Origin: Sphingobacterium sp. UT-1RO-CII-1
Lineage (GTDB): Bacteria > Bacteroidota > Bacteroidia > Sphingobacteriales > Sphingobacteriaceae
Length of the DNA: 64,000 nucleotides
Direction: 5' to 3'
NCBI RefSeq assembly: GCF_026711005.1
Contig: NZ_JAPPVJ010000002.1
Span: 434,001-498,000 of the forward strand
Shown: positions 1-64,000 of the stretch, piece after piece
Layout: every line of letters begins with the position of its first letter
How positions within the stretch are numbered: position 1 is the stretch's first letter
Made by a program: the position numbers and the translations under genes
The notes under the pieces: model-generated
Told to the model about the DNA's origin: nothing
The model's input: only the letters and a program-made list of their open reading frames with translations
Database searches by the model: none

Positions 1-276
1 GAGGATAGCATCTAGCGCCTCTTCCACCGAAATTTCCTTCGCTGACAGAGAAACTTTTACAGTATTATATTTTTGAATATCCTCTCCGTAAGAAAAAATA
101 AAACCTGTCTTTTTATGCAGTGTAACAAATGCTTCTTTAATTGAAGTATCAATAAGTTCAACTGCTATTTTCTGCTTGAGATCCTGAGCGAAAATTTTGC
201 TACATAACACAAATAGCACAAAAGCTAACATCAGGAAAAGTCGTGAAAAGCGAAGTAGGTATACTACTTTTTGCAT
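1..276 (-). CDS. SusC-like TonB-dependent receptor with STN domain, N-terminal part only
   Basis: The gene runs off the left edge; 92 codons from the ATG at 276 are present and open throughout. Residues 1-31 are a signal peptide (basic start, long hydrophobic core, SKIFAQ before the cleavage region). Residues about 35-92 look like the secretin/TonB short N-terminal (STN) domain, with the pattern of an amphipathic helix (IKEAFVTLHKKTGFIFSY) followed by beta strands and VEEALDAIL. STN-bearing SusC receptors signal to a FecR anti-sigma factor, and a fecR gene lies just upstream on the same strand, so the pair fits a trans-envelope signalling unit. The plug and barrel lie outside the window and the substrate cannot be told. 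Confidence 0.8.
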   Translation of the reverse strand, partial: MQKVVYLLRFSRLFLMLAFVLFVLCSKIFAQDLKQKIAVELIDTSIKEAFVTLHKKTGFIFSYGEDIQKYNTVKVSLSAKEISVEEALDAIL

Positions 277-403
277 ATGTTTGTGATTAATATGGTTTGA
301 TTCAATGTATTTGTTTTAATTCCATATCTTTTAGATCATAATCTGATTTTGGTCTAAAAATCTATGTAAAGCCAAGCTAAGTATCAATTATATGGCTTTT
401 TTC

Positions 404-428
404 AACGTCCCCATGCTATTGGGGGCGT
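404..428. other. GC-rich hairpin between fecR and the STN receptor
   Basis: ACGTCCCC (405-412) can pair with GGGGGCGT (421-428) around an 8-nt loop, in otherwise very AT-rich DNA. The T-rich tract follows on the plus strand (ATTTTTA), whereas both neighbouring genes are on the minus strand. It may therefore be a processing or attenuation hairpin within the fecR-receptor transcript rather than an ordinary terminator. Inference only. Confidence 0.4.
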
Positions 429-464
429 ATTTTTATGTATGGTTTTTTATAGTAGTTTATTTCA

Positions 465-1442
465 TCAGCCTCCTATTTTATAAATATGATAATTGACACC
501 ATCTGATGTAGTATAAGTGAACTTTCCGATTTTACTGATTATACCGAAAACCTGATCAAGTGTCTCATTATCACCAAACATTGTACTTATCTTCTTTTTC
601 TTTAAATTGTCATCCGTAACAATAATCTTTACTCCAAATCGTCTTTCTAAAATGTTAAACACTTCATATAATTCATGATCATCAAATACTAAACTGCCTC
701 CCTGCCATTGTTCGAGCATATACACATCTATTTTGTTCAAAACAGATCGTTCATTCACGCCATCCCATATCAATTCTTCTCCTGGTGCCAGGGTTGAGAT
801 AGATACTTCTCTCCCCTTAAGTCGTCGCTCTATTCCAACTTTGCCGGTGGCTACAGAAATTTTAACATTATTTTTATCGAAAGCTTCTACTTTAAATGAT
901 GTTCCAAGAACCTTCGTGAGTATACCTTGTGATGACACAATGAATTCCTTCTCAACATTTCGTTTAACTTTAAAGAAAGCTTCACCGATTAAATCAACGG
1001 AACGTACTTTTCTATCAAACGTTACAGGATAGCGAACACTACCAGCTGCACCCAAATAAACCTCTGAGCTATCAGGCAAAATAAAACACAATGGCTTGCC
1101 ACTTTCATTAGTTTTTGTCACATAAATTAGATCTTCATTATTCTGGGAAGTATTTATTAAAAACAATACTAAACATATCATGACGAATGCAATAAATATA
1201 GCCGCATACGGTAGCAGATTTTTTCTCAAAATTCTATACCATGGTTGCTCTATGCTAAACTGTCTATTGAAAATTTTATTTACCTCAATATCCAGCTTCT
1301 TAAGTGCACGTTTATCTAACTTATCAAGTTCAATGGGCTCTTGTTCGTGATGCTTAAACCAAGCTTCAATCAATCTTTTTTCCGACTCCGAAGCTTCACC
1401 CATTTCATAGCGTCTAAAAAGTTCTTTTATCTTGTTGTTCAT
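465..1442 (-). CDS. FecR family anti-sigma factor (DUF4974 C-terminus)
   Basis: A 325-residue inner-membrane regulator of the FecR family, which holds an ECF sigma factor inactive until an outer-membrane receptor signals through its STN domain. Residues 1-70 are cytosolic and charged, 76-96 form a single transmembrane helix, about 105-205 carry the FecR domain (PDSSEVYLGAAGSVRYP, then GEAFFKVKRN, FIVSSQGILTKVLGTSFKV), and about 250-320 match the DUF4974 region that contacts the STN domain (LVFDDHELYEVFNILERRFGVKI). The STN-type receptor gene follows 188 bp downstream on the same strand. Oddly, no ECF sigma gene precedes it; the 853 bp upstream hold no credible gene. Phased TTAACA repeats lie 44-76 bp before its start codon. 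Confidence 0.92.
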   Translation of the reverse strand: MNNKIKELFRRYEMGEASESEKRLIEAWFKHHEQEPIELDKLDKRALKKLDIEVNKIFNRQFSIEQPWYRILRKNLLPYAAIFIAFVMICLVLFLINTSQNNEDLIYVTKTNESGKPLCFILPDSSEVYLGAAGSVRYPVTFDRKVRSVDLIGEAFFKVKRNVEKEFIVSSQGILTKVLGTSFKVEAFDKNNVKISVATGKVGIERRLKGREVSISTLAPGEELIWDGVNERSVLNKIDVYMLEQWQGGSLVFDDHELYEVFNILERRFGVKIIVTDDNLKKKKISTMFGDNETLDQVFGIISKIGKFTYTTSDGVNYHIYKIGG

Positions 1443-1485
1443 TTTGCTCTTTACCTATAACTCGCAGCAGGGAACAGAATGTCCT

Positions 1486-1518
1486 TTAAATAAATGTTAA
1501 ACTTTTGTTAAATAATTG
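1486..1518 (-). repeat. 11-bp phased TTAACA-type repeats upstream of fecR
   Basis: Read in the fecR direction, three consecutive 11-bp units begin TTAACAAAAGT, TTAACATTTAT and TTAAAGGACAT; the first two share a perfect TTAACA and the third is degenerate. The last unit ends about 44 bp before the fecR start codon. The same hexamer with the same period and same orientation relative to the gene occurs six times upstream of susC (1990-2055), so a common DNA-binding regulator is plausible. No protein is known to bind here from this sequence. Confidence 0.5.
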
Positions 1519-1887
1519 CTTTTTTATCTAAAATACCTTAATGACATGTTAGAATAAGAAGATTGAAAGAAATGATCAGAAAGTTTTAAAAGATATAGTC
1601 TAATGGAAAAAAGGGAAACTATTGGGCAATACGTAGCCAAAAATTGTGATAAACTAAATTATTAATATCAACAAGATATTTCCCTTAGAGCTTCTCAATA
1701 TATGCATCAGTATTTTACTGATAAGAAATCACAATAAGATCATCTCTGTTATTAATAGGCTTCAGAATAGCGTTTTTTAGCAAAAAAACTTACACACGTT
1801 CTATCAACTATAGATTCATTCATATAAGCTTACGAAAAATAAAAACCTAACTATTTACTGCCTTAGTTCACCATCCCATACTTAGAG

Positions 1888-1929
1888 ATATATCACGTAT
1901 AAGACATACAAATATATTACGTATAACAC
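1888..1929 (+). repeat. Pair of 18-bp direct repeats upstream of susC
   Basis: The 18-mers at 1888-1905 and 1912-1929 share the pattern ATATATyACGTATAAsAC with two mismatches and a start-to-start distance of 24 bp. Each contains the quasi-palindromic core TTACGTATAA/TCACGTATAA. Two similar sites a little over two helical turns apart, upstream of a promoter, look like an operator pair. The regulator is unknown. Confidence 0.45.
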
Positions 1930-1989
1930 TAAACCCATTCTCAAAAAAAGAATAATTATTTCTCTTTAAAAAAAGCAATCGGTTGCCTG

Positions 1990-2055
1990 TTAACAAGTCA
2001 TTAACAATCTATTAACTACTTATTAACAAAGTGTTATCATTTCATTAACAACTCT
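1990..2055 (+). repeat. Six helically phased 11-bp direct repeats upstream of susC
   Basis: Six consecutive 11-bp units start at 1990, 2001, 2012, 2023, 2034 and 2045. Five begin TTAACA or TTAACT and the fifth is TTATCA; the remaining five bases vary. A constant 11-bp period puts every unit on nearly the same DNA face, the signature of cooperative binding by a protein array. The last unit occupies the place expected for the -33 box of the promoter at 2072-2079, so activator-dependent transcription of susC/susD is the natural reading (inference). Confidence 0.65.
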
Positions 2056-2071
2056 TACACACAAGATCTTA

Positions 2072-2079
2072 TAAGTTTG
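2072..2079 (+). promoter_or_regulatory. Candidate -7 box of the susC promoter
   Basis: TAAGTTTG matches the Bacteroidota -7 consensus TAnnTTTG exactly. No TTTG -33 box is found 19-21 bp upstream; the last TTAACA repeat sits there instead. Transcription would start near 2086, giving a leader of about 210 nt before the ATG at 2296. Confidence 0.5.
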
Positions 2080-2295
2080 AAAATAATTACGACCTCTTAT
2101 TAAAAGACTGGGAATAGTATTCTACTATCAAATTCAAAATAATTCAATAAGAAAAGAGGGTAAGAAAATATTTGAACGGACCAAGTTTCACTAACCGTAA
2201 ACAATTATTTATGAACATTTTAAAACCACCTAAATGAAGAAAAGAAAAAACAATCTAACTAAACTGAATTTAAAAAAAATGTAAAATCACTAATT

Positions 2296-5200
2296 ATGAA
2301 AAGAAATTTATTCTTATTAATCGTTTGTATACTTCCGACGCTTTCTTTTGCAGGTAGTACAAATAAGAAAGATCTATATGCTTCTGTTGTAGATAGTGAA
2401 AAACAACAACCTATCTTTATTAAGGGACAAGTCATTAATAGCAGCACAAACACTCCGATGGAAGGAGTAAGCATCGTAGTAAAAGGAGCTAATAAGTCAG
2501 CACGCACCGACGAAAACGGACAATATACAATAGAAGTTCCCTATGCAACGGCAACATTAACATTCTCGTATGTTGGCTTCCAGCCACAACAACATGACCT
2601 TACTGGAGAGCATGAAGTAAATATTCAACTCGTCGAGGATATTCAAGCATTGAATGATATCGTTGTTGTTGGTTATACAATGCAAAAGAAACAAAATGTG
2701 GTGGGTTCGGTATCCACCATCACAACAAAAGACTTAGTACAAAGCCCTTCTGCAAACATTAACAATATGCTAGCGGGACGTTTACCAGGCTTAGTTGCCA
2801 ATCAATATGCAGGAGGCGAACCCGGTGTCGATAGATCAGAGTTATTTATCAGAGGAAAATCAACGTACGGAGATCAATCGCCTATTGTTATTGTGGACGG
2901 TATAGAACGCGATATGTCATACTTAGCGCCTGATGAAATCGAAACAATATCCATTCTAAAAGACGCTTCCTCTACAGCACCTTATGGTATAAGAGGAGCT
3001 AACGGTGTAATCGTAGTAACAACAAAAAGAGGTCAGGCAGCAGACAAAGCAACAGTAGATTTTAAAACAAATTTTGGTTTTAATAGCCCAACAGAACTTC
3101 CTAAACTATTAGGGTCAGCGGACTACGCAATGTTATATAATGAAGCTCTCATCAACGATGCCAGAAGAGATGGTGGAGATATCGCTAACCTAAAATTATT
3201 CTCTGAAGAATCAATTAGTAATTTTCGTAAAGCCAAGGGAGATAATTCTGATGGCTTGGGTTATGACTGGGATTATTTCGATTATATCTTCCGTACTGCT
3301 CCACAGCAAGAATATAATTTATCCGTAAGAGGAGGTAATGAGATCGCTAAATATTTTGTGATGGGTGGCTATCTAGGTCAAGCCAATAACTATGATCATG
3401 TTGATTTAGACAGATATGGTGTAGCAGCTAAATTCAAACGATATAACTTCAGGTCTAACATTGATGTTAATATTACAAAAAACTTATGGATAAAACTCAA
3501 CTTAGGAGCCAGGATCACAGATAGAACATCTCCGGGAACAAGCGCAAATAGATTAATGACCCTGGGCATGACACAACCTCCCTATTTGCCAATCATTGTG
3601 TCCCCAAACGACAATCCCAGCACATTAGCACACATGGAGAACAACCCACAAGGTATGCTTTTTGGAAATCAGATTTACCGTTTTAATGTTCTAGGAGAAC
3701 TTTCAAGATCGGGTTACCACACAGAGAAAAAAACATATTTAGAAGGTAGTTTTGCGGCAGGTTGGGATTTAGACTTCATTACCAAAGGTCTATCAGTAGA
3801 TGCTGTTTTCTCGTATGATGCCAATGAACAGCAATTTTTAAGGCGTGAAGTGGATACATATAGCGAAGGCTACCGTACATATCCAGGTTATGCAACTTTT
3901 GTCCCTTCAGAAGGTATCGATATATACATGAATCCACGTACGTATGAAGGTACATATAACACAGGAAACAAATATGATATGGATAAAACTTTAGGCAATG
4001 GCTTTTCGCAAGGTAACCCTTTTAATAGAACATTCTTACAAGCCAAAATCAATTATCAGCGTTCCTTCTTAGAGCAACACAATGTGGCAGGTATGCTTCT
4101 TTTTAACAGGTCGAACCAATCTGTTTACGATGGTGGGAAAGCGCAAGTTGATATACGTTACCAAGGTATGACAGGGCAGTTTACCTATAACTATAATGAA
4201 AAATACCTCACAGAATTTAATTTTGGATATAACGGTTCGGAAAATTTTAAACGTGGAAAACGCTATGGTTTCTTTCCTGCAGGAGCATTAGGCTGGGTGG
4301 TAAGTAAAGAAAGTTTCATGGACAATACCAAAGAATGGCTAAGCTTCTTAAAAGTGCGTGCTTCGATGGGGTTGGTCGGGAATGATAAAACATCCAACGA
4401 GCGCTTCTTGTACCTCGCTTATTATGGAGACGGTAGTGGTTATGATTTTGGAGAGCAAAATTTCAATAATAATCGTGGTGGCTTAAGAGAGGGTAGACTA
4501 AGTAATGAAGATATTCGTTGGGAAACTTCTAGAAAAACAAATATAGGCCTCGACATGGGCTTTATGAAAAATAAATTAAACCTCTCTGTCGATTTATTCG
4601 AAGATTACAGATACGATATCATTACGGTACTTGATGCTAATAAAGATATCAGTTTCCCATGGATTGTAGGTAAGAACTCCCCTCCTATCAACATTGGTAA
4701 AGTCAGAAACAGAGGGATTGATGTCGAAGTAAGTTATTCCGATATGATTGGAGAAAATGTTCGTTTCTTTGTCAAACCAAATATAGCTTTTGCAAGAAAC
4801 AAGCTGGTTTACAGACAAGAAATACCCAAAGAACATGAGTTCAGGCAAGAAACAGGAAAAAGACTTTATGAACATTTTCTTTACCAATTTGATCATTTTG
4901 TAAAAGATCAGGCGGAAGCAGACCATCTTAATGAAATACAATATCAACCTTGGGGGAAATTAATGCCTGGAGATGCTGTATATAAAGATTTAGATGGAGA
5001 TGGCAAAATTACGGACCTAGGGGATCGTAAAGCAACAGGAAATCCGAGAAGCCCAGAAATTCAATTTGGATTACCTGTGACTTTCCAGTACAAAAACTTT
5101 GATTTTAGCGTATTATTCCAAGGCGCATTAAAAACTTCAATGAAGTTAACAGATGGTGCTGTATGGGACTTTCCTACTTTCGACCAAGATAAACTCGGGG

Positions 5201-5550
5201 CTGTACGACCTGTACACCTAAATCGTTGGACGCCAGAAACCGCTGAAACTGCTACATATCCTGCTTTACATATCGGCAACCATGAAAACAACAAAAACTC
5301 TAATAGCAGTTTATTCCTCTATGACGCTAAATATTTAAGACTAAAAAATATTGAGATAGGTTACAGCTTACCAAAAAACCTAATCAGAAAGATTGGCTTA
5401 AACCAAGTCCGCGCATACGCACAGGGAATGAATTTATTTACATGGTCAGGTTTAAAAGACATGAGTATAGATCCGGAAACAGGAAGCTCAAGTGGATATT
5501 GGTATCCAATACTAAAGACTGTAAACTTTGGAGTAAATGTTAATTTTTAG
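2296..5550 (+). CDS. SusC/RagA family TonB-dependent outer-membrane receptor
   Basis: A 1084-residue outer-membrane transporter that, with its SusD partner, captures and imports large nutrients such as glycans or peptides using TonB energy. Signal peptide at residues 1-20 (hydrophobic core then LSFAG). Residues about 42-115 form a carboxypeptidase-regulatory-like beta-sandwich (IKGQVINSSTNTPMEGVSI ... VGFQPQQHD). The plug domain follows, with the family pattern IVVVGYTMQKKQNVVGSVS and PIVIVDGIERDMSYLAPDEIE ... GIRGANGVIVVTTKRG. The remainder is the beta-barrel, ending in the aromatic residue F. It has no STN domain, unlike the receptor at 1-276. The susD gene starts 21 bp after its stop, so the two are one transcript. 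The substrate is unknown because no hydrolase gene is adjacent. Confidence 0.96.
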   Translation: MKRNLFLLIVCILPTLSFAGSTNKKDLYASVVDSEKQQPIFIKGQVINSSTNTPMEGVSIVVKGANKSARTDENGQYTIEVPYATATLTFSYVGFQPQQHDLTGEHEVNIQLVEDIQALNDIVVVGYTMQKKQNVVGSVSTITTKDLVQSPSANINNMLAGRLPGLVANQYAGGEPGVDRSELFIRGKSTYGDQSPIVIVDGIERDMSYLAPDEIETISILKDASSTAPYGIRGANGVIVVTTKRGQAADKATVDFKTNFGFNSPTELPKLLGSADYAMLYNEALINDARRDGGDIANLKLFSEESISNFRKAKGDNSDGLGYDWDYFDYIFRTAPQQEYNLSVRGGNEIAKYFVMGGYLGQANNYDHVDLDRYGVAAKFKRYNFRSNIDVNITKNLWIKLNLGARITDRTSPGTSANRLMTLGMTQPPYLPIIVSPNDNPSTLAHMENNPQGMLFGNQIYRFNVLGELSRSGYHTEKKTYLEGSFAAGWDLDFITKGLSVDAVFSYDANEQQFLRREVDTYSEGYRTYPGYATFVPSEGIDIYMNPRTYEGTYNTGNKYDMDKTLGNGFSQGNPFNRTFLQAKINYQRSFLEQHNVAGMLLFNRSNQSVYDGGKAQVDIRYQGMTGQFTYNYNEKYLTEFNFGYNGSENFKRGKRYGFFPAGALGWVVSKESFMDNTKEWLSFLKVRASMGLVGNDKTSNERFLYLAYYGDGSGYDFGEQNFNNNRGGLREGRLSNEDIRWETSRKTNIGLDMGFMKNKLNLSVDLFEDYRYDIITVLDANKDISFPWIVGKNSPPINIGKVRNRGIDVEVSYSDMIGENVRFFVKPNIAFARNKLVYRQEIPKEHEFRQETGKRLYEHFLYQFDHFVKDQAEADHLNEIQYQPWGKLMPGDAVYKDLDGDGKITDLGDRKATGNPRSPEIQFGLPVTFQYKNFDFSVLFQGALKTSMKLTDGAVWDFPTFDQDKLGAVRPVHLNRWTPETAETATYPALHIGNHENNKNSNSSLFLYDAKYLRLKNIEIGYSLPKNLIRKIGLNQVRAYAQGMNLFTWSGLKDMSIDPETGSSSGYWYPILKTVNFGVNVNF

Positions 5551-5571
5551 GGACTATTAAGTACAAAAATC

Positions 5572-7500
5572 ATGAGAAAATTATTATTCATAATACAATT
5601 TATATTTCTCGGCTTGACCTTAGGTTCTTGTGAGAAATTTTTAGACAAATTACCAGACGATCAGCTTCGGGAAGATGAAGTTTTTACACGCTTCAACAAA
5701 GTAAATGAGTTGGTGACGGACGTGTATAGTAGAGCAAAAAACTCCAATCAACCAATATCATGGTTTTATCATTTCTCTAGCGCAGCCATTACAGATGAAG
5801 CTGAAGGATCAACAGTAGAAGGAAATATTACAAACCGATACAATACTGGCGACTGGAATATAAATTCTTTACCGGGTGATAACGGTCAATTCTGGAATAC
5901 CCTTTACGACGGAATAAGACGGACAAATATTATCTTAGAAGGTATCCAAAACTACAACACACCAGATGATATTTTAGAACCTGGATCCTTGAATTATCGA
6001 ATAGGTGAAATACAATTTATGCGTGCTTATTTTCATTACCTGTTGATTCGTATTTATGGAGAAGTACCTTACATTGATCGGGTAATTAAGGCAACAGATA
6101 ATATGGATTTCGAAAAAGAATCATTCCATGCTGTGGTAGAAAAAATAGTTAAAGATGCGGAGGAAGCCTATCAGAAATTACCGGATCGCTGGCAAGGGCA
6201 AAACTTTGCACGTGTTGACAAAGGATCCGCTTTGGGGTTAATTGCTACAGTAAGATGGATGGCTGCAACCCCATTATGGAATGGAGCCGCCGCAAAAAAC
6301 TACGATGGAAACCGCCAATTCGAATCTGAATATAGTGCAGCAAAACCAGAAAGATGGGAAAAAGCTAGAGATGCAGCGAAAGCAGTCTTAGATATGAAAT
6401 TGACTACTGGTGCCAAACGTTACAACTTGTATCAAAAATATAGTAATTCGGACTATAATGATAGTGGTGGCCAAAACACCAGTAATTCTACTGTAAACAC
6501 CCGCTTATGGCAAATGTACTATGAAATGGAGGCCTTTAAAGAGGAATACGTTCTATTCTTTACTAAATACAAATGGGATGGTTGGTTTGGCGATGTTTAT
6601 CCTCCCAGCCGGGGAGGTGGAGCGCGTCAACAGCCTGTTCAAGAACAAGTAGACGAGTACGAATATATTGGTCCGGATGGTTTTGGATATCCTATTTATG
6701 ATAAACGCGCAGCAAAAGATGGTTATGATGACGGGAACCCATATTTATCAGTGAAAAGAGATCCGCGTTTTTATAGAGATATTATATTTCATGGGGCAGC
6801 ATTCAGGGATGGTAGTAACAAACCTTCTACGTTGAACATTGCATCAGGAAGTGATGCAATAGGTGCATCAAATGCTACAAGAACTGGCTACTATCTCCGT
6901 AAATTTCTACATGAAGATTGGAATAGAAACTCGAGTGTAACAATTAATGCTCCACCTGTGTGGCGATTACCAGACTTTATTTATATATACGCTGAAGCAG
7001 TCAATGAATTGGCTGGTCCCAATAAGGAAATATACGACTTAGTGAACCAGGTGAGAAGTCGTTCGTTTATGGCACCAATGCCACCCGAAACAATGGGAAA
7101 TCAAAAGCTTATGCGAGATTATATTTATCGCGAACGCCGAGTAGAGTTTTTCTATGAAAATAGAAGAGCATTTGACTTCCGTTTATATTTAGAACCTACT
7201 TCCAACGAAGAGTCTGCCAAAGAAAAACTCTTTAATACAGCAGGAGCTAATGGAAATGAACGCTCTATTAATTATTGGAAAGCAGGACATGGCCCATACC
7301 CAAAAAATCAGCGTATGATTAACGGCATGAGACCAATTGAAGACCCAAATGGAAAGATTTTGATTGGTGATAAAAAATATAGAATGGAAAGATTTCTAGT
7401 TGAAACACGTGTATTTAACACTCCACAACATTATTTATTTCCCATAATGGATGCCGAAATAAAGAAAACACCGTCATTAACACAGAACCCAGGCTGGTAA
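5572..7500 (+). CDS. SusD/RagB family nutrient-binding outer-membrane lipoprotein
   Basis: A 642-residue surface lipoprotein that caps the SusC channel and binds the substrate. The N-terminus carries a lipoprotein signal with lipobox LGSC, so Cys20 is the expected lipidated residue, followed by EKFLDKLPDDQL, a typical SusD opening. TPR-like helical segments occur through the N-terminal half (IGEIQFMRAYFHYLLIRIYGEVPYIDR), and the conserved C-terminal region includes RDYIYRERRVEFFYENRRAFDFR, the RagB/SusD signature. It follows susC by 21 bp. A strong hairpin at 7540-7573 ends the transcript. At 642 residues it is somewhat longer than average for the family. Confidence 0.96.
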   Translation: MRKLLFIIQFIFLGLTLGSCEKFLDKLPDDQLREDEVFTRFNKVNELVTDVYSRAKNSNQPISWFYHFSSAAITDEAEGSTVEGNITNRYNTGDWNINSLPGDNGQFWNTLYDGIRRTNIILEGIQNYNTPDDILEPGSLNYRIGEIQFMRAYFHYLLIRIYGEVPYIDRVIKATDNMDFEKESFHAVVEKIVKDAEEAYQKLPDRWQGQNFARVDKGSALGLIATVRWMAATPLWNGAAAKNYDGNRQFESEYSAAKPERWEKARDAAKAVLDMKLTTGAKRYNLYQKYSNSDYNDSGGQNTSNSTVNTRLWQMYYEMEAFKEEYVLFFTKYKWDGWFGDVYPPSRGGGARQQPVQEQVDEYEYIGPDGFGYPIYDKRAAKDGYDDGNPYLSVKRDPRFYRDIIFHGAAFRDGSNKPSTLNIASGSDAIGASNATRTGYYLRKFLHEDWNRNSSVTINAPPVWRLPDFIYIYAEAVNELAGPNKEIYDLVNQVRSRSFMAPMPPETMGNQKLMRDYIYRERRVEFFYENRRAFDFRLYLEPTSNEESAKEKLFNTAGANGNERSINYWKAGHGPYPKNQRMINGMRPIEDPNGKILIGDKKYRMERFLVETRVFNTPQHYLFPIMDAEIKKTPSLTQNPGW

Positions 7501-7539
7501 AAGTATTATAAAGAATTTCCCAGTAATTAGTTAAGTTAG

Positions 7540-7573
7540 ATAGCCGTCTCACAATTTTTGTGAAGACGGCTAT
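7540..7573. terminator. Bidirectional terminator between susD and the TlpA-like gene
   Basis: ATAGCCGTCT (7540-7549) pairs with AGACGGCTAT (7564-7573), extended by CACAA/TTGTG around a short T loop. It separates two convergent genes and includes the stop codon of the minus-strand gene, which is common for shared terminators. Confidence 0.75.
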
Positions 7574-8730
7574 TCTTCTTTAAGAATGGCATTTATTTTT
7601 GTTACATCAAGTCTTCCTCCAGTTTTATAGTAAAGAATTTTTCCGTTACGATCTAACAGAACTACTCTTGGTATACTGGTAATGCCTAATCTTTCACTTA
7701 ACACCCCTCCTCTATCAAAACTATGATCCCAATGCATATTGTGTTCTTTCACACCCTGGATAAAACTTGTTGAGTCACGGTCAATAGAAATACCGACTAT
7801 TTTAAGTTTATCAGTGGAGATCATATCCCTTAATCTTTTGATATCGGGAATCTGCTGGATGCATGGAGCGCACCAAGTCGCCCAAAAATCCAATAATACA
7901 AAATCTTCTTTTTGATCTTTATGAAAAATTGGAGTTCCATAAATATCCAAAAAATCTAAATTTGGAATCACTTCATTCTCCTTCAGCACCACAGGGGAAA
8001 TTTTTTGTTTAAAAAAAGCAACTATCTTACGTCCTTCTTCTGTAGACCTAAACTGTTCGGGAAAAGTATTATTGTAATATCTTAATAACGCTATATAATG
8101 CTCAGTGTCAACTTCTATAAAATCTGATAATCCGAGAATTTGATCTTTAAAATAATAAAATGAGAAAAAATCTTCCGCATATGGAACAAGAAAATCCATT
8201 GACTTGGTATTCATAATTTTAACCAAATCATTAAGCACATATTTAATAGAGTCATTAGTTCTAAACTCATGACCATGTTTTATCATAATAGCATTCAAAC
8301 TTGCACGTTCCGAAGCGTGATTTTCGAGCAATTGTCCATATATAGTATTTAGAGTAGTATCGTAGACATCGATAAGATCTTGATCGTTATCCACATATAA
8401 AGCATTATCGGTTTCACCTTGGTTCAGAAAAAAATCAAATACTATTTTATCACTATCCATTAAAAATCGTTTATGATTTTTCCCCTCATAAGAGACCGAT
8501 AACGCAGGATGAGTGGTATAAATAGGTTTACAAAAGGTAAGGGACAAATCCACTTGTTTTAAATCTATGTGCTCTAGCACGATACCGTCATCGAAGTGGA
8601 TAACCAATTTATCTTTGTCGATATCATGAAAATTCATTTGAACTTTAACTGAGTCTTGCCCATATAGAAAATTATTAACCAAAAGAAAGATGATTAAGAA
8701 AGCTGTATACTGTGGTCGTGCAAAAAGCAT
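7570..8730 (-). CDS. TlpA-like thiol-disulfide oxidoreductase, secreted
   Basis: A 386-residue exported protein with a thioredoxin fold at the C-terminus. Residues 1-25 are a signal peptide ending in FLYGQ. Residues about 26-245 are a helical and beta domain of the kind often found before the thioredoxin fold in Bacteroidota (no function assigned). Residues about 250-386 are the AhpC/TSA-Redoxin type domain, with active site WCAPC (cysteines 287 and 290) and the cis-proline motif SIPRVVLLDRNGK. It probably reduces disulfides in periplasmic proteins. It stands alone, convergent with susD, and shares its terminator. Confidence 0.9.
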   Translation of the reverse strand: MLFARPQYTAFLIIFLLVNNFLYGQDSVKVQMNFHDIDKDKLVIHFDDGIVLEHIDLKQVDLSLTFCKPIYTTHPALSVSYEGKNHKRFLMDSDKIVFDFFLNQGETDNALYVDNDQDLIDVYDTTLNTIYGQLLENHASERASLNAIMIKHGHEFRTNDSIKYVLNDLVKIMNTKSMDFLVPYAEDFFSFYYFKDQILGLSDFIEVDTEHYIALLRYYNNTFPEQFRSTEEGRKIVAFFKQKISPVVLKENEVIPNLDFLDIYGTPIFHKDQKEDFVLLDFWATWCAPCIQQIPDIKRLRDMISTDKLKIVGISIDRDSTSFIQGVKEHNMHWDHSFDRGGVLSERLGITSIPRVVLLDRNGKILYYKTGGRLDVTKINAILKEE

Positions 8731-8914
8731 AAGTTATTTTATATAAATGAGATCAATCTATTAACGTCTTAATAAAACTAGGTTAAATCTTTATTATATT
8801 ATTTTCAATAACATATTTTAACACCCCATATCAGCTTTAACAAGCTCCATTCTTTACAGTTTTTAATAGCAAGAGGACCACAATAAATACCGAATCGACA
8901 ATTTTAACAAACAA

Positions 8915-9421
8915 CTAATTCAACTTCAAAATCAATTTGCACTGATCACAGGATACTGGACCATTATGCTTGGTATAAACATCAAAATGAACGGTATTTA
9001 GCATTTTATCTAAGATTTCGTCGCCCGTACTTTCTATTTCCGTCTGCACAGCTTGCATCCGAAACGACCCATTATTAATCATTTGCAATACATAGTAACC
9101 AAAATATTCTCCGCTACTTAAAACAAGAGTATCCTCTAGGATATGCCATTTATAGCTTTCCGTTTTTCCTATGTAACATGTATCTAAATCTCCTTCGTAA
9201 TAGGTGTGATCGACAGTACCATCTGATTTAAAAACAAAATTTTGAGACAGCCTACAATCATTAAATTGCTTGATAACAACTTCCGCATTATCTATAAAGC
9301 CTGATTTTTCCAGTTTCCAAACACCTAATAATTTTTCGGGATCAACACTTTGAGCTATCGCTTTATTGAAAGAAACCAAACAGCAGAGTATTGGTATTAT
9401 TATAAAAATTGAATGTTTCAT
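8915..9421 (-). CDS. Secreted lipocalin-like small protein of unknown function
   Basis: A 168-residue exported protein. A GTG three codons upstream is possible, but the ATG at 9421 gives a cleaner signal peptide (MKHSIFIIIPILCC ... NKAIAQ). The mature part opens with PEKLLGVWKLEKSGF, the LLGxWxLxxS pattern of Bacteroidota lipocalin-like (calycin) domains, and continues as alternating beta strands with FVFKSDGTVDHTYYEG. Several cysteines (CRLSQ, DTCYIG, CDQCKL) could form disulfides, consistent with a periplasmic location and with the thioredoxin-like gene next to it. Ligand and role are unknown. Confidence 0.6.
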   Translation of the reverse strand: MKHSIFIIIPILCCLVSFNKAIAQSVDPEKLLGVWKLEKSGFIDNAEVVIKQFNDCRLSQNFVFKSDGTVDHTYYEGDLDTCYIGKTESYKWHILEDTLVLSSGEYFGYYVLQMINNGSFRMQAVQTEIESTGDEILDKMLNTVHFDVYTKHNGPVSCDQCKLILKLN

Positions 9422-9637
9422 ATCGTACACAAAAGTAATATTTAGCTTTGATGAGAAATATCCCGATTATCAGGTAATTTGTGAAAATTATAATATGTCA
9501 AAAATGGAATGTTTGACAACATCAAAATAAAAAAAAGTAAACTAGAGAAACAATGGAGCGAAATATTATAGTTTCGTAGTGTGATTTACAAACAAAAAAC
9601 GCAGCTCATTTGTATTTATTAAAGGTAAATACATACT

Positions 9638-10723
9638 ATGATTACAACCTTACTTACTTTATCTATACTACTCATTTTATTAAGCTCCCTTTCTTTTATC
9701 CAACATCAACACTGGGTGTTTCGTGTACCTGAGTTTTTAAAATTGCAAATATTAGTATTACAGGTTCCCACGGTTATTATTCTTTTTATAGTAATGGAAA
9801 AAGGAACGCTATTTTGGCTATTACAAAGTGTACAAACTATTTTAATAGCTTATCATGCCTATATATTAAGCCGATATACGAAGTTTTGGAGAACACAAAA
9901 AATCAAAAAATCGCCAACAGCATCAGAAAAAATAAAAATAATCTCTTGTAATGTGTATCAGTTTAATAGAGAGTTTAATCGCTTCATAGAGCTCATTAGA
10001 ATAGAAAAACCAGATATATTTATCACCATGGAAAGCAACAGTGAATGGGAAATGGCGATGAAAGAACTGGAAGAAGACTACCCTATACAACAAAAGGTAA
10101 CTTTAGAAAATACGTACGGCATGCATTTCTACACAAAGCTAAAAGTAAACCATATTGAAACCCATTACTTTGTTGCAGATGATGTGCCGAGTATAGAAGC
10201 TAAACTTGAAACAAAAGACGGACATAGGTTTCTCTTCTTTGGAGTCCACCCACCCCCACCAAGCCCAACAGAAGAAGAGACTTCTAAAGAACGCGATGGC
10301 GACTTACTCAGTGTCGCAAAAAAAGTTCGCAACAGTGCTTTGCCTGTAGTCGTTATTGGAGATTTCAACAACGTAGCTTGGGCAAAAAGCTCAATTTTAT
10401 TTAGTAAAACGAGCAAACTAATAGACGGAAGGATAGGTAGAGGAATTTTAGCTACTTTCCATGCAAAATATTGGTTTTTTAAAATTCCTTTAGACTTATT
10501 TTTTCATAGCCCTGATGTTTATATAGATTCATTGAAAATACTTCCCCCCGTAGGTTCTGATCATTTCCCCGTAAGCTGCACCTTTCATATTGACTATCAA
10601 TCTAATCACCAAGAAGAGTTTGTAGAAGACTTAGATGAAGAACAAAAAAAGGAGGTAGATGAACTAATTGAGGAAGGTAAAGAAGAAGAGAGTGATAATA
10701 GAGAACAAGTAGCCTCTGAATAA
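9638..10723 (+). CDS. Membrane-anchored endonuclease/exonuclease/phosphatase family protein
   Basis: A 361-residue protein with two or three N-terminal membrane helices (residues about 1-20, 34-52 and 55-75) followed by an EEP fold (about 100-325). Family motifs are visible: the SCNVYQFNREF strand, KPDIFITMESNSEWE with the metal-binding Glu, FFGVHPPPPSP (catalytic His), VIGDFNNVAW (Asp/Asn) and GSDHFPVSCTF (final Asp-His). The C-terminal 35 residues are a highly acidic tail rich in Glu. Such proteins cleave phosphodiesters of nucleic acids, inositol phosphates or sphingomyelin; the substrate here cannot be told. It stands alone. Confidence 0.85.
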   Translation: MITTLLTLSILLILLSSLSFIQHQHWVFRVPEFLKLQILVLQVPTVIILFIVMEKGTLFWLLQSVQTILIAYHAYILSRYTKFWRTQKIKKSPTASEKIKIISCNVYQFNREFNRFIELIRIEKPDIFITMESNSEWEMAMKELEEDYPIQQKVTLENTYGMHFYTKLKVNHIETHYFVADDVPSIEAKLETKDGHRFLFFGVHPPPPSPTEEETSKERDGDLLSVAKKVRNSALPVVVIGDFNNVAWAKSSILFSKTSKLIDGRIGRGILATFHAKYWFFKIPLDLFFHSPDVYIDSLKILPPVGSDHFPVSCTFHIDYQSNHQEEFVEDLDEEQKKEVDELIEEGKEEESDNREQVASE

Positions 10724-10843
10724 CTGGAAGAAAATTATACAATGTTTGATGTACTTTTCTCAACAAAAAAATAATAAAAGCTCCTTTTTAAAATTTAATT
10801 ATTATACTTGCACTATAATAATAGAAAGACCTCTCTAAAAAGA

Positions 10844-10959
10844 GTCTTGATTTATAAAGAAGTGGCGAGAGACAGGCTCTATGACCCGCTGGCAACCATC
10901 AAGCAATTGAACGGTGCTAATTCCTGTCCCCAATAAAGGGGAAAATATAAATAAAAGAC
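10844..10959 (+). promoter_or_regulatory. SAM-I (S-box) riboswitch
   Basis: The conserved S-box core is present: ctatGAcccGCtgGCAACC at 10880-10898, then GGTGCTAATTCC about 16 nt later. The closing P1 stem is explicit: GTCTTGATTTATA (10844-10856) pairs with TATAAATAAAAGAC (10946-10959), interrupted at one position. Family knowledge: this RNA binds S-adenosylmethionine and usually represses methionine or sulfur genes. A weak promoter (TATACTTG, 10804-10811) lies upstream. Downstream come a cysteine-rich mini-ORF (10963-11061) and osmC (11170). Confidence 0.88.
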
Positions 10960-10962
10960 ATC

Positions 10963-11061
10963 ATGCAAATCAACACAAAAACATTCTACAAAGAATCAGA
11001 CTGTCATGCAACTACTAACAATAAATATTGTTGTTATCGTTCGCTTATGTCGGTATGCTAA
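10963..11061 (+). CDS. 32-residue cysteine-rich mini-ORF, possible leader peptide
   Basis: A complete ORF (ATG to TAA) sits 3 nt after the riboswitch P1 stem and 108 nt before osmC. The 32-residue product has four cysteines, including consecutive Cys-Cys codons within YCCYRSLM and a Cys as the last residue. It has no signal peptide or membrane segment. A short ORF with clustered Cys codons between a sulfur riboswitch and its target gene has the shape of a cysteine-sensing attenuator or leader peptide, by analogy with cysteine leader peptides known in other bacteria. A hairpin follows at 11083-11100. Expression is not proven; it could also be a chance ORF. Confidence 0.45.
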   Translation: MQINTKTFYKESDCHATTNNKYCCYRSLMSVC

Positions 11062-11082
11062 GCTCTGATTTTTAGAAAAAAG

Positions 11083-11100
11083 TCCCATACAATCATGGGA
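11083..11100 (+). other. Hairpin between the mini-ORF and osmC
   Basis: TCCCAT (11083-11088) pairs with ATGGGA (11095-11100) around a 6-nt loop. A second weaker stem, TTCCA/TGGAA, follows near 11120-11136. Neither has a clear U-tract, so a role in translation or mRNA stability is as likely as termination. Confidence 0.4.
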
Positions 11101-11169
11101 TAGTAGCACTAAATCGAAAGTTCCAAAACATCTGGAATTTCATTATCCATTTAATATATATTATTTTTT

Positions 11170-11694
11170 ATGTCAGAATTTGTAAAACAATCATTAGGCA
11201 CTCTTATTCAAGAATTAAAAAAAGATGCAGATAAAGCACAAGTAAGTTTTGAGGCCACTTCGGTCCTTGAAGAAGGTGTAAGTGTAAGAAGTACGGTACG
11301 TCAATTTGAATTTAAATTTGATGAGCCTGAATTACTAGGCGGTAAAGATGGTGCACCTAATCCGGTTGAATATGTATTAGCGTCATTAGGATCATGTCAA
11401 GCTATTGTATACCGCGCATTAGCTTCTTTAAAGGGAATACAACTCGAGAGTGTAACGGTTAAAACAAAAGGAGATCTAAACCTACAAGGCTTTTTAGGTT
11501 TAGATAGCAATGTACGCCCTGGTTATGAAAAAATTGAGTTTGAAACTATTATTGTTTCTGATGAGAGCCCTGAAAAACTTGAAAGACTAGCGCAACAAGT
11601 TGACGCCATTTGTCCTGTTTTAGATATAATCTCAAAACCTCTAAAAGTTGAAGGCAAATTAACCATCAAAAACAAGCATGAATTGGTAGGTTAA
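11170..11694 (+). CDS. OsmC family protein downstream of a SAM riboswitch
   Basis: A 174-residue OsmC/Ohr-fold protein. The two redox cysteines of the family are visible: LASLGSCQAIVYRAL (first Cys) and QQVDAICPVLDII (second Cys). Family members reduce organic hydroperoxides or act on sulfur compounds with a thiol cofactor. The upstream SAM-I riboswitch and the Cys-rich mini-ORF place this copy under sulfur control, arguing for a role in sulfur or methionine metabolism rather than a plain peroxide response (inference). A second, shorter OsmC paralogue lies at 60086-60487. The gene ends in a shared hairpin with the convergent isochorismatase-like gene. Confidence 0.9.
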   Translation: MSEFVKQSLGTLIQELKKDADKAQVSFEATSVLEEGVSVRSTVRQFEFKFDEPELLGGKDGAPNPVEYVLASLGSCQAIVYRALASLKGIQLESVTVKTKGDLNLQGFLGLDSNVRPGYEKIEFETIIVSDESPEKLERLAQQVDAICPVLDIISKPLKVEGKLTIKNKHELVG

Positions 11695-11702
11695 TCGATA
11701 GA

Positions 11703-11737
11703 TTAAGAGTCGGTTTTAAGCAGAAACCGACTCTTAA
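11703..11737. terminator. Bidirectional terminator, osmC / isochorismatase-like gene
   Basis: Fourteen-base arms TTAAGAGTCGGTTT (11703-11716) and AAACCGACTCTTAA (11724-11737) form a perfect stem with a 7-nt loop between two convergent genes, flanked by A/T-rich sequence. Confidence 0.8.
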
Positions 11738-11743
11738 AACAAT

Positions 11744-12415
11744 TTATTGTGCCTTTTCCTCTACTTCAAATACGTATTCATCTGCTGTCAGGTGCTCACC
11801 AAAATGGTGAACAATTTCATTTAAGACATACTCTTGCTGATACTGATTAAATGCAGCTGTTGCATCCGATATCAAAAAAGTGTTATAACCCTTTTCGTGC
11901 CCATCACGCAACGTACTCTCTACACACACATGTGTAGCATAGCCGACTAAATAAAGGTTTTCAATTTTGTTATTACGTAAATAAACATCAAGATTAGACC
12001 CTGTAAAACCACTTGCCCCTACCCGACCTGTAACTATAAATTCTCCCTCAATCGGTTTTACCGACTCATAAAACTGCGAACCAAATTCGCCTATTGGAAA
12101 AGTTCCAGCATTAGGAATAGCTTTCCGTAGGCCGCTTTTTCCATAAGCTAATTCAGGATAGCCTTTTTCAAAGCGCAAACCTACGTGGATAACATAAATA
12201 TTATTTTTTCTTGCATGATTTAATACCTTTTCTATATTAGCGATGGAGTTATTCATCATATCTTTATCGGCCACCAAAGCATTATATAGTTTCCCATTTG
12301 TATGCATCCACTCATTCTGTGTTTCAATAAGAATAAGCGCCGATCTATCTTTTGTTTGTCCGTACATAAAACTCATATTTAAGCAGGTAATAGTTATTAA
12401 AATTATATTTTTCAT
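11744..12415 (-). CDS. Isochorismatase-like (cysteine hydrolase family) protein, exported
   Basis: A 223-residue protein of the isochorismatase-like fold with an N-terminal signal peptide (to FMYGQ, residues 1-20), unusual for a family that is mostly cytosolic. The nucleophile region is intact (LVGYATHVCVESTLRDG, Cys164, with the family cis-peptide context). However, the usual catalytic Asp of the DxQNDF motif is Glu31 (LIETQNEW), and the usual Lys is absent, with GR at residues 130-131 in its place. It may therefore have altered or no hydrolase activity. Family reactions include hydrolysis of isochorismate, nicotinamide and N-carbamoyl amides. It stands alone, with a dispersed 40-bp motif upstream of its start. 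Confidence 0.75.
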   Translation of the reverse strand: MKNIILITITCLNMSFMYGQTKDRSALILIETQNEWMHTNGKLYNALVADKDMMNNSIANIEKVLNHARKNNIYVIHVGLRFEKGYPELAYGKSGLRKAIPNAGTFPIGEFGSQFYESVKPIEGEFIVTGRVGASGFTGSNLDVYLRNNKIENLYLVGYATHVCVESTLRDGHEKGYNTFLISDATAAFNQYQQEYVLNEIVHHFGEHLTADEYVFEVEEKAQ

Positions 12416-12447
12416 GTGTGTATTATTTAATAAAATTTATGAATACT

Positions 12448-12488
12448 CCATATTTGTTTCATGAGCTCGCCAGCTCGATTTGATTTTC
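12448..12488. repeat. Dispersed intergenic motif, copy 1
   Basis: A motif of about 40 bp with core TTTGTTTCATGAGCTCGCC, then AGCTC and a T-rich end. Related copies lie at 13631-13673 and 29362-29405. Inside it GAGCT and AGCTC can pair around a 4-nt loop. It lies 33-73 bp upstream of the isochorismatase-like start codon on the minus strand. Confidence 0.4.
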
Positions 12489-12608
12489 AACTCCCCTATG
12501 GAATCCCAATTTTTTATTATTCATCACTTTTCTTTTAATGCCGAGCATCCTGATTCTCACTTGTCGGTGTTTATGTTTTCTAAAAGGAAAAGCCTCCCCA
12601 TTATTACA

Positions 12609-13055
12609 TTAAAAATCTAGTCGAAGTGGGTTAGAAACATGATCGTTAGATATTTTTGACACAGCTTTCCACCCCTCATCATATCTAATGTAAGACAGGT
12701 AATCAGTTATTATCAATTTATTATCTCTGTAAAACTGTGTTTTAACGATAGCTGTATTTCCTGTAATATCCATTATATTAATCGTGTACTCTAAGCATCT
12801 AATACCAGAGCTCATTTTTATCGGGTCTTTCTTATACGCTTTCACCATAGCAATCCAGTCTGAAAGAAAAAGACGTTGTAAAGCACTTCCTTTCGCCACT
12901 AGAATAGCAAACTCTGGGTGAAAGCCCTGAGCCATACTGTCTACATTCATACTGTTTAATGCTCCATCTATAAATGTCTCTTTAACAAGTACCCTTAGTA
13001 CTTCCCTATCAAGCGTAATATCTTCTTTTGTTTTTAGGTTGTTCTTTTTGTTCAT
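12609..13055 (-). CDS. NTF2-like / lumazine-binding-type small protein
   Basis: A 148-residue cytosolic protein with the NTF2-like (SnoaL/nuclear transport factor 2) pattern: an N-terminal helix (REVLRVLVKETFIDGALN), the MDSMAQGFHPEFAIL segment, and C-terminal strands NTAIVKTQFYRDNKLIITDYLSYIRYDEGWKAVSKIS, the WKI(V/S)K-like end of such domains. The ATG at 13055 is preferred over a TTG one codon upstream. It is divergent from merR, and the shared 190-bp intergenic region carries palindromic MerR-type sites, so it may be that regulator's target. Function is unknown. Confidence 0.75.
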   Translation of the reverse strand: MNKKNNLKTKEDITLDREVLRVLVKETFIDGALNSMNVDSMAQGFHPEFAILVAKGSALQRLFLSDWIAMVKAYKKDPIKMSSGIRCLEYTINIMDITGNTAIVKTQFYRDNKLIITDYLSYIRYDEGWKAVSKISNDHVSNPLRLDF

Positions 13056-13171
13056 CAATTTCTATAAATGCTATTTTCAGTCTTGTTATCATCTTGCATA
13101 CTCATTAGTGTTAATAATATGGATATCACCATTGTTATTAGCACGCTTAAATTGCATAAATTCATCATAAA

Positions 13172-13245
13172 TTGTAAATAAACTACAATTGCAAAATAAA
13201 GGCTTTGTTTTTATATTTACAACATAAATTGTAAATAAATTACAA
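13172..13245 (+). promoter_or_regulatory. Cluster of TTGTAA/TTACAA palindromes before merR
   Basis: Three overlapping dyads share one half-site: TTGTA..TACAA at 13172-13188, TTTACAA..TTGTAAA at 13216-13235, and TTGTAA..TTACAA at 13229-13245. The flanking context (cataaattgtaaataaa) is directly repeated 57 bp apart. A candidate -7 box TATATTTA lies at 13213-13220, so the right-hand dyads cover the start site. This is the expected layout for an autoregulated MerR-type operator shared with the divergent NTF2-like gene. Confidence 0.6.
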
Positions 13246-13247
13246 AA

Positions 13248-13571
13248 ATGAAAAAAACAGAAGAACAAAGGGATCTTTCTTTTGACTTTGATTTCTTAAA
13301 TAAATTAGTCGTGGGAATAGGTGAAGTATCTCAGATAACAGGCATTCCGACTCGTCAAATACGTTATTGGGAAGAAAAAGGTATCGTGCTAAGTTTGACG
13401 GGAGAAGAAGGTAAAAATAGACGCTACGATTATGAAAACATCAAAAAAATGTTACTAATAAAGGAACTAATGGATGAGGGATATACGTTAGATGCATCTG
13501 CTGATAAAGTTAAGAAACGCATGGAAATGATTGAGGAGACTCTCAACAAACTGCAAAAGAAAAAGATTTAA
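13248..13571 (+). CDS. MerR family transcriptional regulator
   Basis: A 107-residue one-domain MerR-type regulator. The winged helix-turn-helix is clear at residues about 23-92: VGIGEVSQITGIPTRQIRYWEEKGIV, then GKNRRYDYENIKKMLLIKELMDEGYTLDASADKV. A short C-terminal coiled coil (KKRMEMIEETLNKLQKKK) serves dimerisation. There is no metal- or ligand-binding C-terminal domain and no cysteine, so this is a small MerR lacking an obvious effector pocket. It is divergently arranged with the NTF2-like gene, and palindromic sites abut its start codon, suggesting autoregulation. Confidence 0.9.
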   Translation: MKKTEEQRDLSFDFDFLNKLVVGIGEVSQITGIPTRQIRYWEEKGIVLSLTGEEGKNRRYDYENIKKMLLIKELMDEGYTLDASADKVKKRMEMIEETLNKLQKKKI

Positions 13572-13630
13572 AAACAGACATTTATCACGACAATAGCAAT
13601 ACTACTTAAATGGGTATAAGTTTTCATATG

Positions 13631-13673
13631 TGCATAATTACTTTATGAGCTCGCTAGTTCGGTTTTTTCTTTT
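13631..13673. repeat. Dispersed intergenic motif, copy 2, after merR
   Basis: Related to copies at 12448-12488 and 29362-29405. Core TTATGAGCTCGCTAGTTCGG is followed by TTTTTT. Here GAGCT/AGTTC forms a short hairpin with one G-U pair directly before the T run, so this copy could terminate merR transcription. Confidence 0.4.
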
Positions 13674-13781
13674 ATCTATCATACGGAATACTCCTTTGTG
13701 TTTTTGTATAAAAGAAACATGAAAATATCATATGAAGTACAGCAATAATGTCAAGTTTTACCTCAAAAAGAATAAGCGACC

Positions 13782-14753
13782 GTGGAATTAAAAAATAGAT
13801 TTGATCGAATAATTGAAATACTTGTGCAGCTGCAGTCTAAAAAAGTATTAAAGGCACAAGAACTAGCTGACCGTTTTGAAGTAAGCCTGAGGACAATATA
13901 TAGAGATATCAAGAGTTTGGAATCAGCTGGTATACCGATTATAGGCGAGGCAGGAACTGGTTATTCAATTGTGGAAGGATTTAGGCTTCCGCCTATTATG
14001 TTTACCAAAGAAGAGGCAATGAGTTTTATCGGTGCAGAAAAGCTAATGGAAAAATTTATGGATAACAGGTTAATAAGCCATTATAAATCTGCAATGTATA
14101 AAGTCCGATCTGTTTTAAAACATAGTGCCCGCGACTCTATTTCTACGATAGAAAAACAGATTATTATGCGTGAAGGTAACTTCGATACTTTTAACAGGTC
14201 AGCTCCACATGCTCTGCAAACATTATTTGAAAGTATGGCACAAAAACAACAAGTTAATTTATCCTATAAAGGAACTCATGATGAATATCCCAAAACGAGA
14301 ACCATTGAGCCTATTGGTTTATTCCATGAAAATAATTTTTGGTATATCGGTGCTTACTGTTTAACCCGAAATGATTATAGACAATTTAGGGCTGACCGTA
14401 TCAATACTATTGATCTTTTGCCGGAAAGTTTTAGTCAAGACCATATCAGTTTAGAGGAACTGATAGGGAACCGCGAGAATGGCTGTCAGATTATAAACAT
14501 AATGATACGAGTAGGAAAAGATACAGCCCCCTATTTAGATTGGCAAAAAAAACACTTTGGTTTTACCTATGAAGATAAATGCAGAGATCATGTTGACTTA
14601 TCATTCGCCTATAAGGGACCAATAGAGTATTTTGCCCGATGGTATATGATGTATGCAGATGACGCACAAATCATACACCCAGAGACACTTAAAGACATCG
14701 TAAAGAACATCCTGGATAAGAGTTTAGATTGTATTAAAAACGAAACTTTCTAG
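13782..14753 (+). CDS. YafY-type transcriptional regulator (HTH_11 plus WYL domain)
   Basis: A 323-residue regulator starting at GTG 13782; the ATG at 13748 is out of frame. Residues about 5-60 are a DeoR-like winged helix (RFDRIIEILVQLQSKKVLKAQELADRF ... SLRTIYRDIKSLESAGIPI), followed by the GYSIVEGFRLPPIMFT linker typical of YafY proteins. Residues about 145-215 are the WYL ligand-sensing domain (TIEPIGLFHENNFWYIGAYCLTRNDYRQFRADRI), with C-terminal WCX-like sequence after it. WYL regulators of this group often sit beside and regulate DinB/YfiT genes, and a DinB gene faces this one from the other side of a shared hairpin. Confidence 0.92.
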   Translation: MELKNRFDRIIEILVQLQSKKVLKAQELADRFEVSLRTIYRDIKSLESAGIPIIGEAGTGYSIVEGFRLPPIMFTKEEAMSFIGAEKLMEKFMDNRLISHYKSAMYKVRSVLKHSARDSISTIEKQIIMREGNFDTFNRSAPHALQTLFESMAQKQQVNLSYKGTHDEYPKTRTIEPIGLFHENNFWYIGAYCLTRNDYRQFRADRINTIDLLPESFSQDHISLEELIGNRENGCQIINIMIRVGKDTAPYLDWQKKHFGFTYEDKCRDHVDLSFAYKGPIEYFARWYMMYADDAQIIHPETLKDIVKNILDKSLDCIKNETF

Positions 14754-14762
14754 CATAAAAAA

Positions 14763-14786
14763 TAACGTGGACTAAAGCCCACGTTA
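14763..14786 (-). terminator. Terminator of the DinB gene
   Basis: TAACGTGG (14763-14770) pairs with CCACGTTA (14779-14786). On the minus strand the stem is followed by TTTTTT, so it terminates the minus-strand DinB gene; it lies between convergent genes and may serve both. Confidence 0.7.
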
Positions 14787-14816
14787 CTAGTAGATAGACA
14801 TCTCCTCAATAAAGAG

Positions 14817-15281
14817 CTAAACGTAAGAAGGCGGTTCTATGCCCAAAGCTCGTAAATATACATAGCCCTGCCCTTTATGGTGAATTTCGTTATAAATAAA
14901 ATATTGAATGCTATCCTCAATCGGATAGTCATAAAAACTAAACATGTTAAAATTTTCTTTAAACCGTTCTGTAGGTATTTTATTGAATAGCTCATTAATA
15001 CGCGTGGTGTCTTCGTCCCACCTTTCTAACAGTTGAGCTTTAGTAAATAAAGGAATGTCATGATTGTATTTCTCTACCTTATTATTAATGATACTCTCGA
15101 GACCAGGGACCGCCAGAGAAATCATTTCCTTTACAATCTCACCAAAGGTACGCATAGTACCAATTGAAAATTCAAAGAGCTCCTTCTCAGGAAAACATTC
15201 TATAACACGTTTTGTCGTTGCACGATGATCCTGCCAATTTCGTAAAAGACTTTGTCTTGAAATAATTGCTTGTGTTTCCAT
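14817..15281 (-). CDS. DinB family protein (YfiT-like metal-dependent hydrolase fold)
   Basis: A 154-residue four-helix-bundle protein of the DinB/YfiT group. Helix 1 has the usual opening (LLRNWQDHRATTKRVIECFPEKELF), and the C-terminal metal-site helix NEIHHKGQGYVYLRALGIEPP holds the paired His and the LRxLGIxPP ending of Bacteroidota DinB proteins. The first metal ligand His expected in helix 2 is not obvious (TMRTFGEIVKEMISL), so metal binding may be incomplete. Family members include thiol-dependent transferases (bacillithiol or mycothiol). It is convergent with the WYL regulator, a common pairing. Confidence 0.85.
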   Translation of the reverse strand: METQAIISRQSLLRNWQDHRATTKRVIECFPEKELFEFSIGTMRTFGEIVKEMISLAVPGLESIINNKVEKYNHDIPLFTKAQLLERWDEDTTRINELFNKIPTERFKENFNMFSFYDYPIEDSIQYFIYNEIHHKGQGYVYLRALGIEPPSYV

Positions 15282-15426
15282 ATCTGTATATATTGTTTTA
15301 TAAGGCCAAAACTAGCGGATCAAATGACAACCCTATGTCAGTAGCTCTTAAAAAAAACATCTTTCAAAAACTTAAAAAAAGCTATTTACCCTTTTAGCAA
15401 TATATTACAATAACATTTTAAAACTA

Positions 15427-16509
15427 TCACAAAGCATCCCGCATAAAACGTAACCAGTTGCCATGTGCTATATTAGTCAAGTCTTTTTGTTTATAGCCTC
15501 TATCCCTTAAAATTGGAAATACCTTCTGAATATCAGCAATAGTTTCTAAATCATAAGGGCATTGCTCTTTACCAAAAGCACCATCCAAGTCACTACCTAC
15601 TGCGACATGATCGGTGTTTCCTGCAAGTTGGCAAATATGATCAATATTATTGGCCATAATCTCCATATTACAACCTGTACCTATAGGAGTAGATGTTCCC
15701 CTCACCCAATTAGGTACCATCATCCAAGCATCTAATGCAACGCCAATAACAGCATTACGATCAATAAGAGCTTTAATCATCTCATCGCTAAATTGTCTAT
15801 TATGATCAACAAAAGTACGACAGTTATTATGACTAGCCCATACCGATCCTTGGTAGCGATTCAATGCATCCCAAAAAGCATCATCATTTAAATGAGTAGT
15901 ATCTAATATCATATTTAAACGATCCATCTCTTTTAAAAGGACTACACCTGCCTTATTCAATTTACCGCTTGAGTCTGTTCCATTTGCATACCTACCTGGT
16001 CCATAATGTGCTGGCCCTATTGCCCGAAGCCCATAATTATATGCTCTTTCTACATAACTTATATCCACCAAAGAATCTGCTCCTTCTAGACTTAAAATAT
16101 AACCGATAGGAACTTTAGTCGTATCGGCTTCCGTAATCCATTCAGTAATATGTCGATCCAATTCTTCTTTACTGCAAATCATTCGCATATGTCCATCCGC
16201 TTCCATCGCTCTATACCAGGCGAGTTGTCCTTGCGTTTGTGCCCATGCTTGTTCAGGAGAATACCAGCCAGGAAGAAGGCTAGTAGGCTCAACAAATCGG
16301 GCAATCTGCGTAGCTACAACTAAGCCTATATTCCCTCGTCGCAACTCTTCAAATGTGATAGTGGCTTTGCCCCGGTCAGGCTTATCAACCATATTTGCTT
16401 CTCTCTTATTAAGCTCATGAATAGATATCCGTAAATCCCGATTCCATTCCATCGCATTCATACTAAGATCAAGATGTCCGTCAATTAAAAAAAGCTGTTC
16501 TTCTTTCAT
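15427..16509 (-). CDS. Dipeptidase, peptidase family M19
   Basis: A 360-residue zinc dipeptidase of the renal-dipeptidase (M19) family. The ATG at 16509 is chosen over a TTG at 16542 that overlaps the preceding gene. Visible metal and fold motifs: LIDGHLDLSMNAM (HxD), YILSLEGADSL (Glu bridging ligand), AIGPAHYGPGRYA (His), WASHNNCRTF (His) and VAVGSDLDGAFG (Asp). M19 enzymes cleave L-Xaa-D-Xaa or D,D-dipeptides. It is the last gene of an apparent four-gene operon (gntP-like, ridA-like, D-threonine-aldolase-like, dipeptidase), starting 4 bp after the stop of the preceding gene, which supports a role in releasing amino acids, perhaps D-amino acids (inference). Confidence 0.92.
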   Translation of the reverse strand: MKEEQLFLIDGHLDLSMNAMEWNRDLRISIHELNKREANMVDKPDRGKATITFEELRRGNIGLVVATQIARFVEPTSLLPGWYSPEQAWAQTQGQLAWYRAMEADGHMRMICSKEELDRHITEWITEADTTKVPIGYILSLEGADSLVDISYVERAYNYGLRAIGPAHYGPGRYANGTDSSGKLNKAGVVLLKEMDRLNMILDTTHLNDDAFWDALNRYQGSVWASHNNCRTFVDHNRQFSDEMIKALIDRNAVIGVALDAWMMVPNWVRGTSTPIGTGCNMEIMANNIDHICQLAGNTDHVAVGSDLDGAFGKEQCPYDLETIADIQKVFPILRDRGYKQKDLTNIAHGNWLRFMRDAL

Positions 16510-16513
16510 ATTC

Positions 16514-17620
16514 TTAAATATTAATCTTTCTTTTTCGGGCAATTACTTCCCAAGAATCTATTACGCAGTGTTCACCTATCACATTTACCTTATCATAAAG
16601 ATTTACAGTAGGACAGATATGTGTGGGCACAGCATAAAGTTCCCTGCCTATCGGGTACTTACTGCTATCTGGCACAGACAGCAGCAGATGTTCTTCACTT
16701 TGAAGTACTACCTTAAGATCTTTATCATCCAAAAAGAATACCCGTGGTAAAGGTGGGTCAGAGGCAACCGCTTTATATCCTAAATCTACACAAATTCGAG
16801 TATCGCTAATAATAGATATTACACGTGTCATGAGTACAGCAGCATATTCAAATGGTTGCTCAGCGATACGTTCTCGATATCCCCAATCCCAAAAAACAAA
16901 AGTACCTGGGCTACACACAACATCGGGCCTATGCCGATGAAATGAAAACGAAGGACTTCCACCTAACACCATCTTTAATTCATCTTTCGTTTGTCCTTGT
17001 AGGTAATTATAAGCTTTTTTTAATATCTTATAACTTAGGTCACTTTCCTCTTGGCGTATTGCTAAAACTGGATTACTAATATGCCCGTCATAACCGTGCA
17101 CTCCTTCTAGAATAAGCATCTCTTTTTCTGATAGGATTTTCTTCAATTTAGGAACTTCAGAAAATGGCGTACCAGTACGCCCCATGCCCACATCAATATC
17201 CAAGTATACAGATATTTTTATACCCTTATCTTCTGCGTATACACTAAGTTCTTCCACTGATCTTGTATTATCTACAAGACAAGAGAAATGTGTATTAGGG
17301 TAAGACTCGATCAGTTTTACCCATCTCGAAATATTAGTGGCGACAGGTTGATAAGCTAAAAGAACATCTCCGGCACCGCTTAAACCTAGCATTTCTGCTT
17401 CAGCTATAGTAGAACATTTGAATTGCGTTATTCCTTCTTCAATCATCATTTTGCAGACTTCCACCATTTTATTGGTTTTAACATGTGGACGCAAACGTTC
17501 ACATTGTCCTTCTACCATGTCTATTAATAATTGAATATTCTTTCTGATGCGTTCAGGATAAAGGAGAAGTGTAGGCGACTCTATCGAGCTAACATCCGCT
17601 AATTGATACCACTTTAACAT
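16514..17620 (-). CDS. D-threonine aldolase-like PLP-dependent enzyme
   Basis: A 368-residue fold-type III PLP enzyme (alanine racemase-like barrel, D-threonine aldolase family). The PLP-lysine motif is LRPHVKTNKMVEVC, and the barrel motifs LDIDVGMGRTG and VLGGSPSF are present. The C-terminal metal-site region HICPTVNLYD has the HxCxxxN pattern expected for D-threonine aldolases. Enzymes of this family cleave D-beta-hydroxy amino acids to glycine plus an aldehyde, or dehydrate them. It lies 3 bp after ridA in the operon, and RidA removes reactive enamine/imine intermediates made by PLP dehydratases, so a dehydratase-like reaction fits too. The exact substrate is unknown. Confidence 0.9.
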   Translation of the reverse strand: MLKWYQLADVSSIESPTLLLYPERIRKNIQLLIDMVEGQCERLRPHVKTNKMVEVCKMMIEEGITQFKCSTIAEAEMLGLSGAGDVLLAYQPVATNISRWVKLIESYPNTHFSCLVDNTRSVEELSVYAEDKGIKISVYLDIDVGMGRTGTPFSEVPKLKKILSEKEMLILEGVHGYDGHISNPVLAIRQEESDLSYKILKKAYNYLQGQTKDELKMVLGGSPSFSFHRHRPDVVCSPGTFVFWDWGYRERIAEQPFEYAAVLMTRVISIISDTRICVDLGYKAVASDPPLPRVFFLDDKDLKVVLQSEEHLLLSVPDSSKYPIGRELYAVPTHICPTVNLYDKVNVIGEHCVIDSWEVIARKRKINI

Positions 17621-17623
17621 AGT

Positions 17624-18094
17624 TTAATCCTCATGTAACTCAAATAGTGCTTCAATTTCCACAGGAATATTATCTGGGAGTGACCCAAACCCCACAGCAC
17701 TACGTGTCCCTATACCATTTTCCTCGCCCCAAACCTTGGCAAACAGCTCGCTACAACCATTAATTACATAGGGATGCTGCTCAAAATCATCAGTACAGTT
17801 GACCATACCTAGAATTTTAATAACCCTTTTGACTCTATTCAGAGAACCAAAGTTTGTTTTAATCGTTGACAACATAGTCAAGCCAACTTGTTGGGCCGAA
17901 CGTTTCCCAGCCTCAATATCTATATCTCTGCCAATACGTCCTATGATAAGACTTGCATCGTCTTGAACAGGGCCATGACCGGATAAATACAAATATTTAC
18001 CATCAATAACATAGGGTTTATAAACTCCTTTAGGTGCCGGTGCGGGAGGTAATGATAGACCTAATTTTTCAAACTCATGATCTGCATTGTACAT
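17624..18094 (-). CDS. RidA family (YjgF/YER057c/UK114) enamine/imine deaminase-like protein
   Basis: A 156-residue RidA-like protein. Typical features are the N-terminal APAPKGVYKPYVIDGKYLYLSGHGPV strand, the helix DIEAGKRSAQQVGLTMLSTIKTNFGSLNRVKRVIKILGMVN, and the C-terminal GIGTRSAVGFGSLPDNIPVEIEALFEL, where R and E line the active-site cleft. RidA proteins hydrolyse 2-aminoacrylate-type intermediates; related members act in amino acid breakdown. Its place between a GntP-type transporter and a PLP enzyme, with gaps of 27 and 3 bp, indicates a dedicated clean-up role in that pathway. It is longer than the 125-130 residues of classical RidA. Confidence 0.9.
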   Translation of the reverse strand: MYNADHEFEKLGLSLPPAPAPKGVYKPYVIDGKYLYLSGHGPVQDDASLIIGRIGRDIDIEAGKRSAQQVGLTMLSTIKTNFGSLNRVKRVIKILGMVNCTDDFEQHPYVINGCSELFAKVWGEENGIGTRSAVGFGSLPDNIPVEIEALFELHED

Positions 18095-18121
18095 TGTGTG
18101 TATTATTTAGTGTATGTAATA

Positions 18122-19450
18122 TTATATTAAAATTGATAAGAATAACACGGCAAGCAACCCAACAATTGCTACGATCGCCTCCATAACTGACCACGATCGT
18201 AAGGTGTCTTTCACCGTCAGTCCAAAATACTCTTTAAACATCCAAAATCCAGCATCATTAACATGTGAAAACATCAGGCTGCCTGCTCCTATGGATAGTA
18301 CCATTAAGTTCGGGTCGACACCCGAGGTTTTACTCAGTGGTAATAATACTGTTGCTGCTGTCAGTGCTGCAACAGTAGCTGAGCCTACACACCCCCGTAT
18401 GATAGCGGTAATGAGCCAAGCTAAAATTAAAGGATGTATAGCGAGCGACTGCAAGTTTTCTGCTAACAGAACACTCACTCCACTCGTCTCCATTACTTCT
18501 TTAAAGACTCCTGAACCTGCTATGATTAAAAGTATCATAGCAATATCTTTAACAGCCTCCGTGTAAATGTTCATCACTTTAGCAATACTACGACCTTGCT
18601 TGACACCGAGAGTTACTGTCGCAAAAACAATGGCTATTAGCATCACAATAGTTGGTGATCCTAAAAATAAAATAATTTCGTGCGCAAAATTATTAGACTT
18701 AGGTATAAAATAGGGAAGCACAGTAAAAAGTATAAGCAAAAATACGGGAAGCAATGCGGTAACAAAGCTTTTCCATGTATTGGGCACACCATACTTGCTT
18801 TCCTCTTGATCAAGCTGAACGGGTTGAAAAAAACCTTCATTAACACTTTTTATTTTCCTTAATGTTCTTCCGAATAAAGGTCCGCCCACAACAATAGCGG
18901 GTATTGCCACAAGTATACCATAGATTAAAGTTAAGCCCATATTCGCATCAAACAGGACTACAAGAGCAACTGGAGATGGATGTGGAGGAATAAAACCATG
19001 TGTAACTGATAAAGCGGCTAACATAGGCAAACCTATATAAACCGCAGGCAGTTTGTATTTATAAACGATAGAGAAAATTAAGGGCACTAATAAAACGAAA
19101 CCCACACCGTAAAATAAAGGTATCCCCACAACAAAACCGGTAAAGGCCATACCCCATTGTAGGTATTTAACCCCAAATAACTTAACCATTACTGTTGCAA
19201 TATTCTCTGCAGCACCGCTTTCTGCTATTATTTTACCAAGCATAGCTCCCAAAACAATAATCAGTGTTAGGCCTCCCATAATATTACCTATCCCCTTTTC
19301 GACAGTACTAGGTATCATATCCAGGGGAATGCCCAGCGCAACTGCAGCCAATATGGATACGATTAAGAAAGATAAAAAAGCATCAACCTTAAGATAGCTT
19401 ATACTAATAATTAACAATAGTAAGCTCAGAAGTACAATTATAAATACCAT
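18122..19450 (-). CDS. GntP family transporter (gluconate/D-serine permease type)
   Basis: A 442-residue inner-membrane transporter with about 12-14 hydrophobic segments spanning the whole length. GntP-family motifs are present: IGNIMGGLTLIIVLGAMLGKIIAESGAAENIA near the N-terminus, GFIPPHPSPVALV in the middle and a glycine-rich GVGFVLLVPLIFS. The family imports gluconate, fructuronate, or D-serine (DsdX) with protons. Because the next genes encode RidA, a D-threonine-aldolase-like enzyme and a dipeptidase rather than a gluconate kinase, a D-amino acid or related hydroxy-acid substrate is more likely (inference). It heads the operon. Confidence 0.9.
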   Translation of the reverse strand: MVFIIVLLSLLLLIISISYLKVDAFLSFLIVSILAAVALGIPLDMIPSTVEKGIGNIMGGLTLIIVLGAMLGKIIAESGAAENIATVMVKLFGVKYLQWGMAFTGFVVGIPLFYGVGFVLLVPLIFSIVYKYKLPAVYIGLPMLAALSVTHGFIPPHPSPVALVVLFDANMGLTLIYGILVAIPAIVVGGPLFGRTLRKIKSVNEGFFQPVQLDQEESKYGVPNTWKSFVTALLPVFLLILFTVLPYFIPKSNNFAHEIILFLGSPTIVMLIAIVFATVTLGVKQGRSIAKVMNIYTEAVKDIAMILLIIAGSGVFKEVMETSGVSVLLAENLQSLAIHPLILAWLITAIIRGCVGSATVAALTAATVLLPLSKTSGVDPNLMVLSIGAGSLMFSHVNDAGFWMFKEYFGLTVKDTLRSWSVMEAIVAIVGLLAVLFLSILI

Positions 19451-19725
19451 TGGGTCTATAAATCAGTTATTGTGGTTTATAAGGCGACTAACATATACCC
19501 ACCTTTAATTAATTAGAACACCTAATATAATAATATTAATAATAAGGCAATTGACTTTTTCATTTTATTTTCCTTAAGAGAGAATAAACAGCGTCTTGTA
19601 AACAGATCATCAAATAAAAAAACACGATTCTATTATCACAAAAAACTTCTGCCCCCCACAACGATTACGATACACATAAATTATTTCTAATGTTTTTTTA
19701 AATATTCTTTTCATACTTTTACATC

Positions 19726-19965
19726 ATGAGCAATAATGATATTATGAAAAAGCTTCGAGTAGCTTTAAAGTTTACGGATGATGATATTGTTGAAGTACTA
19801 GCTTTAGTTGATTTTAGGGTTACTAAAACAGAACTTGGCGCTATATTCCGGAAAGAAGATCACCCAAACTTTAAACCCTGTGGCGACCAGTTGCTCAGAA
19901 ACTTTCTAAACGGGTTGATTATTTACAAACGTGGCCCCAGACCTCGCACTCCGTCAAAAAGTTAA
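19726..19965 (+). CDS. DUF1456 family protein (YehS-like, single repeat)
   Basis: A 79-residue protein with one DUF1456 unit: NNDIMKKLRVALKFTDDDIVEVLALVDFRVTKTELGAIFRKEDH, then CGDQLLRNFLNGLIIYKRG. Family members such as E. coli YehS have two such repeats and about 156 residues; this one is half-length, ending in a basic PRPRTPSKS tail. The function of the family is unknown. It stands alone, divergent from the gntP operon. A promoter-like TACTTTTA lies about 16 bp before the start. Confidence 0.85.
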   Translation: MSNNDIMKKLRVALKFTDDDIVEVLALVDFRVTKTELGAIFRKEDHPNFKPCGDQLLRNFLNGLIIYKRGPRPRTPSKS

Positions 19966-20156
19966 TAAAAAAACGCCTACTGCAACAGTATGTATTAAAG
20001 CTTAGTCTTATTACCATCTTCAACGCACAATTCAAAGACTAAAAATATTTATTAATAGGCAGCGCTTATAATTTTGTAATAAACAGAACTCAAACAGTTT
20101 TATTGTGTTATAGATTTAGAGAACAGATTTATAAACAACAATAAAATTATATCGCT

Positions 20157-20498
20157 ATGATACAAACAAAATTTCAAGACTGTATACAAGCATGCCAAAA
20201 CTGCGTAACAATTTGCAACCAGTGCGCCATTGCTTGTCTCCACGAAAGCGAAGTAGCCCACCTCACAAAATGCATTCAACTGAATTTAGAATGCGTAGCA
20301 ATATGTGATGCAGCAGTAAAAGTAATGAGTATAGATGGGCAATTCAGTAAAGAGTTGTGCAGAATATGTGTAGATATTTGCAACAAATGCGCAGAAGAGT
20401 GTGAGCAACATGCCGCAATGGGAATGGATCATTGTAAAGAATGTGCAGAAGCATGTCGTAAATGTGCCGAAACATGCGAACAAATGTTAGCTGCTTAA
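20157..20498 (+). CDS. Four-helix-bundle copper-binding protein (Csp-like)
   Basis: A 113-residue cysteine-rich protein with 19 Cys residues spaced as CxxxCxxC/CxxxC along four predicted helices (DCIQACQNCVTICNQCAIAC, then ECVAIC, LCRICVDICNKCAEEC, CKECAEACRKCAETC). This matches the copper storage protein/DUF326 four-helix family, in which the Cys line the core of the bundle and bind many Cu(I) ions. There is no signal peptide, so it is a cytosolic Csp3-like form. No copper exporter or chaperone gene is adjacent. A strong terminator follows at once. Confidence 0.9.
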   Translation: MIQTKFQDCIQACQNCVTICNQCAIACLHESEVAHLTKCIQLNLECVAICDAAVKVMSIDGQFSKELCRICVDICNKCAEECEQHAAMGMDHCKECAEACRKCAETCEQMLAA

Positions 20499-20505
20499 AC
20501 AATTG

Positions 20506-20533
20506 AAAAGCATCAAGAGAGATGCTTTTTTTT
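20506..20533 (+). terminator. Rho-independent terminator of the copper-binding protein gene
   Basis: AAAAGCATC (20506-20514) pairs with GATGCTTTT (20521-20529) around a 6-nt loop, followed by more Ts to 20533. Confidence 0.85.
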
Positions 20534-20590
20534 AAAAGAGACAGTTTAATTACTCAACATAACGTATGATAACTAAGCGGTCTCTTTTTT

Positions 20591-21253
20591 TTAATATTGA
20601 ATCGTCATACTTTTACCTTGAGAAACCTCAGCACTAAAATTAAGTAACTTTCTTTCCGTACTTAAACTACCCCGCCAAATAAGTTTATTATCTTTTTTAT
20701 TATGCTGTGTTAAGTACATATGGCTTATAACTATGCTCTCGGCAGGTTCTTCCCTATCACTAGTAACTAAATTATATATTTCAGCCACATCAGAAAAGTT
20801 TACATTTTTTAATGCAGACAAAGAAGCTTGTGGTTTTGTAGCTACATTTAATTTGACTGGTGCTTTATCCTTCCACTCTCCCTTTATATACCAATAGGAA
20901 TCAATTTCTCCCTCATTATCCGGATTTTGTATTTTCACACCTATACGTCCGTCACTATAAAAATGTATAGTTTTATAAAAAAACAAAGGTCGTTCTTTCA
21001 GCAATTCAATAGAGTGCAAACCATGCTGTGCATCCTCCCACCAATCAGGTCTACTAAACAAGTTTACTTTACCATCCCATCTTCCTTCACGCATCAAATT
21101 TTTAATTTTTTCAATGGAAAGGTGAGAAAAACTAGAGCTATCTCCTTTATTCTCCTTATAGGTGTCACTAATGGAAGTACGGATAAAATCACATCCGTAC
21201 AATAAAAATACAACTAAGAAAACTATACAATGCTTTTCAAATATCTTCCACAT
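20591..21253 (-). CDS. Lipoprotein of unknown function, third gene of a three-gene envelope operon
   Basis: A 220-residue putative lipoprotein: the N-terminus has a hydrophobic stretch ending in LLYGC, so Cys21 would be lipidated. The rest is a soluble, beta-rich domain with many aromatic residues (FSRPDWWEDAQHGLHSIELL, FYSDGRIGVKIQNPDNEGE, YWYIKGEWKDKAP). I do not recognise a family. Its start lies 1 bp after the stop of the upstream membrane-protein gene, so the two must be co-transcribed and probably translationally coupled. All three operon products are membrane-bound or exported, suggesting one complex. Confidence 0.6.
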   Translation of the reverse strand: MWKIFEKHCIVFLVVFLLYGCDFIRTSISDTYKENKGDSSSFSHLSIEKIKNLMREGRWDGKVNLFSRPDWWEDAQHGLHSIELLKERPLFFYKTIHFYSDGRIGVKIQNPDNEGEIDSYWYIKGEWKDKAPVKLNVATKPQASLSALKNVNFSDVAEIYNLVTSDREEPAESIVISHMYLTQHNKKDNKLIWRGSLSTERKLLNFSAEVSQGKSMTIQY

Positions 21254-21254
21254 A

Positions 21255-22220
21255 CTAACTCACTTTGTCTATAAATACAGCTTGAGCAGGATTTTCTGGC
21301 ACATAGAGTATTTTTCTAGGACTATGTTCAATATTATAAAGTTGATTCACCGCCACAGTTTTCAAAATACTTGTCTCACACCATTCATTTAAAAAAGTTG
21401 GAAATTTGACTTCATATTTTACTAAAGCATCTTCAAATATGTACTTATCTGTTTGTATTGCTTTAATAACCTGCGCATTTGCAGGTTTACCAGAAAACAA
21501 AACTTTATTCTGCTTATTTTCTAGCTCCTTAGCCAAGAGAAAATCTCTATTAAGATAAGCATAGAGTTTAAAGGCTAAAAAGCACAACAGGGGGACTAAA
21601 ATCCAAGGGTGAAAAAAGTGGAGAAAACGCCAGCCCATGCCTTTACTCTGAAAATAAAAGCTCCCAACAAACAAAAGCACAGCATAGGTAATCAGGAATA
21701 ACAATATAAACACTCGATTCCCTATATTGCTTAAAGAAACGCCATAACTGGTGCTTTCTATATAAAAATAAGGAGGACGCAACTTTCGATCAATATAAAT
21801 AGACACTACTTCACCTTTCTTAAATGAATTTAACTGCTTATTAGAAGGAACAAAACAATAATCAATCTCTATCGGGTGATGGTGAAAATTTTCAAGTGAA
21901 AGTTTAAGCTTCATTGCAATGCTTCCATTGCCAAGACTTAAAACTTTCTTACTGACAATTTCAGCACTTCTTTGTATACCATCTCTGAGGATACGCTTTA
22001 ATCTTGTTTTATAGATAATAAGCGAATAAATATTTCTAGAAAAATAATAATAAAATACAAGCACCCATAATATCCCTCCGAGAATTAGGTAGGCTATAAC
22101 ATTATCTGCTTTTCTTTGCATTAATATTTCCATGTTTCTATTATCCAGATTAGTAATCTCCAGTAATAAAGGAAATATGAGCACAAAAAAAATGAAAAAA
22201 AACACCTTAAACTTCTTCAT
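21255..22220 (-). CDS. Membrane protein of unknown function with two DUF3592-like soluble segments
   Basis: A 321-residue protein with hydrophobic helices at about 5-22, 43-62, 165-185 and 193-212. Each helix pair is followed by a beta-rich soluble region of similar pattern (RSAEIVSKKVLSLGNGSIAMKLKLS ... KGEVVSIYIDRK and KPANAQVIKAIQTDKYIFEDALVKYEVKF ... RKILYVPENP), resembling an internal duplication of a DUF3592-like unit. The likeness is by eye and uncertain. It lies 9 bp downstream of another small membrane protein with the same architecture (22230-22796) and 1 bp upstream of a lipoprotein gene. Confidence 0.5.
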   Translation of the reverse strand: MKKFKVFFFIFFVLIFPLLLEITNLDNRNMEILMQRKADNVIAYLILGGILWVLVFYYYFSRNIYSLIIYKTRLKRILRDGIQRSAEIVSKKVLSLGNGSIAMKLKLSLENFHHHPIEIDYCFVPSNKQLNSFKKGEVVSIYIDRKLRPPYFYIESTSYGVSLSNIGNRVFILLFLITYAVLLFVGSFYFQSKGMGWRFLHFFHPWILVPLLCFLAFKLYAYLNRDFLLAKELENKQNKVLFSGKPANAQVIKAIQTDKYIFEDALVKYEVKFPTFLNEWCETSILKTVAVNQLYNIEHSPRKILYVPENPAQAVFIDKVS

Positions 22221-22229
22221 AAACTTTTC

Positions 22230-22796
22230 TCATTTAATATCAGCATGAACATAACACAGCTCAGAATTTATATCTTTCCATGACACTTTAACGCGACTCC
22301 CTTTCTTGAGACATAAACCAAATTGATTAGCTACAAAAATATAATGTTCCCCTTTATACGAAACTTTAATTAACGCTCTCTGCTGCGCATCATCATTTAC
22401 AACCACGCCTCCTAAATCCACCGCAAGCACAATTCCATCAGCCATATATTTACCTCTACGGGCACAATACCGATCTAACACTGGAAATAAAAACAACTGC
22501 AGAAGTACCACCGGCGTTATAAACGCTAGAGGAAACAAAGCAACTGTCCATCTTGAAACTCTATTTTCTACAGGGTCTGATAAAACAAAATAATAGATTA
22601 CTAGGAAGGTTATTAATATACAATAAAAAGCAAGACCTAAGGCTAACGCTATGCTGACACCATGTCCCTTAGGATCAGGAAATGCCTTTTCACTTTGTAA
22701 GGACCTAAGACCATATACTTTATTTCCATAGGAAGGTACATTCAAAGAGGGCTCTATTGCATATTGTATACCAAGTTTAAAACCGAATTTCTTCAT
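22230..22796 (-). CDS. Small membrane protein of unknown function, first gene of the operon
   Basis: A 188-residue protein; the ATG at 22796 is preferred over a TTG two codons earlier. It has a short cytosolic N-terminus, two transmembrane helices at about residues 47-70 and 83-106, then a beta-rich C-terminal domain (MADGIVLAVDLGGVVVNDDAQQRALIKVSYKGEHYIFVANQFGLCLKKGSRVKVSWKDIN). The arrangement of two helices followed by a small beta domain repeats that of the next gene. Family not recognised. It heads a tight operon with two other unknown envelope proteins. Confidence 0.5.
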   Translation of the reverse strand: MKKFGFKLGIQYAIEPSLNVPSYGNKVYGLRSLQSEKAFPDPKGHGVSIALALGLAFYCILITFLVIYYFVLSDPVENRVSRWTVALFPLAFITPVVLLQLFLFPVLDRYCARRGKYMADGIVLAVDLGGVVVNDDAQQRALIKVSYKGEHYIFVANQFGLCLKKGSRVKVSWKDINSELCYVHADIK

Positions 22797-22935
22797 ACTC
22801 AAACTATTTAAAATCCAATATAAGTGTATTTTTTAGTTTTATAAAAGAGAGTGAAAAACTTAATATTCTCTAAACAAACAGATTACATATAATTAATATA
22901 CATTTAACAAAACGATTTAGTATAAAAAATTAATG

Positions 22936-22943
22936 TAATTTTG
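22936..22943 (+). promoter_or_regulatory. -7 box of the yhhQ-type gene
   Basis: TAATTTTG matches TAnnTTTG exactly. Transcription would start near 22948-22952, just at the edge of the riboswitch-like hairpin, leaving a leader of about 45 nt. Confidence 0.55.
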
Positions 22944-22952
22944 CGATCGTCC

Positions 22953-22986
22953 GAGTGGTTCGAAAACTCCCACTAAAAAAAACTAT
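22953..22986 (+). promoter_or_regulatory. preQ1-I-like riboswitch candidate
   Basis: AGTGG (22954-22958) pairs with CCACT (22970-22974) around an 11-nt loop starting TTC, followed by an A-rich tail ending AACTA. This resembles the preQ1-I consensus (AGnGGTTC ... CCCnCT, A-tail, AACTA), and the gene downstream is a queuosine-precursor transporter. Against it, the loop lacks the TAG-type bases that normally pair with CTA in the tail to make the pseudoknot. It may be a variant class or a degenerate copy. Confidence 0.5.
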
Positions 22987-22994
22987 AACATAAC

Positions 22995-23621
22995 ATGCTT
23001 TTACATCAGAAAAAGTCATACTATATATTAACAGCTTTTCATATTGTGATTATTGCCGCCAGCAATTACCTGGTTCAATTTCCAATAGAAATCTATAAAT
23101 TTACCACAACTTGGGGAGCTTTCACTTTTCCCTTTATTTTTCTAGCCACAGATCTGACCGTCCGTGTTTTCGGTGCTCAACTAGCTCGAAAGATCATTTT
23201 CAAGGCTATGCTGCCCGCCTTGCTTGTTTCTTATTTTATCACTGTAGGCTTCCGAGAGGGCGTTTGGGCGGGTTGGTCTTCTTTTTATACCTTCAGTATT
23301 TTTTCAATCCGCATCGTACTAGCGAGTTTTTCAGCTTACGTTGTAGGACAGATTATGGACATCTATGTATTCAACAAATTACGACAAGCTAAATATTGGT
23401 GGTATGCCCCAATAGCTGCTGCCATTTTTGGAAATCTTATAGATACATATAGTTTTTATTACATAGCTTTTTACAAAGGTTCTGATAGCTTCCTTGCAGA
23501 AAATGTATTTGAATTGGCTACAGTAGACTATGCATTCAAAATGTTGATAAGTACATTATTTTTCCTTCCACTATACAAAGTGCTTTTAAACAGAATTATC
23601 ATCAGCATAGGCCCCAAATAA
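22995..23621 (+). CDS. yhhQ: 7-cyano-7-deazaguanine / 7-aminomethyl-7-deazaguanine transporter, YhhQ family
   Basis: A 208-residue inner-membrane protein with six hydrophobic segments. It matches the YhhQ/DUF165 queuosine-precursor transporter family: FTFPFIFLATDLTVRVFGAQLARKIIF (conserved T-D-L after helix 3), SFSAYVVGQIMDIYVF and AAIFGNLIDTYSFYYIAF. The protein imports preQ0/preQ1 for queuosine modification of tRNA. A preQ1-I-like structure precedes the start codon by 8 nt. The last 82 codons plus 43 bp of downstream DNA are duplicated at 27236-27527 (four substitutions). Confidence 0.92.
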   Translation: MLLHQKKSYYILTAFHIVIIAASNYLVQFPIEIYKFTTTWGAFTFPFIFLATDLTVRVFGAQLARKIIFKAMLPALLVSYFITVGFREGVWAGWSSFYTFSIFSIRIVLASFSAYVVGQIMDIYVFNKLRQAKYWWYAPIAAAIFGNLIDTYSFYYIAFYKGSDSFLAENVFELATVDYAFKMLISTLFFLPLYKVLLNRIIISIGPK

Positions 23622-23664
23622 TTCCTTAAGCAACTCGTTGATAAACAAATACAATTGCATGTAA
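23373..23664 (+). repeat. 292-bp direct repeat, left copy (3-prime end of yhhQ)
   Basis: The bases 23373-23664 recur at 27236-27527 with four differences, all transitions (288 of 292 identical by direct comparison). The left copy holds codons 127-208 of the intact yhhQ gene, its stop and 43 bp beyond. The distance between copies is 3863 bp. Confidence 0.95.
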
Positions 23665-24174
23665 TTAAATTATAAGGTCTATTGTATAATATCACGTTTA
23701 CTCTACTTTTAATAATCGTCCTAAGGTTATAGAAATAACTAAACAATAGCTAATCCGCATAGCTTATGAATAATAATCTTCTTGCAAGATCACCTCTAGG
23801 TTTCACTAAACATGATGTTAATTACGTTAATACAAAACTATAAAAAACCTTTAAAAAAGATCCTTTGCAAAAGAGATGATATAAGAATGTTTATCCATAG
23901 AAACTTTTACTTTTCTATACAATGCCCGAGATAATTTTGTCTACTAAAAGAATATTTCGTTACCTAGATAACTAAAAATCAGAATAAATAGTTATTAAGA
24001 CTGTACTTCAGTATTTTTGTTTTTCATTTCTTTTTCGTATCTTGAAAAAAGAAAATTATAAGCGCTAGATATCTTAAGATTAAGAACTACTTTATTCTTT
24101 GTTATTGCCGATTCCCTATAGCCCTTTAAAACATTGACAATAAGATTATTTAATTGTTTTAAAATATAACTATC

Positions 24175-24858
24175 ATGAAAAATTTCTTTTTCCTATGTGC
24201 ATTATTGTTTGGAACAATAAGCGCAACAGCACAACTAAAAATTTGGCCTAACGGCTATGTAGCAACTAATAACACAAGTACCACACCTATCTATCCCGTT
24301 CAATTTTTTATAAATACAGTGGGAATGACGGGAACTAGCCGCCCTCTGGTATTTGCCATTGGTGCCACTGATCCGCGCATTCAAACCACTTCAGGCGGGA
24401 AAATTGTATTCTACAACACCGCCAACAATGCCCATATCGATATTGAAGTACGATCGGTTATCACCACGTCAGATGCAAAACTCAAGACCAATGTGGCTGC
24501 CATAGGGGCAAAAAGTAGAGCATTGGCGATGGTCAAGCAACTTAAAGGTGTGGAGTTTGATTTTATCGATGATGTAAAGAGCAGAAAGCATGCTGGTTTC
24601 ATAGCGCAGGATTTGGAGAAAGTGTTACCACACCTGGTATCAACAGACGACAGTGTGGGCAATAAAGCTATAGATTACCAGGCGATCATCCCTTATTTGG
24701 TAGAAGCGATTAAAGAACAGCAGGTGCAGATTGACCAGTTAAAGCAAAAACTTTCTGCATCGACTACCGATACAAATGGTATAGAAAAAAGGCTAGCAGG
24801 AGAAGCGACCCGAGACGAAAAGCGATTAATACATCTTGCGATGAATCCGCAAGAATAA
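24175..24858 (+). CDS. Secreted protein with C-terminal peptidase S74 (intramolecular chaperone) domain
   Basis: A 227-residue exported protein. Signal peptide at residues 1-20 (FGTISATAQ). After a short beta-rich region, residues about 98-200 carry the S74/endosialidase-chaperone domain: SDAKLKTNVAAIGAKSRALAMVKQLKGVEFDF, HAGFIAQDLEKVLPHLV, IDYQAIIPYLVEAIKEQQVQIDQLKQKL (the final coiled coil). This domain trimerises fibre-like proteins and then cleaves itself off; it is known from phage tail fibres and also from Bacteroidota surface proteins. No phage genes are nearby. It is followed after 16 bp by the S8 peptidase gene and lies within the repeat-bracketed segment. Confidence 0.85.
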   Translation: MKNFFFLCALLFGTISATAQLKIWPNGYVATNNTSTTPIYPVQFFINTVGMTGTSRPLVFAIGATDPRIQTTSGGKIVFYNTANNAHIDIEVRSVITTSDAKLKTNVAAIGAKSRALAMVKQLKGVEFDFIDDVKSRKHAGFIAQDLEKVLPHLVSTDDSVGNKAIDYQAIIPYLVEAIKEQQVQIDQLKQKLSASTTDTNGIEKRLAGEATRDEKRLIHLAMNPQE

Positions 24859-24874
24859 AGAAAGGAGAAACGTT

Positions 24875-26650
24875 ATGAAAACGCTATATTTAACTTTCTT
24901 CTTTTTGCTGAGCATACTGACGATGGGCTATGCGCAGGAGAATTTTTATTATTATAATGGAGAGAAGAAATCAATCAAATTTCATCCCCGTCTATATTAT
25001 TTTGCTCTAGAAGACAGCATACAACCTCTAAAAGCCCTTTCGGACATGGGCGTGCAAATTAATGACCGAGGTGTATATACAACAAAAGAAAAAAAACGAT
25101 ATTGGGTAGTCGTTGACATTGGCATAGAAAAAAGCTCCAAAGATATCCAACAGCTTAGGTCATTGCCCAACATTTCTTATATTGGCCCCGTGATAGACAT
25201 TAATGACACTTCGCACGTCGCTATATCTCAATTTTTTCACATAGAAATAGCAAACAAAAGTCAATTAAACCAAGTCATCGAGCAAGCTCAAAAAAAAGGA
25301 GCAGATTATGTTGGCTCTATTCCCTATACAGATGGATGGCACACTTTTGAGAGTAAAGGTTTAAAGTCGAGTTTAGCAATAGCTAACCAACTTTACGAAA
25401 CAGGGAAAATAAAGGAGATTTCGCCAGACTTCATGTTTGATTTCGCACCTTTCTTTAACAAGAAGAGAGATAAACATTTTTTCGGAAACTACATTCAGGC
25501 ATGCACGAACGACCCTCAATTCCCACAACAGTGGGGCCTGCGGAACACCAATGGGATAGATGTAAAAGCATGCGCCGCCTGGGGTATAACGAAAGGATCA
25601 CTATCAACAAAAGTAGCCGTTTTGGATACAGGTATAGATCCAAGCCTCACGGAATTTGCGACAAATTTGTCGTCAACATCTTTTGACGCACAGTCGGGAA
25701 CCTCGCCTGCTGTTGTCTACTCCAACGACCATGGAACACATGTCGCTGGAATAATAGGGGCAAATCAAAACGCCTTCCTCATCTCAGGAATAGCGCCATC
25801 CGTAGAATTAATGGCAGTAAGTCACTCGCTTGCCGTAATACCTAACATCTCTGCACAACTTGCCTCAGGACTAAATTGGGCATGGCAAAACGGAGCCGAT
25901 GTTATAAATAATTCCTGGGGAGACCAAGGAGGCGCCTATTATGGCAACCTGCAAAGTGCCGTACTAGAAAGCGCAATTAATAGTGCACAAAACAGTGGCA
26001 GAGGAGGATTAGGAACTATTGTGGTTTTTGCATCGGGCAACTATGCTCCCGTAATGGACTACCCTGCTACTTACTCGCCAAACTCACTAACTGTAGGCTC
26101 TATCACCTCAAGTGGCAGTCGTTCTTCATTTTCGGGATATGGTGCTGCGCTAGATGTCGTCGCTCCTGGTTCTTATATCCTATCAACCACATTTGGCAAC
26201 ACCACGAATTATAAAGATGGTACCTCCATGGCGGCCCCCTTTGCTTCTGGCTTAGCAGGTCTTATCTTATCCATCAAACCAACCTTAACGCGATTACAAG
26301 TTAATAACTTTATCGAAAGCACCGCACAAAAGGTAGGTGGCTACAGCTATACAACAACCGCAGGTCGTCCAAACGGCACCTGGAATAACCAAATGGGCTA
26401 TGGTTTGATAAATGCACATGCAGCACTTGTTGCTGCCGGAGGTGGTGGCGGCACCTGTACACCGTCGACATCGCCAACAATAATTAATGGAGTAAGTTAC
26501 ACTAAAAATACAACGCTCAACGGATGCAATTTTGAGTTTAAAAACTCTAGCGTTACAAGCGGATCGTCATTAACGGTGATCGCAAGTGGATATGTGTTGC
26601 TATCATCAAACTTTACAGTATCAAGTGGTAACTCGCTGATTATACCCTGA
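24875..26650 (+). CDS. S8 family subtilisin-like serine peptidase, secreted
   Basis: A 591-residue exported subtilase. Signal peptide to about residue 21 (LTMGYAQ), an N-terminal pro-domain of about 170 residues, then the catalytic domain with all three triad motifs: VAVLDTGID (Asp), NDHGTHVAGIIG (His) and DGTSMAAPFASG (Ser). The oxyanion Asn region is ASGNYAPVMDYPA. The last 60 residues after a GGGGG linker are a beta-rich repeat (LTVIASGYVLLSSNFTVSSGNSLIIP) of a kind seen at the ends of Bacteroidota secreted proteins; no type IX secretion C-terminal domain is recognised. Unusually for this window, a strong Shine-Dalgarno-like AAAGGAG lies 7 bp before the ATG. Confidence 0.93.
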   Translation: MKTLYLTFFFLLSILTMGYAQENFYYYNGEKKSIKFHPRLYYFALEDSIQPLKALSDMGVQINDRGVYTTKEKKRYWVVVDIGIEKSSKDIQQLRSLPNISYIGPVIDINDTSHVAISQFFHIEIANKSQLNQVIEQAQKKGADYVGSIPYTDGWHTFESKGLKSSLAIANQLYETGKIKEISPDFMFDFAPFFNKKRDKHFFGNYIQACTNDPQFPQQWGLRNTNGIDVKACAAWGITKGSLSTKVAVLDTGIDPSLTEFATNLSSTSFDAQSGTSPAVVYSNDHGTHVAGIIGANQNAFLISGIAPSVELMAVSHSLAVIPNISAQLASGLNWAWQNGADVINNSWGDQGGAYYGNLQSAVLESAINSAQNSGRGGLGTIVVFASGNYAPVMDYPATYSPNSLTVGSITSSGSRSSFSGYGAALDVVAPGSYILSTTFGNTTNYKDGTSMAAPFASGLAGLILSIKPTLTRLQVNNFIESTAQKVGGYSYTTTAGRPNGTWNNQMGYGLINAHAALVAAGGGGGTCTPSTSPTIINGVSYTKNTTLNGCNFEFKNSSVTSGSSLTVIASGYVLLSSNFTVSSGNSLIIP

Positions 26651-26726
26651 AGAAGTATTTGCTCATTCTGGAAATTTAATATAAATCGTACATTTACATC
26701 AAGTTAAAACTCATATACAATTTATT

Positions 26727-27173
26727 ATGATAAAAACACTACTATATCCTGTCCTATTGTTCAGCTTATTTATTTTGCATTCATGCAACAAGGAAGAAGT
26801 CATGCGAGAAAATCAAGAGCGTATAATACCAAAAGAATTGCTCGGAAAATGGTATAGTCAGATGCCGGAAAGCGGATTCTATGAAATCGACTTTACACCG
26901 CAAGCTATCCGTTTTACGACGTCGGCAGGAACGATAGACGCTAAAACTTCGGAATGGTCCAATTACCGTTTTGAAAATGACCACACCCTGTCCATACGTC
27001 GTTTTGATGAGCACCATCAACAAGATGCTGATTTTAAACTTCCATTTGTAATATCGGATGACGGTCTCCTACGGATTAATCATCTCGCACCTAGTGTCGC
27101 TAACGTAATTGGAAAATTTCCAGGAGACAGAAGCTGGTATGGAGATATCTGGTTTAGCCGTAATAAGAAGTAA
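26727..27173 (+). CDS. Small lipoprotein of unknown function
   Basis: A 148-residue lipoprotein: the N-terminal hydrophobic segment ends in LFILHSC, with Cys20 as the lipidation site, then NKEEVMREN. The body (LLGKWYSQMPESGFYEIDFTPQAIRFTT ... FRRDEHHQQ-like and IWFSRNKK) has the GKWY opening and alternating strands of lipocalin-like domains, but I cannot assign a family. It lies 76 bp after the S8 peptidase in the same direction and could be an inhibitor or partner of it (speculative). Confidence 0.6.
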   Translation: MIKTLLYPVLLFSLFILHSCNKEEVMRENQERIIPKELLGKWYSQMPESGFYEIDFTPQAIRFTTSAGTIDAKTSEWSNYRFENDHTLSIRRFDEHHQQDADFKLPFVISDDGLLRINHLAPSVANVIGKFPGDRSWYGDIWFSRNKK

Positions 27174-27235
27174 GAACTACCGAAAACAATGTCCATAAAG
27201 AACGATGAATCGAAACCTGATTCAGCACAGAATTA

Positions 27236-27484
27236 AACAAATTACGACAAGCTAAATATTGGTGGTATGCCCCAGTAGCTGCTGCTATTTTTGGAAATCT
27301 TATAGATACATATAGTTTTTATTACATAGTTTTTTACAAAGGTTCTGATAGCTTCCTTGCAGAAAATGTATTTGAATTGGCTACAGTAGACTATGCATTC
27401 AAAATGTTGATAAGTACATTATTTTTCCTTCCACTATACAAAGTGCTTTTAAACAGAATTATCATCAGCATAGGCTCCAAATAA
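27236..27484 (+). pseudogene. Truncated duplicate of yhhQ (C-terminal 82 codons)
   Basis: This is the open reading frame of yhhQ codons 127-208 plus stop, without a start codon or the first 126 codons. Three of the four substitutions change the protein (Ile to Val, Ala to Val, Pro to Ser near the end) and one is silent. With no start codon and lost membrane helices it cannot make a working transporter. Confidence 0.85.
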
Positions 27485-27527
27485 TTCCTTAAGCAACTCG
27501 TTGATAAACAAATACAATTGCATGTAA
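27236..27527 (+). repeat. 292-bp direct repeat, right copy
   Basis: Second copy of 23373-23664. Differences from the left copy are one A to G and three C to T. It starts abruptly 62 bp after the lipoprotein stop codon and ends 48 bp before the ATG of the Crp/Fnr gene. Confidence 0.95.
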
Positions 27528-27575
27528 AACAATTTTTATATAAGTTTGAATAGTAGGCACATATTACCAAACCTT

Positions 27576-28163
27576 ATGACAAGAGATATACTATTTGAGG
27601 TGTACCAACACCCGGTACTCACAACACAAAACTTGGAAGATATATGCGATGCTCACGAACTTAAATACTATAATAAAGGCGATTATCTTCTCCAAGAAGG
27701 ACAGGTAGCAAATGAATACTTTATTGTAGAACAAGGACTAATAAGAACATTTGTATATCATTATGAAGGCGAAGATATAACAACAGACTTTTCTACTAGA
27801 AAAGATTTAGTGATTGAAGTAAGTTCAATTTTTTCCCGCATTCCGACTAATGAAAATATGCAATGTCTTACAGATACACAATTGTGGAAAATAAGTTTCG
27901 CTGATTTTCAGAAGTTATTTGACAGAATTCCTGCATTTAGAGAATGGGGGCGTTCCTGGATGGCATCAGAATTATATAAAAACAAAAAACGTGCAACCGA
28001 AATGATTACACGCCCTGCTACGGAAAGATATCTTCAATTGATGAAAAGTCAGCCAGAACTGGTGCTTCAATCTCCCTTAAAACACCTAGCAAGTTATCTA
28101 GGTATTACCGACACTTCTTTAAGTCGAATACGAAAGGAAATTGTTAACAATAAAAAAATATAA
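27576..28163 (+). CDS. Crp/Fnr family transcriptional regulator
   Basis: A 195-residue regulator; the ATG at 27576 is preferred over an in-frame TTG at 27546. Residues about 20-115 form the cyclic-nucleotide-binding beta-roll (YYNKGDYLLQEGQVANEYFIVEQGLIRTFVYH), but the phosphate-binding cassette (normally RSA) is not conserved (FSTRKDLVIEVSS), so cAMP is unlikely to be the ligand. The C-terminal helix-turn-helix is the short Bacteroidota type: SPLKHLASYLGITDTSLSRIRKEI. It has no Fe-S cysteines. It lies just to the right of the right-hand 292-bp repeat and is convergent with a VOC protein, with a 3-bp gap. Confidence 0.88.
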   Translation: MTRDILFEVYQHPVLTTQNLEDICDAHELKYYNKGDYLLQEGQVANEYFIVEQGLIRTFVYHYEGEDITTDFSTRKDLVIEVSSIFSRIPTNENMQCLTDTQLWKISFADFQKLFDRIPAFREWGRSWMASELYKNKKRATEMITRPATERYLQLMKSQPELVLQSPLKHLASYLGITDTSLSRIRKEIVNNKKI

Positions 28164-28166
28164 ACT

Positions 28167-28583
28167 TTAATGTGCACTATAATTAACCATCCAATTAACC
28201 CCGTACCTATCTGTAAAGGATCCAAAATAATCTCCCCAAAACATATCTTCTAAAGGCATCTCAATTTTTCCACCAGCAGATAGCCCTTTAAAAAATCGTT
28301 CAGCTTCTTCTCGACTATCCACGAATAAAGAAATATAATTATTATTACCAACCTTAAGCACATGACCCAGCGACGGAATTATATCTGATGCCATTAACAA
28401 TTGCCCATTAGATAACGGTAGAGAAATATGCATAGCGCAATTCATCTCCTCTTCTGACAGCCCTGTTACATCCGGCACTTCTGCCATACGTTGGATAGAA
28501 AGCTCTCCACCAAAAACAGATTTATAAAAAAGAAAGGCTTCTTCTGCGTTTCCTTCAAAATTCAAATAGGGGTTTAATTGCAT
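28167..28583 (-). CDS. VOC family protein, PhnB-like
   Basis: A 138-residue protein of the vicinal oxygen chelate superfamily, PhnB/DUF1428-like subgroup. The beginning NPYLNFEGNAEEAFLFYKSVFGGELSIQRM and the ending MFWGDYFGSFTDRYGVNWMVNYS are diagnostic of PhnB-like proteins. Metal ligands of classical glyoxalases are not all present, as is usual in this subgroup, and the role is unknown. It is convergent with the Crp/Fnr gene. Confidence 0.9.
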   Translation of the reverse strand: MQLNPYLNFEGNAEEAFLFYKSVFGGELSIQRMAEVPDVTGLSEEEMNCAMHISLPLSNGQLLMASDIIPSLGHVLKVGNNNYISLFVDSREEAERFFKGLSAGGKIEMPLEDMFWGDYFGSFTDRYGVNWMVNYSAH

Positions 28584-28706
28584 AATTATTTGTTTAAAAG
28601 TTTACTGTACTGACAAAAGTAAAGCACTTACTCAAAAAACAACTTGCCATAAGACAAGAAAACACAAATATTTACACCCCTCGTAATATTTATTGAACGG
28701 CTATTA

Positions 28707-28749
28707 CAGTAATCTAACAGTTAGTTATATTTAAATACATAGATTACTG
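28707..28749. other. Inverted repeat downstream of the 28762 gene
   Basis: CAGTAATCTA (28707-28716) and TAGATTACTG (28740-28749) are perfect 10-bp arms around a 23-nt loop. It lies just 3-prime of the minus-strand gene ending at 28762. There is no U-tract after it on the minus strand, so it may be a stabilising 3-prime hairpin rather than a terminator. Confidence 0.45.
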
Positions 28750-28761
28750 CAACACGCTAAA

Positions 28762-29319
28762 TTATCTCCATGGTTCGAAATCAGACTCGACAGGAGTTGT
28801 TAAATCAAATTCGACCGAAAATAAGCGGTCAGAACCTATACGCCTTAAGTTATAAGTGAATTTAGTATCATCAATCGTTACCCACCAAACGTTATAAGCT
28901 GCATAATCAATAAGCTCCTCAGTCTCTGCGTCAGCTGGAAACATCTGCATATGCGGTTGACCTTCATTTGTGGCTGTACCACCATAAAATGTTACTTTAT
29001 CCGGACTTCCATCTCCTAATCTATGATCATGTTTCAACTCTACACGATTATTACTCCATGAAAATATCCAGGTACGCGATTTATCTTCTCCGACGAAAAA
29101 AGGCACTTTTACCTCTCTATCTTCCCAACTCATCACCTGCATCAATAAACGTTCTCCCGTAAAACCATCTCCTTCTCTTCCGCCCTCCACTATGGTGCCT
29201 TCATAGTATTTACCTAAATGTGGCTTAAAAGCTTCCATAAATGTCTTCGAATTCGATTCCTGAGCACAAGCCCAACTGATCATCAAAGACGATAAAAACA
29301 ATAAAATGTACTTCTTCAT
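28762..29319 (-). CDS. Exported protein of unknown function, possibly CpeT-like
   Basis: A 185-residue protein with an N-terminal signal peptide (MKKYILLFLSSLMISWACAQ; the Cys could be a lipidation site, but the lipobox is weak). The body has a beta-barrel-like alternation of strands: LGKYYEGTIVEGGREGDGFTGERLLMQVMSW, SRTWIFSWSNNRVELKHDHRLGDGSPDKVTFYGG and YNLRRIGSDRLFSVEFDL, a pattern reminiscent of calycin or CpeT-type barrels. I cannot name a family with confidence. A dispersed 40-bp motif lies 43-86 bp before its start codon. Confidence 0.55.
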   Translation of the reverse strand: MKKYILLFLSSLMISWACAQESNSKTFMEAFKPHLGKYYEGTIVEGGREGDGFTGERLLMQVMSWEDREVKVPFFVGEDKSRTWIFSWSNNRVELKHDHRLGDGSPDKVTFYGGTATNEGQPHMQMFPADAETEELIDYAAYNVWWVTIDDTKFTYNLRRIGSDRLFSVEFDLTTPVESDFEPWR

Positions 29320-29361
29320 ATATATAATTATCCGTTTATTTATTTTAACTAACTCATGCCC

Positions 29362-29405
29362 ACTACGTATTTGCTTCGTGACCTCGCAACCTCAGCTTAG
29401 TTTTT
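29362..29405. repeat. Dispersed intergenic motif, copy 3
   Basis: Core TTTGCTTCGTGACCTCGCAA then CCTC and a T-rich end. It matches copy 1 (12448-12488) at 19 of 24 core positions. As with copy 1, it lies a short distance upstream of a minus-strand gene for an exported protein. Confidence 0.35.
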
Positions 29406-29462
29406 AATAACTATACCACTCATCCATAGCCCTAATTCAATAAACATAGGAGTAAAACAAGT

Positions 29463-29882
29463 TTACCTTCCTCTTTTAAAGAGCAGGTAATCTATGCTAT
29501 AACGTCCCGGACCTAAGAAAAACAACGATAGGTAACCTATAAAAATAGCTGTAGCTAATTCATATTTCCCAAGTAACATCCAGTCGTGAACGGAAAATAT
29601 AACCAACATATTAAATAACAATGGTACAACCGCCAGTCTTGTAAATAAGCCAAATATTAATAGTATAGAACAGAAAAACTCAGCAAATATCGCTAAACTT
29701 AAGGAAATAGTTCCCCCTAACCCCATGAAGCTCATAAACTGATCCTTGCGCTCATTAAACTCGACAAGCTTTACATAACCATGATTAGGTATCATCAATA
29801 TACCAAAGCCAACCCTCAACACCAAGGCTGCCAGACTAGCTTGAACTGTACCTTTATTAACGGAAAGAAAAAACTTTTTCAT
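29463..29882 (-). CDS. DoxX family membrane protein
   Basis: A 139-residue inner-membrane protein with four hydrophobic helices. It has the DoxX pattern: LVLRVGFGILMIPNHGYVKLVEF in helix 1, FMGLGGTISLSLAIFAEFFCSILLIFGLFTRLAVVPLLFNMLVI in helices 2-3 and GKYELATAIFIGYLSLFFLGPGRYSID at the end. DoxX-like proteins occur in redox and stress contexts, and some form oxidoreductase complexes; no specific role can be given. It stands alone, between the exported protein at 28762 and dps. Confidence 0.9.
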   Translation of the reverse strand: MKKFFLSVNKGTVQASLAALVLRVGFGILMIPNHGYVKLVEFNERKDQFMSFMGLGGTISLSLAIFAEFFCSILLIFGLFTRLAVVPLLFNMLVIFSVHDWMLLGKYELATAIFIGYLSLFFLGPGRYSIDYLLFKRGR

Positions 29883-30061
29883 TGCATCTGTTCTTTTTAT
29901 CTCAAAAATATAACAAAATTACACATCCTAACAGCAAACTGTACCTCTATCTTTCGTAAACATATAAATTAGATAGCAATACTTCCACCTATAAAGCAAA
30001 AAAAGGCAGATCTCTAAAAAGAAACCTGCCCATTCTTTCTATCTATGCTGTAAAAAATACT

Positions 30062-30535
30062 TTAAATAATATGCGAACGTAACATCCAAGCAGTTTTCTC
30101 ATGTGCGGCCATAATACCCACTAAAAAGTCTTCCGTTCCAGCATCGTCCAATTCATCACCAACGATGGAAATTTGCTCCCGGATATAAATAATAATAGCC
30201 TCAAAATCGGCTAAAATTTCTTTAATGTACGATTTACTATCATTCTTACTCGGTTTGCTTTCACTTAAATGAGTTAATTCTAAAAACTCTTTCATCGAAC
30301 CTATTGCATAATGTCCAATAGCACGTACACGTTCTGCAATTTCATCAATTGTTTCACTCAATTCTGTATAAATTTCTTCAAAAAAAAGATGCTGTGCATG
30401 AAAATCAGCCCCTTCAATATTCCAATGAGCATTCCGTACTTTAATATACAGCACATGTTCATCGGCTAATAATTTATTCAAAATTGTTGCAACAGCTTTT
30501 GTATTTTCTTTCTTAATACCAATACTTATATTCAT
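30062..30535 (-). CDS. dps: Dps family ferritin-like DNA protection protein
   Basis: A 157-residue Dps/ferritin-like four-helix protein. The ferroxidase-site signature is clear: LYIKVRNAHWNIEGADFHAQHLFFEEIYTELSETIDEIAERVRAIGH (His and Asp/Glu ligands from neighbouring subunits), and the second half has GDELDDAGTEDFLVGIMAAHEKTAWMLRSHI. Dps forms 12-mers that oxidise and store iron with hydrogen peroxide and protect DNA. It starts 19 bp after the aldo/keto reductase gene on the same strand, so the two may share a transcript. Confidence 0.95.
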   Translation of the reverse strand: MNISIGIKKENTKAVATILNKLLADEHVLYIKVRNAHWNIEGADFHAQHLFFEEIYTELSETIDEIAERVRAIGHYAIGSMKEFLELTHLSESKPSKNDSKSYIKEILADFEAIIIYIREQISIVGDELDDAGTEDFLVGIMAAHEKTAWMLRSHII

Positions 30536-30554
30536 AGCTTATATATTTAAAATA

Positions 30555-31511
30555 TTAATAATTACTAATGTCATTCAATCTAATCAAGTCCTCATTATCC
30601 AACTCTAAATCAACTGCATCTACAAATGCATCTAAATGGCTTGTCTTTGTTGCACTTGCTATAGGAGCTGCTACTGTATCTTGATGCAAAAGCCACGCCA
30701 AAGCTATCGCAGATGGGCTTTTTTCATGTTTATTTGCTACTTCGATTAATGTTTTAACTATCTTTTGTCCTCGTTCATTCCAATATTGTTCTTTTATCCC
30801 CTCACTTCTCACAGATTGTAAGAAGTCATTGTCATTTTGGTATTTTCCGGTCAAAAAACCGCTTGCTAATGAATAATATGGAATAACAGCTAAAGTATAA
30901 TCATGGGCAATTTGTCTATAATTATTTTCATATCCCGCACGCGAATAAAGATTATATTCAGGTTGTAGACTAATGTAAGCAGGTAAATTATGTTCGCGAC
31001 TGAAGTCTAAAGATTCTTTTAACCTGTCAGCAGATATATTGGAGGCTCCGATGTACCGTACTTTTCCAGAACGTACTAAGTCCTCATAAGTTCGTAATGT
31101 TTCTTCTACACCAATTTCTTCTTGATCATAATGAGTTTGATAAACATCAATATAATCTGTCTTTAATCGTTTTAATGATAAATCTACCTGCTCTAAAATA
31201 TGACTACGAGAAGTATTATAATTTGGGTTATCTGAAAATCTTCCGCCCACCTTAGTCATAACCACCAAATCATGCCTATTTTTACGGTCATACATCCACT
31301 TGCCTATAATACTTTCCGATTCACCCCCTCTATTACCCGGCACCCAGTGCGAATAACTATTTGCAGTATCAATAGCATTAAAGCCCAATTCGGTAAATTG
31401 ATTTAAAATCTGAAATGATTCCTTTTCATCCAATGTCCATCCAAAAACATTTCCGCCAAAGATGATTGGCACAATTGTTAAGTCAGTAGAACTAAATTTT
31501 ATATTCTTCAT
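30555..31511 (-). CDS. Aldo/keto reductase
   Basis: A 318-residue NADPH-dependent aldo/keto reductase with a TIM barrel. Catalytic tetrad motifs: GFNAIDTANSYSHW (Asp, Tyr), LVVMTKVGG (Lys) and YIDVYQTHYD (His region). The C-terminal cofactor loop is AAPIASATKTSHLDAFVDAVDLEL, close to the usual IPGAxxxxQL pattern. The subgroup resembles YajO/YghZ-like enzymes acting on small aldehydes. It lies 19 bp upstream of dps, suggesting co-expression in oxidative or carbonyl stress. Confidence 0.93.
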   Translation of the reverse strand: MKNIKFSSTDLTIVPIIFGGNVFGWTLDEKESFQILNQFTELGFNAIDTANSYSHWVPGNRGGESESIIGKWMYDRKNRHDLVVMTKVGGRFSDNPNYNTSRSHILEQVDLSLKRLKTDYIDVYQTHYDQEEIGVEETLRTYEDLVRSGKVRYIGASNISADRLKESLDFSREHNLPAYISLQPEYNLYSRAGYENNYRQIAHDYTLAVIPYYSLASGFLTGKYQNDNDFLQSVRSEGIKEQYWNERGQKIVKTLIEVANKHEKSPSAIALAWLLHQDTVAAPIASATKTSHLDAFVDAVDLELDNEDLIRLNDISNY

Positions 31512-31612
31512 AAATACTATTCCATTTTATCGATACAACAAGTTAATGTTTTTGTTACAGTTAATAAAAGGTTAAAGTACATTTTACTGTCATAAAAGAA
31601 AGATAATGTTAT

Positions 31613-31620
31613 TAGTTTTG
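31613..31620 (+). promoter_or_regulatory. -7 box before the pseudouridine synthase gene
   Basis: TAGTTTTG matches TAnnTTTG exactly, 19 bp before the ATG at 31640. The leader would be very short (about 10-14 nt). A -33 TTTG is not clear. Confidence 0.5.
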
Positions 31621-31639
31621 CATTTCAATTTTCCCGAAC

Positions 31640-33322
31640 ATGTGCAAGATGCCCCTATATTTACATACATTCAATACTAAAACATCTTCTTTCGAAAAGC
31701 CCCAACAATTCACTTTTCCTTTTTCTTATGAGCCGCATCAATTAAGTATAATAGCAGCCCAAGAATTACAAAATTATTTAGAAACCCAAACCGACTTTCA
31801 ACATAACTTCGGCCTCGATAAAGATAAAACACAAGCCATAGGCAAAATGTTTGGTGTATTAGTAGTGGAACAAAAAAATGGAGACCTAGGCTATTTAGCC
31901 GCCTATTCGGGAAAGTTAGCAGATAGTAATGAACACGCTTATTTCGTGCCCCCCATATTTAACATGTTAACCAAAGATAGCTTCTTTTTAATTGAAGAGG
32001 AAGAAATCAATGCATTAAACAGACAGCTTGGGCAGTTGGAAAATAATCTAGCATTAAAGTTATTAAAACAGGAACTTATCTCTTTAGAAAAAGAAAGTCA
32101 ATTAAAATTGAAAGAGGCTAGATTAGCTATGAAAAAAGCAAAGCAAGAACGTCAACAGAAAAGAGAGGCAAACATAAACACGTTAAACACATCTAATTAT
32201 GAGCTACTTCTTGCAGACCTTATTAAACAAAGTTATAGAGACCAACATGAGTATGATGTGCTCAAAACTAACTATAAAACGCAACTTACTACAATTGCGG
32301 AAAAAATAAATAGTATAGAAAAACAAAAAGAAGAAGTTAAACTTAAACGCAAGCATAAGTCGGCATCATTACAACGAAAGTTATTTGATCAGTATTACTT
32401 TTTGAATGCTAGGGGCGAAAAAAAATCAGTCTTGGCTGTTTTTGACGATTTTAATCAAATATTACCACCTGCTGGAGCTGGTGAATGTGCCGCCCCCAAA
32501 CTCTTGCAATATGCCTACCAAAAAGACTTAAAGCCTCTAGCTATAGCAGAATTTTGGTGGGGATCTTCACCTTCTTCAGAAATAAGAAAACATAAGCATT
32601 TTTACCCGGCTTGCAAGAATAAATGTGAGCCCATATTGGGGCATATGTTACAAGGACTAGATATTGAGCCCAACCCCCTACTTCAAAATATAGCAATAGA
32701 CACTGAGCTTGAAATTATTTATCAAGATCAAGATATTATAGTCGTTAATAAGCCTATTGAACTCTTATCTGTCCCAGGCATTAACATCCAAGATTCAGTG
32801 TACACAAGAGTACTTGATTTATTCCCAAACATTACTGGCCCTGTAATTGTTCACAGATTAGACATGTCAACATCGGGAATATTAGTTTTAGCAAGGAATA
32901 AAGAGGCGCATAAAAACATTCAAGCACAATTTATGCAGCAAACTGTTGTGAAACGATATACAGCATTATTGGATGGCCTTATCGCCTCAACAGATGGAAC
33001 GATTGAACTTCCTATCCGTGTGGATTTAGATGATAGACCACGACAGCTCGTTTGCTACGAACATGGAAAACCCGCAAAAACAACTTACAAAGTAGTTGAT
33101 GTTAAAGATTCTAAAACTAGAATTCACTTTTTCCCCCATACGGGTCGTACCCACCAGTTACGTGTACATGCAGCACATAAGTTAGGCTTAAACACAGCCA
33201 TAGTTGGCGATGATCTGTACGGCAAAAAAGCAGACCGTTTACATCTTCACGCGGGATATTTAGAATTTACACATCCAGGGACAAAAAAGCAAATCTCTTT
33301 CGTAATTGCAGATCCTTTTTAG
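31640..33322 (+). CDS. RluA family pseudouridine synthase with long N-terminal coiled-coil extension
   Basis: A 560-residue protein, about twice the length of a simple RluA enzyme. Residues about 1-130 are a globular domain, residues about 130-255 a highly charged coiled coil (Lys/Glu/Gln-rich), and about 255-345 a linker with SVLAVFDDFNQILPPAGAGECAAPKLLQYAY. The catalytic RluA domain covers about 355-555: DIIVVNKPIELLSVPG, the catalytic HRLDMSTSGILVLA (Asp408) and HTGRTHQLRVH. The same extended layout occurs in a known subgroup of RluA proteins. It isomerises uridine in structured RNA; the target (rRNA or tRNA) cannot be told. An alternative start is the ATG at 31649. Confidence 0.92.
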   Translation: MCKMPLYLHTFNTKTSSFEKPQQFTFPFSYEPHQLSIIAAQELQNYLETQTDFQHNFGLDKDKTQAIGKMFGVLVVEQKNGDLGYLAAYSGKLADSNEHAYFVPPIFNMLTKDSFFLIEEEEINALNRQLGQLENNLALKLLKQELISLEKESQLKLKEARLAMKKAKQERQQKREANINTLNTSNYELLLADLIKQSYRDQHEYDVLKTNYKTQLTTIAEKINSIEKQKEEVKLKRKHKSASLQRKLFDQYYFLNARGEKKSVLAVFDDFNQILPPAGAGECAAPKLLQYAYQKDLKPLAIAEFWWGSSPSSEIRKHKHFYPACKNKCEPILGHMLQGLDIEPNPLLQNIAIDTELEIIYQDQDIIVVNKPIELLSVPGINIQDSVYTRVLDLFPNITGPVIVHRLDMSTSGILVLARNKEAHKNIQAQFMQQTVVKRYTALLDGLIASTDGTIELPIRVDLDDRPRQLVCYEHGKPAKTTYKVVDVKDSKTRIHFFPHTGRTHQLRVHAAHKLGLNTAIVGDDLYGKKADRLHLHAGYLEFTHPGTKKQISFVIADPF

Positions 33323-33529
33323 AGATTTATTAAATGAATTACATAAGATTAGCAAAATACAAACTCCCGTAACCACCAAGTAGTATAAGTGTCATGAAAA
33401 GAAATAGAAACACAAATAATACGCCATATAACAAAGAAAAACAGATTATAAATAAATGAACAAAATCAAGATAAAGTCAAAATCATTAATAAACAGTGAA
33501 TTCTCTTTTTAATTCAGTTAAACAATTGT

Positions 33530-33581
33530 TACTTTTGTTTGTTTTTCTAAAATACTGACTACTGAAGTTCAAAAGTCAGTA
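33530..33581 (+). promoter_or_regulatory. Promoter and leader hairpin of the DUF5686 gene
   Basis: TACTTTTG (33530-33537) matches the -7 consensus, with a T-run 19-20 bp upstream at the -33 place. The short leader contains a hairpin with perfect 8-bp arms TACTGACT (33553-33560) and AGTCAGTA (33574-33581), 24 bp before the ATG at 33606. Its role is unknown. Confidence 0.5.
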
Positions 33582-33605
33582 AGAAAATATTAAGGTGAAA
33601 TTAAT

Positions 33606-36200
33606 ATGTTAAAAAATTACATAATTCAGCACATTAGACAGTTTATTACTCTTTCTGTATTCGTTCTACTAGCAAACATAGTGTTAGGACAAACTATACA
33701 CTTGAAAGGTAAAGTTGTGGATATTACGACTAAAGAACCTGTCGGTTATGCAACGGTATCAGCTATTGGTGCAACAAACGCTGCATCTACAGATGAAAAT
33801 GGTAATTATATTTTAAAAGTTGAGCCTAGGTTTTCAAAAATAAGAGTATCCTTTCTAGGCTACGAACCGCAGGACATTACCATTACAGCAGATCCCTATC
33901 AAGAGTTAAATGTATATTTAGTTCCCGATGATAATGTAATTGAAACTATCACCGTAAAAGCGCCCCGTCGAGCAAAATATTCAAATAAAAATAACCCTGC
34001 AGTTGAACTGATTAGAAAAGTTATTGAACATAAAGACCAGAACAGAATTTCAGCCTATGATTATGCGGAATATCAGCAGTATGAAAAAATATCATTAGGC
34101 TTAAGTAACCTTTCTGAAAAATTTAAGAATAGAAAGATTTTCAAAAACTACCAGTTTTTATTTGAAAAAGAAGAAGTAGAAGAAGGTAAAGCATCTAGGG
34201 GTTATACTCTTCCTGCATTTATAGAAGAACGTCTATCTCAAATATACTCCCGAAAAAAACCAAATACTGTCAAGCAACTGATTCTTGCAGAGCAACGGGC
34301 ACAATTTGACCCTAAGTTTGTTGATAATGATGGTTTGAGTGCGTATTTCAACAAGCTATATCAAGACATTGACATCTATGATAGCAATATTGAACTGGTA
34401 ACCAACCAGTTCCTTAGTCCTATTGCGGGATCTTCTCCAACTTTTTATCGCTTCTATATTACAGATACCATCAAAACGGAACAACCCTATCTTGTTGAAT
34501 TAAGCTTCTTTCCAAGAAATAAAGCAGACCTTTTATTTCAAGGCCGTTTATATATTACATTGGATGGAAAATATGCTGTAAAAAGAGCAGACTTAAGCGT
34601 AGCAGACGATATCAACTTAAATTTTGTACGTGATCTTGACGTTAGTCTTGACTTTGAAAAAGACGAAACAAACCGTTACTATTTAAAAAGTAGTTCACTT
34701 GGGCTTGATTTCTCCTTAACTGAAAAGGGTACAGGAATAAAAGGAAATAGAACTGTAACTTTTGAAAATTTTCAAACAGGTATAATACAACCAGACAGTG
34801 TATATCAAGGTCCTTCTGTCGTAAAAATATTTGAAGACAAAAACAAGAAAAGTCAAGAAACAATTGGAGAGGAATACTGGGCTCTAAACAGGCCAATACC
34901 ACTGAAGCAGAATGAGAAGAATATTTACCACAATATTGACACGCTACAGTTGATTCCTTCTTTTCAGCGTTTCATGGATATTTCAGCTTTAATTCTATCG
35001 GGCTATAAGCAAGCTGGACCTGTGGAAGTCGGTCCGGTAAACACATTCTACAGCTTCAACCCTGTTGAAGGCTTTAGGCTTCGACTTGGAGGAAGAACGA
35101 CAGAGAGGTTAAGTAAACGCTTTTATGCGGAAGGCTATGCAGCCTATGGTTTCAAAGATGAGAAGTGGAAATACTTCTTGGCTGGAACATATTCCCTAAA
35201 TAATAAGTCCATATACACATTTCCGCAGCATTACATCCGCGCATCTTTTATGAGGGACACAAAAATCCCTGGTCAAAAGCTAGAGTTTGTTCAGGAAGAC
35301 AACTTTTTATTATCATTTAAACGCGGTGATAATGAACGTTATTTATACAATGACATCTATAATTTAGAGTATAAAGCTGAGTTTAAAAATAACTTTTCAT
35401 ATGTATTGGGTTTTTCAAAATGGAAGCAGAAGCCAGCAGGTATTTTAAAATATGAGACCGTTGACGACCAAGGTAACACCACTATTTTCAGAGAGTTAAA
35501 TACGACAGAACTTTCTTTAAGTTTACGCTATGCTCCGAACGAAGAGTATTACCAAGGGAAATTATACCGCACACCCATCTTCAACAAGTACCCCATAATG
35601 TATATGAATTATGTAGCAGGGCTTAAAAATGTATTAGATGGCGAACACACCTACCATAATTTCACTCTAGGTGTAGATAAGCGCTTTTACTTTTCACAAC
35701 TGGGATATGCAGACGTAAACGTTGAAGGAAATTATATTCTAGGTGATAATATTCCTTTCCCATTCCTTAACATACACCGGGCAAACCAGACATATGCCTA
35801 CCAACTGAACTCCTACAACTTAATGAACTTTTTGGAGTTTGTAAGTGACCACTCTGCATCCGTAAACGTACAATACTATATGAATGGTTTTATTTTGAAT
35901 AAAATACCATTACTAAAGAAATTAAAACTACGTGAAGTATTTAGTTTTAAAGGGATCTATGGTGCACTCCGTGAGGAGAACGACCCTAAATACACAAATG
36001 ATGTTTTTCAATTTCAGAAAAACGAAAACGACGACCCTATTACTTATGGTTTTGGTAGCAAACCATATATGGAAGCCAGCTTTGGGTTATCGAATATCTT
36101 TAAAATATTACGTGTAGACTACGTAAAGAGGCTTAATTATTTAGATCAGCCTGATGCACCAAAACACGGTATACGAGCTCGTATAAAGTTTGATTTTTAA
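33606..36200 (+). CDS. DUF5686 family outer-membrane protein with carboxypeptidase-regulatory-like domain
   Basis: An 864-residue exported protein. Signal peptide to about residue 29 (LANIVLGQ). Residues about 33-110 are a carboxypeptidase-regulatory-like beta-sandwich (IHLKGKVVDITTKEPVGYATVSAIG ... RVSFLGYEPQDITI). The long remainder matches the DUF5686 family: NPAVELIRKVIEHKDQNRISAYDYAEYQQYEKISLGLSN, and a C-terminal half rich in aromatic beta strands ending IRARIKFDF, like an outer-membrane beta-barrel. The family is near-universal in Bacteroidota; its function is not established. The gene has its own promoter, leader hairpin and terminator. Confidence 0.9.
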   Translation: MLKNYIIQHIRQFITLSVFVLLANIVLGQTIHLKGKVVDITTKEPVGYATVSAIGATNAASTDENGNYILKVEPRFSKIRVSFLGYEPQDITITADPYQELNVYLVPDDNVIETITVKAPRRAKYSNKNNPAVELIRKVIEHKDQNRISAYDYAEYQQYEKISLGLSNLSEKFKNRKIFKNYQFLFEKEEVEEGKASRGYTLPAFIEERLSQIYSRKKPNTVKQLILAEQRAQFDPKFVDNDGLSAYFNKLYQDIDIYDSNIELVTNQFLSPIAGSSPTFYRFYITDTIKTEQPYLVELSFFPRNKADLLFQGRLYITLDGKYAVKRADLSVADDINLNFVRDLDVSLDFEKDETNRYYLKSSSLGLDFSLTEKGTGIKGNRTVTFENFQTGIIQPDSVYQGPSVVKIFEDKNKKSQETIGEEYWALNRPIPLKQNEKNIYHNIDTLQLIPSFQRFMDISALILSGYKQAGPVEVGPVNTFYSFNPVEGFRLRLGGRTTERLSKRFYAEGYAAYGFKDEKWKYFLAGTYSLNNKSIYTFPQHYIRASFMRDTKIPGQKLEFVQEDNFLLSFKRGDNERYLYNDIYNLEYKAEFKNNFSYVLGFSKWKQKPAGILKYETVDDQGNTTIFRELNTTELSLSLRYAPNEEYYQGKLYRTPIFNKYPIMYMNYVAGLKNVLDGEHTYHNFTLGVDKRFYFSQLGYADVNVEGNYILGDNIPFPFLNIHRANQTYAYQLNSYNLMNFLEFVSDHSASVNVQYYMNGFILNKIPLLKKLKLREVFSFKGIYGALREENDPKYTNDVFQFQKNENDDPITYGFGSKPYMEASFGLSNIFKILRVDYVKRLNYLDQPDAPKHGIRARIKFDF

Positions 36201-36227
36201 AATTTTTCATGTTTATTTTATATTTCC

Positions 36228-36266
36228 AAAGCCGGTCTCCGCAACAAGACCGGCTTTATTTTTTTC
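36228..36266 (+). terminator. Rho-independent terminator of the DUF5686 gene
   Basis: AAAGCCGGTCT (36228-36238) pairs with AGACCGGCTTT (36247-36257) around an 8-nt loop, followed by ATTTTTTT. Confidence 0.92.
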
Positions 36267-36360
36267 CATAAAAAAGTACTGACTATAGCCTTTCTAATGG
36301 ATTCTCCCATATATTACCCCTCCATCCTATTATCAGTTTAATATTATAAGAGCATCTTCT

Positions 36361-36368
36361 TATATTTG
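36361..36368 (+). promoter_or_regulatory. -7 box of the ureohydrolase gene
   Basis: TATATTTG matches TAnnTTTG exactly. Because an in-frame TTG start at 36366 would lie inside this box, the real start must be the ATG at 36393. Confidence 0.6.
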
Positions 36369-36392
36369 TGCGAATATTTTCAACTGTTTATC

Positions 36393-37472
36393 ATGTCAAC
36401 AAAAGAAGAAAAAATAAAAAACTTCGACCCCTCACAACCAGGCTTAGCGGATGCGAGTATATATGGTTTACCTTTCAATGCTGAGGAAAGCGATATCATT
36501 ATCATTCCTGTTCCCTGGGAAGTAACAGTAAGTTATGGAGCTGGTGCGTCCGATGGACCTGCCGCTATTTTTGATGCTTCATTTCAAGTAGACTTATTAC
36601 ATCAAGATTTTCCAGAATTATGGAAGCTGGGAATTTTCATGGACGAGGCTCCAAAAGAATGGAAAGAAAACAGCGACACCTATAAAGCACTAGCTCAACC
36701 CATAATAGAAGCTTTAGAGGATGGGCAAGATATCGCTAAAATACCTGCCTTAAAAACCGACCTAGACACTATCAATGCTGCCTCTGACCAACTGAATAAC
36801 AGCCTAAAAAAAGTAGTTCTGAAATGGCTAGATAAAGGCAAGAAGGTAATTCTTTTAGGAGGAGATCACTCAACCCCGCTAGGGTACTATCAAGCTTTAG
36901 CCACTAAACATAAAGATTTCGGGATATTACACTTTGATGCCCACATGGACTTGCGCATTGCCTACGAAGGTTTCACTTACTCTCACGCATCTATCATGTA
37001 CAACGCCGTACAAATGCCTGAAATCTCCAAGCTAGTACAAGTGGGTATACGTGACTTCTGCGAAGAAGAAGTTGCAGTAGCATTGGCTTCTGACAAAATT
37101 CACGTATTCACCGATAAAGATTTAAAAAAGCAACAATTTGAAGGCTCTACTTGGAAAGAACAAGTAGATAAAATGATCGCCCTCTTACCTGATAAAGTAG
37201 CTATTAGTTTTGATATAGATGCTTTGTACCGTTGGTATTGTCCAAACACAGGCACTCCTGTACCTGGAGGCTTATCTTATGAACAAGCACAATATATGCT
37301 CACAGCACTTGCTAACTCTGACAAAAACATTATAGGAATAGACCTTGTTGAAGTAGCACCTGGAGATGACGAATGGGATGGCAACGTAGGCGCTCGACTC
37401 CTCTTTCATATGTGCGGCGTACTAGCAAAAAACAATGGTCTAAAAACAGGCGTTCCCATCGACTTTGACTAG
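36393..37472 (+). CDS. Arginase-fold ureohydrolase (formimidoylglutamase/agmatinase family)
   Basis: A 359-residue enzyme of the arginase superfamily. The Mn-binding motifs are all present: LLGGDHSTPLGYY (His), LHFDAHMDLR (Asp-His-Asp) and ISFDIDALYRWYCPNTGTPVPGGL (Asp-Asp plus the NTGTPxxGG loop), with GIDLVEVAP near the end. The family hydrolyses guanidino or formimino groups (agmatine, arginine, formiminoglutamate). No hut, agmatine or polyamine gene is adjacent, so the substrate is open. Start chosen at 36393 because the upstream TTG overlaps the promoter. Confidence 0.88.
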   Translation: MSTKEEKIKNFDPSQPGLADASIYGLPFNAEESDIIIIPVPWEVTVSYGAGASDGPAAIFDASFQVDLLHQDFPELWKLGIFMDEAPKEWKENSDTYKALAQPIIEALEDGQDIAKIPALKTDLDTINAASDQLNNSLKKVVLKWLDKGKKVILLGGDHSTPLGYYQALATKHKDFGILHFDAHMDLRIAYEGFTYSHASIMYNAVQMPEISKLVQVGIRDFCEEEVAVALASDKIHVFTDKDLKKQQFEGSTWKEQVDKMIALLPDKVAISFDIDALYRWYCPNTGTPVPGGLSYEQAQYMLTALANSDKNIIGIDLVEVAPGDDEWDGNVGARLLFHMCGVLAKNNGLKTGVPIDFD

Positions 37473-37517
37473 TTATAACTTCTTTTTAGACGCATCACAA
37501 ATTATTTAAGTTTCATA

Positions 37518-37555
37518 ATACAATCGGATTTCAACAGATAACTGTCCGATTGTAT
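37518..37555. terminator. Hairpin between two convergent genes
   Basis: ATACAATCGGA (37518-37528) pairs with TCCGATTGTAT (37545-37555), with an inner small stem ACAG/CTGT. It lies between the convergent ureohydrolase and VOC genes. No long U-tract follows, so it is a probable rather than certain terminator. Confidence 0.6.
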
Positions 37556-37587
37556 CATGAGACATCAAAACCAACCTTACGAATATA

Positions 37588-37980
37588 TTATTTCTGGTAA
37601 AGCTCTAATGGAAGCCCATCTGGATCATTAAAAAAGACAAACTGTTTACCAGTAAGTTCATCTATGCGTATAGATTCATGAGGGATATTCATAGTTTTCA
37701 GGTACTCTACCGCTTTTTTCAAGTCCTCTACCTCAAAAGCAATATGCCGTAAACCTAAAGCTTCAGGCCAAGAGGGTCTATCCGGTGAATTAGGAAAACT
37801 AAAAAGTTCAAGCATATATTTCCCTTGAAGCATTAGATCAATTTTGTACGAATCACGCTCCGCTCTATACGTCTTTTTAAGTACTTTAAAGCCCAAAATA
37901 TCTGTGTAAAATGCTACCGAATGTTTATAATCTCTACATATAATAGCAACATGATGAAGGCCGCTGATTCCTAGCCCCAT
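37588..37980 (-). CDS. VOC/glyoxalase-like protein (YaeR/SMU1112c type)
   Basis: A 130-residue VOC protein: GLHHVAIICRDYKHSVAFYTDILGFKVL, then GKYMLELFSFPNSPDRPSWPEALGLRHIAFEVEDLKKAVEYL and FFNDPDGLPLELYQK. His, Glu, His and Glu at the metal-ligand positions are conserved, as in glyoxalase I-type enzymes. It begins 6 bp after bshB1 on the same strand. Bacillithiol is the low-molecular-weight thiol of many Bacteroidota, so this may be a bacillithiol-dependent glyoxalase or related enzyme (inference). A methylglyoxal synthase gene is also present in the window, at 59718. Confidence 0.88.
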   Translation of the reverse strand: MGLGISGLHHVAIICRDYKHSVAFYTDILGFKVLKKTYRAERDSYKIDLMLQGKYMLELFSFPNSPDRPSWPEALGLRHIAFEVEDLKKAVEYLKTMNIPHESIRIDELTGKQFVFFNDPDGLPLELYQK

Positions 37981-37986
37981 AATTAT

Positions 37987-38712
37987 TTAGACCAATTGAA
38001 AAATATCAGTTACCCCCAACAGTTTACGCGCCGTAAAACCCTCGGCGTATTTCACCTGAATATTTCTACCAAACTCCATAGCCCTCCCTTTTGTTGACTC
38101 CATAAAATCCGGATTAGAAATATAAGTTTGTGGTTCAGAATCGTTAGCAGTGGCATTAAATTGGGTAGTATATGCTAAAACAGCCTTTTCTTTAATGTCC
38201 CAATAATCTGTTATATCTAATATAATATCAGGTTGAATATATTTATCTTGAATCAGTTGCAACTGCAATCTAGGCCGAAAAGCTTCCTGTAACACACCCG
38301 TATTCAAGTCTGTGGTTTCTATTCTACGTAAACCACTTAAGAACAGAGCATCATTCACAAGTGTACTGGCTCGACCATGATCTGGATGGCGATCATCCAA
38401 AGCGTTGGTAATAACAATTTCCGGACAATACCTACGTACACACTCAATGATAACTAACTGATGTTCCTTATTATTTTCAAAAAATCCATCCTGTAACTTT
38501 AGATTTTCCCTTATATTGACGCCTAGAATTTCTGCTGCACGAGCCGCTTCCATCTTTCTTGTTTCGGCATTACCTCTTGTCCCCAACTCGCCCTGCGTCA
38601 GATCAACAATTCCTACTTTTTTTCCTTCAGCAACATATTTAGCGATCGTTCCTCCTGCACCTAATTCTGCATCATCAGGGTGTACCGTTATAACTAACAA
38701 ATCCAACTTCAT
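37987..38712 (-). CDS. bshB1: Bacillithiol biosynthesis deacetylase BshB1
   Basis: A 241-residue LmbE/PIG-L-family zinc deacetylase that removes the acetyl group from GlcNAc-malate in bacillithiol synthesis. The zinc motif is ITVHPDDAELGAGGTIA near the N-terminus, with HPDHGRAS for the third ligand, and VDLTQGELGTRGNAETRKMEAARAAEILGV is the BshB1-specific signature. QFNATANDSEPQTYISNPDFME is also typical of BshB1. It is followed after 6 bp by a VOC gene. Other bsh genes (bshA, bshC) are not in this window. Confidence 0.96.
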   Translation of the reverse strand: MKLDLLVITVHPDDAELGAGGTIAKYVAEGKKVGIVDLTQGELGTRGNAETRKMEAARAAEILGVNIRENLKLQDGFFENNKEHQLVIIECVRRYCPEIVITNALDDRHPDHGRASTLVNDALFLSGLRRIETTDLNTGVLQEAFRPRLQLQLIQDKYIQPDIILDITDYWDIKEKAVLAYTTQFNATANDSEPQTYISNPDFMESTKGRAMEFGRNIQVKYAEGFTARKLLGVTDIFQLV

Positions 38713-38838
38713 AATCTCGTATTTTATCTTTTAAAACTACAAATAACCTAATGGATAGCGCAATGGATATGTAAATATTTACAACTACCAAGTCTATTAG
38801 CTTAAATAAGTAACAAAGATAAAAATTAAAAAGGGGTA

Positions 38839-39330
38839 TTATTCAGCAATCAATTGTTCTATTTTTGTCAAAACACGCTTCGCCTCCGGACCTGTCGTAC
38901 TATAAAAAAAATCTACAACTTCTCCTTGCTTATTGATCAGATATTTATGAAAATTCCACAAAGGCCTGCTGTTTACCTTTCCATTTTTTGTTTTATCAGC
39001 AAGGTACTGATACAGAGGGTCCGCATAATCACCGACAACATGTAAACGTTTAAACACAGGGAAGGTTACTTGCTGTTGTATTCTACAGTAAGTTTCAAGC
39101 TGTAATCCAGTCATAGGCTCCTGCCCTCGGAAATCATTCGAGGGGAAGGCCAATATTTCAAAACCTAAATCTTTATAACGCTGATAAAGCCTCTCGAGTG
39201 CTTTATATTGTGGCGTGAAAAAGCAACGACTTGCCGTATTAACGATCAAAAGAACCTTTCCAGAATAGTCCTGTAAAGATTTCTTTTCGCCATTAAACTG
39301 TAAAGCATTAAAACTATAAACGGACTCCAT
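38839..39330 (-). CDS. Glutathione peroxidase family protein (thiol peroxidase)
   Basis: A 163-residue peroxidase of the GPx family, short bacterial cysteine type. Motifs: LLIVNTASRCFFTPQYKALERLYQRYKDLGFEILAFPSNDFRGQEP and LWNFHKYLINKQGEVV, giving the Cys, Gln, Trp, Asn tetrad. The usual C-G-F-T around the peroxidatic Cys is C-F-F-T, and FPCNQF is FPSNDF here, so the family's second conserved Cys in FPCNQF is missing. It probably uses thioredoxin or bacillithiol as reductant (inference). It stands between bshB1 and the DUF4294 gene on the same strand. Confidence 0.9.
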   Translation of the reverse strand: MESVYSFNALQFNGEKKSLQDYSGKVLLIVNTASRCFFTPQYKALERLYQRYKDLGFEILAFPSNDFRGQEPMTGLQLETYCRIQQQVTFPVFKRLHVVGDYADPLYQYLADKTKNGKVNSRPLWNFHKYLINKQGEVVDFFYSTTGPEAKRVLTKIEQLIAE

Positions 39331-39396
39331 AACTTCTCCTTTCTTTTCTACAAATTCATGATGTACTATGCTAACGTTAAAAAACGATATTACTAT

Positions 39397-40035
39397 TTAG
39401 TAATTGTACAAATTTTTGATTGGCCGCACACGTTCATAACTACGGATAATGTTCTCAATTTCATAATCCTCCTCTACATCGTATGTGTTTTTCAAATTAT
39501 GACCAAAAACCTTTGCTACTGACTGAAAGAAAAAAGCAGAAAGCCCTCCTTTCATCTCTTTCACAAGTTCATAACTGGTACTACCGGTCTGTCTTTGTAT
39601 AAGCTTAATTAAGATAGCCCCTTGTGAGATACTCAAATTCTTAATCTCCGCATTGAACTTAGCCTTAATCTCATCTTCACAAATTTTGATCAAGCGTTTC
39701 TCCTCTCTCTTACTTGACACCATGGCCAACTCTCTATCAAGCTTTTCATAACGTCGTTGTGCATATATAGCATAAGGTAAAACTCGTAAAACATTACGTT
39801 CTAATCTCAAATAACGCTGATGATCCTCCACAGTTTTAAACGTACGTTTCCGAGTAACTACAATCTCCTTAATAACAAAAAAAGGCACCACCTCTCCTGA
39901 CTCCAGCTTATTAGTTAAGTAATTTGTGATAATGGCCCCCTCACCTTCGCCATAATGAGGCAACTGCAATTCTTGTGCTTGCAGCAGTATCGAAAAAGAG
40001 AAAAACACGAAAACCAAAAAAAACAATCTCTTCAT
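39397..40035 (-). CDS. DUF4294 domain-containing exported protein
   Basis: A 212-residue exported protein with a signal peptide (MKRLFFLVFVFFSFSILLQAQ). The mature part matches DUF4294: GEVVPFFVIKEIVVTRKRTFKTVEDHQRYLRLERNVLRVLPYAIYAQRRYEKLDRELA, then ISQGAILIKLIQRQTGSTSYELVKEMKGGLSAFFFQSVAKVFGHNLKN. The family is confined mainly to Bacteroidota, and its role is unknown. It is strongly basic and helical. It is divergent from the relA/spoT gene. Confidence 0.92.
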   Translation of the reverse strand: MKRLFFLVFVFFSFSILLQAQELQLPHYGEGEGAIITNYLTNKLESGEVVPFFVIKEIVVTRKRTFKTVEDHQRYLRLERNVLRVLPYAIYAQRRYEKLDRELAMVSSKREEKRLIKICEDEIKAKFNAEIKNLSISQGAILIKLIQRQTGSTSYELVKEMKGGLSAFFFQSVAKVFGHNLKNTYDVEEDYEIENIIRSYERVRPIKNLYNY

Positions 40036-40186
40036 GACCTCACTAAAATATTAACACAGTTTTAAAAATAAGTGAAATATTTACTATATTTATGATAACC
40101 TTTTCGTTGTTCCAGTAAGATAACAAAGAAAACAATAATAAAAGTACAAAAAACATTATATAAAAGCAATTTTTCTCAGTGTGTAT

Positions 40187-42394
40187 ATGGAAGATTATGT
40201 GATTGATATAGAAGCAGAAAACAAAGACATCAGAAAGAGATACCGGGCTTTATTACGGGCTTGTAAACCCACACTGCAGCGGGGAGATAAACAAGAAATT
40301 AGAAAAGCTTTTGATTTAGCATTAGAAAGCCACAAAGATATGCGCCGCAAATCAGGCGAGCCCTATATTTATCACCCCATTGCGGTCGCACAAATTGCAG
40401 CTGAAGAAATAGGGTTAGGCACCACTTCTATCGTATGCGCATTACTACACGATGTTGTAGAGGACACTTCAATGACACTAGTTGAGATTGAAGCCATGTT
40501 CGGCAAAAAGGTCGCACGTATTATTGATGGCTTAACAAAGATCTCCGGTATATTTGATCCGAACAGCTCTATGCAAGCTGAAAATTTCCGAAAGATGCTC
40601 CTTACTTTGGCCGATGACGTCCGGGTGATCTTAATCAAATTAGCCGATCGCCTACACAATATGCGCACTATGGAGTTCATGGCCCGCCATAAACAATTAA
40701 AAATAGCTTCAGAGACAAGTTACCTTTATGCCCCTTTAGCGCACCGCCTAGGTTTGTACGCTATAAAGTCAGAGCTTGAAGATCTCTCCATGAAATACAC
40801 CGATCCGGAAACGTATAAATTTATAGCGCGAAAATTAAATGAAAAGAAAGCAGAACGAGAGCGTTTTGTAGAAGAATTCATTAAACCCGTAGAAGTTATC
40901 TTAGAAGAACAGGGCATCAAAGCGGAAGTTTTCGGAAGACCAAAATCCATTTATTCTATCTGGAATAAAATGCGAAAAAAATCCATTCCTTTTGAAGAGG
41001 TATATGACTTATTCGCTATACGTATAGTTATTGACACCATAACTGAACGGGAGAAGACAGAATGTTGGAAGGTCTATTCAATTATCACGGATTTATATAG
41101 ACCGAATCCAGATCGCCTAAGAGACTGGGTGTCGTCTCCTAAAGGAAACGGATATGAATCATTACATACCACTGTAATGGGGCCAAAAGGGCAATGGGTA
41201 GAAGTGCAGATACGAACAAAACGCATGAACGAAATTGCAGAAAAAGGCTTTGCTGCACACTGGAAATATAAAGAATCAAATTCAGACAGTGGCTTAGACC
41301 AATGGATAGAAAAAGTTAGGCAAATGTTAAGTAGTCCAGAGCAAAATGCAATGGACTTTGTCGACGATTTCAAGATGAACCTCTTTTCGGATGAAATATT
41401 TATTTTTACCCCCAAAGGCTCTCTTGTCCAACTTCCAAACGGCGCAACAGCATTAGACTTTGCTTTCGAAATTCACTCAGATATAGGCGCTACCTGTATA
41501 GGGGCTAAAGTAAATCATAAGTTAGTTCCACTAAGTCATCCATTACAAAATGGCGATCAAGTCGAAATTATAACGTCAAACAAACAAACACCTAAAGAAG
41601 ATTGGTTAAATTTTGTAATAACGGCCAAGGCTAAATCCAAAATCAGATCTTCATTAAAAGAAGAAAAAAGACGCATAGCTGAAGATGGTAAGGAGATACT
41701 TGAGCGTAAGCTAAAGTCACTAAAGATCACCTACAACACAGATAACATTAATAAAATAGCAAACTATTTTAAATACCCAAGTTCACAAGATCTATTTTAC
41801 AATGTTGCCAAAGGTGTTATCGATGTAAAGAACCTAAGAGAGTACGCAGCGAGCGAAAAAGGTCCTGAACAACATCACCCACAATTTAATAGTCATATCA
41901 CGGGATTGGTAGAAAAAATCAACAAAAAAGAAGTTGACACTATCCTTATAGGCGATGATATGCAAAAGATCGATTATACCCTTGCCCCTTGCTGCAACCC
42001 TATCCCGGGAGACGATATATTTGGTTTTCTAACAGTTAATGACGGCATAAAGATTCATAGAACCAGTTGTCCAAACTCTTCCAAACTCATGGCTAATTAT
42101 GGTTATAGGATTCTAAAAGCGAAATGGTCGTCTTCGCAAGCTAATGTAGCATTCCTTACTGGGCTACGTATTATCGGTATTGATGATGTAGGCTTAGTAA
42201 ACAAAATCACGAATGTAATCTCTAGCGAATTTAATGTTAATATTCGCTCCCTCTCCATAGTAAGTAATGAGGGAATATTCGATGGTGACATAATGGTTTT
42301 TGTAAACAACACGGAGCAATTAGACAAACTAATGGAAAATTTAAAAAACATCAACGGCATAACTAGTGTAACACGCTATGAGGCAAATACATAA
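40187..42394 (+). CDS. relA/spoT: RelA/SpoT bifunctional (p)ppGpp synthetase/hydrolase
   Basis: A 735-residue stringent-response enzyme; ATG 40187 is preferred over GTG 40181. Domains in order: HD hydrolase (about 45-195) with the intact motif IVCALLHDVVEDT and IKLADRLHNMRTM; synthetase (about 235-365) with GRPKSIYSIWNKMRKK, YDLFAIRIVID and GYESLHTTVMGPKG; TGS (about 395-460); a zinc-finger-like region with LAPCCNPIPGDDIFGF; and a C-terminal ACT domain. The HD residues are intact, so hydrolysis is likely, and the synthetase carries the RxKSIYSIWNKM element of bifunctional Rel enzymes. The fur gene follows after 79 bp with its own promoter. Confidence 0.97.
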   Translation: MEDYVIDIEAENKDIRKRYRALLRACKPTLQRGDKQEIRKAFDLALESHKDMRRKSGEPYIYHPIAVAQIAAEEIGLGTTSIVCALLHDVVEDTSMTLVEIEAMFGKKVARIIDGLTKISGIFDPNSSMQAENFRKMLLTLADDVRVILIKLADRLHNMRTMEFMARHKQLKIASETSYLYAPLAHRLGLYAIKSELEDLSMKYTDPETYKFIARKLNEKKAERERFVEEFIKPVEVILEEQGIKAEVFGRPKSIYSIWNKMRKKSIPFEEVYDLFAIRIVIDTITEREKTECWKVYSIITDLYRPNPDRLRDWVSSPKGNGYESLHTTVMGPKGQWVEVQIRTKRMNEIAEKGFAAHWKYKESNSDSGLDQWIEKVRQMLSSPEQNAMDFVDDFKMNLFSDEIFIFTPKGSLVQLPNGATALDFAFEIHSDIGATCIGAKVNHKLVPLSHPLQNGDQVEIITSNKQTPKEDWLNFVITAKAKSKIRSSLKEEKRRIAEDGKEILERKLKSLKITYNTDNINKIANYFKYPSSQDLFYNVAKGVIDVKNLREYAASEKGPEQHHPQFNSHITGLVEKINKKEVDTILIGDDMQKIDYTLAPCCNPIPGDDIFGFLTVNDGIKIHRTSCPNSSKLMANYGYRILKAKWSSSQANVAFLTGLRIIGIDDVGLVNKITNVISSEFNVNIRSLSIVSNEGIFDGDIMVFVNNTEQLDKLMENLKNINGITSVTRYEANT

Positions 42395-42446
42395 AACGCT
42401 TATTTTGATGTATTTTTAAATCATCGTTTTTTAAAAATGAAATTGG

Positions 42447-42454
42447 TAAATTTG
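42447..42454 (+). promoter_or_regulatory. -7 box of the fur-like gene
   Basis: TAAATTTG matches TAnnTTTG exactly, 19 bp before the ATG. A run of six Ts at 42427-42432 lies near the -33 position. Confidence 0.55.
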
Positions 42455-42473
42455 TAAGGAATTAAATTCGAAT

Positions 42474-42971
42474 ATGAATCAAGCAGAGAACTACCCTACG
42501 GTAAAAAAGATATTTGAAGCTTACTTAGAAAATAAAAATCTAAGAAAAACTCCAGAGCGTTACGCAATATTGGAGGAAATCTACTCACGTTCAGACCATT
42601 TCGACGTCGAGTCACTTTATATACACATGAAGAACAAAAAGTATCGTGTAAGCCGAGCTACGGTATACAACACCCTTGAACTTCTTGTTTCCTGTGATTT
42701 GGTGACTAAGCATCAGTTTGGTAAAAACATGGCCCAATTTGAAAAATCATTTGGCTACAAACAGCATGACCATGTCATCTGTATTGAATGTAATGTTGTC
42801 GTGGAATTCTGTGACCCACGTATCAACCAGATTCAAAGTTTAATGGGTGAATTACTAAAATTTGATATCAAGCACCACTCTTTAAATTTATATGGTGTCT
42901 GTGAAGCTTGTCAGAAAAAAAATGCAGAAAAAACAGACTCAAAAAGCGAGAATCCTGTAATTTCAAATTAA
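42474..42971 (+). CDS. fur: Fur family transcriptional regulator
   Basis: A 165-residue ferric-uptake-regulator family protein. N-terminal winged helix: [55 protein letters not shown] (the [11 protein letters not shown] recognition helix is diagnostic). The dimerisation domain has [17 protein letters not shown] and [16 protein letters not shown]-like sequence, giving the two CxxC motifs of the structural zinc site (CIEC and CEAC). The member could be Fur, PerR or Zur; the long C-terminal polar tail and position before purA do not decide. It has its own promoter. Confidence 0.93.
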
Positions 42972-42996
42972 TACAATAATCAACACTTTATTGTAT

Positions 42997-43004
42997 TACC
43001 TTTG
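42997..43004 (+). promoter_or_regulatory. -7 box of purA
   Basis: TACCTTTG matches TAnnTTTG exactly, 93 bp before the purA ATG. The leader shows no riboswitch fold that I recognise. Confidence 0.5.
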
Positions 43005-43097
43005 TCCCGTAAAAAACATCTTTTATTTTTTACAGGTACTATCGTTTTAAAAAAGTAAGAATATCAAATAATTTAAAAACTCAATATTACAAATATT

Positions 43098-44369
43098 ATG
43101 CAAGTTGATGTGCTTCTAGGCCTACAATGGGGCGACGAAGGAAAAGGAAAAATAGTCGATGTATTTTGTAAACAATACGATTTAGTCGCTCGCTTTCAAG
43201 GAGGTCCTAATGCCGGACATACATTAGAGTTTGATAACAAAAAGTTTATTTTAAATACCATTCCATCAGGAATATTTAATGAAGGCACATTAAACCTAAT
43301 CGGTGGTGGTGTAGTTATTGACCCTGTTACATTAAAACGGGAAATAGAGAGCTTGAAAGCAGCGGGTTCAGATCCAGTAGGAAAAGGCACGTTAGTCATT
43401 GCACGTAAGGCGCACCTTATTCTTCCTACGCACCGATTACTTGACGCAGCATCGGAGTCTAAAATGGGTGCGGGTAAAATCGGGTCTACTTTAAAGGGCA
43501 TTGGTCCAACATATATGGACAAAACCGGTAGAAACGGATTACGTGTTGGTGATATCACATTACCAGATTTCAAAGAGCGTTACGAAAAGTTAAAAAACAA
43601 ACATTTAGAGATCCTATCGCATTACGGTGAAATCCCCGCTTTCGATGATAAAGAAAAAGATTTCATGGAGGCTATAGAGTTTATCAAAACTATTCCTCAT
43701 GTAGATGCTGAACATCTAGTGAATAGCTACATCAAATCTGGTAAAAAAGTACTAGCAGAAGGTGCTCAAGGTACATTATTAGACGTAGATTTTGGTTCAT
43801 ATCCATTTGTTACTTCATCCAACACGACTACAGCTGGAGCCTGTACAGGATTAGGTGTTGCGCCTAATAAAATCGGTTCTGTATTCGGTATTTTTAAAGC
43901 TTATGCAACACGTGTTGGTGGTGGGCCGTTTCCAACGGAACTTGACTGTGAAACTGGTGAAAAACTACGCCAATTAGGTCATGAGTTTGGTGCTATCACC
44001 GGACGCTCACGCCGTACAGGTTGGATTGATCTACCGGCATTAAAATATGCGATCATGTTAAATGGTGTCACAGACCTCATCATGATGAAAGCTGACGTCT
44101 TAGATACATTTGAAACCATAAAAGTATGTACACATTATAAGTACAAAGGTGAAGTAATTGATTATATGCCATATGAGGTTATTACAAATCAAGCAGAGCC
44201 TGTACTAGAAGAAATACAAGGTTGGAATCAGGATGTTACAGGAATCCGAACAAAAGAAGAAATTCCAACAGCATTGAAAAATTACATTGATTACTTAGAA
44301 AAAGCATTAGAGGTACCAATTAAGTTCCTATCAGTAGGTCCAGATCGTGTACAAACTATTGAATTGTAA
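43098..44369 (+). CDS. purA: Adenylosuccinate synthase
   Basis: A 423-residue enzyme converting IMP, aspartate and GTP to adenylosuccinate, the first committed step of AMP synthesis. Signatures: VDVLLGLQWGDEGKGKIVD (P-loop with catalytic Asp), FQGGPNAGHTL (catalytic His), TLKGIGPTYMDKTGRNGLRVGD, EGAQGTLLDVDFGSYPFVTSSNTTTAG and GRSRRTGWIDLPALKYA. Length and motifs agree with the family throughout. It is followed at 18 bp by pabB and so may form the head of an operon with pabB, a TatD-like gene and tcdA. Confidence 0.98.
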   Translation: MQVDVLLGLQWGDEGKGKIVDVFCKQYDLVARFQGGPNAGHTLEFDNKKFILNTIPSGIFNEGTLNLIGGGVVIDPVTLKREIESLKAAGSDPVGKGTLVIARKAHLILPTHRLLDAASESKMGAGKIGSTLKGIGPTYMDKTGRNGLRVGDITLPDFKERYEKLKNKHLEILSHYGEIPAFDDKEKDFMEAIEFIKTIPHVDAEHLVNSYIKSGKKVLAEGAQGTLLDVDFGSYPFVTSSNTTTAGACTGLGVAPNKIGSVFGIFKAYATRVGGGPFPTELDCETGEKLRQLGHEFGAITGRSRRTGWIDLPALKYAIMLNGVTDLIMMKADVLDTFETIKVCTHYKYKGEVIDYMPYEVITNQAEPVLEEIQGWNQDVTGIRTKEEIPTALKNYIDYLEKALEVPIKFLSVGPDRVQTIEL

Positions 44370-44387
44370 TTCTTTTTAATTACTCCA

Positions 44388-45680
44388 ATGTCTTCGGCCA
44401 CTTTTACTGTTGATATAAAAGTCTTTAAAGAAAAAGCCTTAACATGGGCACAAAAATTTAAGGAAATTGCATATCTTAATTCTAGTGGCTATACAACAGA
44501 CGAATACACAGCAGTAGATAGTGTACTAGCTGTACATGCTGCTTCTGTATTTGAAAGCAATCAGATCAATACTTTTCAAAATCTTCAAGATTTTAAAGCC
44601 AAACATCCCAATACGTGGATGTTTGGCTTTTTTAGTTATGATCTTAAAAATGAAATTGAAAGTCTATCAACTAATAAGCCCGATAGATTGGGATTTCCTA
44701 ATGCTGCTTTTTTTGTGCCACAAACACTCATCAAATTCAAAAAAGAACTTGTCGAAATTATAGCTCCTGATCCCCAATTAATTTTAGCACAAATTGAAGC
44801 CACAACAATAACAGAGACAGCAAGTAGTCAAACATTAAATATCAAAGTTAAAAGCCGCATGTCCAAGTCAGATTATACAAAGGCTTTCAATCATGTACAG
44901 CAACATATCAACCGCGGCGATATTTACGAAGTTAATCTCTGTCAGGAATTTTATGCTGAAGAAACTGATATTCAACCCCTTGAAGTATACAGAGCACTAG
45001 AATCAGTTTCCCCTACTCCTTTTTCTACTTTTTTCAAATGGAAAGATAAATTTGTTTTATGCGCCTCTCCTGAACGCTTTTTGGCAAAACGTAATGATAC
45101 ACTTATTTCCCAACCAATTAAAGGTACTGCAGCAAGAGGGAAAAACGCAAATGAAGATGAGCTAATTATAAAACGGTTGCAGAATGACCCTAAGGAAATT
45201 GCCGAGAACATTATGATTGTCGATTTAGTGCGTAATGACCTTACAATAAGTGCTAAACCAGGCTCTGTTGATGCTTCCAAAAAATTAGAAATTCATAGCT
45301 TCAAACAAGTACATCAACTTATATCTACGATAACCTGCCAGCAAGCCAATGAAATAGACGATCTTACTGCTATAAAAAATGCTTTCCCTCCAGGATCTAT
45401 GACGGGCGCACCAAAAGTTAGCGCTATGCAAATATGTGAAAAATATGAGAACAGTAGAAGAGGTCTCTACTCAGGCTCTATAGGATACTTTGCCCCAAAT
45501 GGTAGCTTTGACTTTAATGTCATCATCCGTTCCATATTGTATAATGAGAATTTAAAATATTTATCTTTTCACACCGGAGGCGCTATCACTTTAAATGCCA
45601 AGCTTGAAGATGAATACCAAGAATGTTTATTAAAAGCTTCTGCCATATTACAAGTTTTAAATGCAGATATTTATCCTTAA
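44388..45680 (+). CDS. pabB: Aminodeoxychorismate synthase component I (PabB)
   Basis: A 430-residue chorismate-utilising enzyme of the anthranilate synthase component I family. The chorismate-binding core has the family motifs HVQQHINRGDIYEVNLCQEF, SPERFLAKRNDTLISQPIKGTAARGKN, AENIMIVDLVRNDL, AFPPGSMTGAPKVSAMQICEKYENSRRGLYSGSIGYF and FHTGGAITLNAKLEDEYQECLLKA. The PIKGTxxRG motif with Lys as nucleophile points to PabB (aminodeoxychorismate) rather than TrpE, and no trp genes are adjacent. It makes the 4-amino-4-deoxychorismate precursor of p-aminobenzoate and folate. Confidence 0.93.
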   Translation: MSSATFTVDIKVFKEKALTWAQKFKEIAYLNSSGYTTDEYTAVDSVLAVHAASVFESNQINTFQNLQDFKAKHPNTWMFGFFSYDLKNEIESLSTNKPDRLGFPNAAFFVPQTLIKFKKELVEIIAPDPQLILAQIEATTITETASSQTLNIKVKSRMSKSDYTKAFNHVQQHINRGDIYEVNLCQEFYAEETDIQPLEVYRALESVSPTPFSTFFKWKDKFVLCASPERFLAKRNDTLISQPIKGTAARGKNANEDELIIKRLQNDPKEIAENIMIVDLVRNDLTISAKPGSVDASKKLEIHSFKQVHQLISTITCQQANEIDDLTAIKNAFPPGSMTGAPKVSAMQICEKYENSRRGLYSGSIGYFAPNGSFDFNVIIRSILYNENLKYLSFHTGGAITLNAKLEDEYQECLLKASAILQVLNADIYP

Positions 45681-45707
45681 TATGCAGCATTTATGATGAA
45701 ATAGTAA

Positions 45708-46364
45708 ATGTCTGCTCCTTTTATAAATATACATACCCATCAATTTGAAGAAAACAATGCTGCTTTCTTCTCACTGCCCAATATTATTTTAGGAAAAGAC
45801 AAATTATCTACTTTACCAAGCTCTGTAGGAATCCATCCTCAATATATTTCTGATTGTTGGCAAAAACAACTGGACGAACTTCACCATGCAGCTCATTTAC
45901 CCCAGGTAATCGCTATTGGCGAATGTGGGCTTGATAAATTATCTGCTACAGATTGGCAGCTCCAGATACAAGTGTTCGAACGACAAATAGCTATCGCTAA
46001 TAAAGTCCAAAAGCCATTAATTATACATTGTGTTCGGGCTTACCAAGAATGTATAAAAGTATTAAAAAAAGAAAAAGTAAAGGTGCCTGTTATTTTCCAT
46101 GGTTTCAATAAGCACCTTCAATTAGCGCAACAGCTTTTACATCAAGGCTATTACTTAAGCCTTGATCCTATACTCCTAAAAGGAAAAAAAGACGACTTGA
46201 TTACAAATTTACCTTTAGCTTATTTATTCTTAGAAACTGACGGGAAACCTATTAAAATAACAGATGTTTATACGTACTTTTGCGAAGTTCGAAAAATTGG
46301 TTTAGCTGAATTGAAAGAACTGGTTGGTAGTAACTTTAAGAAGGTATTTAAGACGTTTGTTTAA
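45708..46364 (+). CDS. TatD family metal-dependent hydrolase
   Basis: A 218-residue TIM-barrel hydrolase of the TatD family, shorter than the usual 255-265 residues. Metal ligands are retained: FINIHTHQF (HxH), AIGECGLDKLS (Glu), PLIIHCVRAYQE (His), VIFHGF (His) and FLETDGKP (Asp). TatD proteins act as 3-to-5-prime exonucleases or deacylases. It lies 27 bp after pabB and 2 bp before tcdA, so it probably shares their transcript. Confidence 0.9.
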   Translation: MSAPFINIHTHQFEENNAAFFSLPNIILGKDKLSTLPSSVGIHPQYISDCWQKQLDELHHAAHLPQVIAIGECGLDKLSATDWQLQIQVFERQIAIANKVQKPLIIHCVRAYQECIKVLKKEKVKVPVIFHGFNKHLQLAQQLLHQGYYLSLDPILLKGKKDDLITNLPLAYLFLETDGKPIKITDVYTYFCEVRKIGLAELKELVGSNFKKVFKTFV

Positions 46365-46366
46365 AA

Positions 46367-47098
46367 ATGAAGGATTTATCGTGGCTTTCTAGAACAGAAG
46401 CTTTAACAGGACGCGAAGCATTAGAAAAGCTCGCTCAGACTCATGTAATGGTACTCGGTTTAGGTGGCGTAGGTTCGTTTGCTGCCGAATTTATATGTAG
46501 AGCTGGTGTCGGCAAAATGACAATCATCGATGGAGATACAGTCGACCCTTCAAATAGGAATAGACAATTACCTGCCCTTTCAACAAACCATGGTCTTGCA
46601 AAAGCTGAAATCATGCGTGAAAGACTGCTCGCTATAAATCCGGAACTGCAATTAAATGTTGTACAAGATTTTATACTACCTGAAACTATACCAGCATTAC
46701 TAGATTTAAAACCAGACTATTGTGTCGAAGCTATAGATAGTATAACACCAAAACTTTTCTTCATACGTAAAGTCATCGAACAGAAAATTCCCTTTGTAAG
46801 CTCTATGGGTGCGGGTGGTAAAGTCGACCCTACAAAAATTAAAATAGCAGATATTAGTCAGTCCTACAACTGTAAACTAGCTCAGCATATACGTAAAAAA
46901 TTACGCAAGCACGGCATCAACACAGGGGTTAAAGTAGCATTTTCTACAGAACTTCCTGATAAGAACTCATTATTATACACAGACGGTAGTAATTTTAAAA
47001 AATCTGCCTATGGAACAATCTCTTATTTACCTGCAGCATTTGGAGGAGCAATCGCCTCGGTTGCCATTCGAGAACTAATGGGAATGGAAGTTAAATAA
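46367..47098 (+). CDS. tcdA: tRNA threonylcarbamoyladenosine dehydratase (TcdA/CsdL)
   Basis: A 243-residue E1-like (ThiF/MoeB fold) enzyme that dehydrates t6A37 in tRNA to cyclic ct6A. Signatures: RTEALTGREALEKLAQTHVMVLGLGGVGSFAAEFICRAGVGKMTIIDGDTVDPSNRNRQLPA (nucleotide-binding loop and Arg), VEAIDSITPKLFFIR and SSMGAGGKVDPTKIKIADISQSYNCKLAQHIRKKLRK. It matches TcdA rather than sulfur-carrier E1 enzymes because of the YNCKLAQ region and short length. It starts 2 bp after the TatD gene. A perfect palindrome lies 10 bp after its stop. Confidence 0.95.
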   Translation: MKDLSWLSRTEALTGREALEKLAQTHVMVLGLGGVGSFAAEFICRAGVGKMTIIDGDTVDPSNRNRQLPALSTNHGLAKAEIMRERLLAINPELQLNVVQDFILPETIPALLDLKPDYCVEAIDSITPKLFFIRKVIEQKIPFVSSMGAGGKVDPTKIKIADISQSYNCKLAQHIRKKLRKHGINTGVKVAFSTELPDKNSLLYTDGSNFKKSAYGTISYLPAAFGGAIASVAIRELMGMEVK

Positions 47099-47107
47099 GC
47101 CCTTTTA

Positions 47108-47130
47108 TTATACTAATTAAATTAGTATAA
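47108..47130. promoter_or_regulatory. Perfect 23-bp palindrome between tcdA and the DnaQ/GIY-YIG gene
   Basis: Arms TTATACTAATT (47108-47118) and AATTAGTATAA (47120-47130) are perfect complements around a single A. As RNA the loop is too tight for the full stem, so a DNA operator is more likely than a terminator; no U-tract follows. It overlaps the expected promoter of the nuclease gene starting at GTG 47138. Confidence 0.5.
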
Positions 47131-47137
47131 TTGCATT

Positions 47138-48514
47138 GTGAATAAACAAAAGGATTTTGCAATTGTAGATATTGAAACAACAGGCAGTCATGCATCAGGT
47201 AGTCGTATAACAGAGATTGCAATTGTTATACATAACGGTAAAAAGATTATAGATCGTTATGAAACACTAATCAACCCCGACTGCCCTATCCCCTACAATA
47301 TTCAGGTACTAACAGGAATTAGTCCAGAAATGGTAGAGAGTGCACCTCGTTTTGAAGACATAGCCGAAGATATCTTTCACCTTTTACAAGGAAAAATTTT
47401 TGTAGCCCATAATGTGAATTTTGACTTTAGCTTTATAGTAAAAGAACTAAAACAGGCAGGTTATGAATGGCAAGCTCCAAAATTATGTACGGTGCGTTTA
47501 GCTCGAAAGATAATACCTGGCTACAAATCATATAGCCTTGGTAAGCTATGTGCCCAGCTTGACATATCTATTCAGAATAGACACCGGGCGATGGGCGACA
47601 CAGAAGCCACGGTCAAGCTATTTGAGATTCTCTTGAAAAAAGACACGGACAACTATATACTCCAAAGTATCAGAAAGAATACAGAACACCGACTTCCTCC
47701 TCAGGTGTCAGGTGAAGACTTTGCTAAAATTCCAGAAACTACCGGTATCTATTTATTCAGGAATAAAAAAGGTAAAATTATATATGTAGGTAAAGCCTTA
47801 AACATAAAAAAGCGTATTCTAAGTCATTTCACAGGCAGTAATACTAGCTTACAGAGACAAGAATTTATTAGAAACATTTCTTCTATTGATTTTCAAGAGT
47901 CGGGGACGGAGTTAATGGCCTTATTAATGGAATGCCAACTCATAAAAAAACATTGGCCAGTGTATAATAAAGCATTAAAAAAGTACGAGCCTAAGTTTGT
48001 ACTTGTCCACTATCAAGATATCAGAGGTTACGACAGGCTAGCTATAAGTAAGGCAATGCCCAACCTTTTAGGTTTACAATATTTTGAAACAGCCAATCAA
48101 GCCAATCTATACCTGAGTAATTTAATTCGTGATTTTAATTTAAGTCCTGCTTTCTGCACATTTTTCTCTCCCGGTAATGAGACAAAAACAATAAAAAGTG
48201 AAACGAAGGAAAGCCCACAGGATATAATTTCTTCCAACCAACTAATGAGCAGTGCTATAGATCATTTAAGCAACTTTAATCGTTCTTTCATTCTCATTGA
48301 CAAGGGCCGCAGATACGAAGAGCAAAGTTACATCTATTACAAAGAAAATAAACTTTTTGCTTTGGGTTTTATAGATTCCACCCTACAATGGCATGCAGCA
48401 GAAGATATTGTCTCTTACCAGGATAAATGTATCAGTAATTATTATATGCAGCAATTAGTACTGGATTATGCAATTAAAAACCCTGATAAAGTATATAACT
48501 TACCACGTCCATAA
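47138..48514 (+). CDS. DnaQ-like exonuclease fused to a UvrC-type GIY-YIG nuclease domain
   Basis: A 458-residue two-nuclease protein starting at GTG. Residues about 5-170 are a DnaQ/DEDDh 3-to-5-prime exonuclease (FAIVDIETTGSHASGSRITEIA with DxE, FVAHNVNFDFSF, HRAMGDTEATVKLF with the final His and Asp). Residues about 200-285 are a GIY-YIG domain as in UvrC (ETTGIYLFRNKKGKIIYVGKALNIKKRILSHF). The C-terminal part (about 300-458) is not recognised. This architecture occurs widely in Bacteroidota and actinobacteria and is related to Cho. It probably works in DNA repair; no partner genes are adjacent. Confidence 0.93.
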   Translation: MNKQKDFAIVDIETTGSHASGSRITEIAIVIHNGKKIIDRYETLINPDCPIPYNIQVLTGISPEMVESAPRFEDIAEDIFHLLQGKIFVAHNVNFDFSFIVKELKQAGYEWQAPKLCTVRLARKIIPGYKSYSLGKLCAQLDISIQNRHRAMGDTEATVKLFEILLKKDTDNYILQSIRKNTEHRLPPQVSGEDFAKIPETTGIYLFRNKKGKIIYVGKALNIKKRILSHFTGSNTSLQRQEFIRNISSIDFQESGTELMALLMECQLIKKHWPVYNKALKKYEPKFVLVHYQDIRGYDRLAISKAMPNLLGLQYFETANQANLYLSNLIRDFNLSPAFCTFFSPGNETKTIKSETKESPQDIISSNQLMSSAIDHLSNFNRSFILIDKGRRYEEQSYIYYKENKLFALGFIDSTLQWHAAEDIVSYQDKCISNYYMQQLVLDYAIKNPDKVYNLPRP

Positions 48515-48550
48515 ATCAGCGTAAGACCAAACAACATATCCTTAGTAAGC

Positions 48551-49576
48551 TTAACTTTCAGTGGCTGTAAGAATATCAACCTTTTCTAGATATTTCTCTA
48601 CCTTTCCCACCATATCTGCGCTTCCTATAACAATCGGAACACGTTGATGAAGGTGAGTGGGCCTAATATCCAGAACTCTACAAGTATTAGAAATGGCTCT
48701 TCCTCCCGCTTGTTCTATAATAAAAGCCATAGGATTACATTCATACAATAAACGTAGCTTTCCTTGCGGATAAGCACTACTTTCAGGATAAAGAAAAACA
48801 CCTCCAATAATTAAAGTACGGTGTATATCTGCAACCATAGAACCAATATACCGAGAAGTATAAGGTCTACTAGTTGAAGCATCCTCTTCCTGACAATATT
48901 TTATATAATCCTTAATATACTGTGGAAATTTTCTATAATTACCTTCATTAACAGAATAGGTTTTCCCTTGTTTTGGTATACGCATATCCGGATGAGACAA
49001 ACAAAACTCTCCAATTGACGGATCTAATGTAAATCCATTTACCCCTTTACCCGTAGTATAAACCAACATCGTAGATGATCCATATATAACATAACCTGCG
49101 GCTACTTGTTCACGCCCATACTGTAGTACTTCTTGGCTTTCAATAACACCACTTTCCTTTTTTCTACGATAGATAGAAAATATAGTACCTACAGAAACGT
49201 TTAAATCAATATTTGATGAGCCATCCAATGGATCAACACAAACGATATACTGTCCATATTTTGAAGTAACAAGAGTTGAGAGGTCAATGCCATCCTCATG
49301 CTCTTCTGAAGCAATATAACAACACTCTCCGCCTCTACTTAAAGCTTCAATAAATTGCTCATCTGCAAAAACATCTAATTTCTGCTGTACTTCACCTTGA
49401 ATATTTGCACTTCCATTTTCACCGAGCATATCTGCTAAACCGGCTTTGTTGACTGCCCTATTAACCACCTTCGCAGCTATTCCAATATCACGAAGTAAGC
49501 GAGATAGTTCGCCTTTAGCATAAGGAAAATCAGCCTGCTTTTCAATAATAAATTGCCCTAATGTTTTTAATGACAT
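48551..49576 (-). CDS. fbp: Class 1 fructose-1,6-bisphosphatase
   Basis: A 341-residue gluconeogenic phosphatase hydrolysing fructose 1,6-bisphosphate. Family motifs: [13 protein letters not shown] (metal Glu), [27 protein letters not shown] (metal-binding DPLDGSS), [24 protein letters not shown] and [25 protein letters not shown]. Length matches FBPase class 1. The upstream region has a good promoter (TACCTTTA at -7, TTTG at -33) overlapped by a GC-rich inverted repeat. Confidence 0.97.
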
Positions 49577-49598
49577 GCTTAAAATATTTAATCATAAA

Positions 49599-49664
49599 TA
49601 AAGGTAAAGGGGGCAGCGTAGGAAAAACAAACGCACGAATTTTTTATATTGGCGCACTGCCCCC
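49599..49664 (-). promoter_or_regulatory. fbp promoter with flanking 8-bp GC-rich inverted repeat
   Basis: On the minus strand TTTG (complement of 49628-49631) is followed after 21 bp by TACCTTTA (complement of 49599-49606), a good -33/-7 pair 23 bp before the fbp start. Perfect arms GGGGGCAG (49609-49616) and CTGCCCCC (49657-49664) lie in the spacer and upstream of the -33 box, 48 bp apart. In such AT-rich DNA this looks like a repressor or loop-forming operator. The rest of the 313-bp gap up to 49889 shows nothing else. Confidence 0.5.
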
Positions 49665-49889
49665 AGTAAAAACCTGTCGCAAAACTAGAAAGAAAAAGCC
49701 TATTAAAAAACTCAAAACTAGCTTATTGTACAAAAAACACATCTACAAACAACTGATATTCTATCTGTTGTATTGATAAATATTTTCAAACTTTATTATT
49801 CCGATTAACTTTTAACAAGTCCTTAGGCAAAACCAATTTCACTAATTACTGGGAATTATACAAATTTTCTTTTTTTTTAAACGAAAAAA

Positions 49890-51176
49890 TCAATTCATTT
49901 TACCAACCACAATTTGTACCAGTTGGTTAAAATTGAAATATTTTTGCGCTATTTGTAGCACCTTCTCCGCAGTCATACTTCTTATGACTGTATTATATTG
50001 CTTATAATAATCGTTAGTCATGCCGTAAAAATAAACGGCTTTAAATTTATCTGCATGCGAAAATATAGATTCTAAGCTACCCATCATAGAGCCTAAAATA
50101 TAATTACGCACTAACTCCACTTCTGCTTCATCCGGTACTATACTACATAAAATATCGAATTCTTTTTCAATTTCAAGCATTGTAAGCGCAGTACTCTCCG
50201 CAGCTACTTCTGAAGCTATAGTAAAAAAGCCTGTATATTTTAAACTTGCAACAGCAGAACCTATAGAGTAGGTATACCCTTTTTCTTCTCGTATATTACG
50301 CATTAAACGCGATCCGAAATAACCTCCAAATAAGGTGTTTACAAATTGCACCGCTGGAAAATCATCGTGTGTACGATTAATCATAGGCATGCCTAAGCGA
50401 ATAGCAGACTGCAAAGCATCTGTACGCTCTTCAACGATATTCTGAGGCTCCACATCTGCTAATAAAAACAAACTATCCTTGGAGTAAAGCTGTGAATTCC
50501 TCCAATCTGCCACAAATAACTCTTCAATCTGTGTAATCAAATCCGCTGATACATTTCCTGAAACGATTAGTGTACAATTCTTCGGTTGAATCTCTTTTTT
50601 ATACAATTCAAGCAAGCTTTCGCGCGTTAAACTATCATACGACTCTACATCTGGTGTATAACCATAATAATGTTCGTCACCGAACAAACTTTTATAAAAT
50701 AATCTCCGTGCAACAAAATCATTCTTCTGCAAAGAGACTTGAAGCTTTTGCTTATTATTTCTCTTAAAAGTTTCTAACTCCTCCTCTGGGAAAATTGCAT
50801 TTTTCAATATATCCTGAACAATGTGCAACACCTTAGGTAAGTATTTAGGCAGAGAGTATAAGTTCAAAGACATCTGGTCATAGCCATATTCAGGTATTAA
50901 ATACGCTCCGTAAAAGTCTATTTCCTCAGCTATCTGCGCACTCATTCTTGTTAGCGTACCCTCTTTTAACATACCGGAAAGACAAGGATTTAAAAGTGGT
51001 GACTGCAAAGCATTGAAAACATTATCAAAAATAAACTCAACTTTTACCAGATCTACTTCCTCAGTTTGAAACAAAAACATTTTCAAACCATTATCATAAT
51101 CAAACACCTGTGGTTCTATTAAGTCAATAGACTCAATCGCATGCTTTTGAGGAGCCTCTACCCTATTTAATATCAT
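49890..51176 (-). CDS. M16 family zinc peptidase homologue, non-catalytic partner
   Basis: A 428-residue M16 (pitrilysin/processing peptidase) protein without the catalytic HxxEH motif: the corresponding stretch is NPCLSGMLKEGT. It keeps the substrate-binding features of the regulatory subunit, such as RLMRNIREEKGYTYSIGSA (the R/Y pair) in the C-terminal half. It overlaps the 3-prime end of the active M16 gene by 14 bp, so the two are translationally coupled and almost certainly form a heterodimer, as in alpha/beta processing peptidases and PqqL-like pairs. Confidence 0.92.
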   Translation of the reverse strand: MILNRVEAPQKHAIESIDLIEPQVFDYDNGLKMFLFQTEEVDLVKVEFIFDNVFNALQSPLLNPCLSGMLKEGTLTRMSAQIAEEIDFYGAYLIPEYGYDQMSLNLYSLPKYLPKVLHIVQDILKNAIFPEEELETFKRNNKQKLQVSLQKNDFVARRLFYKSLFGDEHYYGYTPDVESYDSLTRESLLELYKKEIQPKNCTLIVSGNVSADLITQIEELFVADWRNSQLYSKDSLFLLADVEPQNIVEERTDALQSAIRLGMPMINRTHDDFPAVQFVNTLFGGYFGSRLMRNIREEKGYTYSIGSAVASLKYTGFFTIASEVAAESTALTMLEIEKEFDILCSIVPDEAEVELVRNYILGSMMGSLESIFSHADKFKAVYFYGMTNDYYKQYNTVIRSMTAEKVLQIAQKYFNFNQLVQIVVGKMN

Positions 51177-52416
51177 TATTTTCTTTTGCTAAATAAACTA
51201 ATGTTGAAGAGTTTTCTTCGACAAACATTTCACGAGCCAAGTTCTGCATCTTTAAGGAAGTTACTTCCATATACCTTTGCGCTTCTTCATTATAAAGATT
51301 CGCATCACCCAAACTTTCATAATAGGCTAAATTCATAGCTTTATCTAAAATAGACAACTCGGCAAAGACCAACGTAGATTCAATCTTATTCTTTATTTTC
51401 TGAAGTTCTTCCTCTTCTACCAACTGCTCTTTTAAGAGCTCCAGTTGCTTCCACAGACATTCCTCCGCATACTCCATAGTAACGTCGGGCAGAGGCTTAC
51501 CTTCTACCAAAAACAAGTTATTGTCCGTAGAGCCAAGCACATAAGCATTAACTTCACTAAAAATAGGTTCATTCTTTACCAGGGCTCTGTACAACCTAGC
51601 GGAAGTACCACGCGACAAAATATCAGACAACATATCCATAACAGGATAGTCGTCTTCCATACGTGCAGAACCATGAAAAGCGATATATATACTATTAATG
51701 GGCACATTAGCCTCAATCACTTCTCTACGTGCTTTTGTCTGTTTAGGCTCTTTGGGCAAGCAACGTACAGGTGTATTACCTTTGGGTATTCCACCAAACC
51801 ATTTTTTTGCTAAAAGCTGTACTTCATCGAAATCAACATGCCCAGAAACTACTAAAATGGCATTATTCGGACGATAATAGGTATAAAAAAAAGACTTTAC
51901 GTCTTCCATCGTAGCGTTCTCAATATGCGCCAATTCTTTTCCTATTGTTGCCCATTTGTAAGGATGTTCCTTATAAGCAAGGGGCCTTAACCGCAGCCAT
52001 ACATCGCCATACGGTTGATTAAGATACCGCTGCTTAAACTCTTCGCATACCACATTACGCTGTACTTCTAAACTTTGTTCACTGAATGCCAAACTTAACA
52101 TCCGATCACTCTCTAACCAAAAAGCAGTTTCTAAATTAACAGCAGGTAATGTAATGTAATAGTTGGTAATATCATTGCTGGTGAAAGCATTATTATCACC
52201 ACCCACTTCTTGTAAAGCAGCGTCATAATTAGGTATATTCACCGATCCACCGAACATTAAGTGCTCAAAAAGGTGTGCAAAACCTGTCTTATCTGGAGAT
52301 TCGTCACGCGCACCAACATCATAGAGCAAATTAACACAAGCCATCGGTGTATGATGATCTTCATGAACAAGAACCCTTAATCCATTATCCAGTGTAAAAC
52401 GTTTAAAGTTTATCAT
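51163..52416 (-). CDS. M16 family zinc peptidase, catalytic subunit
   Basis: A 417-residue zinc peptidase with the inverted zinc motif GFAHLFEHLMFGGS (HxxEH) and the distal Glu in ...VCEEFKQR. There is no signal peptide; it begins directly with INFKRFTLDNGLRVLVHEDHHTPMACVNLLYDVGARDE. The partner gene (49890-51176) overlaps by 14 bp and lacks the zinc site. The hemF gene lies 20 bp upstream on the same strand, so a gpsA-hemF-M16-M16 transcript is possible. Confidence 0.95.
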   Translation of the reverse strand: MINFKRFTLDNGLRVLVHEDHHTPMACVNLLYDVGARDESPDKTGFAHLFEHLMFGGSVNIPNYDAALQEVGGDNNAFTSNDITNYYITLPAVNLETAFWLESDRMLSLAFSEQSLEVQRNVVCEEFKQRYLNQPYGDVWLRLRPLAYKEHPYKWATIGKELAHIENATMEDVKSFFYTYYRPNNAILVVSGHVDFDEVQLLAKKWFGGIPKGNTPVRCLPKEPKQTKARREVIEANVPINSIYIAFHGSARMEDDYPVMDMLSDILSRGTSARLYRALVKNEPIFSEVNAYVLGSTDNNLFLVEGKPLPDVTMEYAEECLWKQLELLKEQLVEEEELQKIKNKIESTLVFAELSILDKAMNLAYYESLGDANLYNEEAQRYMEVTSLKMQNLAREMFVEENSSTLVYLAKENNDIK

Positions 52417-52435
52417 GCAATAAATTATAGTAGCT

Positions 52436-53335
52436 TTATAGCGTCCAATTAATGTCTTTTTTTAATAAGCCTAAAGTTTCCGCTTCCTTTGAGCCTGCAG
52501 CAGCTTTAAAATCATATGCCCAATTCGCAGTACTAGGCAGACTCATTAGGATAGATTCTATTCGTCCATTAGTTTCCAATCCAAAACGAGTACCAGCATC
52601 GTATACCAAGTTAAACTCCACATAGCGTCCTCTTCGCAACAATTGCCACTGTTTTTCTTTCTCGGTAAAGGTTCGGTTTCTATTCCTATCTACCAATTCT
52701 TTATATGTCGGTAAAAAAGTACGACCTAAATCACAAGAAAAATCAAATATCTGTTCATTACTTAAACCTGTTTTCTCGGGCGTAAGTTTATCATAAAACA
52801 CTCCACCGATACCACGGGTTTCTTCCCTATGCTTTATATAGAAATAGTTATCAGCCCAAGTTTTAAAGTCAGAATAAAATGACGGGTGATGTTTGTCACA
52901 CACATTTTTCATCATCTGATGAAAGAACTTAGCATCCCCCTCTTCTACATAATGCGGAGTCAAATCAATGCCACCACCAAACCATCGTATCTTCTCATTC
53001 AGCTCAAAATAACGGATATTCATATGGATAATTGGCACCCACGGATTATTCGGGTGAATAACTATAGATACCCCCGTTGCAAAAAAATCATCTTCGTCTA
53101 CCCCAAAACTCTTCTTAATAACCTCTGGAAGCTTACCATGTACCGCAGAAAAATTAACTCCACCTTTCTCTAATACATTTCCCTGCTGAATAATACGCGT
53201 ACGACCGCCCCCTCCACCTTCACGTTCCCACAACTCTTCTTCAAATTTCGCTCCCCCATCAAGCTCCTCTAAACCTTTGCATATCTCGTCTTGAATAGTT
53301 TTATATGTTTCTGCAATATGTTCTTTTGTCAACAT
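52436..53335 (-). CDS. hemF: Oxygen-dependent coproporphyrinogen III oxidase
   Basis: A 299-residue enzyme that decarboxylates coproporphyrinogen III to protoporphyrinogen IX with O2 in haem synthesis. Signatures: WEREGGGGGRTRIIQQGNVLEKGGVNFSAVHG, HPNNPWVPIIHMNIRYFEL, WFGGGIDLTPHYV, RGIGGVFYDKL and GRYVEFNLVYDAGTRFGLETNGRIESILMSLPSTANWAYD. Length and motifs fit HemF throughout. It starts 3 bp after gpsA. Confidence 0.98.
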   Translation of the reverse strand: MLTKEHIAETYKTIQDEICKGLEELDGGAKFEEELWEREGGGGGRTRIIQQGNVLEKGGVNFSAVHGKLPEVIKKSFGVDEDDFFATGVSIVIHPNNPWVPIIHMNIRYFELNEKIRWFGGGIDLTPHYVEEGDAKFFHQMMKNVCDKHHPSFYSDFKTWADNYFYIKHREETRGIGGVFYDKLTPEKTGLSNEQIFDFSCDLGRTFLPTYKELVDRNRNRTFTEKEKQWQLLRRGRYVEFNLVYDAGTRFGLETNGRIESILMSLPSTANWAYDFKAAAGSKEAETLGLLKKDINWTL

Positions 53336-53338
53336 AAT

Positions 53339-54349
53339 TTATGTTAATTTATCTACTAATTTATTTACTTCAATACTTGCTGATTGCTTATTATAAAGCA
53401 CCTGATAAACCATATTACAAATTGGCATATCCAAGCCATACTCTCTAATGATATTCTGTATACAAGCTGAAGCATAATATCCTTCTGCTACCATATTCAT
53501 TTCCAATTGGGCCGATTGAACAGTATATCCCTTACCGATCATATGGCCAAAAGTACGGTTTCTGCTAAATTGAGAGTAGGCTGTTACCAATAGATCCCCC
53601 AAGTAAACAGAGTCATTGATATCCCGTTCTTCCCCAGGGTCTATTGCCGAAACGCAGCGTTCCATTTCACGAATAGCATTGGATACCAAAACCGCTAAAA
53701 AGTTATCGCCAAAACCCAAACCATGACAGATACCACCAGCCATTGCATATATATTTTTTAATACAGCACCGTATTCCACGCCATATACATCAGAAGAAAT
53801 TATTGTTTTTATATAGCGTGTTTGTAAGACATCTGCAAGCAGCTGCGCCTTTACACTATCTTTAGCAGCTAATGTTAGGTACGATAATTTTTCAGCAGAA
53901 ACTTCTTCTGCATGACAAGGGCCACCTACTACTACAATATTCTCCAAAGGAATCTCATATACCTTTGCTAAATATTCACCCACAATCAGGTTCTCATCAG
54001 GAATAATCCCCTTTATAGCAGAGACTACAATTTTATCTTTAAAATCTTGGGCAGTCAGTCCTTCTAAAGCAATCTTTAAATAGGCTGATGGTGTGTTTAA
54101 AATAATAATATCTGATTTTTCAATTACACGTTTCACATCTACAAAAAGGTTTTCACCAGAAATACGTAATTGTACAGCACTTAAATAAGATGGGTTATGA
54201 CCAAATTGACGAACATAATCTAAATCCTCTTGTTTTCGTATCCACCAGAACACTTCTTTTTCAACAACGTTGTCATCCAACATCTTCATGATAGCTGTTG
54301 CCCAACTACCACTCCCAATCATACCAACTTTATAACCAGACTGCCCCAT
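53339..54349 (-). CDS. gpsA: NAD(P)H-dependent glycerol-3-phosphate dehydrogenase
   Basis: A 336-residue dehydrogenase making sn-glycerol 3-phosphate from dihydroxyacetone phosphate for phospholipid synthesis. The N-terminal Rossmann motif is VGMIGSGSWATAIMKML, followed by VVSAIKGIIPDENLIVGEYL and VVVGGPCHAEEVSA. The catalytic Lys is in GVEYGAVLKNIYAMAGGICHGLGFGDN, with Asp in DSVYLGDLLVTAYSQFSRNR, all as in GpsA. It is the first gene of the gpsA-hemF group. Confidence 0.97.
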   Translation of the reverse strand: MGQSGYKVGMIGSGSWATAIMKMLDDNVVEKEVFWWIRKQEDLDYVRQFGHNPSYLSAVQLRISGENLFVDVKRVIEKSDIIILNTPSAYLKIALEGLTAQDFKDKIVVSAIKGIIPDENLIVGEYLAKVYEIPLENIVVVGGPCHAEEVSAEKLSYLTLAAKDSVKAQLLADVLQTRYIKTIISSDVYGVEYGAVLKNIYAMAGGICHGLGFGDNFLAVLVSNAIREMERCVSAIDPGEERDINDSVYLGDLLVTAYSQFSRNRTFGHMIGKGYTVQSAQLEMNMVAEGYYASACIQNIIREYGLDMPICNMVYQVLYNKQSASIEVNKLVDKLT

Positions 54350-54492
54350 ACTTTGTATAATTCTAAAACCAACAAATATACGGTATTTTAATACGCCTTA
54401 ACAGTGCAATATTGAAAACGCTACAATAATTGCTAAGAAAACTTATAAAGCTGTCTATACAAGAACCTTTTCATAAAATAACAAAAGCTATT

Positions 54493-54524
54493 TTTGGAAT
54501 CTAAAAATCAATACTTTATATTTG
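54493..54524 (+). promoter_or_regulatory. Promoter of the ABC-F gene
   Basis: Both Bacteroidota boxes are present: TTTG at 54493-54496 and TATATTTG at 54517-54524, separated by 20 bp. Transcription would start near 54531. The leader of about 105 nt has a 4-codon mini-ORF (ATG 54583) whose TAA overlaps a second ATG at 54596, and a small stem TCGATT/AATCGA. Confidence 0.65.
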
Positions 54525-54636
54525 CAATTCACAAAAGCACAAAGCATATTATGTAATATATATTTCTTTCCATATAAAATCATGCGTTCGATTTAATGAA
54601 TCGATCCTATCAGATATTATTTATAGAAAAGAAATT

Positions 54637-56244
54637 ATGCTTACTGTACAAAACATCACCTATATACACCCGGATAAAGAGTTATTATTTGATAATATCA
54701 GTTTTTCAATTGCCACACATCAAAAAGCGGCACTTATTGGTAATAATGGCTCTGGTAAGTCCACCATGCTTAAGTTAATAAGTAACCTTCTTATACCCCA
54801 TAGTGGCAAAATAACTGTTGAAGGCAAAGTATACTATGTCCCCCAAGTCATTGGTCAATACAATGAGCAGACAGTGGCTGAGGCTCTACTGATAGCCGAC
54901 AAACTCAAAGCTTTCTATGATATTTTGGATGGAAAAGCAACAGAAGAAAACATGACGCTACTTGATGACGACTGGACTATCGAAGACCGAGTGTGTACAG
55001 CACTGGAATTTTGGGATTTACAACACATAGACCTACTACAGCCTATGGCAAACCTCAGTGGCGGACAAAAAAACAAAGTGTTTTTGGCAGGGATCCAAAT
55101 CCATGAACCGGATCTCATCCTTTTAGATGAACCCAGCAACCATTTAGATAACACTGCTCGAAAGAAGCTCTATGACTTTATAAAAGAAACAAAAGCTACC
55201 TTACTTATTGTCAGTCATGATCGGCAACTGCTTAATACCTTAGACCAAATGCTTGAGCTTAGCAATAAAGGTATAAAAACTTATGGTGGCAATTACGAAT
55301 TTTATGTTGAGCAAAAAAACATAGAACAAGAAACCTTACTTCAAAATATTAATAATAGAGAAAAAGAATTAAGAAAAGCTAGAGAAAAAGAACGCGAGAC
55401 TACCGAAAGGCAACAAAGATTAGACGCTAGAGGAAAAAAGAAATCAGAAAAAGCCGGTATACCCCGCATAAAAATGAATACGCTGCGCAACAACGCAGAA
55501 AACAGCACGTCTAAACTAAAAGGGGCACATGCCGAAAAAATATCTGGTATTCAGCAAGATTTAACCGATTTGAGAAACAAGCGCCCGGAACAGGATAAAA
55601 TGAAGTTAGGCTTTTCCGAATCTACCCTTCATCAAGGCAAGGTTCTTGTCGAGTTACAGCAGGTCAACGTCAAATATTCCGCTAATCACTTATGGTCATC
55701 TCCTATAACTTATCAATTAAGAAGCGGCGAACGTATCCTTATAAAAGGAGACAATGGATCGGGAAAAACCACATTAGCTAAAATTATTTTAGGAGAACTA
55801 GTTCCGCACACAGGTGCAGTCACCAATAATTTACGTAAAACGAGCTATATTGATCAAGACTATTCCCTCATCAACAACACCCTGACAGTTTATGAGCAAG
55901 CACAGGAGTATAATACTGATGCTCTTCAAGAGCATGATATAAAAATAAGGTTAAACCGTTTTTTATTCGACAATGACACCTGGAATAAGCCGTGCTCCAC
56001 ACTTAGCGGCGGTGAACGCATGAGATTGGCTTTATGCTGTTTAACTATCGATCAAGAAGCTCCTGAGTTAATTGTATTGGACGAGCCCACCAATAACCTA
56101 GATATACAAAACATCATTATCCTTACCAGCGCTATCAACGACTATACAGGAACATTGATTGTTATCAGTCACGATGAATCTTTTTTAAATGACATCGGAC
56201 TTACAAATGAGATTCATGTAGAAAGGAATGTAAAAAATGCATAA
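54637..56244 (+). CDS. ABC-F family ATP-binding protein
   Basis: A 535-residue soluble protein with two ABC ATPase domains and no membrane part. Domain 1: LIGNNGSGKSTMLKLI (Walker A), NLSGGQKNKVFLAG (signature), LILLDEPSNHLD (Walker B). A basic, helical linker follows (residues about 225-300, Lys/Arg/Glu-rich). Domain 2: LIKGDNGSGKTTLAKII, CSTLSGGERMRLALC and LIVLDEPTNNLD. ABC-F proteins act on the ribosome, as translation factors or antibiotic-resistance proteins; which it is here cannot be told, though length and linker resemble the Uup/EttA/ARE range. It overlaps the next gene by 8 bp. Confidence 0.95.
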   Translation: MLTVQNITYIHPDKELLFDNISFSIATHQKAALIGNNGSGKSTMLKLISNLLIPHSGKITVEGKVYYVPQVIGQYNEQTVAEALLIADKLKAFYDILDGKATEENMTLLDDDWTIEDRVCTALEFWDLQHIDLLQPMANLSGGQKNKVFLAGIQIHEPDLILLDEPSNHLDNTARKKLYDFIKETKATLLIVSHDRQLLNTLDQMLELSNKGIKTYGGNYEFYVEQKNIEQETLLQNINNREKELRKAREKERETTERQQRLDARGKKKSEKAGIPRIKMNTLRNNAENSTSKLKGAHAEKISGIQQDLTDLRNKRPEQDKMKLGFSESTLHQGKVLVELQQVNVKYSANHLWSSPITYQLRSGERILIKGDNGSGKTTLAKIILGELVPHTGAVTNNLRKTSYIDQDYSLINNTLTVYEQAQEYNTDALQEHDIKIRLNRFLFDNDTWNKPCSTLSGGERMRLALCCLTIDQEAPELIVLDEPTNNLDIQNIIILTSAINDYTGTLIVISHDESFLNDIGLTNEIHVERNVKNA

Positions 56245-56929
56245 AAACCTCGCAAAAGAAATAATAGAGTTCAACAAAAAACTAGCATACAACGGAGCTC
56301 TGCCAAATGGTTTTAGGGTTTTGAATCCATATCTTGAAAACCCCGAAACATGGAAAGTCATGCAAGAATTTTATTACAAATACTATAATGACAGCAAACA
56401 GCGAAGATTTATAATTGGTATCAATCCCAGTCGGCATGGCGCAGGTGTCACGGGTGTGCCCTTTACGGATACCAAACGCTTAGCATCCGCATGTGGTATT
56501 TTCATGAAGTCTGCACACACGCACGAGATATCCTCCGTTTATATGTACGATATGATAGAAGCTTATGGTGGTCCCGATTTATTTTATGCTCAATTTTACA
56601 TCAATTCTCCTTTTCCATTAGCAATTACCAGAGAAATGACCCATGGGAAATTAATAAATGCCAACTATTACGATGATAAAGTACTGTTTGAAATGGTAAA
56701 ACCTTTCATGATTTCCTCCTTAAAGGAGCATATTAAACTAGGGTTAAACACCTCAGAAGTTTTTATTTTAGGTAAGAAAAACGCACTATTTTTAGATCGA
56801 ATAAATAAACAGGAAAGGCTGTTTGGCAAAATGACCGTCCTAGAACATCCAAGATACATACAACAATATAAGTCAAAAGAAAAAGATTTATACATTGACA
56901 AGTATTTGACGGCTCTGCAACCTATATAA
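56237..56929 (+). CDS. SMUG2-type uracil-DNA glycosylase family protein (DUF4918)
   Basis: A 230-residue protein matching the SMUG2/DUF4918 branch of the uracil-DNA glycosylase superfamily. The catalytic motif region is RFIIGINPSRHGAGVTGVPFTDTKRLASACGI (equivalent to GxNPG..G..TGVPF in SMUG1), and the C-terminal motif region is KMTVLEHPRYIQQY (an HPR motif near the end, related to HPSPR). It probably removes uracil or oxidised pyrimidines from DNA. Its start overlaps the ABC-F stop region by 8 bp, so the two are co-translated; the functional link is unclear. A terminator follows directly. Confidence 0.88.
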   Translation: MHKNLAKEIIEFNKKLAYNGALPNGFRVLNPYLENPETWKVMQEFYYKYYNDSKQRRFIIGINPSRHGAGVTGVPFTDTKRLASACGIFMKSAHTHEISSVYMYDMIEAYGGPDLFYAQFYINSPFPLAITREMTHGKLINANYYDDKVLFEMVKPFMISSLKEHIKLGLNTSEVFILGKKNALFLDRINKQERLFGKMTVLEHPRYIQQYKSKEKDLYIDKYLTALQPI

Positions 56930-56932
56930 CCA

Positions 56933-56968
56933 ATACAGCCCTCATCTCTCGATGAAGGCTGTATTTTT
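56933..56968 (+). terminator. Rho-independent terminator after the SMUG2-like gene
   Basis: ATACAGCC (56933-56940) pairs with GGCTGTAT (56957-56964), with TCAT/ATGA inside the stem, then TTTTT to 56968. Confidence 0.88.
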
Positions 56969-57023
56969 ACAGCACCCTAAACCTTCTACGAATCGAACCC
57001 TATGGCTTCTCATCCCACCAAAT

Positions 57024-57053
57024 AAAAAAAGCCTTCATCTATCGATGAAGGCT
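57024..57053 (-). terminator. Terminator downstream of tRNA-Ser
   Basis: On the minus strand, AGCCTTCAT pairs with ATGAAGGCT (57030-57038 and 57045-57053 of the plus strand) and is followed by seven Ts. It lies 9 bp past the tRNA 3-prime end. Its stem shares TTCAT/ATGAAGGCT with the terminator at 56933-56968. Confidence 0.85.
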
Positions 57054-57060
57054 ATATTTT

Positions 57061-57149
<89 letters not shown>

Positions 57150-57358
57150 TTTGGGATTGCAAATATAAGAGAATTTAATGATCCGCCTAAACTTTTCTAT
57201 TCAAATATTCTCTTCTTAGAAAGTACTTCCTATACCTTAGCAACTTAACTGTTAAAATACTGTCATTACAAATCAATTAATCTACAGTAAATTCTATAAT
57301 AAACCTTTTACACGTGTTTTTTTCCTAAATTTAGGTTCTTTATAGCTGTAATGAAATC

Positions 57359-58408
57359 ATGAAAAGAATACTTTCTATAGATGGAGGTGGTATCCGCGGT
57401 ATTATTCCTGGTATGTTCTTAGTTGCTTTAGAAGAAAGAATTCAAAAAGCGACTGACAATCCTGACGCACGACTCGCTGATTACTTCGACTTTTTCGCGG
57501 GCACAAGTACGGGGGGTATTTTATTATCCTTACTGTTATGCCCTATGGATGACAACCCTACCAAACCTAGGTTTACAGCTAAAGAAGCGGTTGATCTATA
57601 CCTTAACCACGGTTCTGAAATATTTGCGGCAAAACCTTGGCGACACTTCCTTAGTAAATTTGGCTTACTGAGCGAACTATACGATGAAACTGTATTGGAA
57701 CATATATTAGCTGAATACTTCGGCGACCGCAAATTAAGTCAGCTTATACGCCCATGCATCATTACAGCCTATAATATCGAACTCCGAAAAAATCATCTTT
57801 TCCGTCAGCAAAAGGCAATCACCCATGGCGATTCCAGAGATTTCTACCTCAAAGATGTCTGCAGAGCAACTTCTGCTGCACCTACCTACTTTTCGGTAGC
57901 AGAGATCTTTTCTTTAGCCAAAACTAGATTTCCTTTAATTGATGGTGGTGTCTTTGCGCATAACCCAGCTTTATCCGCATTACTAGAAGTTATACAGTCA
58001 TACAACACCTACAAGATCCACGATATTGCTATATTATCGCTCGGAACCGGCATATCAAAAACTTCCTACAACTACGAAGATTTTAAAAAGAAGTGGGCTA
58101 TTTCTATAGGTCCGGCCTTAGTCGACATTATGGGAAGTAGCTCAGCAGAAAGTGTAAACTACTATCTAGAGCAACTCTTTCAATCCGTCAGCCGTCCACA
58201 AAACTACATCAGGATAGAACCCACCGACCTTTCCTCTATTAACCCGTCCATGGATTCCGCCTCTCCCAACAACATTCAAAAGATAATTGCATTAGCAGAC
58301 AAGCTAATCAGCGAAAAGGAAAACCAAATCAACCAAATAGTCGCAGAACTGGTTCACGACAAAAAGGTATCTACAGAACGTTCTGTATGGAGCTTTCTCA
58401 AAAATTAA
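57359..58408 (+). CDS. Patatin-like phospholipase
   Basis: A 349-residue patatin-family lipid acyl hydrolase. The Ser-Asp dyad is intact: SIDGGGIRGIIPGMFL is the oxyanion loop (residues 7-22), FFAGTSTGGILL carries the nucleophile Ser50 in GTSTG, and LIDGGVFAHNPALSAL carries Asp195. There is no signal peptide or membrane segment, so it is cytosolic and acts on membrane lipids. It resembles the plant patatin/CapV group more than the RssA group. It has no cyclic-nucleotide synthase or other defence gene beside it. It sits 209 bp past the tRNA-Ser gene, divergently oriented. Confidence 0.93.
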   Translation: MKRILSIDGGGIRGIIPGMFLVALEERIQKATDNPDARLADYFDFFAGTSTGGILLSLLLCPMDDNPTKPRFTAKEAVDLYLNHGSEIFAAKPWRHFLSKFGLLSELYDETVLEHILAEYFGDRKLSQLIRPCIITAYNIELRKNHLFRQQKAITHGDSRDFYLKDVCRATSAAPTYFSVAEIFSLAKTRFPLIDGGVFAHNPALSALLEVIQSYNTYKIHDIAILSLGTGISKTSYNYEDFKKKWAISIGPALVDIMGSSSAESVNYYLEQLFQSVSRPQNYIRIEPTDLSSINPSMDSASPNNIQKIIALADKLISEKENQINQIVAELVHDKKVSTERSVWSFLKN

Positions 58409-58417
58409 TTGTTCAGC

Positions 58418-58449
58418 TTTGACCTTCTAAAGTAGAAAGCTTACTTTTA
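58418..58449 (+). promoter_or_regulatory. Promoter of the SpmAB-like gene
   Basis: TTTG at 58418-58421 and TACTTTTA at 58442-58449 are separated by 20 bp; the last base of the -7 box deviates (A for G). The ATG follows 23 bp later. Confidence 0.5.
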
Positions 58450-58472
58450 CAACAGTTACATCACACTAAGAT

Positions 58473-59702
58473 ATGGCGCTAAATTACGTTTGGGTTTCTT
58501 TTTTTCTACTTACTTTTATTGTTGCTCTAATCAAACTTATTGGAGGCGATACAGAAGTATTCCAGCATATCGTCAATTCCCTTTTTGAAAGCGCTGCTAA
58601 TGGGGCTACTATTTCTCTAGGACTTATCGGTATGATGACTTTTGCCCTTGGCATCATGAAAATTGGCGAACGCGGCGGAATGATTAATATTTTTGCGAAA
58701 GCTGTCGGTCCATTTTTCAACCGTCTATTTCCAGAAATACCTAAGAACCACCCAGCCCTGGGCTCTATCTTAATGAACTTTTCGGCAAATGCGTTGGGTC
58801 TAGACAATGCAGCTACACCTTTGGGTTTAAAAGCTATGAAGGAATTGCAGGAGCTAAATCCTGAAAAAGAAACAGCATCTAACGCACAAATTATGTTTAT
58901 TGTGCTAAATGCTTCAAGTCTCACCCTCCTTCCTATCTCCATTATGGCTTATCGCCAGGAAGCAGGAGCCCTACAGCCATCAGATGTTTTTTTGCCCATC
59001 CTGATTGCTACATTCTTCTCTACACTGGCAGCTTTGATCCTAGTTGCTATATACCAGAAAATAAATCTTTTCCAAAAAACAATACTCTTATACCTAGGAG
59101 GTTTAGTATTGGCTATAGGAGGAATGCTTTATTATTTCAGCATTCTATCACAAGATGAAATAAGCATCATTTCTAAAGTCGTTGGCAACTTCGTTTTATT
59201 CGGGCTATTTGTATCCTTTATAGTCTTAGCTTTATTTAAACGCATTAACGTATATGATGCTTTTATAGAAGGAGCAAAAGAAGGATTTGACGTCGCTGTC
59301 AAGATAATTCCCTATTTAGTTGCTATATTAGTAGGAATAGCCGTTTTTAGAGCTTCAGGCACGATGGATTACTTAGTTGATGGCATCACCTATCTCATCA
59401 GTGCTGCAGGAATGGACACCTCCTTTGTCGAGGCCTTACCTGTAGCCTTCATGAAGCCGCTAAGTGGTTCTGGTGCTCGTGGTCTCATGGTCGAGTTAAT
59501 GGCTACAAAAGGAGCTGATGATTTCGCTTCCAAAGTTGCCTGTGTCATACAGGGATCTACTGAAACCACCTTTTATGTCCTAGCCGTTTACTTCGGTTCG
59601 GTAGCCATAAAAAAGACAAGACACGCCCTGCCCTGTGCTTTATTAGCAGAATTGGTAGGAGTAGTCGCTGCAATAATTGTTTCTTATATATTTTTTGGAT
59701 AG
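58473..59702 (+). CDS. Nucleoside-recognition (Gate) domain membrane protein, SpmA-SpmB fusion
   Basis: A 409-residue inner-membrane protein with about ten hydrophobic segments. The N-terminal half is SpmA-like (SLGLIGMMTFALGIMKIGERGGMI, PKNHPALGSILMNFSANALGLDNAATPLGLKAMKELQELNP), and the C-terminal half is SpmB-like (AFIEGAKEGFDVAVKIIPYLVAILVGIAVFRASG, PVAFMKPLSGSGARGLMVELM, VIQGSTETTFYVLAVYFGSVAIKKTRHAL). In Bacillus these are two spore-maturation proteins; here, in a non-sporulating lineage, the fused form is common and the transported solute is unknown. mgsA follows after 15 bp. Confidence 0.93.
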   Translation: MALNYVWVSFFLLTFIVALIKLIGGDTEVFQHIVNSLFESAANGATISLGLIGMMTFALGIMKIGERGGMINIFAKAVGPFFNRLFPEIPKNHPALGSILMNFSANALGLDNAATPLGLKAMKELQELNPEKETASNAQIMFIVLNASSLTLLPISIMAYRQEAGALQPSDVFLPILIATFFSTLAALILVAIYQKINLFQKTILLYLGGLVLAIGGMLYYFSILSQDEISIISKVVGNFVLFGLFVSFIVLALFKRINVYDAFIEGAKEGFDVAVKIIPYLVAILVGIAVFRASGTMDYLVDGITYLISAAGMDTSFVEALPVAFMKPLSGSGARGLMVELMATKGADDFASKVACVIQGSTETTFYVLAVYFGSVAIKKTRHALPCALLAELVGVVAAIIVSYIFFG

Positions 59703-59717
59703 TATATCTTTTAACAA

Positions 59718-60086
59718 ATGAATACAAAAACAATCGCTTTAATAGCGCATGATGGTAAAAAGGCAGATATGGTTGCTTTTGTAAAAGATCATGTTACACT
59801 TTTACAAAATGCTAACCTAGTTGCCACCGGAACAACAGGTTCTTACGTAACACAAACAGGCTTAGCGGTCGAATGTAAATTAAGTGGCCCTAAAGGCGGT
59901 GATGCGCAGATAGCAGCTATGGCTGCCGAAGGGAAAATTGACGGCATCATATTTTTCAGAGATCCTTTAGGAAAACATGCGCATGAACCAGACATTCAAA
60001 TGTTAATGCGTATCTCCGATTTATACAATGTACCCCTAGCTACAAATCCGGCAACAGGAAGTTTAATTATAAAAGGTTTATTTTAA
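59718..60086 (+). CDS. mgsA: Methylglyoxal synthase
   Basis: A 122-residue enzyme converting dihydroxyacetone phosphate to methylglyoxal and phosphate. Signatures: IALIAHDGKKADMVAFV, ATGTTGSYV (phosphate-binding), SGPKGGDAQIAAMAAEGKIDGIIFFRDPLGKHAHEPDIQMLMRISDLYNVPLATNPATG, which includes the catalytic Asp in GGDAQI and the His in HEPD. It is shorter than E. coli MgsA but full-length for the core domain. Its stop codon shares one base with the start of the next gene (osmC-like). Confidence 0.96.
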   Translation: MNTKTIALIAHDGKKADMVAFVKDHVTLLQNANLVATGTTGSYVTQTGLAVECKLSGPKGGDAQIAAMAAEGKIDGIIFFRDPLGKHAHEPDIQMLMRISDLYNVPLATNPATGSLIIKGLF

Positions 60087-60487
60087 TGGGCAGAGAAATA
60101 AAAGTAATTATTGGAAAAGAAAAATACACGACAACAATCAACATTGAGCCTCATCAAATCATTGCTGACGAACCCACAGATTTAGGTGGTCAAGACTTAG
60201 GTCCAGATCCACTAGAGCTACTGCTTTCTTCCTTGGGCGCCTGTAAAGCTATGACCGTCCGCATGTATGCAGATCGAAAAGAATGGGCGTTAGAAAGTGT
60301 CGAAATAGCGCTATCTGTCGGTGAACAAAAAAGTGAACACCAAGAAACCACGTTTATAAACTGTCATATTAAGTTCATTGGCGATTTAGATGACAAACAG
60401 CGTCAGCGCCTATTAATGATAGCAGATAGATGTCCGATTCATAAGAAGTTAAGCAATCCTATCGTTATAGCTAGTAATTTGATTTAA
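60086..60487 (+). CDS. OsmC family protein (YhfA-like short form)
   Basis: A 133-residue OsmC-fold protein, shorter than the paralogue at 11170. Redox cysteines: LLSSLGACKAMTVRMYADRKEW (first) and MIADRCPIHKKLSNPI (second). The start ATG overlaps the mgsA stop codon (TAATG), so translation is coupled. The pairing with a methylglyoxal-producing enzyme suggests a role in detoxifying electrophiles or peroxides from the same stress (inference). No riboswitch precedes this copy. Confidence 0.92.
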   Translation: MGREIKVIIGKEKYTTTINIEPHQIIADEPTDLGGQDLGPDPLELLLSSLGACKAMTVRMYADRKEWALESVEIALSVGEQKSEHQETTFINCHIKFIGDLDDKQRQRLLMIADRCPIHKKLSNPIVIASNLI

Positions 60488-60516
60488 ATAATTCATTTAA
60501 ATTTTAAAGAACATAG

Positions 60517-60524
60517 TATATTTG
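60517..60524 (+). promoter_or_regulatory. -7 box of coaA
   Basis: TATATTTG matches TAnnTTTG exactly, 22 bp before the ATG at 60547. Confidence 0.55.
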
Positions 60525-60546
60525 CCGACATTAAAAAAAGCAAGAA

Positions 60547-61494
60547 ATGTCTTTAAGTGAAAATAGTGAATTTAATGGCCCCTTTCAAGAATTTGAAAGG
60601 GAACACTGGAAAGGTCTAAACGGAGACTTCTCTTACCGCTTTACAGCCGGTGACCTGGAATATTTAAGCGCACTCAATGAGCCCTTAAATATCAGTGAAA
60701 TTGAAGATATATATTTTCCCTTAGCACATTACCTCAGCATTCTCATACAGCAACATCGAGAAGCACACAGTACTGTTAATAGATTTCTAAATCAAGACAC
60801 AGCGCACCTACCTTTTATTTTAGGTATAGCTGGCTCCGTTGCTGTAGGTAAAAGTACAACGGCACGGGTACTGCAGAAAGTCCTGTCTATGTTACCTGGC
60901 AAACCAAAAGTAGACCTCGTCACGACAGACGGCTTTTTATATCCGAATGACACGCTAATCAATCGAGGCATTCTGAATAGGAAAGGTTTCCCGGAAAGTT
61001 ACGATGCAAAGTTACTTCTTCAATTTTTGGCTGCTATGAAAACAGGAGTATGCGAATTTCAGATTCCCGTTTACTCGCACCTAGAGTATGACATTCTTAA
61101 AAATGAAGTACAAACAATTGCACAACCTGATATTTTAATTGTTGAAGGTATTAATGTACTCCAAGTAAGTCCCACAAAAGAAAACACAGTATTTGTCTCC
61201 GACTATTTCGATTACTCCATCTATGTAGATGCTGCTGAAAAGGACATTATTGATTGGTACATCAAAAGATTCGAATCTTTACGCGCCACTTCATTTCAAA
61301 ATAAAAGCTCTTATTTTCATCGCTACGCCGATATGAGTCAGCCTGAAAGCAATCGTATGGCAACTACGATATGGAATGAAATAAATGGCCCCAATCTCCA
61401 TCAAAATATATTACCTACACGCTACCGTGCAGGGCTAATCTTGCAAAAGGGATCCAATCATTTTATTGAAAAAGTAAAAGTTCGAAAAGTTTAG
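60547..61494 (+). CDS. coaA: Type I pantothenate kinase
   Basis: A 315-residue prokaryotic type I pantothenate kinase, the first enzyme of coenzyme A synthesis. P-loop FILGIAGSVAVGKSTTARVLQ, followed by the characteristic VDLVTTDGFLYPNDTLINRGILNRKGFPESYD and FQIPVYSHLEYDIL ... PDILIVEGINVLQ; later YIKRFESLRATSF and the N/Y-rich C-terminal region with WNEINGPNLHQNILPTRYRAGLIL. Length equals E. coli CoaA. Its 3-prime end overlaps a perfect 13-bp inverted repeat that acts as terminator with the convergent mscS-like gene. Confidence 0.97.
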   Translation: MSLSENSEFNGPFQEFEREHWKGLNGDFSYRFTAGDLEYLSALNEPLNISEIEDIYFPLAHYLSILIQQHREAHSTVNRFLNQDTAHLPFILGIAGSVAVGKSTTARVLQKVLSMLPGKPKVDLVTTDGFLYPNDTLINRGILNRKGFPESYDAKLLLQFLAAMKTGVCEFQIPVYSHLEYDILKNEVQTIAQPDILIVEGINVLQVSPTKENTVFVSDYFDYSIYVDAAEKDIIDWYIKRFESLRATSFQNKSSYFHRYADMSQPESNRMATTIWNEINGPNLHQNILPTRYRAGLILQKGSNHFIEKVKVRKV

Positions 61495-61507
61495 CTTTTA
61501 CTTTTTC
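61468..61507. terminator. Bidirectional terminator, coaA / mscS-like gene
   Basis: Perfect 13-bp arms GAAAAAGTAAAAG (61468-61480) and CTTTTACTTTTTC (61495-61507) around a 14-nt loop. The left arm lies within the last codons of coaA. Confidence 0.7.
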
Positions 61508-62373
61508 TAATCGTTTTCACGTTTAAATTTTAGCACCTCCCTTAAAATCTCGTTCTCCAACTGCCTATGTAGCCTATTGCTACTGCTTGTTGCATGGAGC
61601 TCAATTTTATATTTTACAAAGTCCTTACCAATCTCTATCACTTTCAATCCCATATCGTCATCACCTTCCAATTGTGGGTGATTCACTAGCGTTCCTCTTA
61701 TCCTTTCTTCCAACTCAACCACCTCAACGGCAGTTTGCAAGGGCAGCTCAAATTTAACGGTAAACAGAGTCGAACGGTGTGCAGATAGATTTACCATCGG
61801 CATCGTATACACATAGTTATTAGGCACCATTACCATATCTTCCTCCTCGTCCTGAATAATTAAGCTCGAAAATGTGATATCCACAATTCGTCCTTTATAC
61901 TCCCCTATTTTCACGCGATCGCCCACCGATAATGAATCCGAAAACATAATAAATAAACCCGAGAGCATATTGGTAATATACTCTCTAAAAGTAACAGCTA
62001 TAGCCATCGCCACAATCGTCATACTCGTAACAAACTCTTTTGGATTGATCCCTAATGCTACCATAATAGCAATAATGGCAACACTCGTGTTTAAAACCGC
62101 CGTCAACCGATTAATTCCCAACACAAAATTACCCCTAACGGCACGGTTGGCGTGCCTACTTCTATAGAGTGCTATCAAAATAAAACGACCTATAGAAAAG
62201 ATAATACTTAAGGTTAAAAATAAATTAATAGCATCTGTAACATGGTCTATTCTAGGATTCGCTTTATAAAAATCACTAAAATACCAGAACGAAACATACA
62301 GAAACAACCATGCTACAATTTTAAAAACAAATTGCAACGAAATCTTTGAGTTAATAGCCTTATCTTCTCCCAT
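61507..62373 (-). CDS. Small-conductance mechanosensitive channel (MscS family)
   Basis: A 288-residue MscS-type channel. Four hydrophobic helices precede the pore: helices at about residues 13-33, 45-68, 88-106 (TAVLNTSVAIIAIMVALGINPKEF) and a pore helix with small residues (TSMTIVAMAIAVTFREYITNMLSGLFIMF). The cytosolic beta domain follows: DSLSVGDRVKIGEYKGRIVDITFSSLIIQDEEEDMVMVPNNYVYTMPMVNLS, and a charged C-terminal alpha/beta part. It releases solutes on osmotic downshock. It stands alone and convergent with coaA. Confidence 0.92.
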   Translation of the reverse strand: MGEDKAINSKISLQFVFKIVAWLFLYVSFWYFSDFYKANPRIDHVTDAINLFLTLSIIFSIGRFILIALYRSRHANRAVRGNFVLGINRLTAVLNTSVAIIAIMVALGINPKEFVTSMTIVAMAIAVTFREYITNMLSGLFIMFSDSLSVGDRVKIGEYKGRIVDITFSSLIIQDEEEDMVMVPNNYVYTMPMVNLSAHRSTLFTVKFELPLQTAVEVVELEERIRGTLVNHPQLEGDDDMGLKVIEIGKDFVKYKIELHATSSSNRLHRQLENEILREVLKFKREND

Positions 62374-62617
62374 GTCTAGAATTCAATAGGCTAAAATATC
62401 ACTTTTGATTACATTTTACAATATGGATATTGGCATAATCATCGTTTCTTCTTAAAACGATTCCAATCTATCCATTTATCAGTAACCGACTACAGGTGTT
62501 ATTACTTTCAGAGAGCTGTTTTTCAAACATTTAATAAACTTATACGTTATGATAATTTTATTATAGGCAAAAATAAATTAACTTAGCGGGCTGAAATGTG
62601 CTAGATACATAATAATT

Positions 62618-63571
62618 ATGCAAACAACATTCGATTTTGAAAAACCCATTGCAGACTTGCAAATACAAATAGAGAAAGTTTTACAGGTTCAAGATAAGAC
62701 AAAAGTAGACATGAGTGCTACCATCAATGAACTTAAAGGAAAGCTGGAAGAAACAAAACTTGACATCTACAACAATATGACCGGTTGGCAGAAAGTACAA
62801 ATGTCCAGACATGCCGAGCGTCCTCAAACTTTCGACTATATTGAAATGATCTGTGATGAGTTTATTGAACTTCATGGCGATCGTACCGTACGCGATGATA
62901 AAGCGATCGTTGGCGGTATCGCTTCTATTAATGGGCAGTCGGTCATGATCATAGGACATCAGAAGGGAAAAAACACAAAGGAACGTCAATACCGTAATTT
63001 TGGAATGGCTAATCCGGAAGGCTACCGTAAAGCATTACGCTTAATGAAAATGGCCGAGAAATTTGGTATTCCTGTCGTTACCCTAATTGATACAATGGGC
63101 GCTTACCCAGGTTTAGAAGCCGAAGAACGTGGCCAGGGAGAAGCTATCGCACGGAACCTCCTCGAGATGTCCGTATTAGAGGTACCTATCATATGTGTAG
63201 TTATTGGCGAAGGCGCTTCAGGAGGCGCTCTAGGTATAGGTATAGGCGATCGTGTTTATATGCTCCAAAACACCTGGTACTCGGTCATTTCTCCAGAGTC
63301 CTGCTCTTCTATTTTATACCGTAGCTGGGATCAAAAAGAAAAAGCTGCTGAATCCCTTAAACTTACGGCAGAAGATATGTTAGGCAATGGCTTAATCGAT
63401 GGTATTATAAGCGAACCACTAGGTGGTGCTCATCAAGATGCAGAACTTACTGCTCAAAACTTAAAAAACCAAATCATTTCAGATCTTAAAGTTTTAACGG
63501 CTAAAGATGCACAGTTTTTAGTAAGTGAGCGTATAGATAAATTTAGTAATATGGGTGTGGTGGTCGAATAA
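62618..63571 (+). CDS. accA: Acetyl-CoA carboxylase carboxyltransferase subunit alpha
   Basis: A 317-residue subunit of acetyl-CoA carboxylase, which carries out the second half-reaction making malonyl-CoA. Signatures: [136 protein letters not shown] and [21 protein letters not shown]. Full length for AccA. The accB/C/D genes are not in the window. A strong terminator follows. Confidence 0.98.
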
Positions 63572-63597
63572 AACCAACACATTTCTATTCCTTTCAA

Positions 63598-63631
63598 CAT
63601 AAAAAAGCCATTCCTAAATGGCTTTTTTATG
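63598..63631. terminator. Bidirectional terminator after accA
   Basis: Fourteen-base arms CATAAAAAAGCCAT (63598-63611) and ATGGCTTTTTTATG (63618-63631) around a 6-nt loop, with a T-run on the plus strand in the right arm. Confidence 0.88.
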
Positions 63632-63675
63632 TTAAGTCCACTAGCGAAGTCCTCCATTAACGCTTCCACACCCAC

Positions 63676-64000
63676 ATGAATAATTATAAAAAACTAATGT
63701 ATATCTTTCTTCTACTCATCGTCCTTGTTATAGCGATAATTATCCTCTTTCCTATGCAAACAAAATTCGGGAAAGCTCCTAAAGGAAAGAGACTAGAGCT
63801 CATGGCTACAAAACCTAATTTTAAGAACGGTGTCTTTGAGAACCTCGTACACACACCTTCCTTGGCTGAAGATGCTACAATACTGACGGTGCTAAAAACA
63901 TTTTTGAATAAACACACCCATTCAACACCTAATCACAGGTTAAAAGTTATACAAACAGACCTAAAGCACTTAGCTATCGACCAAGATATACTTATCTGGT
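63676..64000 (+). CDS. Metallo-beta-lactamase-fold hydrolase, N-terminal part (NAPE-PLD/UlaG-like)
   Basis: The gene runs off the right edge; 108 codons are present from ATG 63676. Residues about 7-26 form a membrane anchor or signal (LMYIFLLLIVLVIAIIILF). Then comes FGKAPKGKRLELMATKPNFKNGVFENLVHTPSLAEDATILTVLKTFL, and KVIQTDLKHLAIDQDILIW just before the edge. This is the N-terminal pattern of the MBL-fold group related to N-acyl-phosphatidylethanolamine phospholipase D, in which the HxHxDH zinc motif follows soon after; that motif lies beyond the window. It lies 104 bp after accA, past its terminator. Confidence 0.7.
   Translation, partial: MNNYKKLMYIFLLLIVLVIAIIILFPMQTKFGKAPKGKRLELMATKPNFKNGVFENLVHTPSLAEDATILTVLKTFLNKHTHSTPNHRLKVIQTDLKHLAIDQDILIW

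Follow-up and report, generated by a model that had tools for sequence, protein, structure and literature searches.

An islet of secreted-protease genes bracketed by a duplicated gene end in Sphingobacterium: probable addition by insertion-duplication

Campbell-type insertion-duplication proceeds by one crossover of a circle that bears a 3' fragment of a gene. In experiments with Escherichia coli, a duplication product in which part of the homologous gene end was duplicated is described for 56 of 60 clones, with 109–950 bp of the homologous end duplicated in the 14 clones sequenced; the account given by the authors is that linear DNA was partly degraded, ligated to a circle and taken up by a single crossover (PMC3240628). 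For secreted proteases, the closest described arrangement is that of the KLIKK proteases of Tannerella forsythia, which are preceded by potempin lipoproteins said to inhibit them (PMC7296668). The entry route of islets that lack integrases or transposases is often unclear, and a copied gene end provides a readable scar, showing the recombining side, the resident neighbor, and addition rather than replacement. A literature search on genomic islands, direct repeats, partial duplication and a flanking gene in Bacteroidetes found no paper.

The window, a 64-kb stretch of DNA from Sphingobacterium sp. UT-1RO-CII-1, contains an intact yhhQ-type transporter gene (22995–23621, plus strand; Pfam Vut_1, PF02592, E = 1.5e-32; product of 208 aa), the end of which is present twice. 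The left copy (23373–23664, plus strand) comprises the last 82 codons of the gene, its stop and 43 bp, whereas the right copy (27236–27527, plus strand) is a headless gene end, with 82 open codons and no start codon at its head. Alignment of the two gives 292 bp each in the same direction, a start-to-start distance of 3863 bp and four differences, all transitions (A, C, C and C at the left; G, T, T and T at the right), and drops off sharply at either side of both copies. A chance origin is excluded because of the length of the repeat, which is the sole pair of at least 60 bp reported by a repeat search within the window and is present in these two copies only in a search of the genome. The right copy is followed by a gene for a Crp/Fnr-type regulator (27546–28163, plus strand; PF00027, E = 2.9e-14), which we regard as the resident neighbor beyond the islet. 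The anatomy of an insertion-duplication, an intact gene on one side and a directly oriented partial copy on the other, is thus found here. An earlier note on this DNA had described the near-identical direct repeats, the intact left gene with its headless counterpart, and genes for an S74 protein, an S8 subtilase and a lipoprotein between them, all of which the alignments, the Pfam matches and the lipobox of the 148-aa protein bear out.

Three of the four substitutions change a residue (I/V, A/V and P/S). At the A/V site it is the headless right copy that has changed, because Ala is kept in both related yhhQ genes (G083 and G069, with 69% and 68% protein identity); the direction of change at the other three sites is less clear from the related genes. 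The differences between the copies also bear on the idea that the repeat is an assembly artefact. The genome is a draft of 30 contigs, but this explanation is extremely unlikely given that the copies show four mismatches, that their flanking sequences are unlike on either side and that both are inside one 852-kb contig.

Between the repeat copies lies an islet of ~3.57 kb. Its genes are preceded by an AT-rich region (23665–24174; GC 0.255), within which similarity to DNA of S. haloxyli starts near 24016. They encode, all on the plus strand, an S74 (chaperone of endosialidase) protein of 227 aa (24175–24858; PF13884, E = 6.9e-16), a secreted S8 subtilase of 591 aa (24875–26650; PF00082, E = 5e-48) and a small lipobox protein of 148 aa (26727–27173), which has no Pfam match, is predicted to form a beta-barrel and is a candidate protease partner or inhibitor. 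The right end of the islet (27174–27235) is joined, at the junction 27235/27236, to a point within the transporter sequence. The GC content of the islet genes is 0.40–0.43, compared with 0.362 for the window and 0.255 for the 510 bp preceding the islet genes. Solved structures that match the S8 protein are subtilisins and their relatives, including mirolase. The Pfam scan covered the three main islet ORFs and matched no recombinase among them; the other listed frames there are of 61–83 aa.

We propose, with a probability of roughly 60%, that this S74/S8/lipoprotein islet was added beside yhhQ through insertion-duplication. Incoming DNA would have carried the islet together with part of this gene end; joining of the free ends would have produced a circle of ~3863 bp, made up of 292 bp of gene end and the islet, which a single RecA-type crossover within the gene end would have brought into the chromosome. 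The outcome would be the intact gene, the islet, the headless gene-end copy and the old neighbor (Crp). Besides the circle we infer a donor, from which some bases of the left copy would derive. The same product could arise from a linear fragment and no circle, through one-sided recombination: pairing in the gene end, followed by illegitimate joining or a template switch into the same gene on the sister copy, in a manner like HFIR or as in transformation merodiploids. Transformation is reported to yield tandem duplications via interchromatid integration (PMC3784515), but HFIR, as described in PMC3240628, generally deletes resident DNA and does not duplicate it. A circle and a linear one-sided event are not separable from sequence alone; we consider the linear event improbable.

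The distribution of the genes in relatives was used to place the islet in context. At E ≤ 1e-20, yhhQ is present in three of 93 genomes of the genus, the present one included, and in the other two it has different neighbors and no islet alongside. The earlier note had suggested checking whether yhhQ is normally followed directly by the Crp gene; yhhQ directly before Crp with no islet was not seen in any searched genome, and yhhQ stands beside other genes in both other genomes. In one genome (G083, locus L041), relatives of the Crp gene and of the glyoxalase gene at 28167–28583 occur together, one gene apart. Of 399 genomes of the family, two carry the S8 gene at E ≤ 1e-150. In S. haloxyli (identical DNA in G027 and L052), which has the nearest relative of the islet, S74, S8 and lipoprotein genes whose products are 69, 84 and 33% identical form an islet amid glycosyltransferase-like genes, without yhhQ. 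No long repeat was found at the borders of this islet; an intergenic 144-bp pair, 81% alike and 10 kb apart, lies around the wider region. In a repeat survey of 182 kb of S. haloxyli, the one pair found was a duplicated gene. Among plasmid records, two have distant S8 matches and four have matches at the DNA level, all short and in the yhhQ region; viral contigs gave one distant S8 match. Because the islet is sporadic and placed at different sites, the plain reading is horizontal transfer.

The same anatomy is present at other islets, beginning with those of the genome itself. A survey of 2.05 Mb (contig C1 whole, C14 from 1 to 732000 and C21 from 1 to 362000) for repeats of at least 100 bp, at least 85% alike and 1.3–25 kb apart gave 33 direct pairs, arrays included, and no inverted pairs. 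Not all of this excess reflects insertion, because arrays also grow by tandem duplication, and array members account for 10 of the 33 pairs at 354–363 kb of C1 and for 5 at 671–686 kb of C14. By inspection, five clean bracketed islets were counted: the yhhQ case and those bracketed by the tail of an FtsX permease gene (128 bp, 98.4%), by intergenic DNA that flanks a SusCD islet (245 bp, 98.8%), by part of a Gfo/Idh gene (267 bp, 91.4%) and by the head of a Gfo/Idh gene with its upstream DNA (387 columns, 94.8%), the FtsX and Gfo/Idh names being given by Pfam. Less clear pairs involve a recurring 311-aa family at 141 kb of C14, for which an Rpn-type name was considered but no Pfam match was found, and the region at 215–230 kb of C21.

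The FtsX slot bears directly on the reading of the repeat as a tandem duplication of gene end plus islet, in which the second islet was lost and the second gene end left before Crp. Such a history makes foreign DNA unnecessary, and it accords with the tandem S8 units seen in one locus of the S8 survey (L103) and with the plentiful local direct repeats, including arrays, in the genome itself; it also requires a further deletion at an exact position. The FtsX slot holds two collinear four-gene SusCD islets with the 98.4% tail copy between them, and these islets are only 24–43% alike. Tandem duplication fails here because it would give like islets, and from the comparison of these sequences an islet at this slot must, in all likelihood, have been added. 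The earlier note had also offered duplication with later loss; this is possible at the yhhQ locus but unable to explain the FtsX stack, and with the Aquimarina identity step described below, which it does not predict, we regard it as unlikely overall.

A scan of genome contigs for S8 yielded 79 loci, in three of which (L057, L072 and L074) the S8 gene is bracketed by a gene-end copy; these three represent two independent events. None was found in eight further S8 stretches, three of which (L213, L215 and L216) are L054, L086 and L062 again; in two others (L211 and L212), weak intergenic repeats (69 bp, 84%, and 118 bp, 76%) precede S8 and the next gene. With the thresholds of the genome survey, the 79 loci plus seven further stretches gave 14 direct pairs and one inverted pair, a count that includes the redundant loci L215 and L216. 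S8 is also flanked by repeats in L064, L085, L100 and L109, which do not share the gene-end anatomy, and a pair in L087 (655–1027/2354–2724) is tail-like but does not bracket S8. A special tie of the gene-end scar to S8 is unproven, given only three of 79 loci (two events) and the other cargo bracketed in the genome itself.

One of the two events is in Flavobacterium daejeonense (L057), where the order is HAD gene, S8, lipoprotein, headless HAD tail and purC-like gene. The HAD gene at the left is intact (PF08282), the tail copy is 458 bp long and 92.6% alike, and the purC name comes from inspection by eye. Among relatives, the four nearest in their HAD gene (L174–L177) have an empty resident site: purC lies ~230–370 bp after HAD, a gap too small for the islet, and the sequence preceding purC in L057 is like that in one of them (L175) by eye. 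In the full set of 30 such loci (L174–L203), purC was within the short flanks in 14 and not seen in 16.

The other event is in Aquimarina. Two loci (L083 and L119) have the order X, S8a, Z, while two others (L072 and L074) have X and S8a, then a duplicate of the X tail, three short genes for secreted proteins and a second S8 gene, S8b. Z follows S8b in L074; the L072 contig stops within S8b, and a further contig (L075) begins within that stretch and continues through S8b to Z. The three short genes were first read as S74 proteins, but the S74 profile did not match any of them; of the two scanned in Pfam, one had no match and the other matched a phage tail fibre below the cutoff. Comparison of L072 with L119 revealed a step in identity, located at the end of the X tail: the X body (3040–6639) is 88.0–93.3% identical in all 12 comparison windows, whereas the islet (6939–10831) is 96.7–100% identical in 12 of 13, the remaining one being 93.3%. 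Between Aquimarina species the islet is here more alike than the body of the gene that flanks it. The islet of L072 compared less evenly with that of L083 (91.3–99.3%), and in L074 versus L119 four islet windows, inside S8a, reached only 79.7–93.5%, perhaps owing to conversion with S8b. The X tail of L074 is a mosaic, its later part like that of L083 and L119. In Aquimarina, ~320 bp between islet and tail copy had no match besides the orthologous place.

We read the Aquimarina step as the probable trace of a crossover within the gene end; some of the pattern in L072 resembles conversion between the two copies. A recent event or ongoing conversion, which the earlier note took the high identity of the yhhQ repeats to imply, is accordingly possible, with a conversion-like pattern in an Aquimarina pair. 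Its proposal of a single-crossover insertion is well supported by these parallels, namely the empty Flavobacterium site, the Aquimarina step and the FtsX stack. Points against it are that yhhQ directly before Crp was found in none of the genomes searched, that most S8 loci lack the scar, that the S. haloxyli islet has no long repeat at its borders, that many of the 33 direct pairs sit in arrays, which tandem duplication by itself would yield, and, in Aquimarina, the low L074 windows and the unmatched ~320 bp.

Some elements, such as e14 in icd, use a gene 3' end as their attachment site, and an integrative element of this type that has since lost its integrase would look alike, with the gene end restored at the left and the displaced tail at the right. 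We judge this very unlikely because no motif common to the seven border pairs was found by eye and the three main ORFs matched no recombinase; in addition, the target genes differ and the S. haloxyli islet lacks a long border repeat.

Turning to the cargo, a small lipoprotein gene is adjacent to 13 of 77 related S8 ORFs (at least 480 aa; of the three redundant loci, only L216, a repeat of L062, is in the count), the figure for control ORFs of these loci being 5 of 320, and an S74-profile match lies within 1.5 kb of 10 of 77 S8 ORFs in a slightly different set. The lipoprotein of the window was modelled as a beta-barrel (pLDDT 71.8), for which the top Foldseek match is potempin E of T. forsythia (8ehc, E = 4.7e-3). 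In a second fold comparison, lipocalins lead or tie (Z = 9.1–8.6 for ranks 1–5, versus 7.8 for potempin E), and because of this lead the predicted fold is best called generic. No potempin was among the sequence matches of the lipoprotein, and a likeness of some lipoproteins to dentilisin PrcB found no support, with no PrcB Pfam match in the ten scanned. The cargo resembles KLIKK protease/potempin pairs as a putative counterpart and most likely comprises a secreted protease and its own outer-membrane lipoprotein partner or inhibitor. Literature searches found no paper joining S74, subtilase and lipoprotein in Bacteroidota and nothing on point, by title, on antagonism.

A broader generalization, which we put forward tentatively as possible rather than probable, is that circularization and a single crossover, adding rather than replacing, are a frequent route of gene gain in this Sphingobacterium and in other Bacteroidota. 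Such events would leave gene-end copies of 0.1–0.5 kb and unlike islets stacked at one slot, with protease/lipoprotein and SusCD genes as typical cargo, and the pairing of protease with inhibitor may aid persistence. Such scars can be counted against inverted repeats as a straightforward test across a genome. In addition, the cargo suggests counterparts, in environmental Bacteroidota, of the protease-plus-lipoprotein gene pair of an oral pathogen.

Compared with Campbell-type insertion-duplication, the product at the yhhQ locus is the same; the difference is that the circle here would lack replication genes and would have formed by chance. The duplications described for E. coli in PMC3240628 likewise have an intact gene and a partial copy bracketing the insert, with 109–950 bp duplicated there and 128–458 bp in the gene-tail cases here, but they arose from a laboratory plasmid fragment, whereas the islets here are natural and their circle is a proposed intermediate. 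As in the account of additive and replacement flexible genomic islands in PMC4033161, islets vary at a fixed slot between conserved neighbors; the additive islands of that account are tied to integrases or transposases, whereas none were seen here and the gene-end copy forms a visible scar. Finally, the cargo shares with the KLIKK/potempin system of T. forsythia, as outlined in PMC7296668, the adjacency of a secreted-protease gene and a small lipoprotein gene (24875–27173 in the window) and a variable presence, with mirolase among the structures matched by S8, but differs in that the lipoprotein gene is downstream, reversing the order, and in that an S74 gene is added.

In the genome that holds the window (G000), the end of an FtsX permease gene recurs 7.7 kb further on with 98.4% identity (contig C1 87027-94869; stretches L223:15027-15154 and L224:4742-4869), and by eye the copied end carries a terminator-like hairpin. 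The copy separates two collinear SusCD islets with a mutual likeness of only 24-43%; the FtsX slot is one site in which two unlike SusCD islets are stacked. A third SusCD islet, with the gene order of these two and adjoined by several small genes, is enclosed by a 245-bp direct repeat of 98.8% identity (C1 672208-682009; L276:6208-6452 and 15765-16009).

Parts of Gfo/Idh genes are likewise present in two copies on C1. A gene start with its upstream DNA (94.8%; C1 485993-494915; L265:17993-18375 and L266:8530-8915) encloses an 8-kb group of enzyme-like genes, and gene parts 13 kb apart (91%; C1 246204-259539; L232:12204-12469 and L233:7273-7539) enclose a gene group that includes a SusC-type receptor. 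Small secreted proteins (MKKKILGAVAVIAIAAVA...) form an array at C1 354-363 kb (L238, L259), in which 350-650-bp segments are repeated. On contig C14, a 1-kb direct repeat of 94.8% identity (L162:8195-9188 and 12720-13723) contains small ORFs only, and an intact 311-aa gene, without a Pfam match and with relatives that recur in the genome, has a headless fragment 2.5 kb ahead of it (92.8%; L139:15496-15993 and 17964-18449).

At the Aquimarina S8 loci, the end of the flanking gene is present in two copies (L072:6550-6838 and 11195-11483; L074:6550-6839 and 11188-11476). The two copies have 3 differences in A. megaterium and 23 in Aquimarina sp. AU58, and the A. megaterium copies look partly converted. 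In the middle of the first S8 gene, S8a (L074:8432-9331), identity to L072, L083 and L119 falls to about 80-90%, perhaps through conversion with the adjoining S8b.

Two Flavobacterium-group genomes carry weak promoter-like repeats 5' of S8 and of the next gene (reverse complement of each locus, L211:7900-7968 and 10793-10861; L212:7923-8040 and 10701-10817). On a Dysgonamonadaceae contig (L103), S74/lipoprotein/S8 units are repeated, some of them decayed, with 4 bp shared between the lipoprotein gene and the S8 gene.
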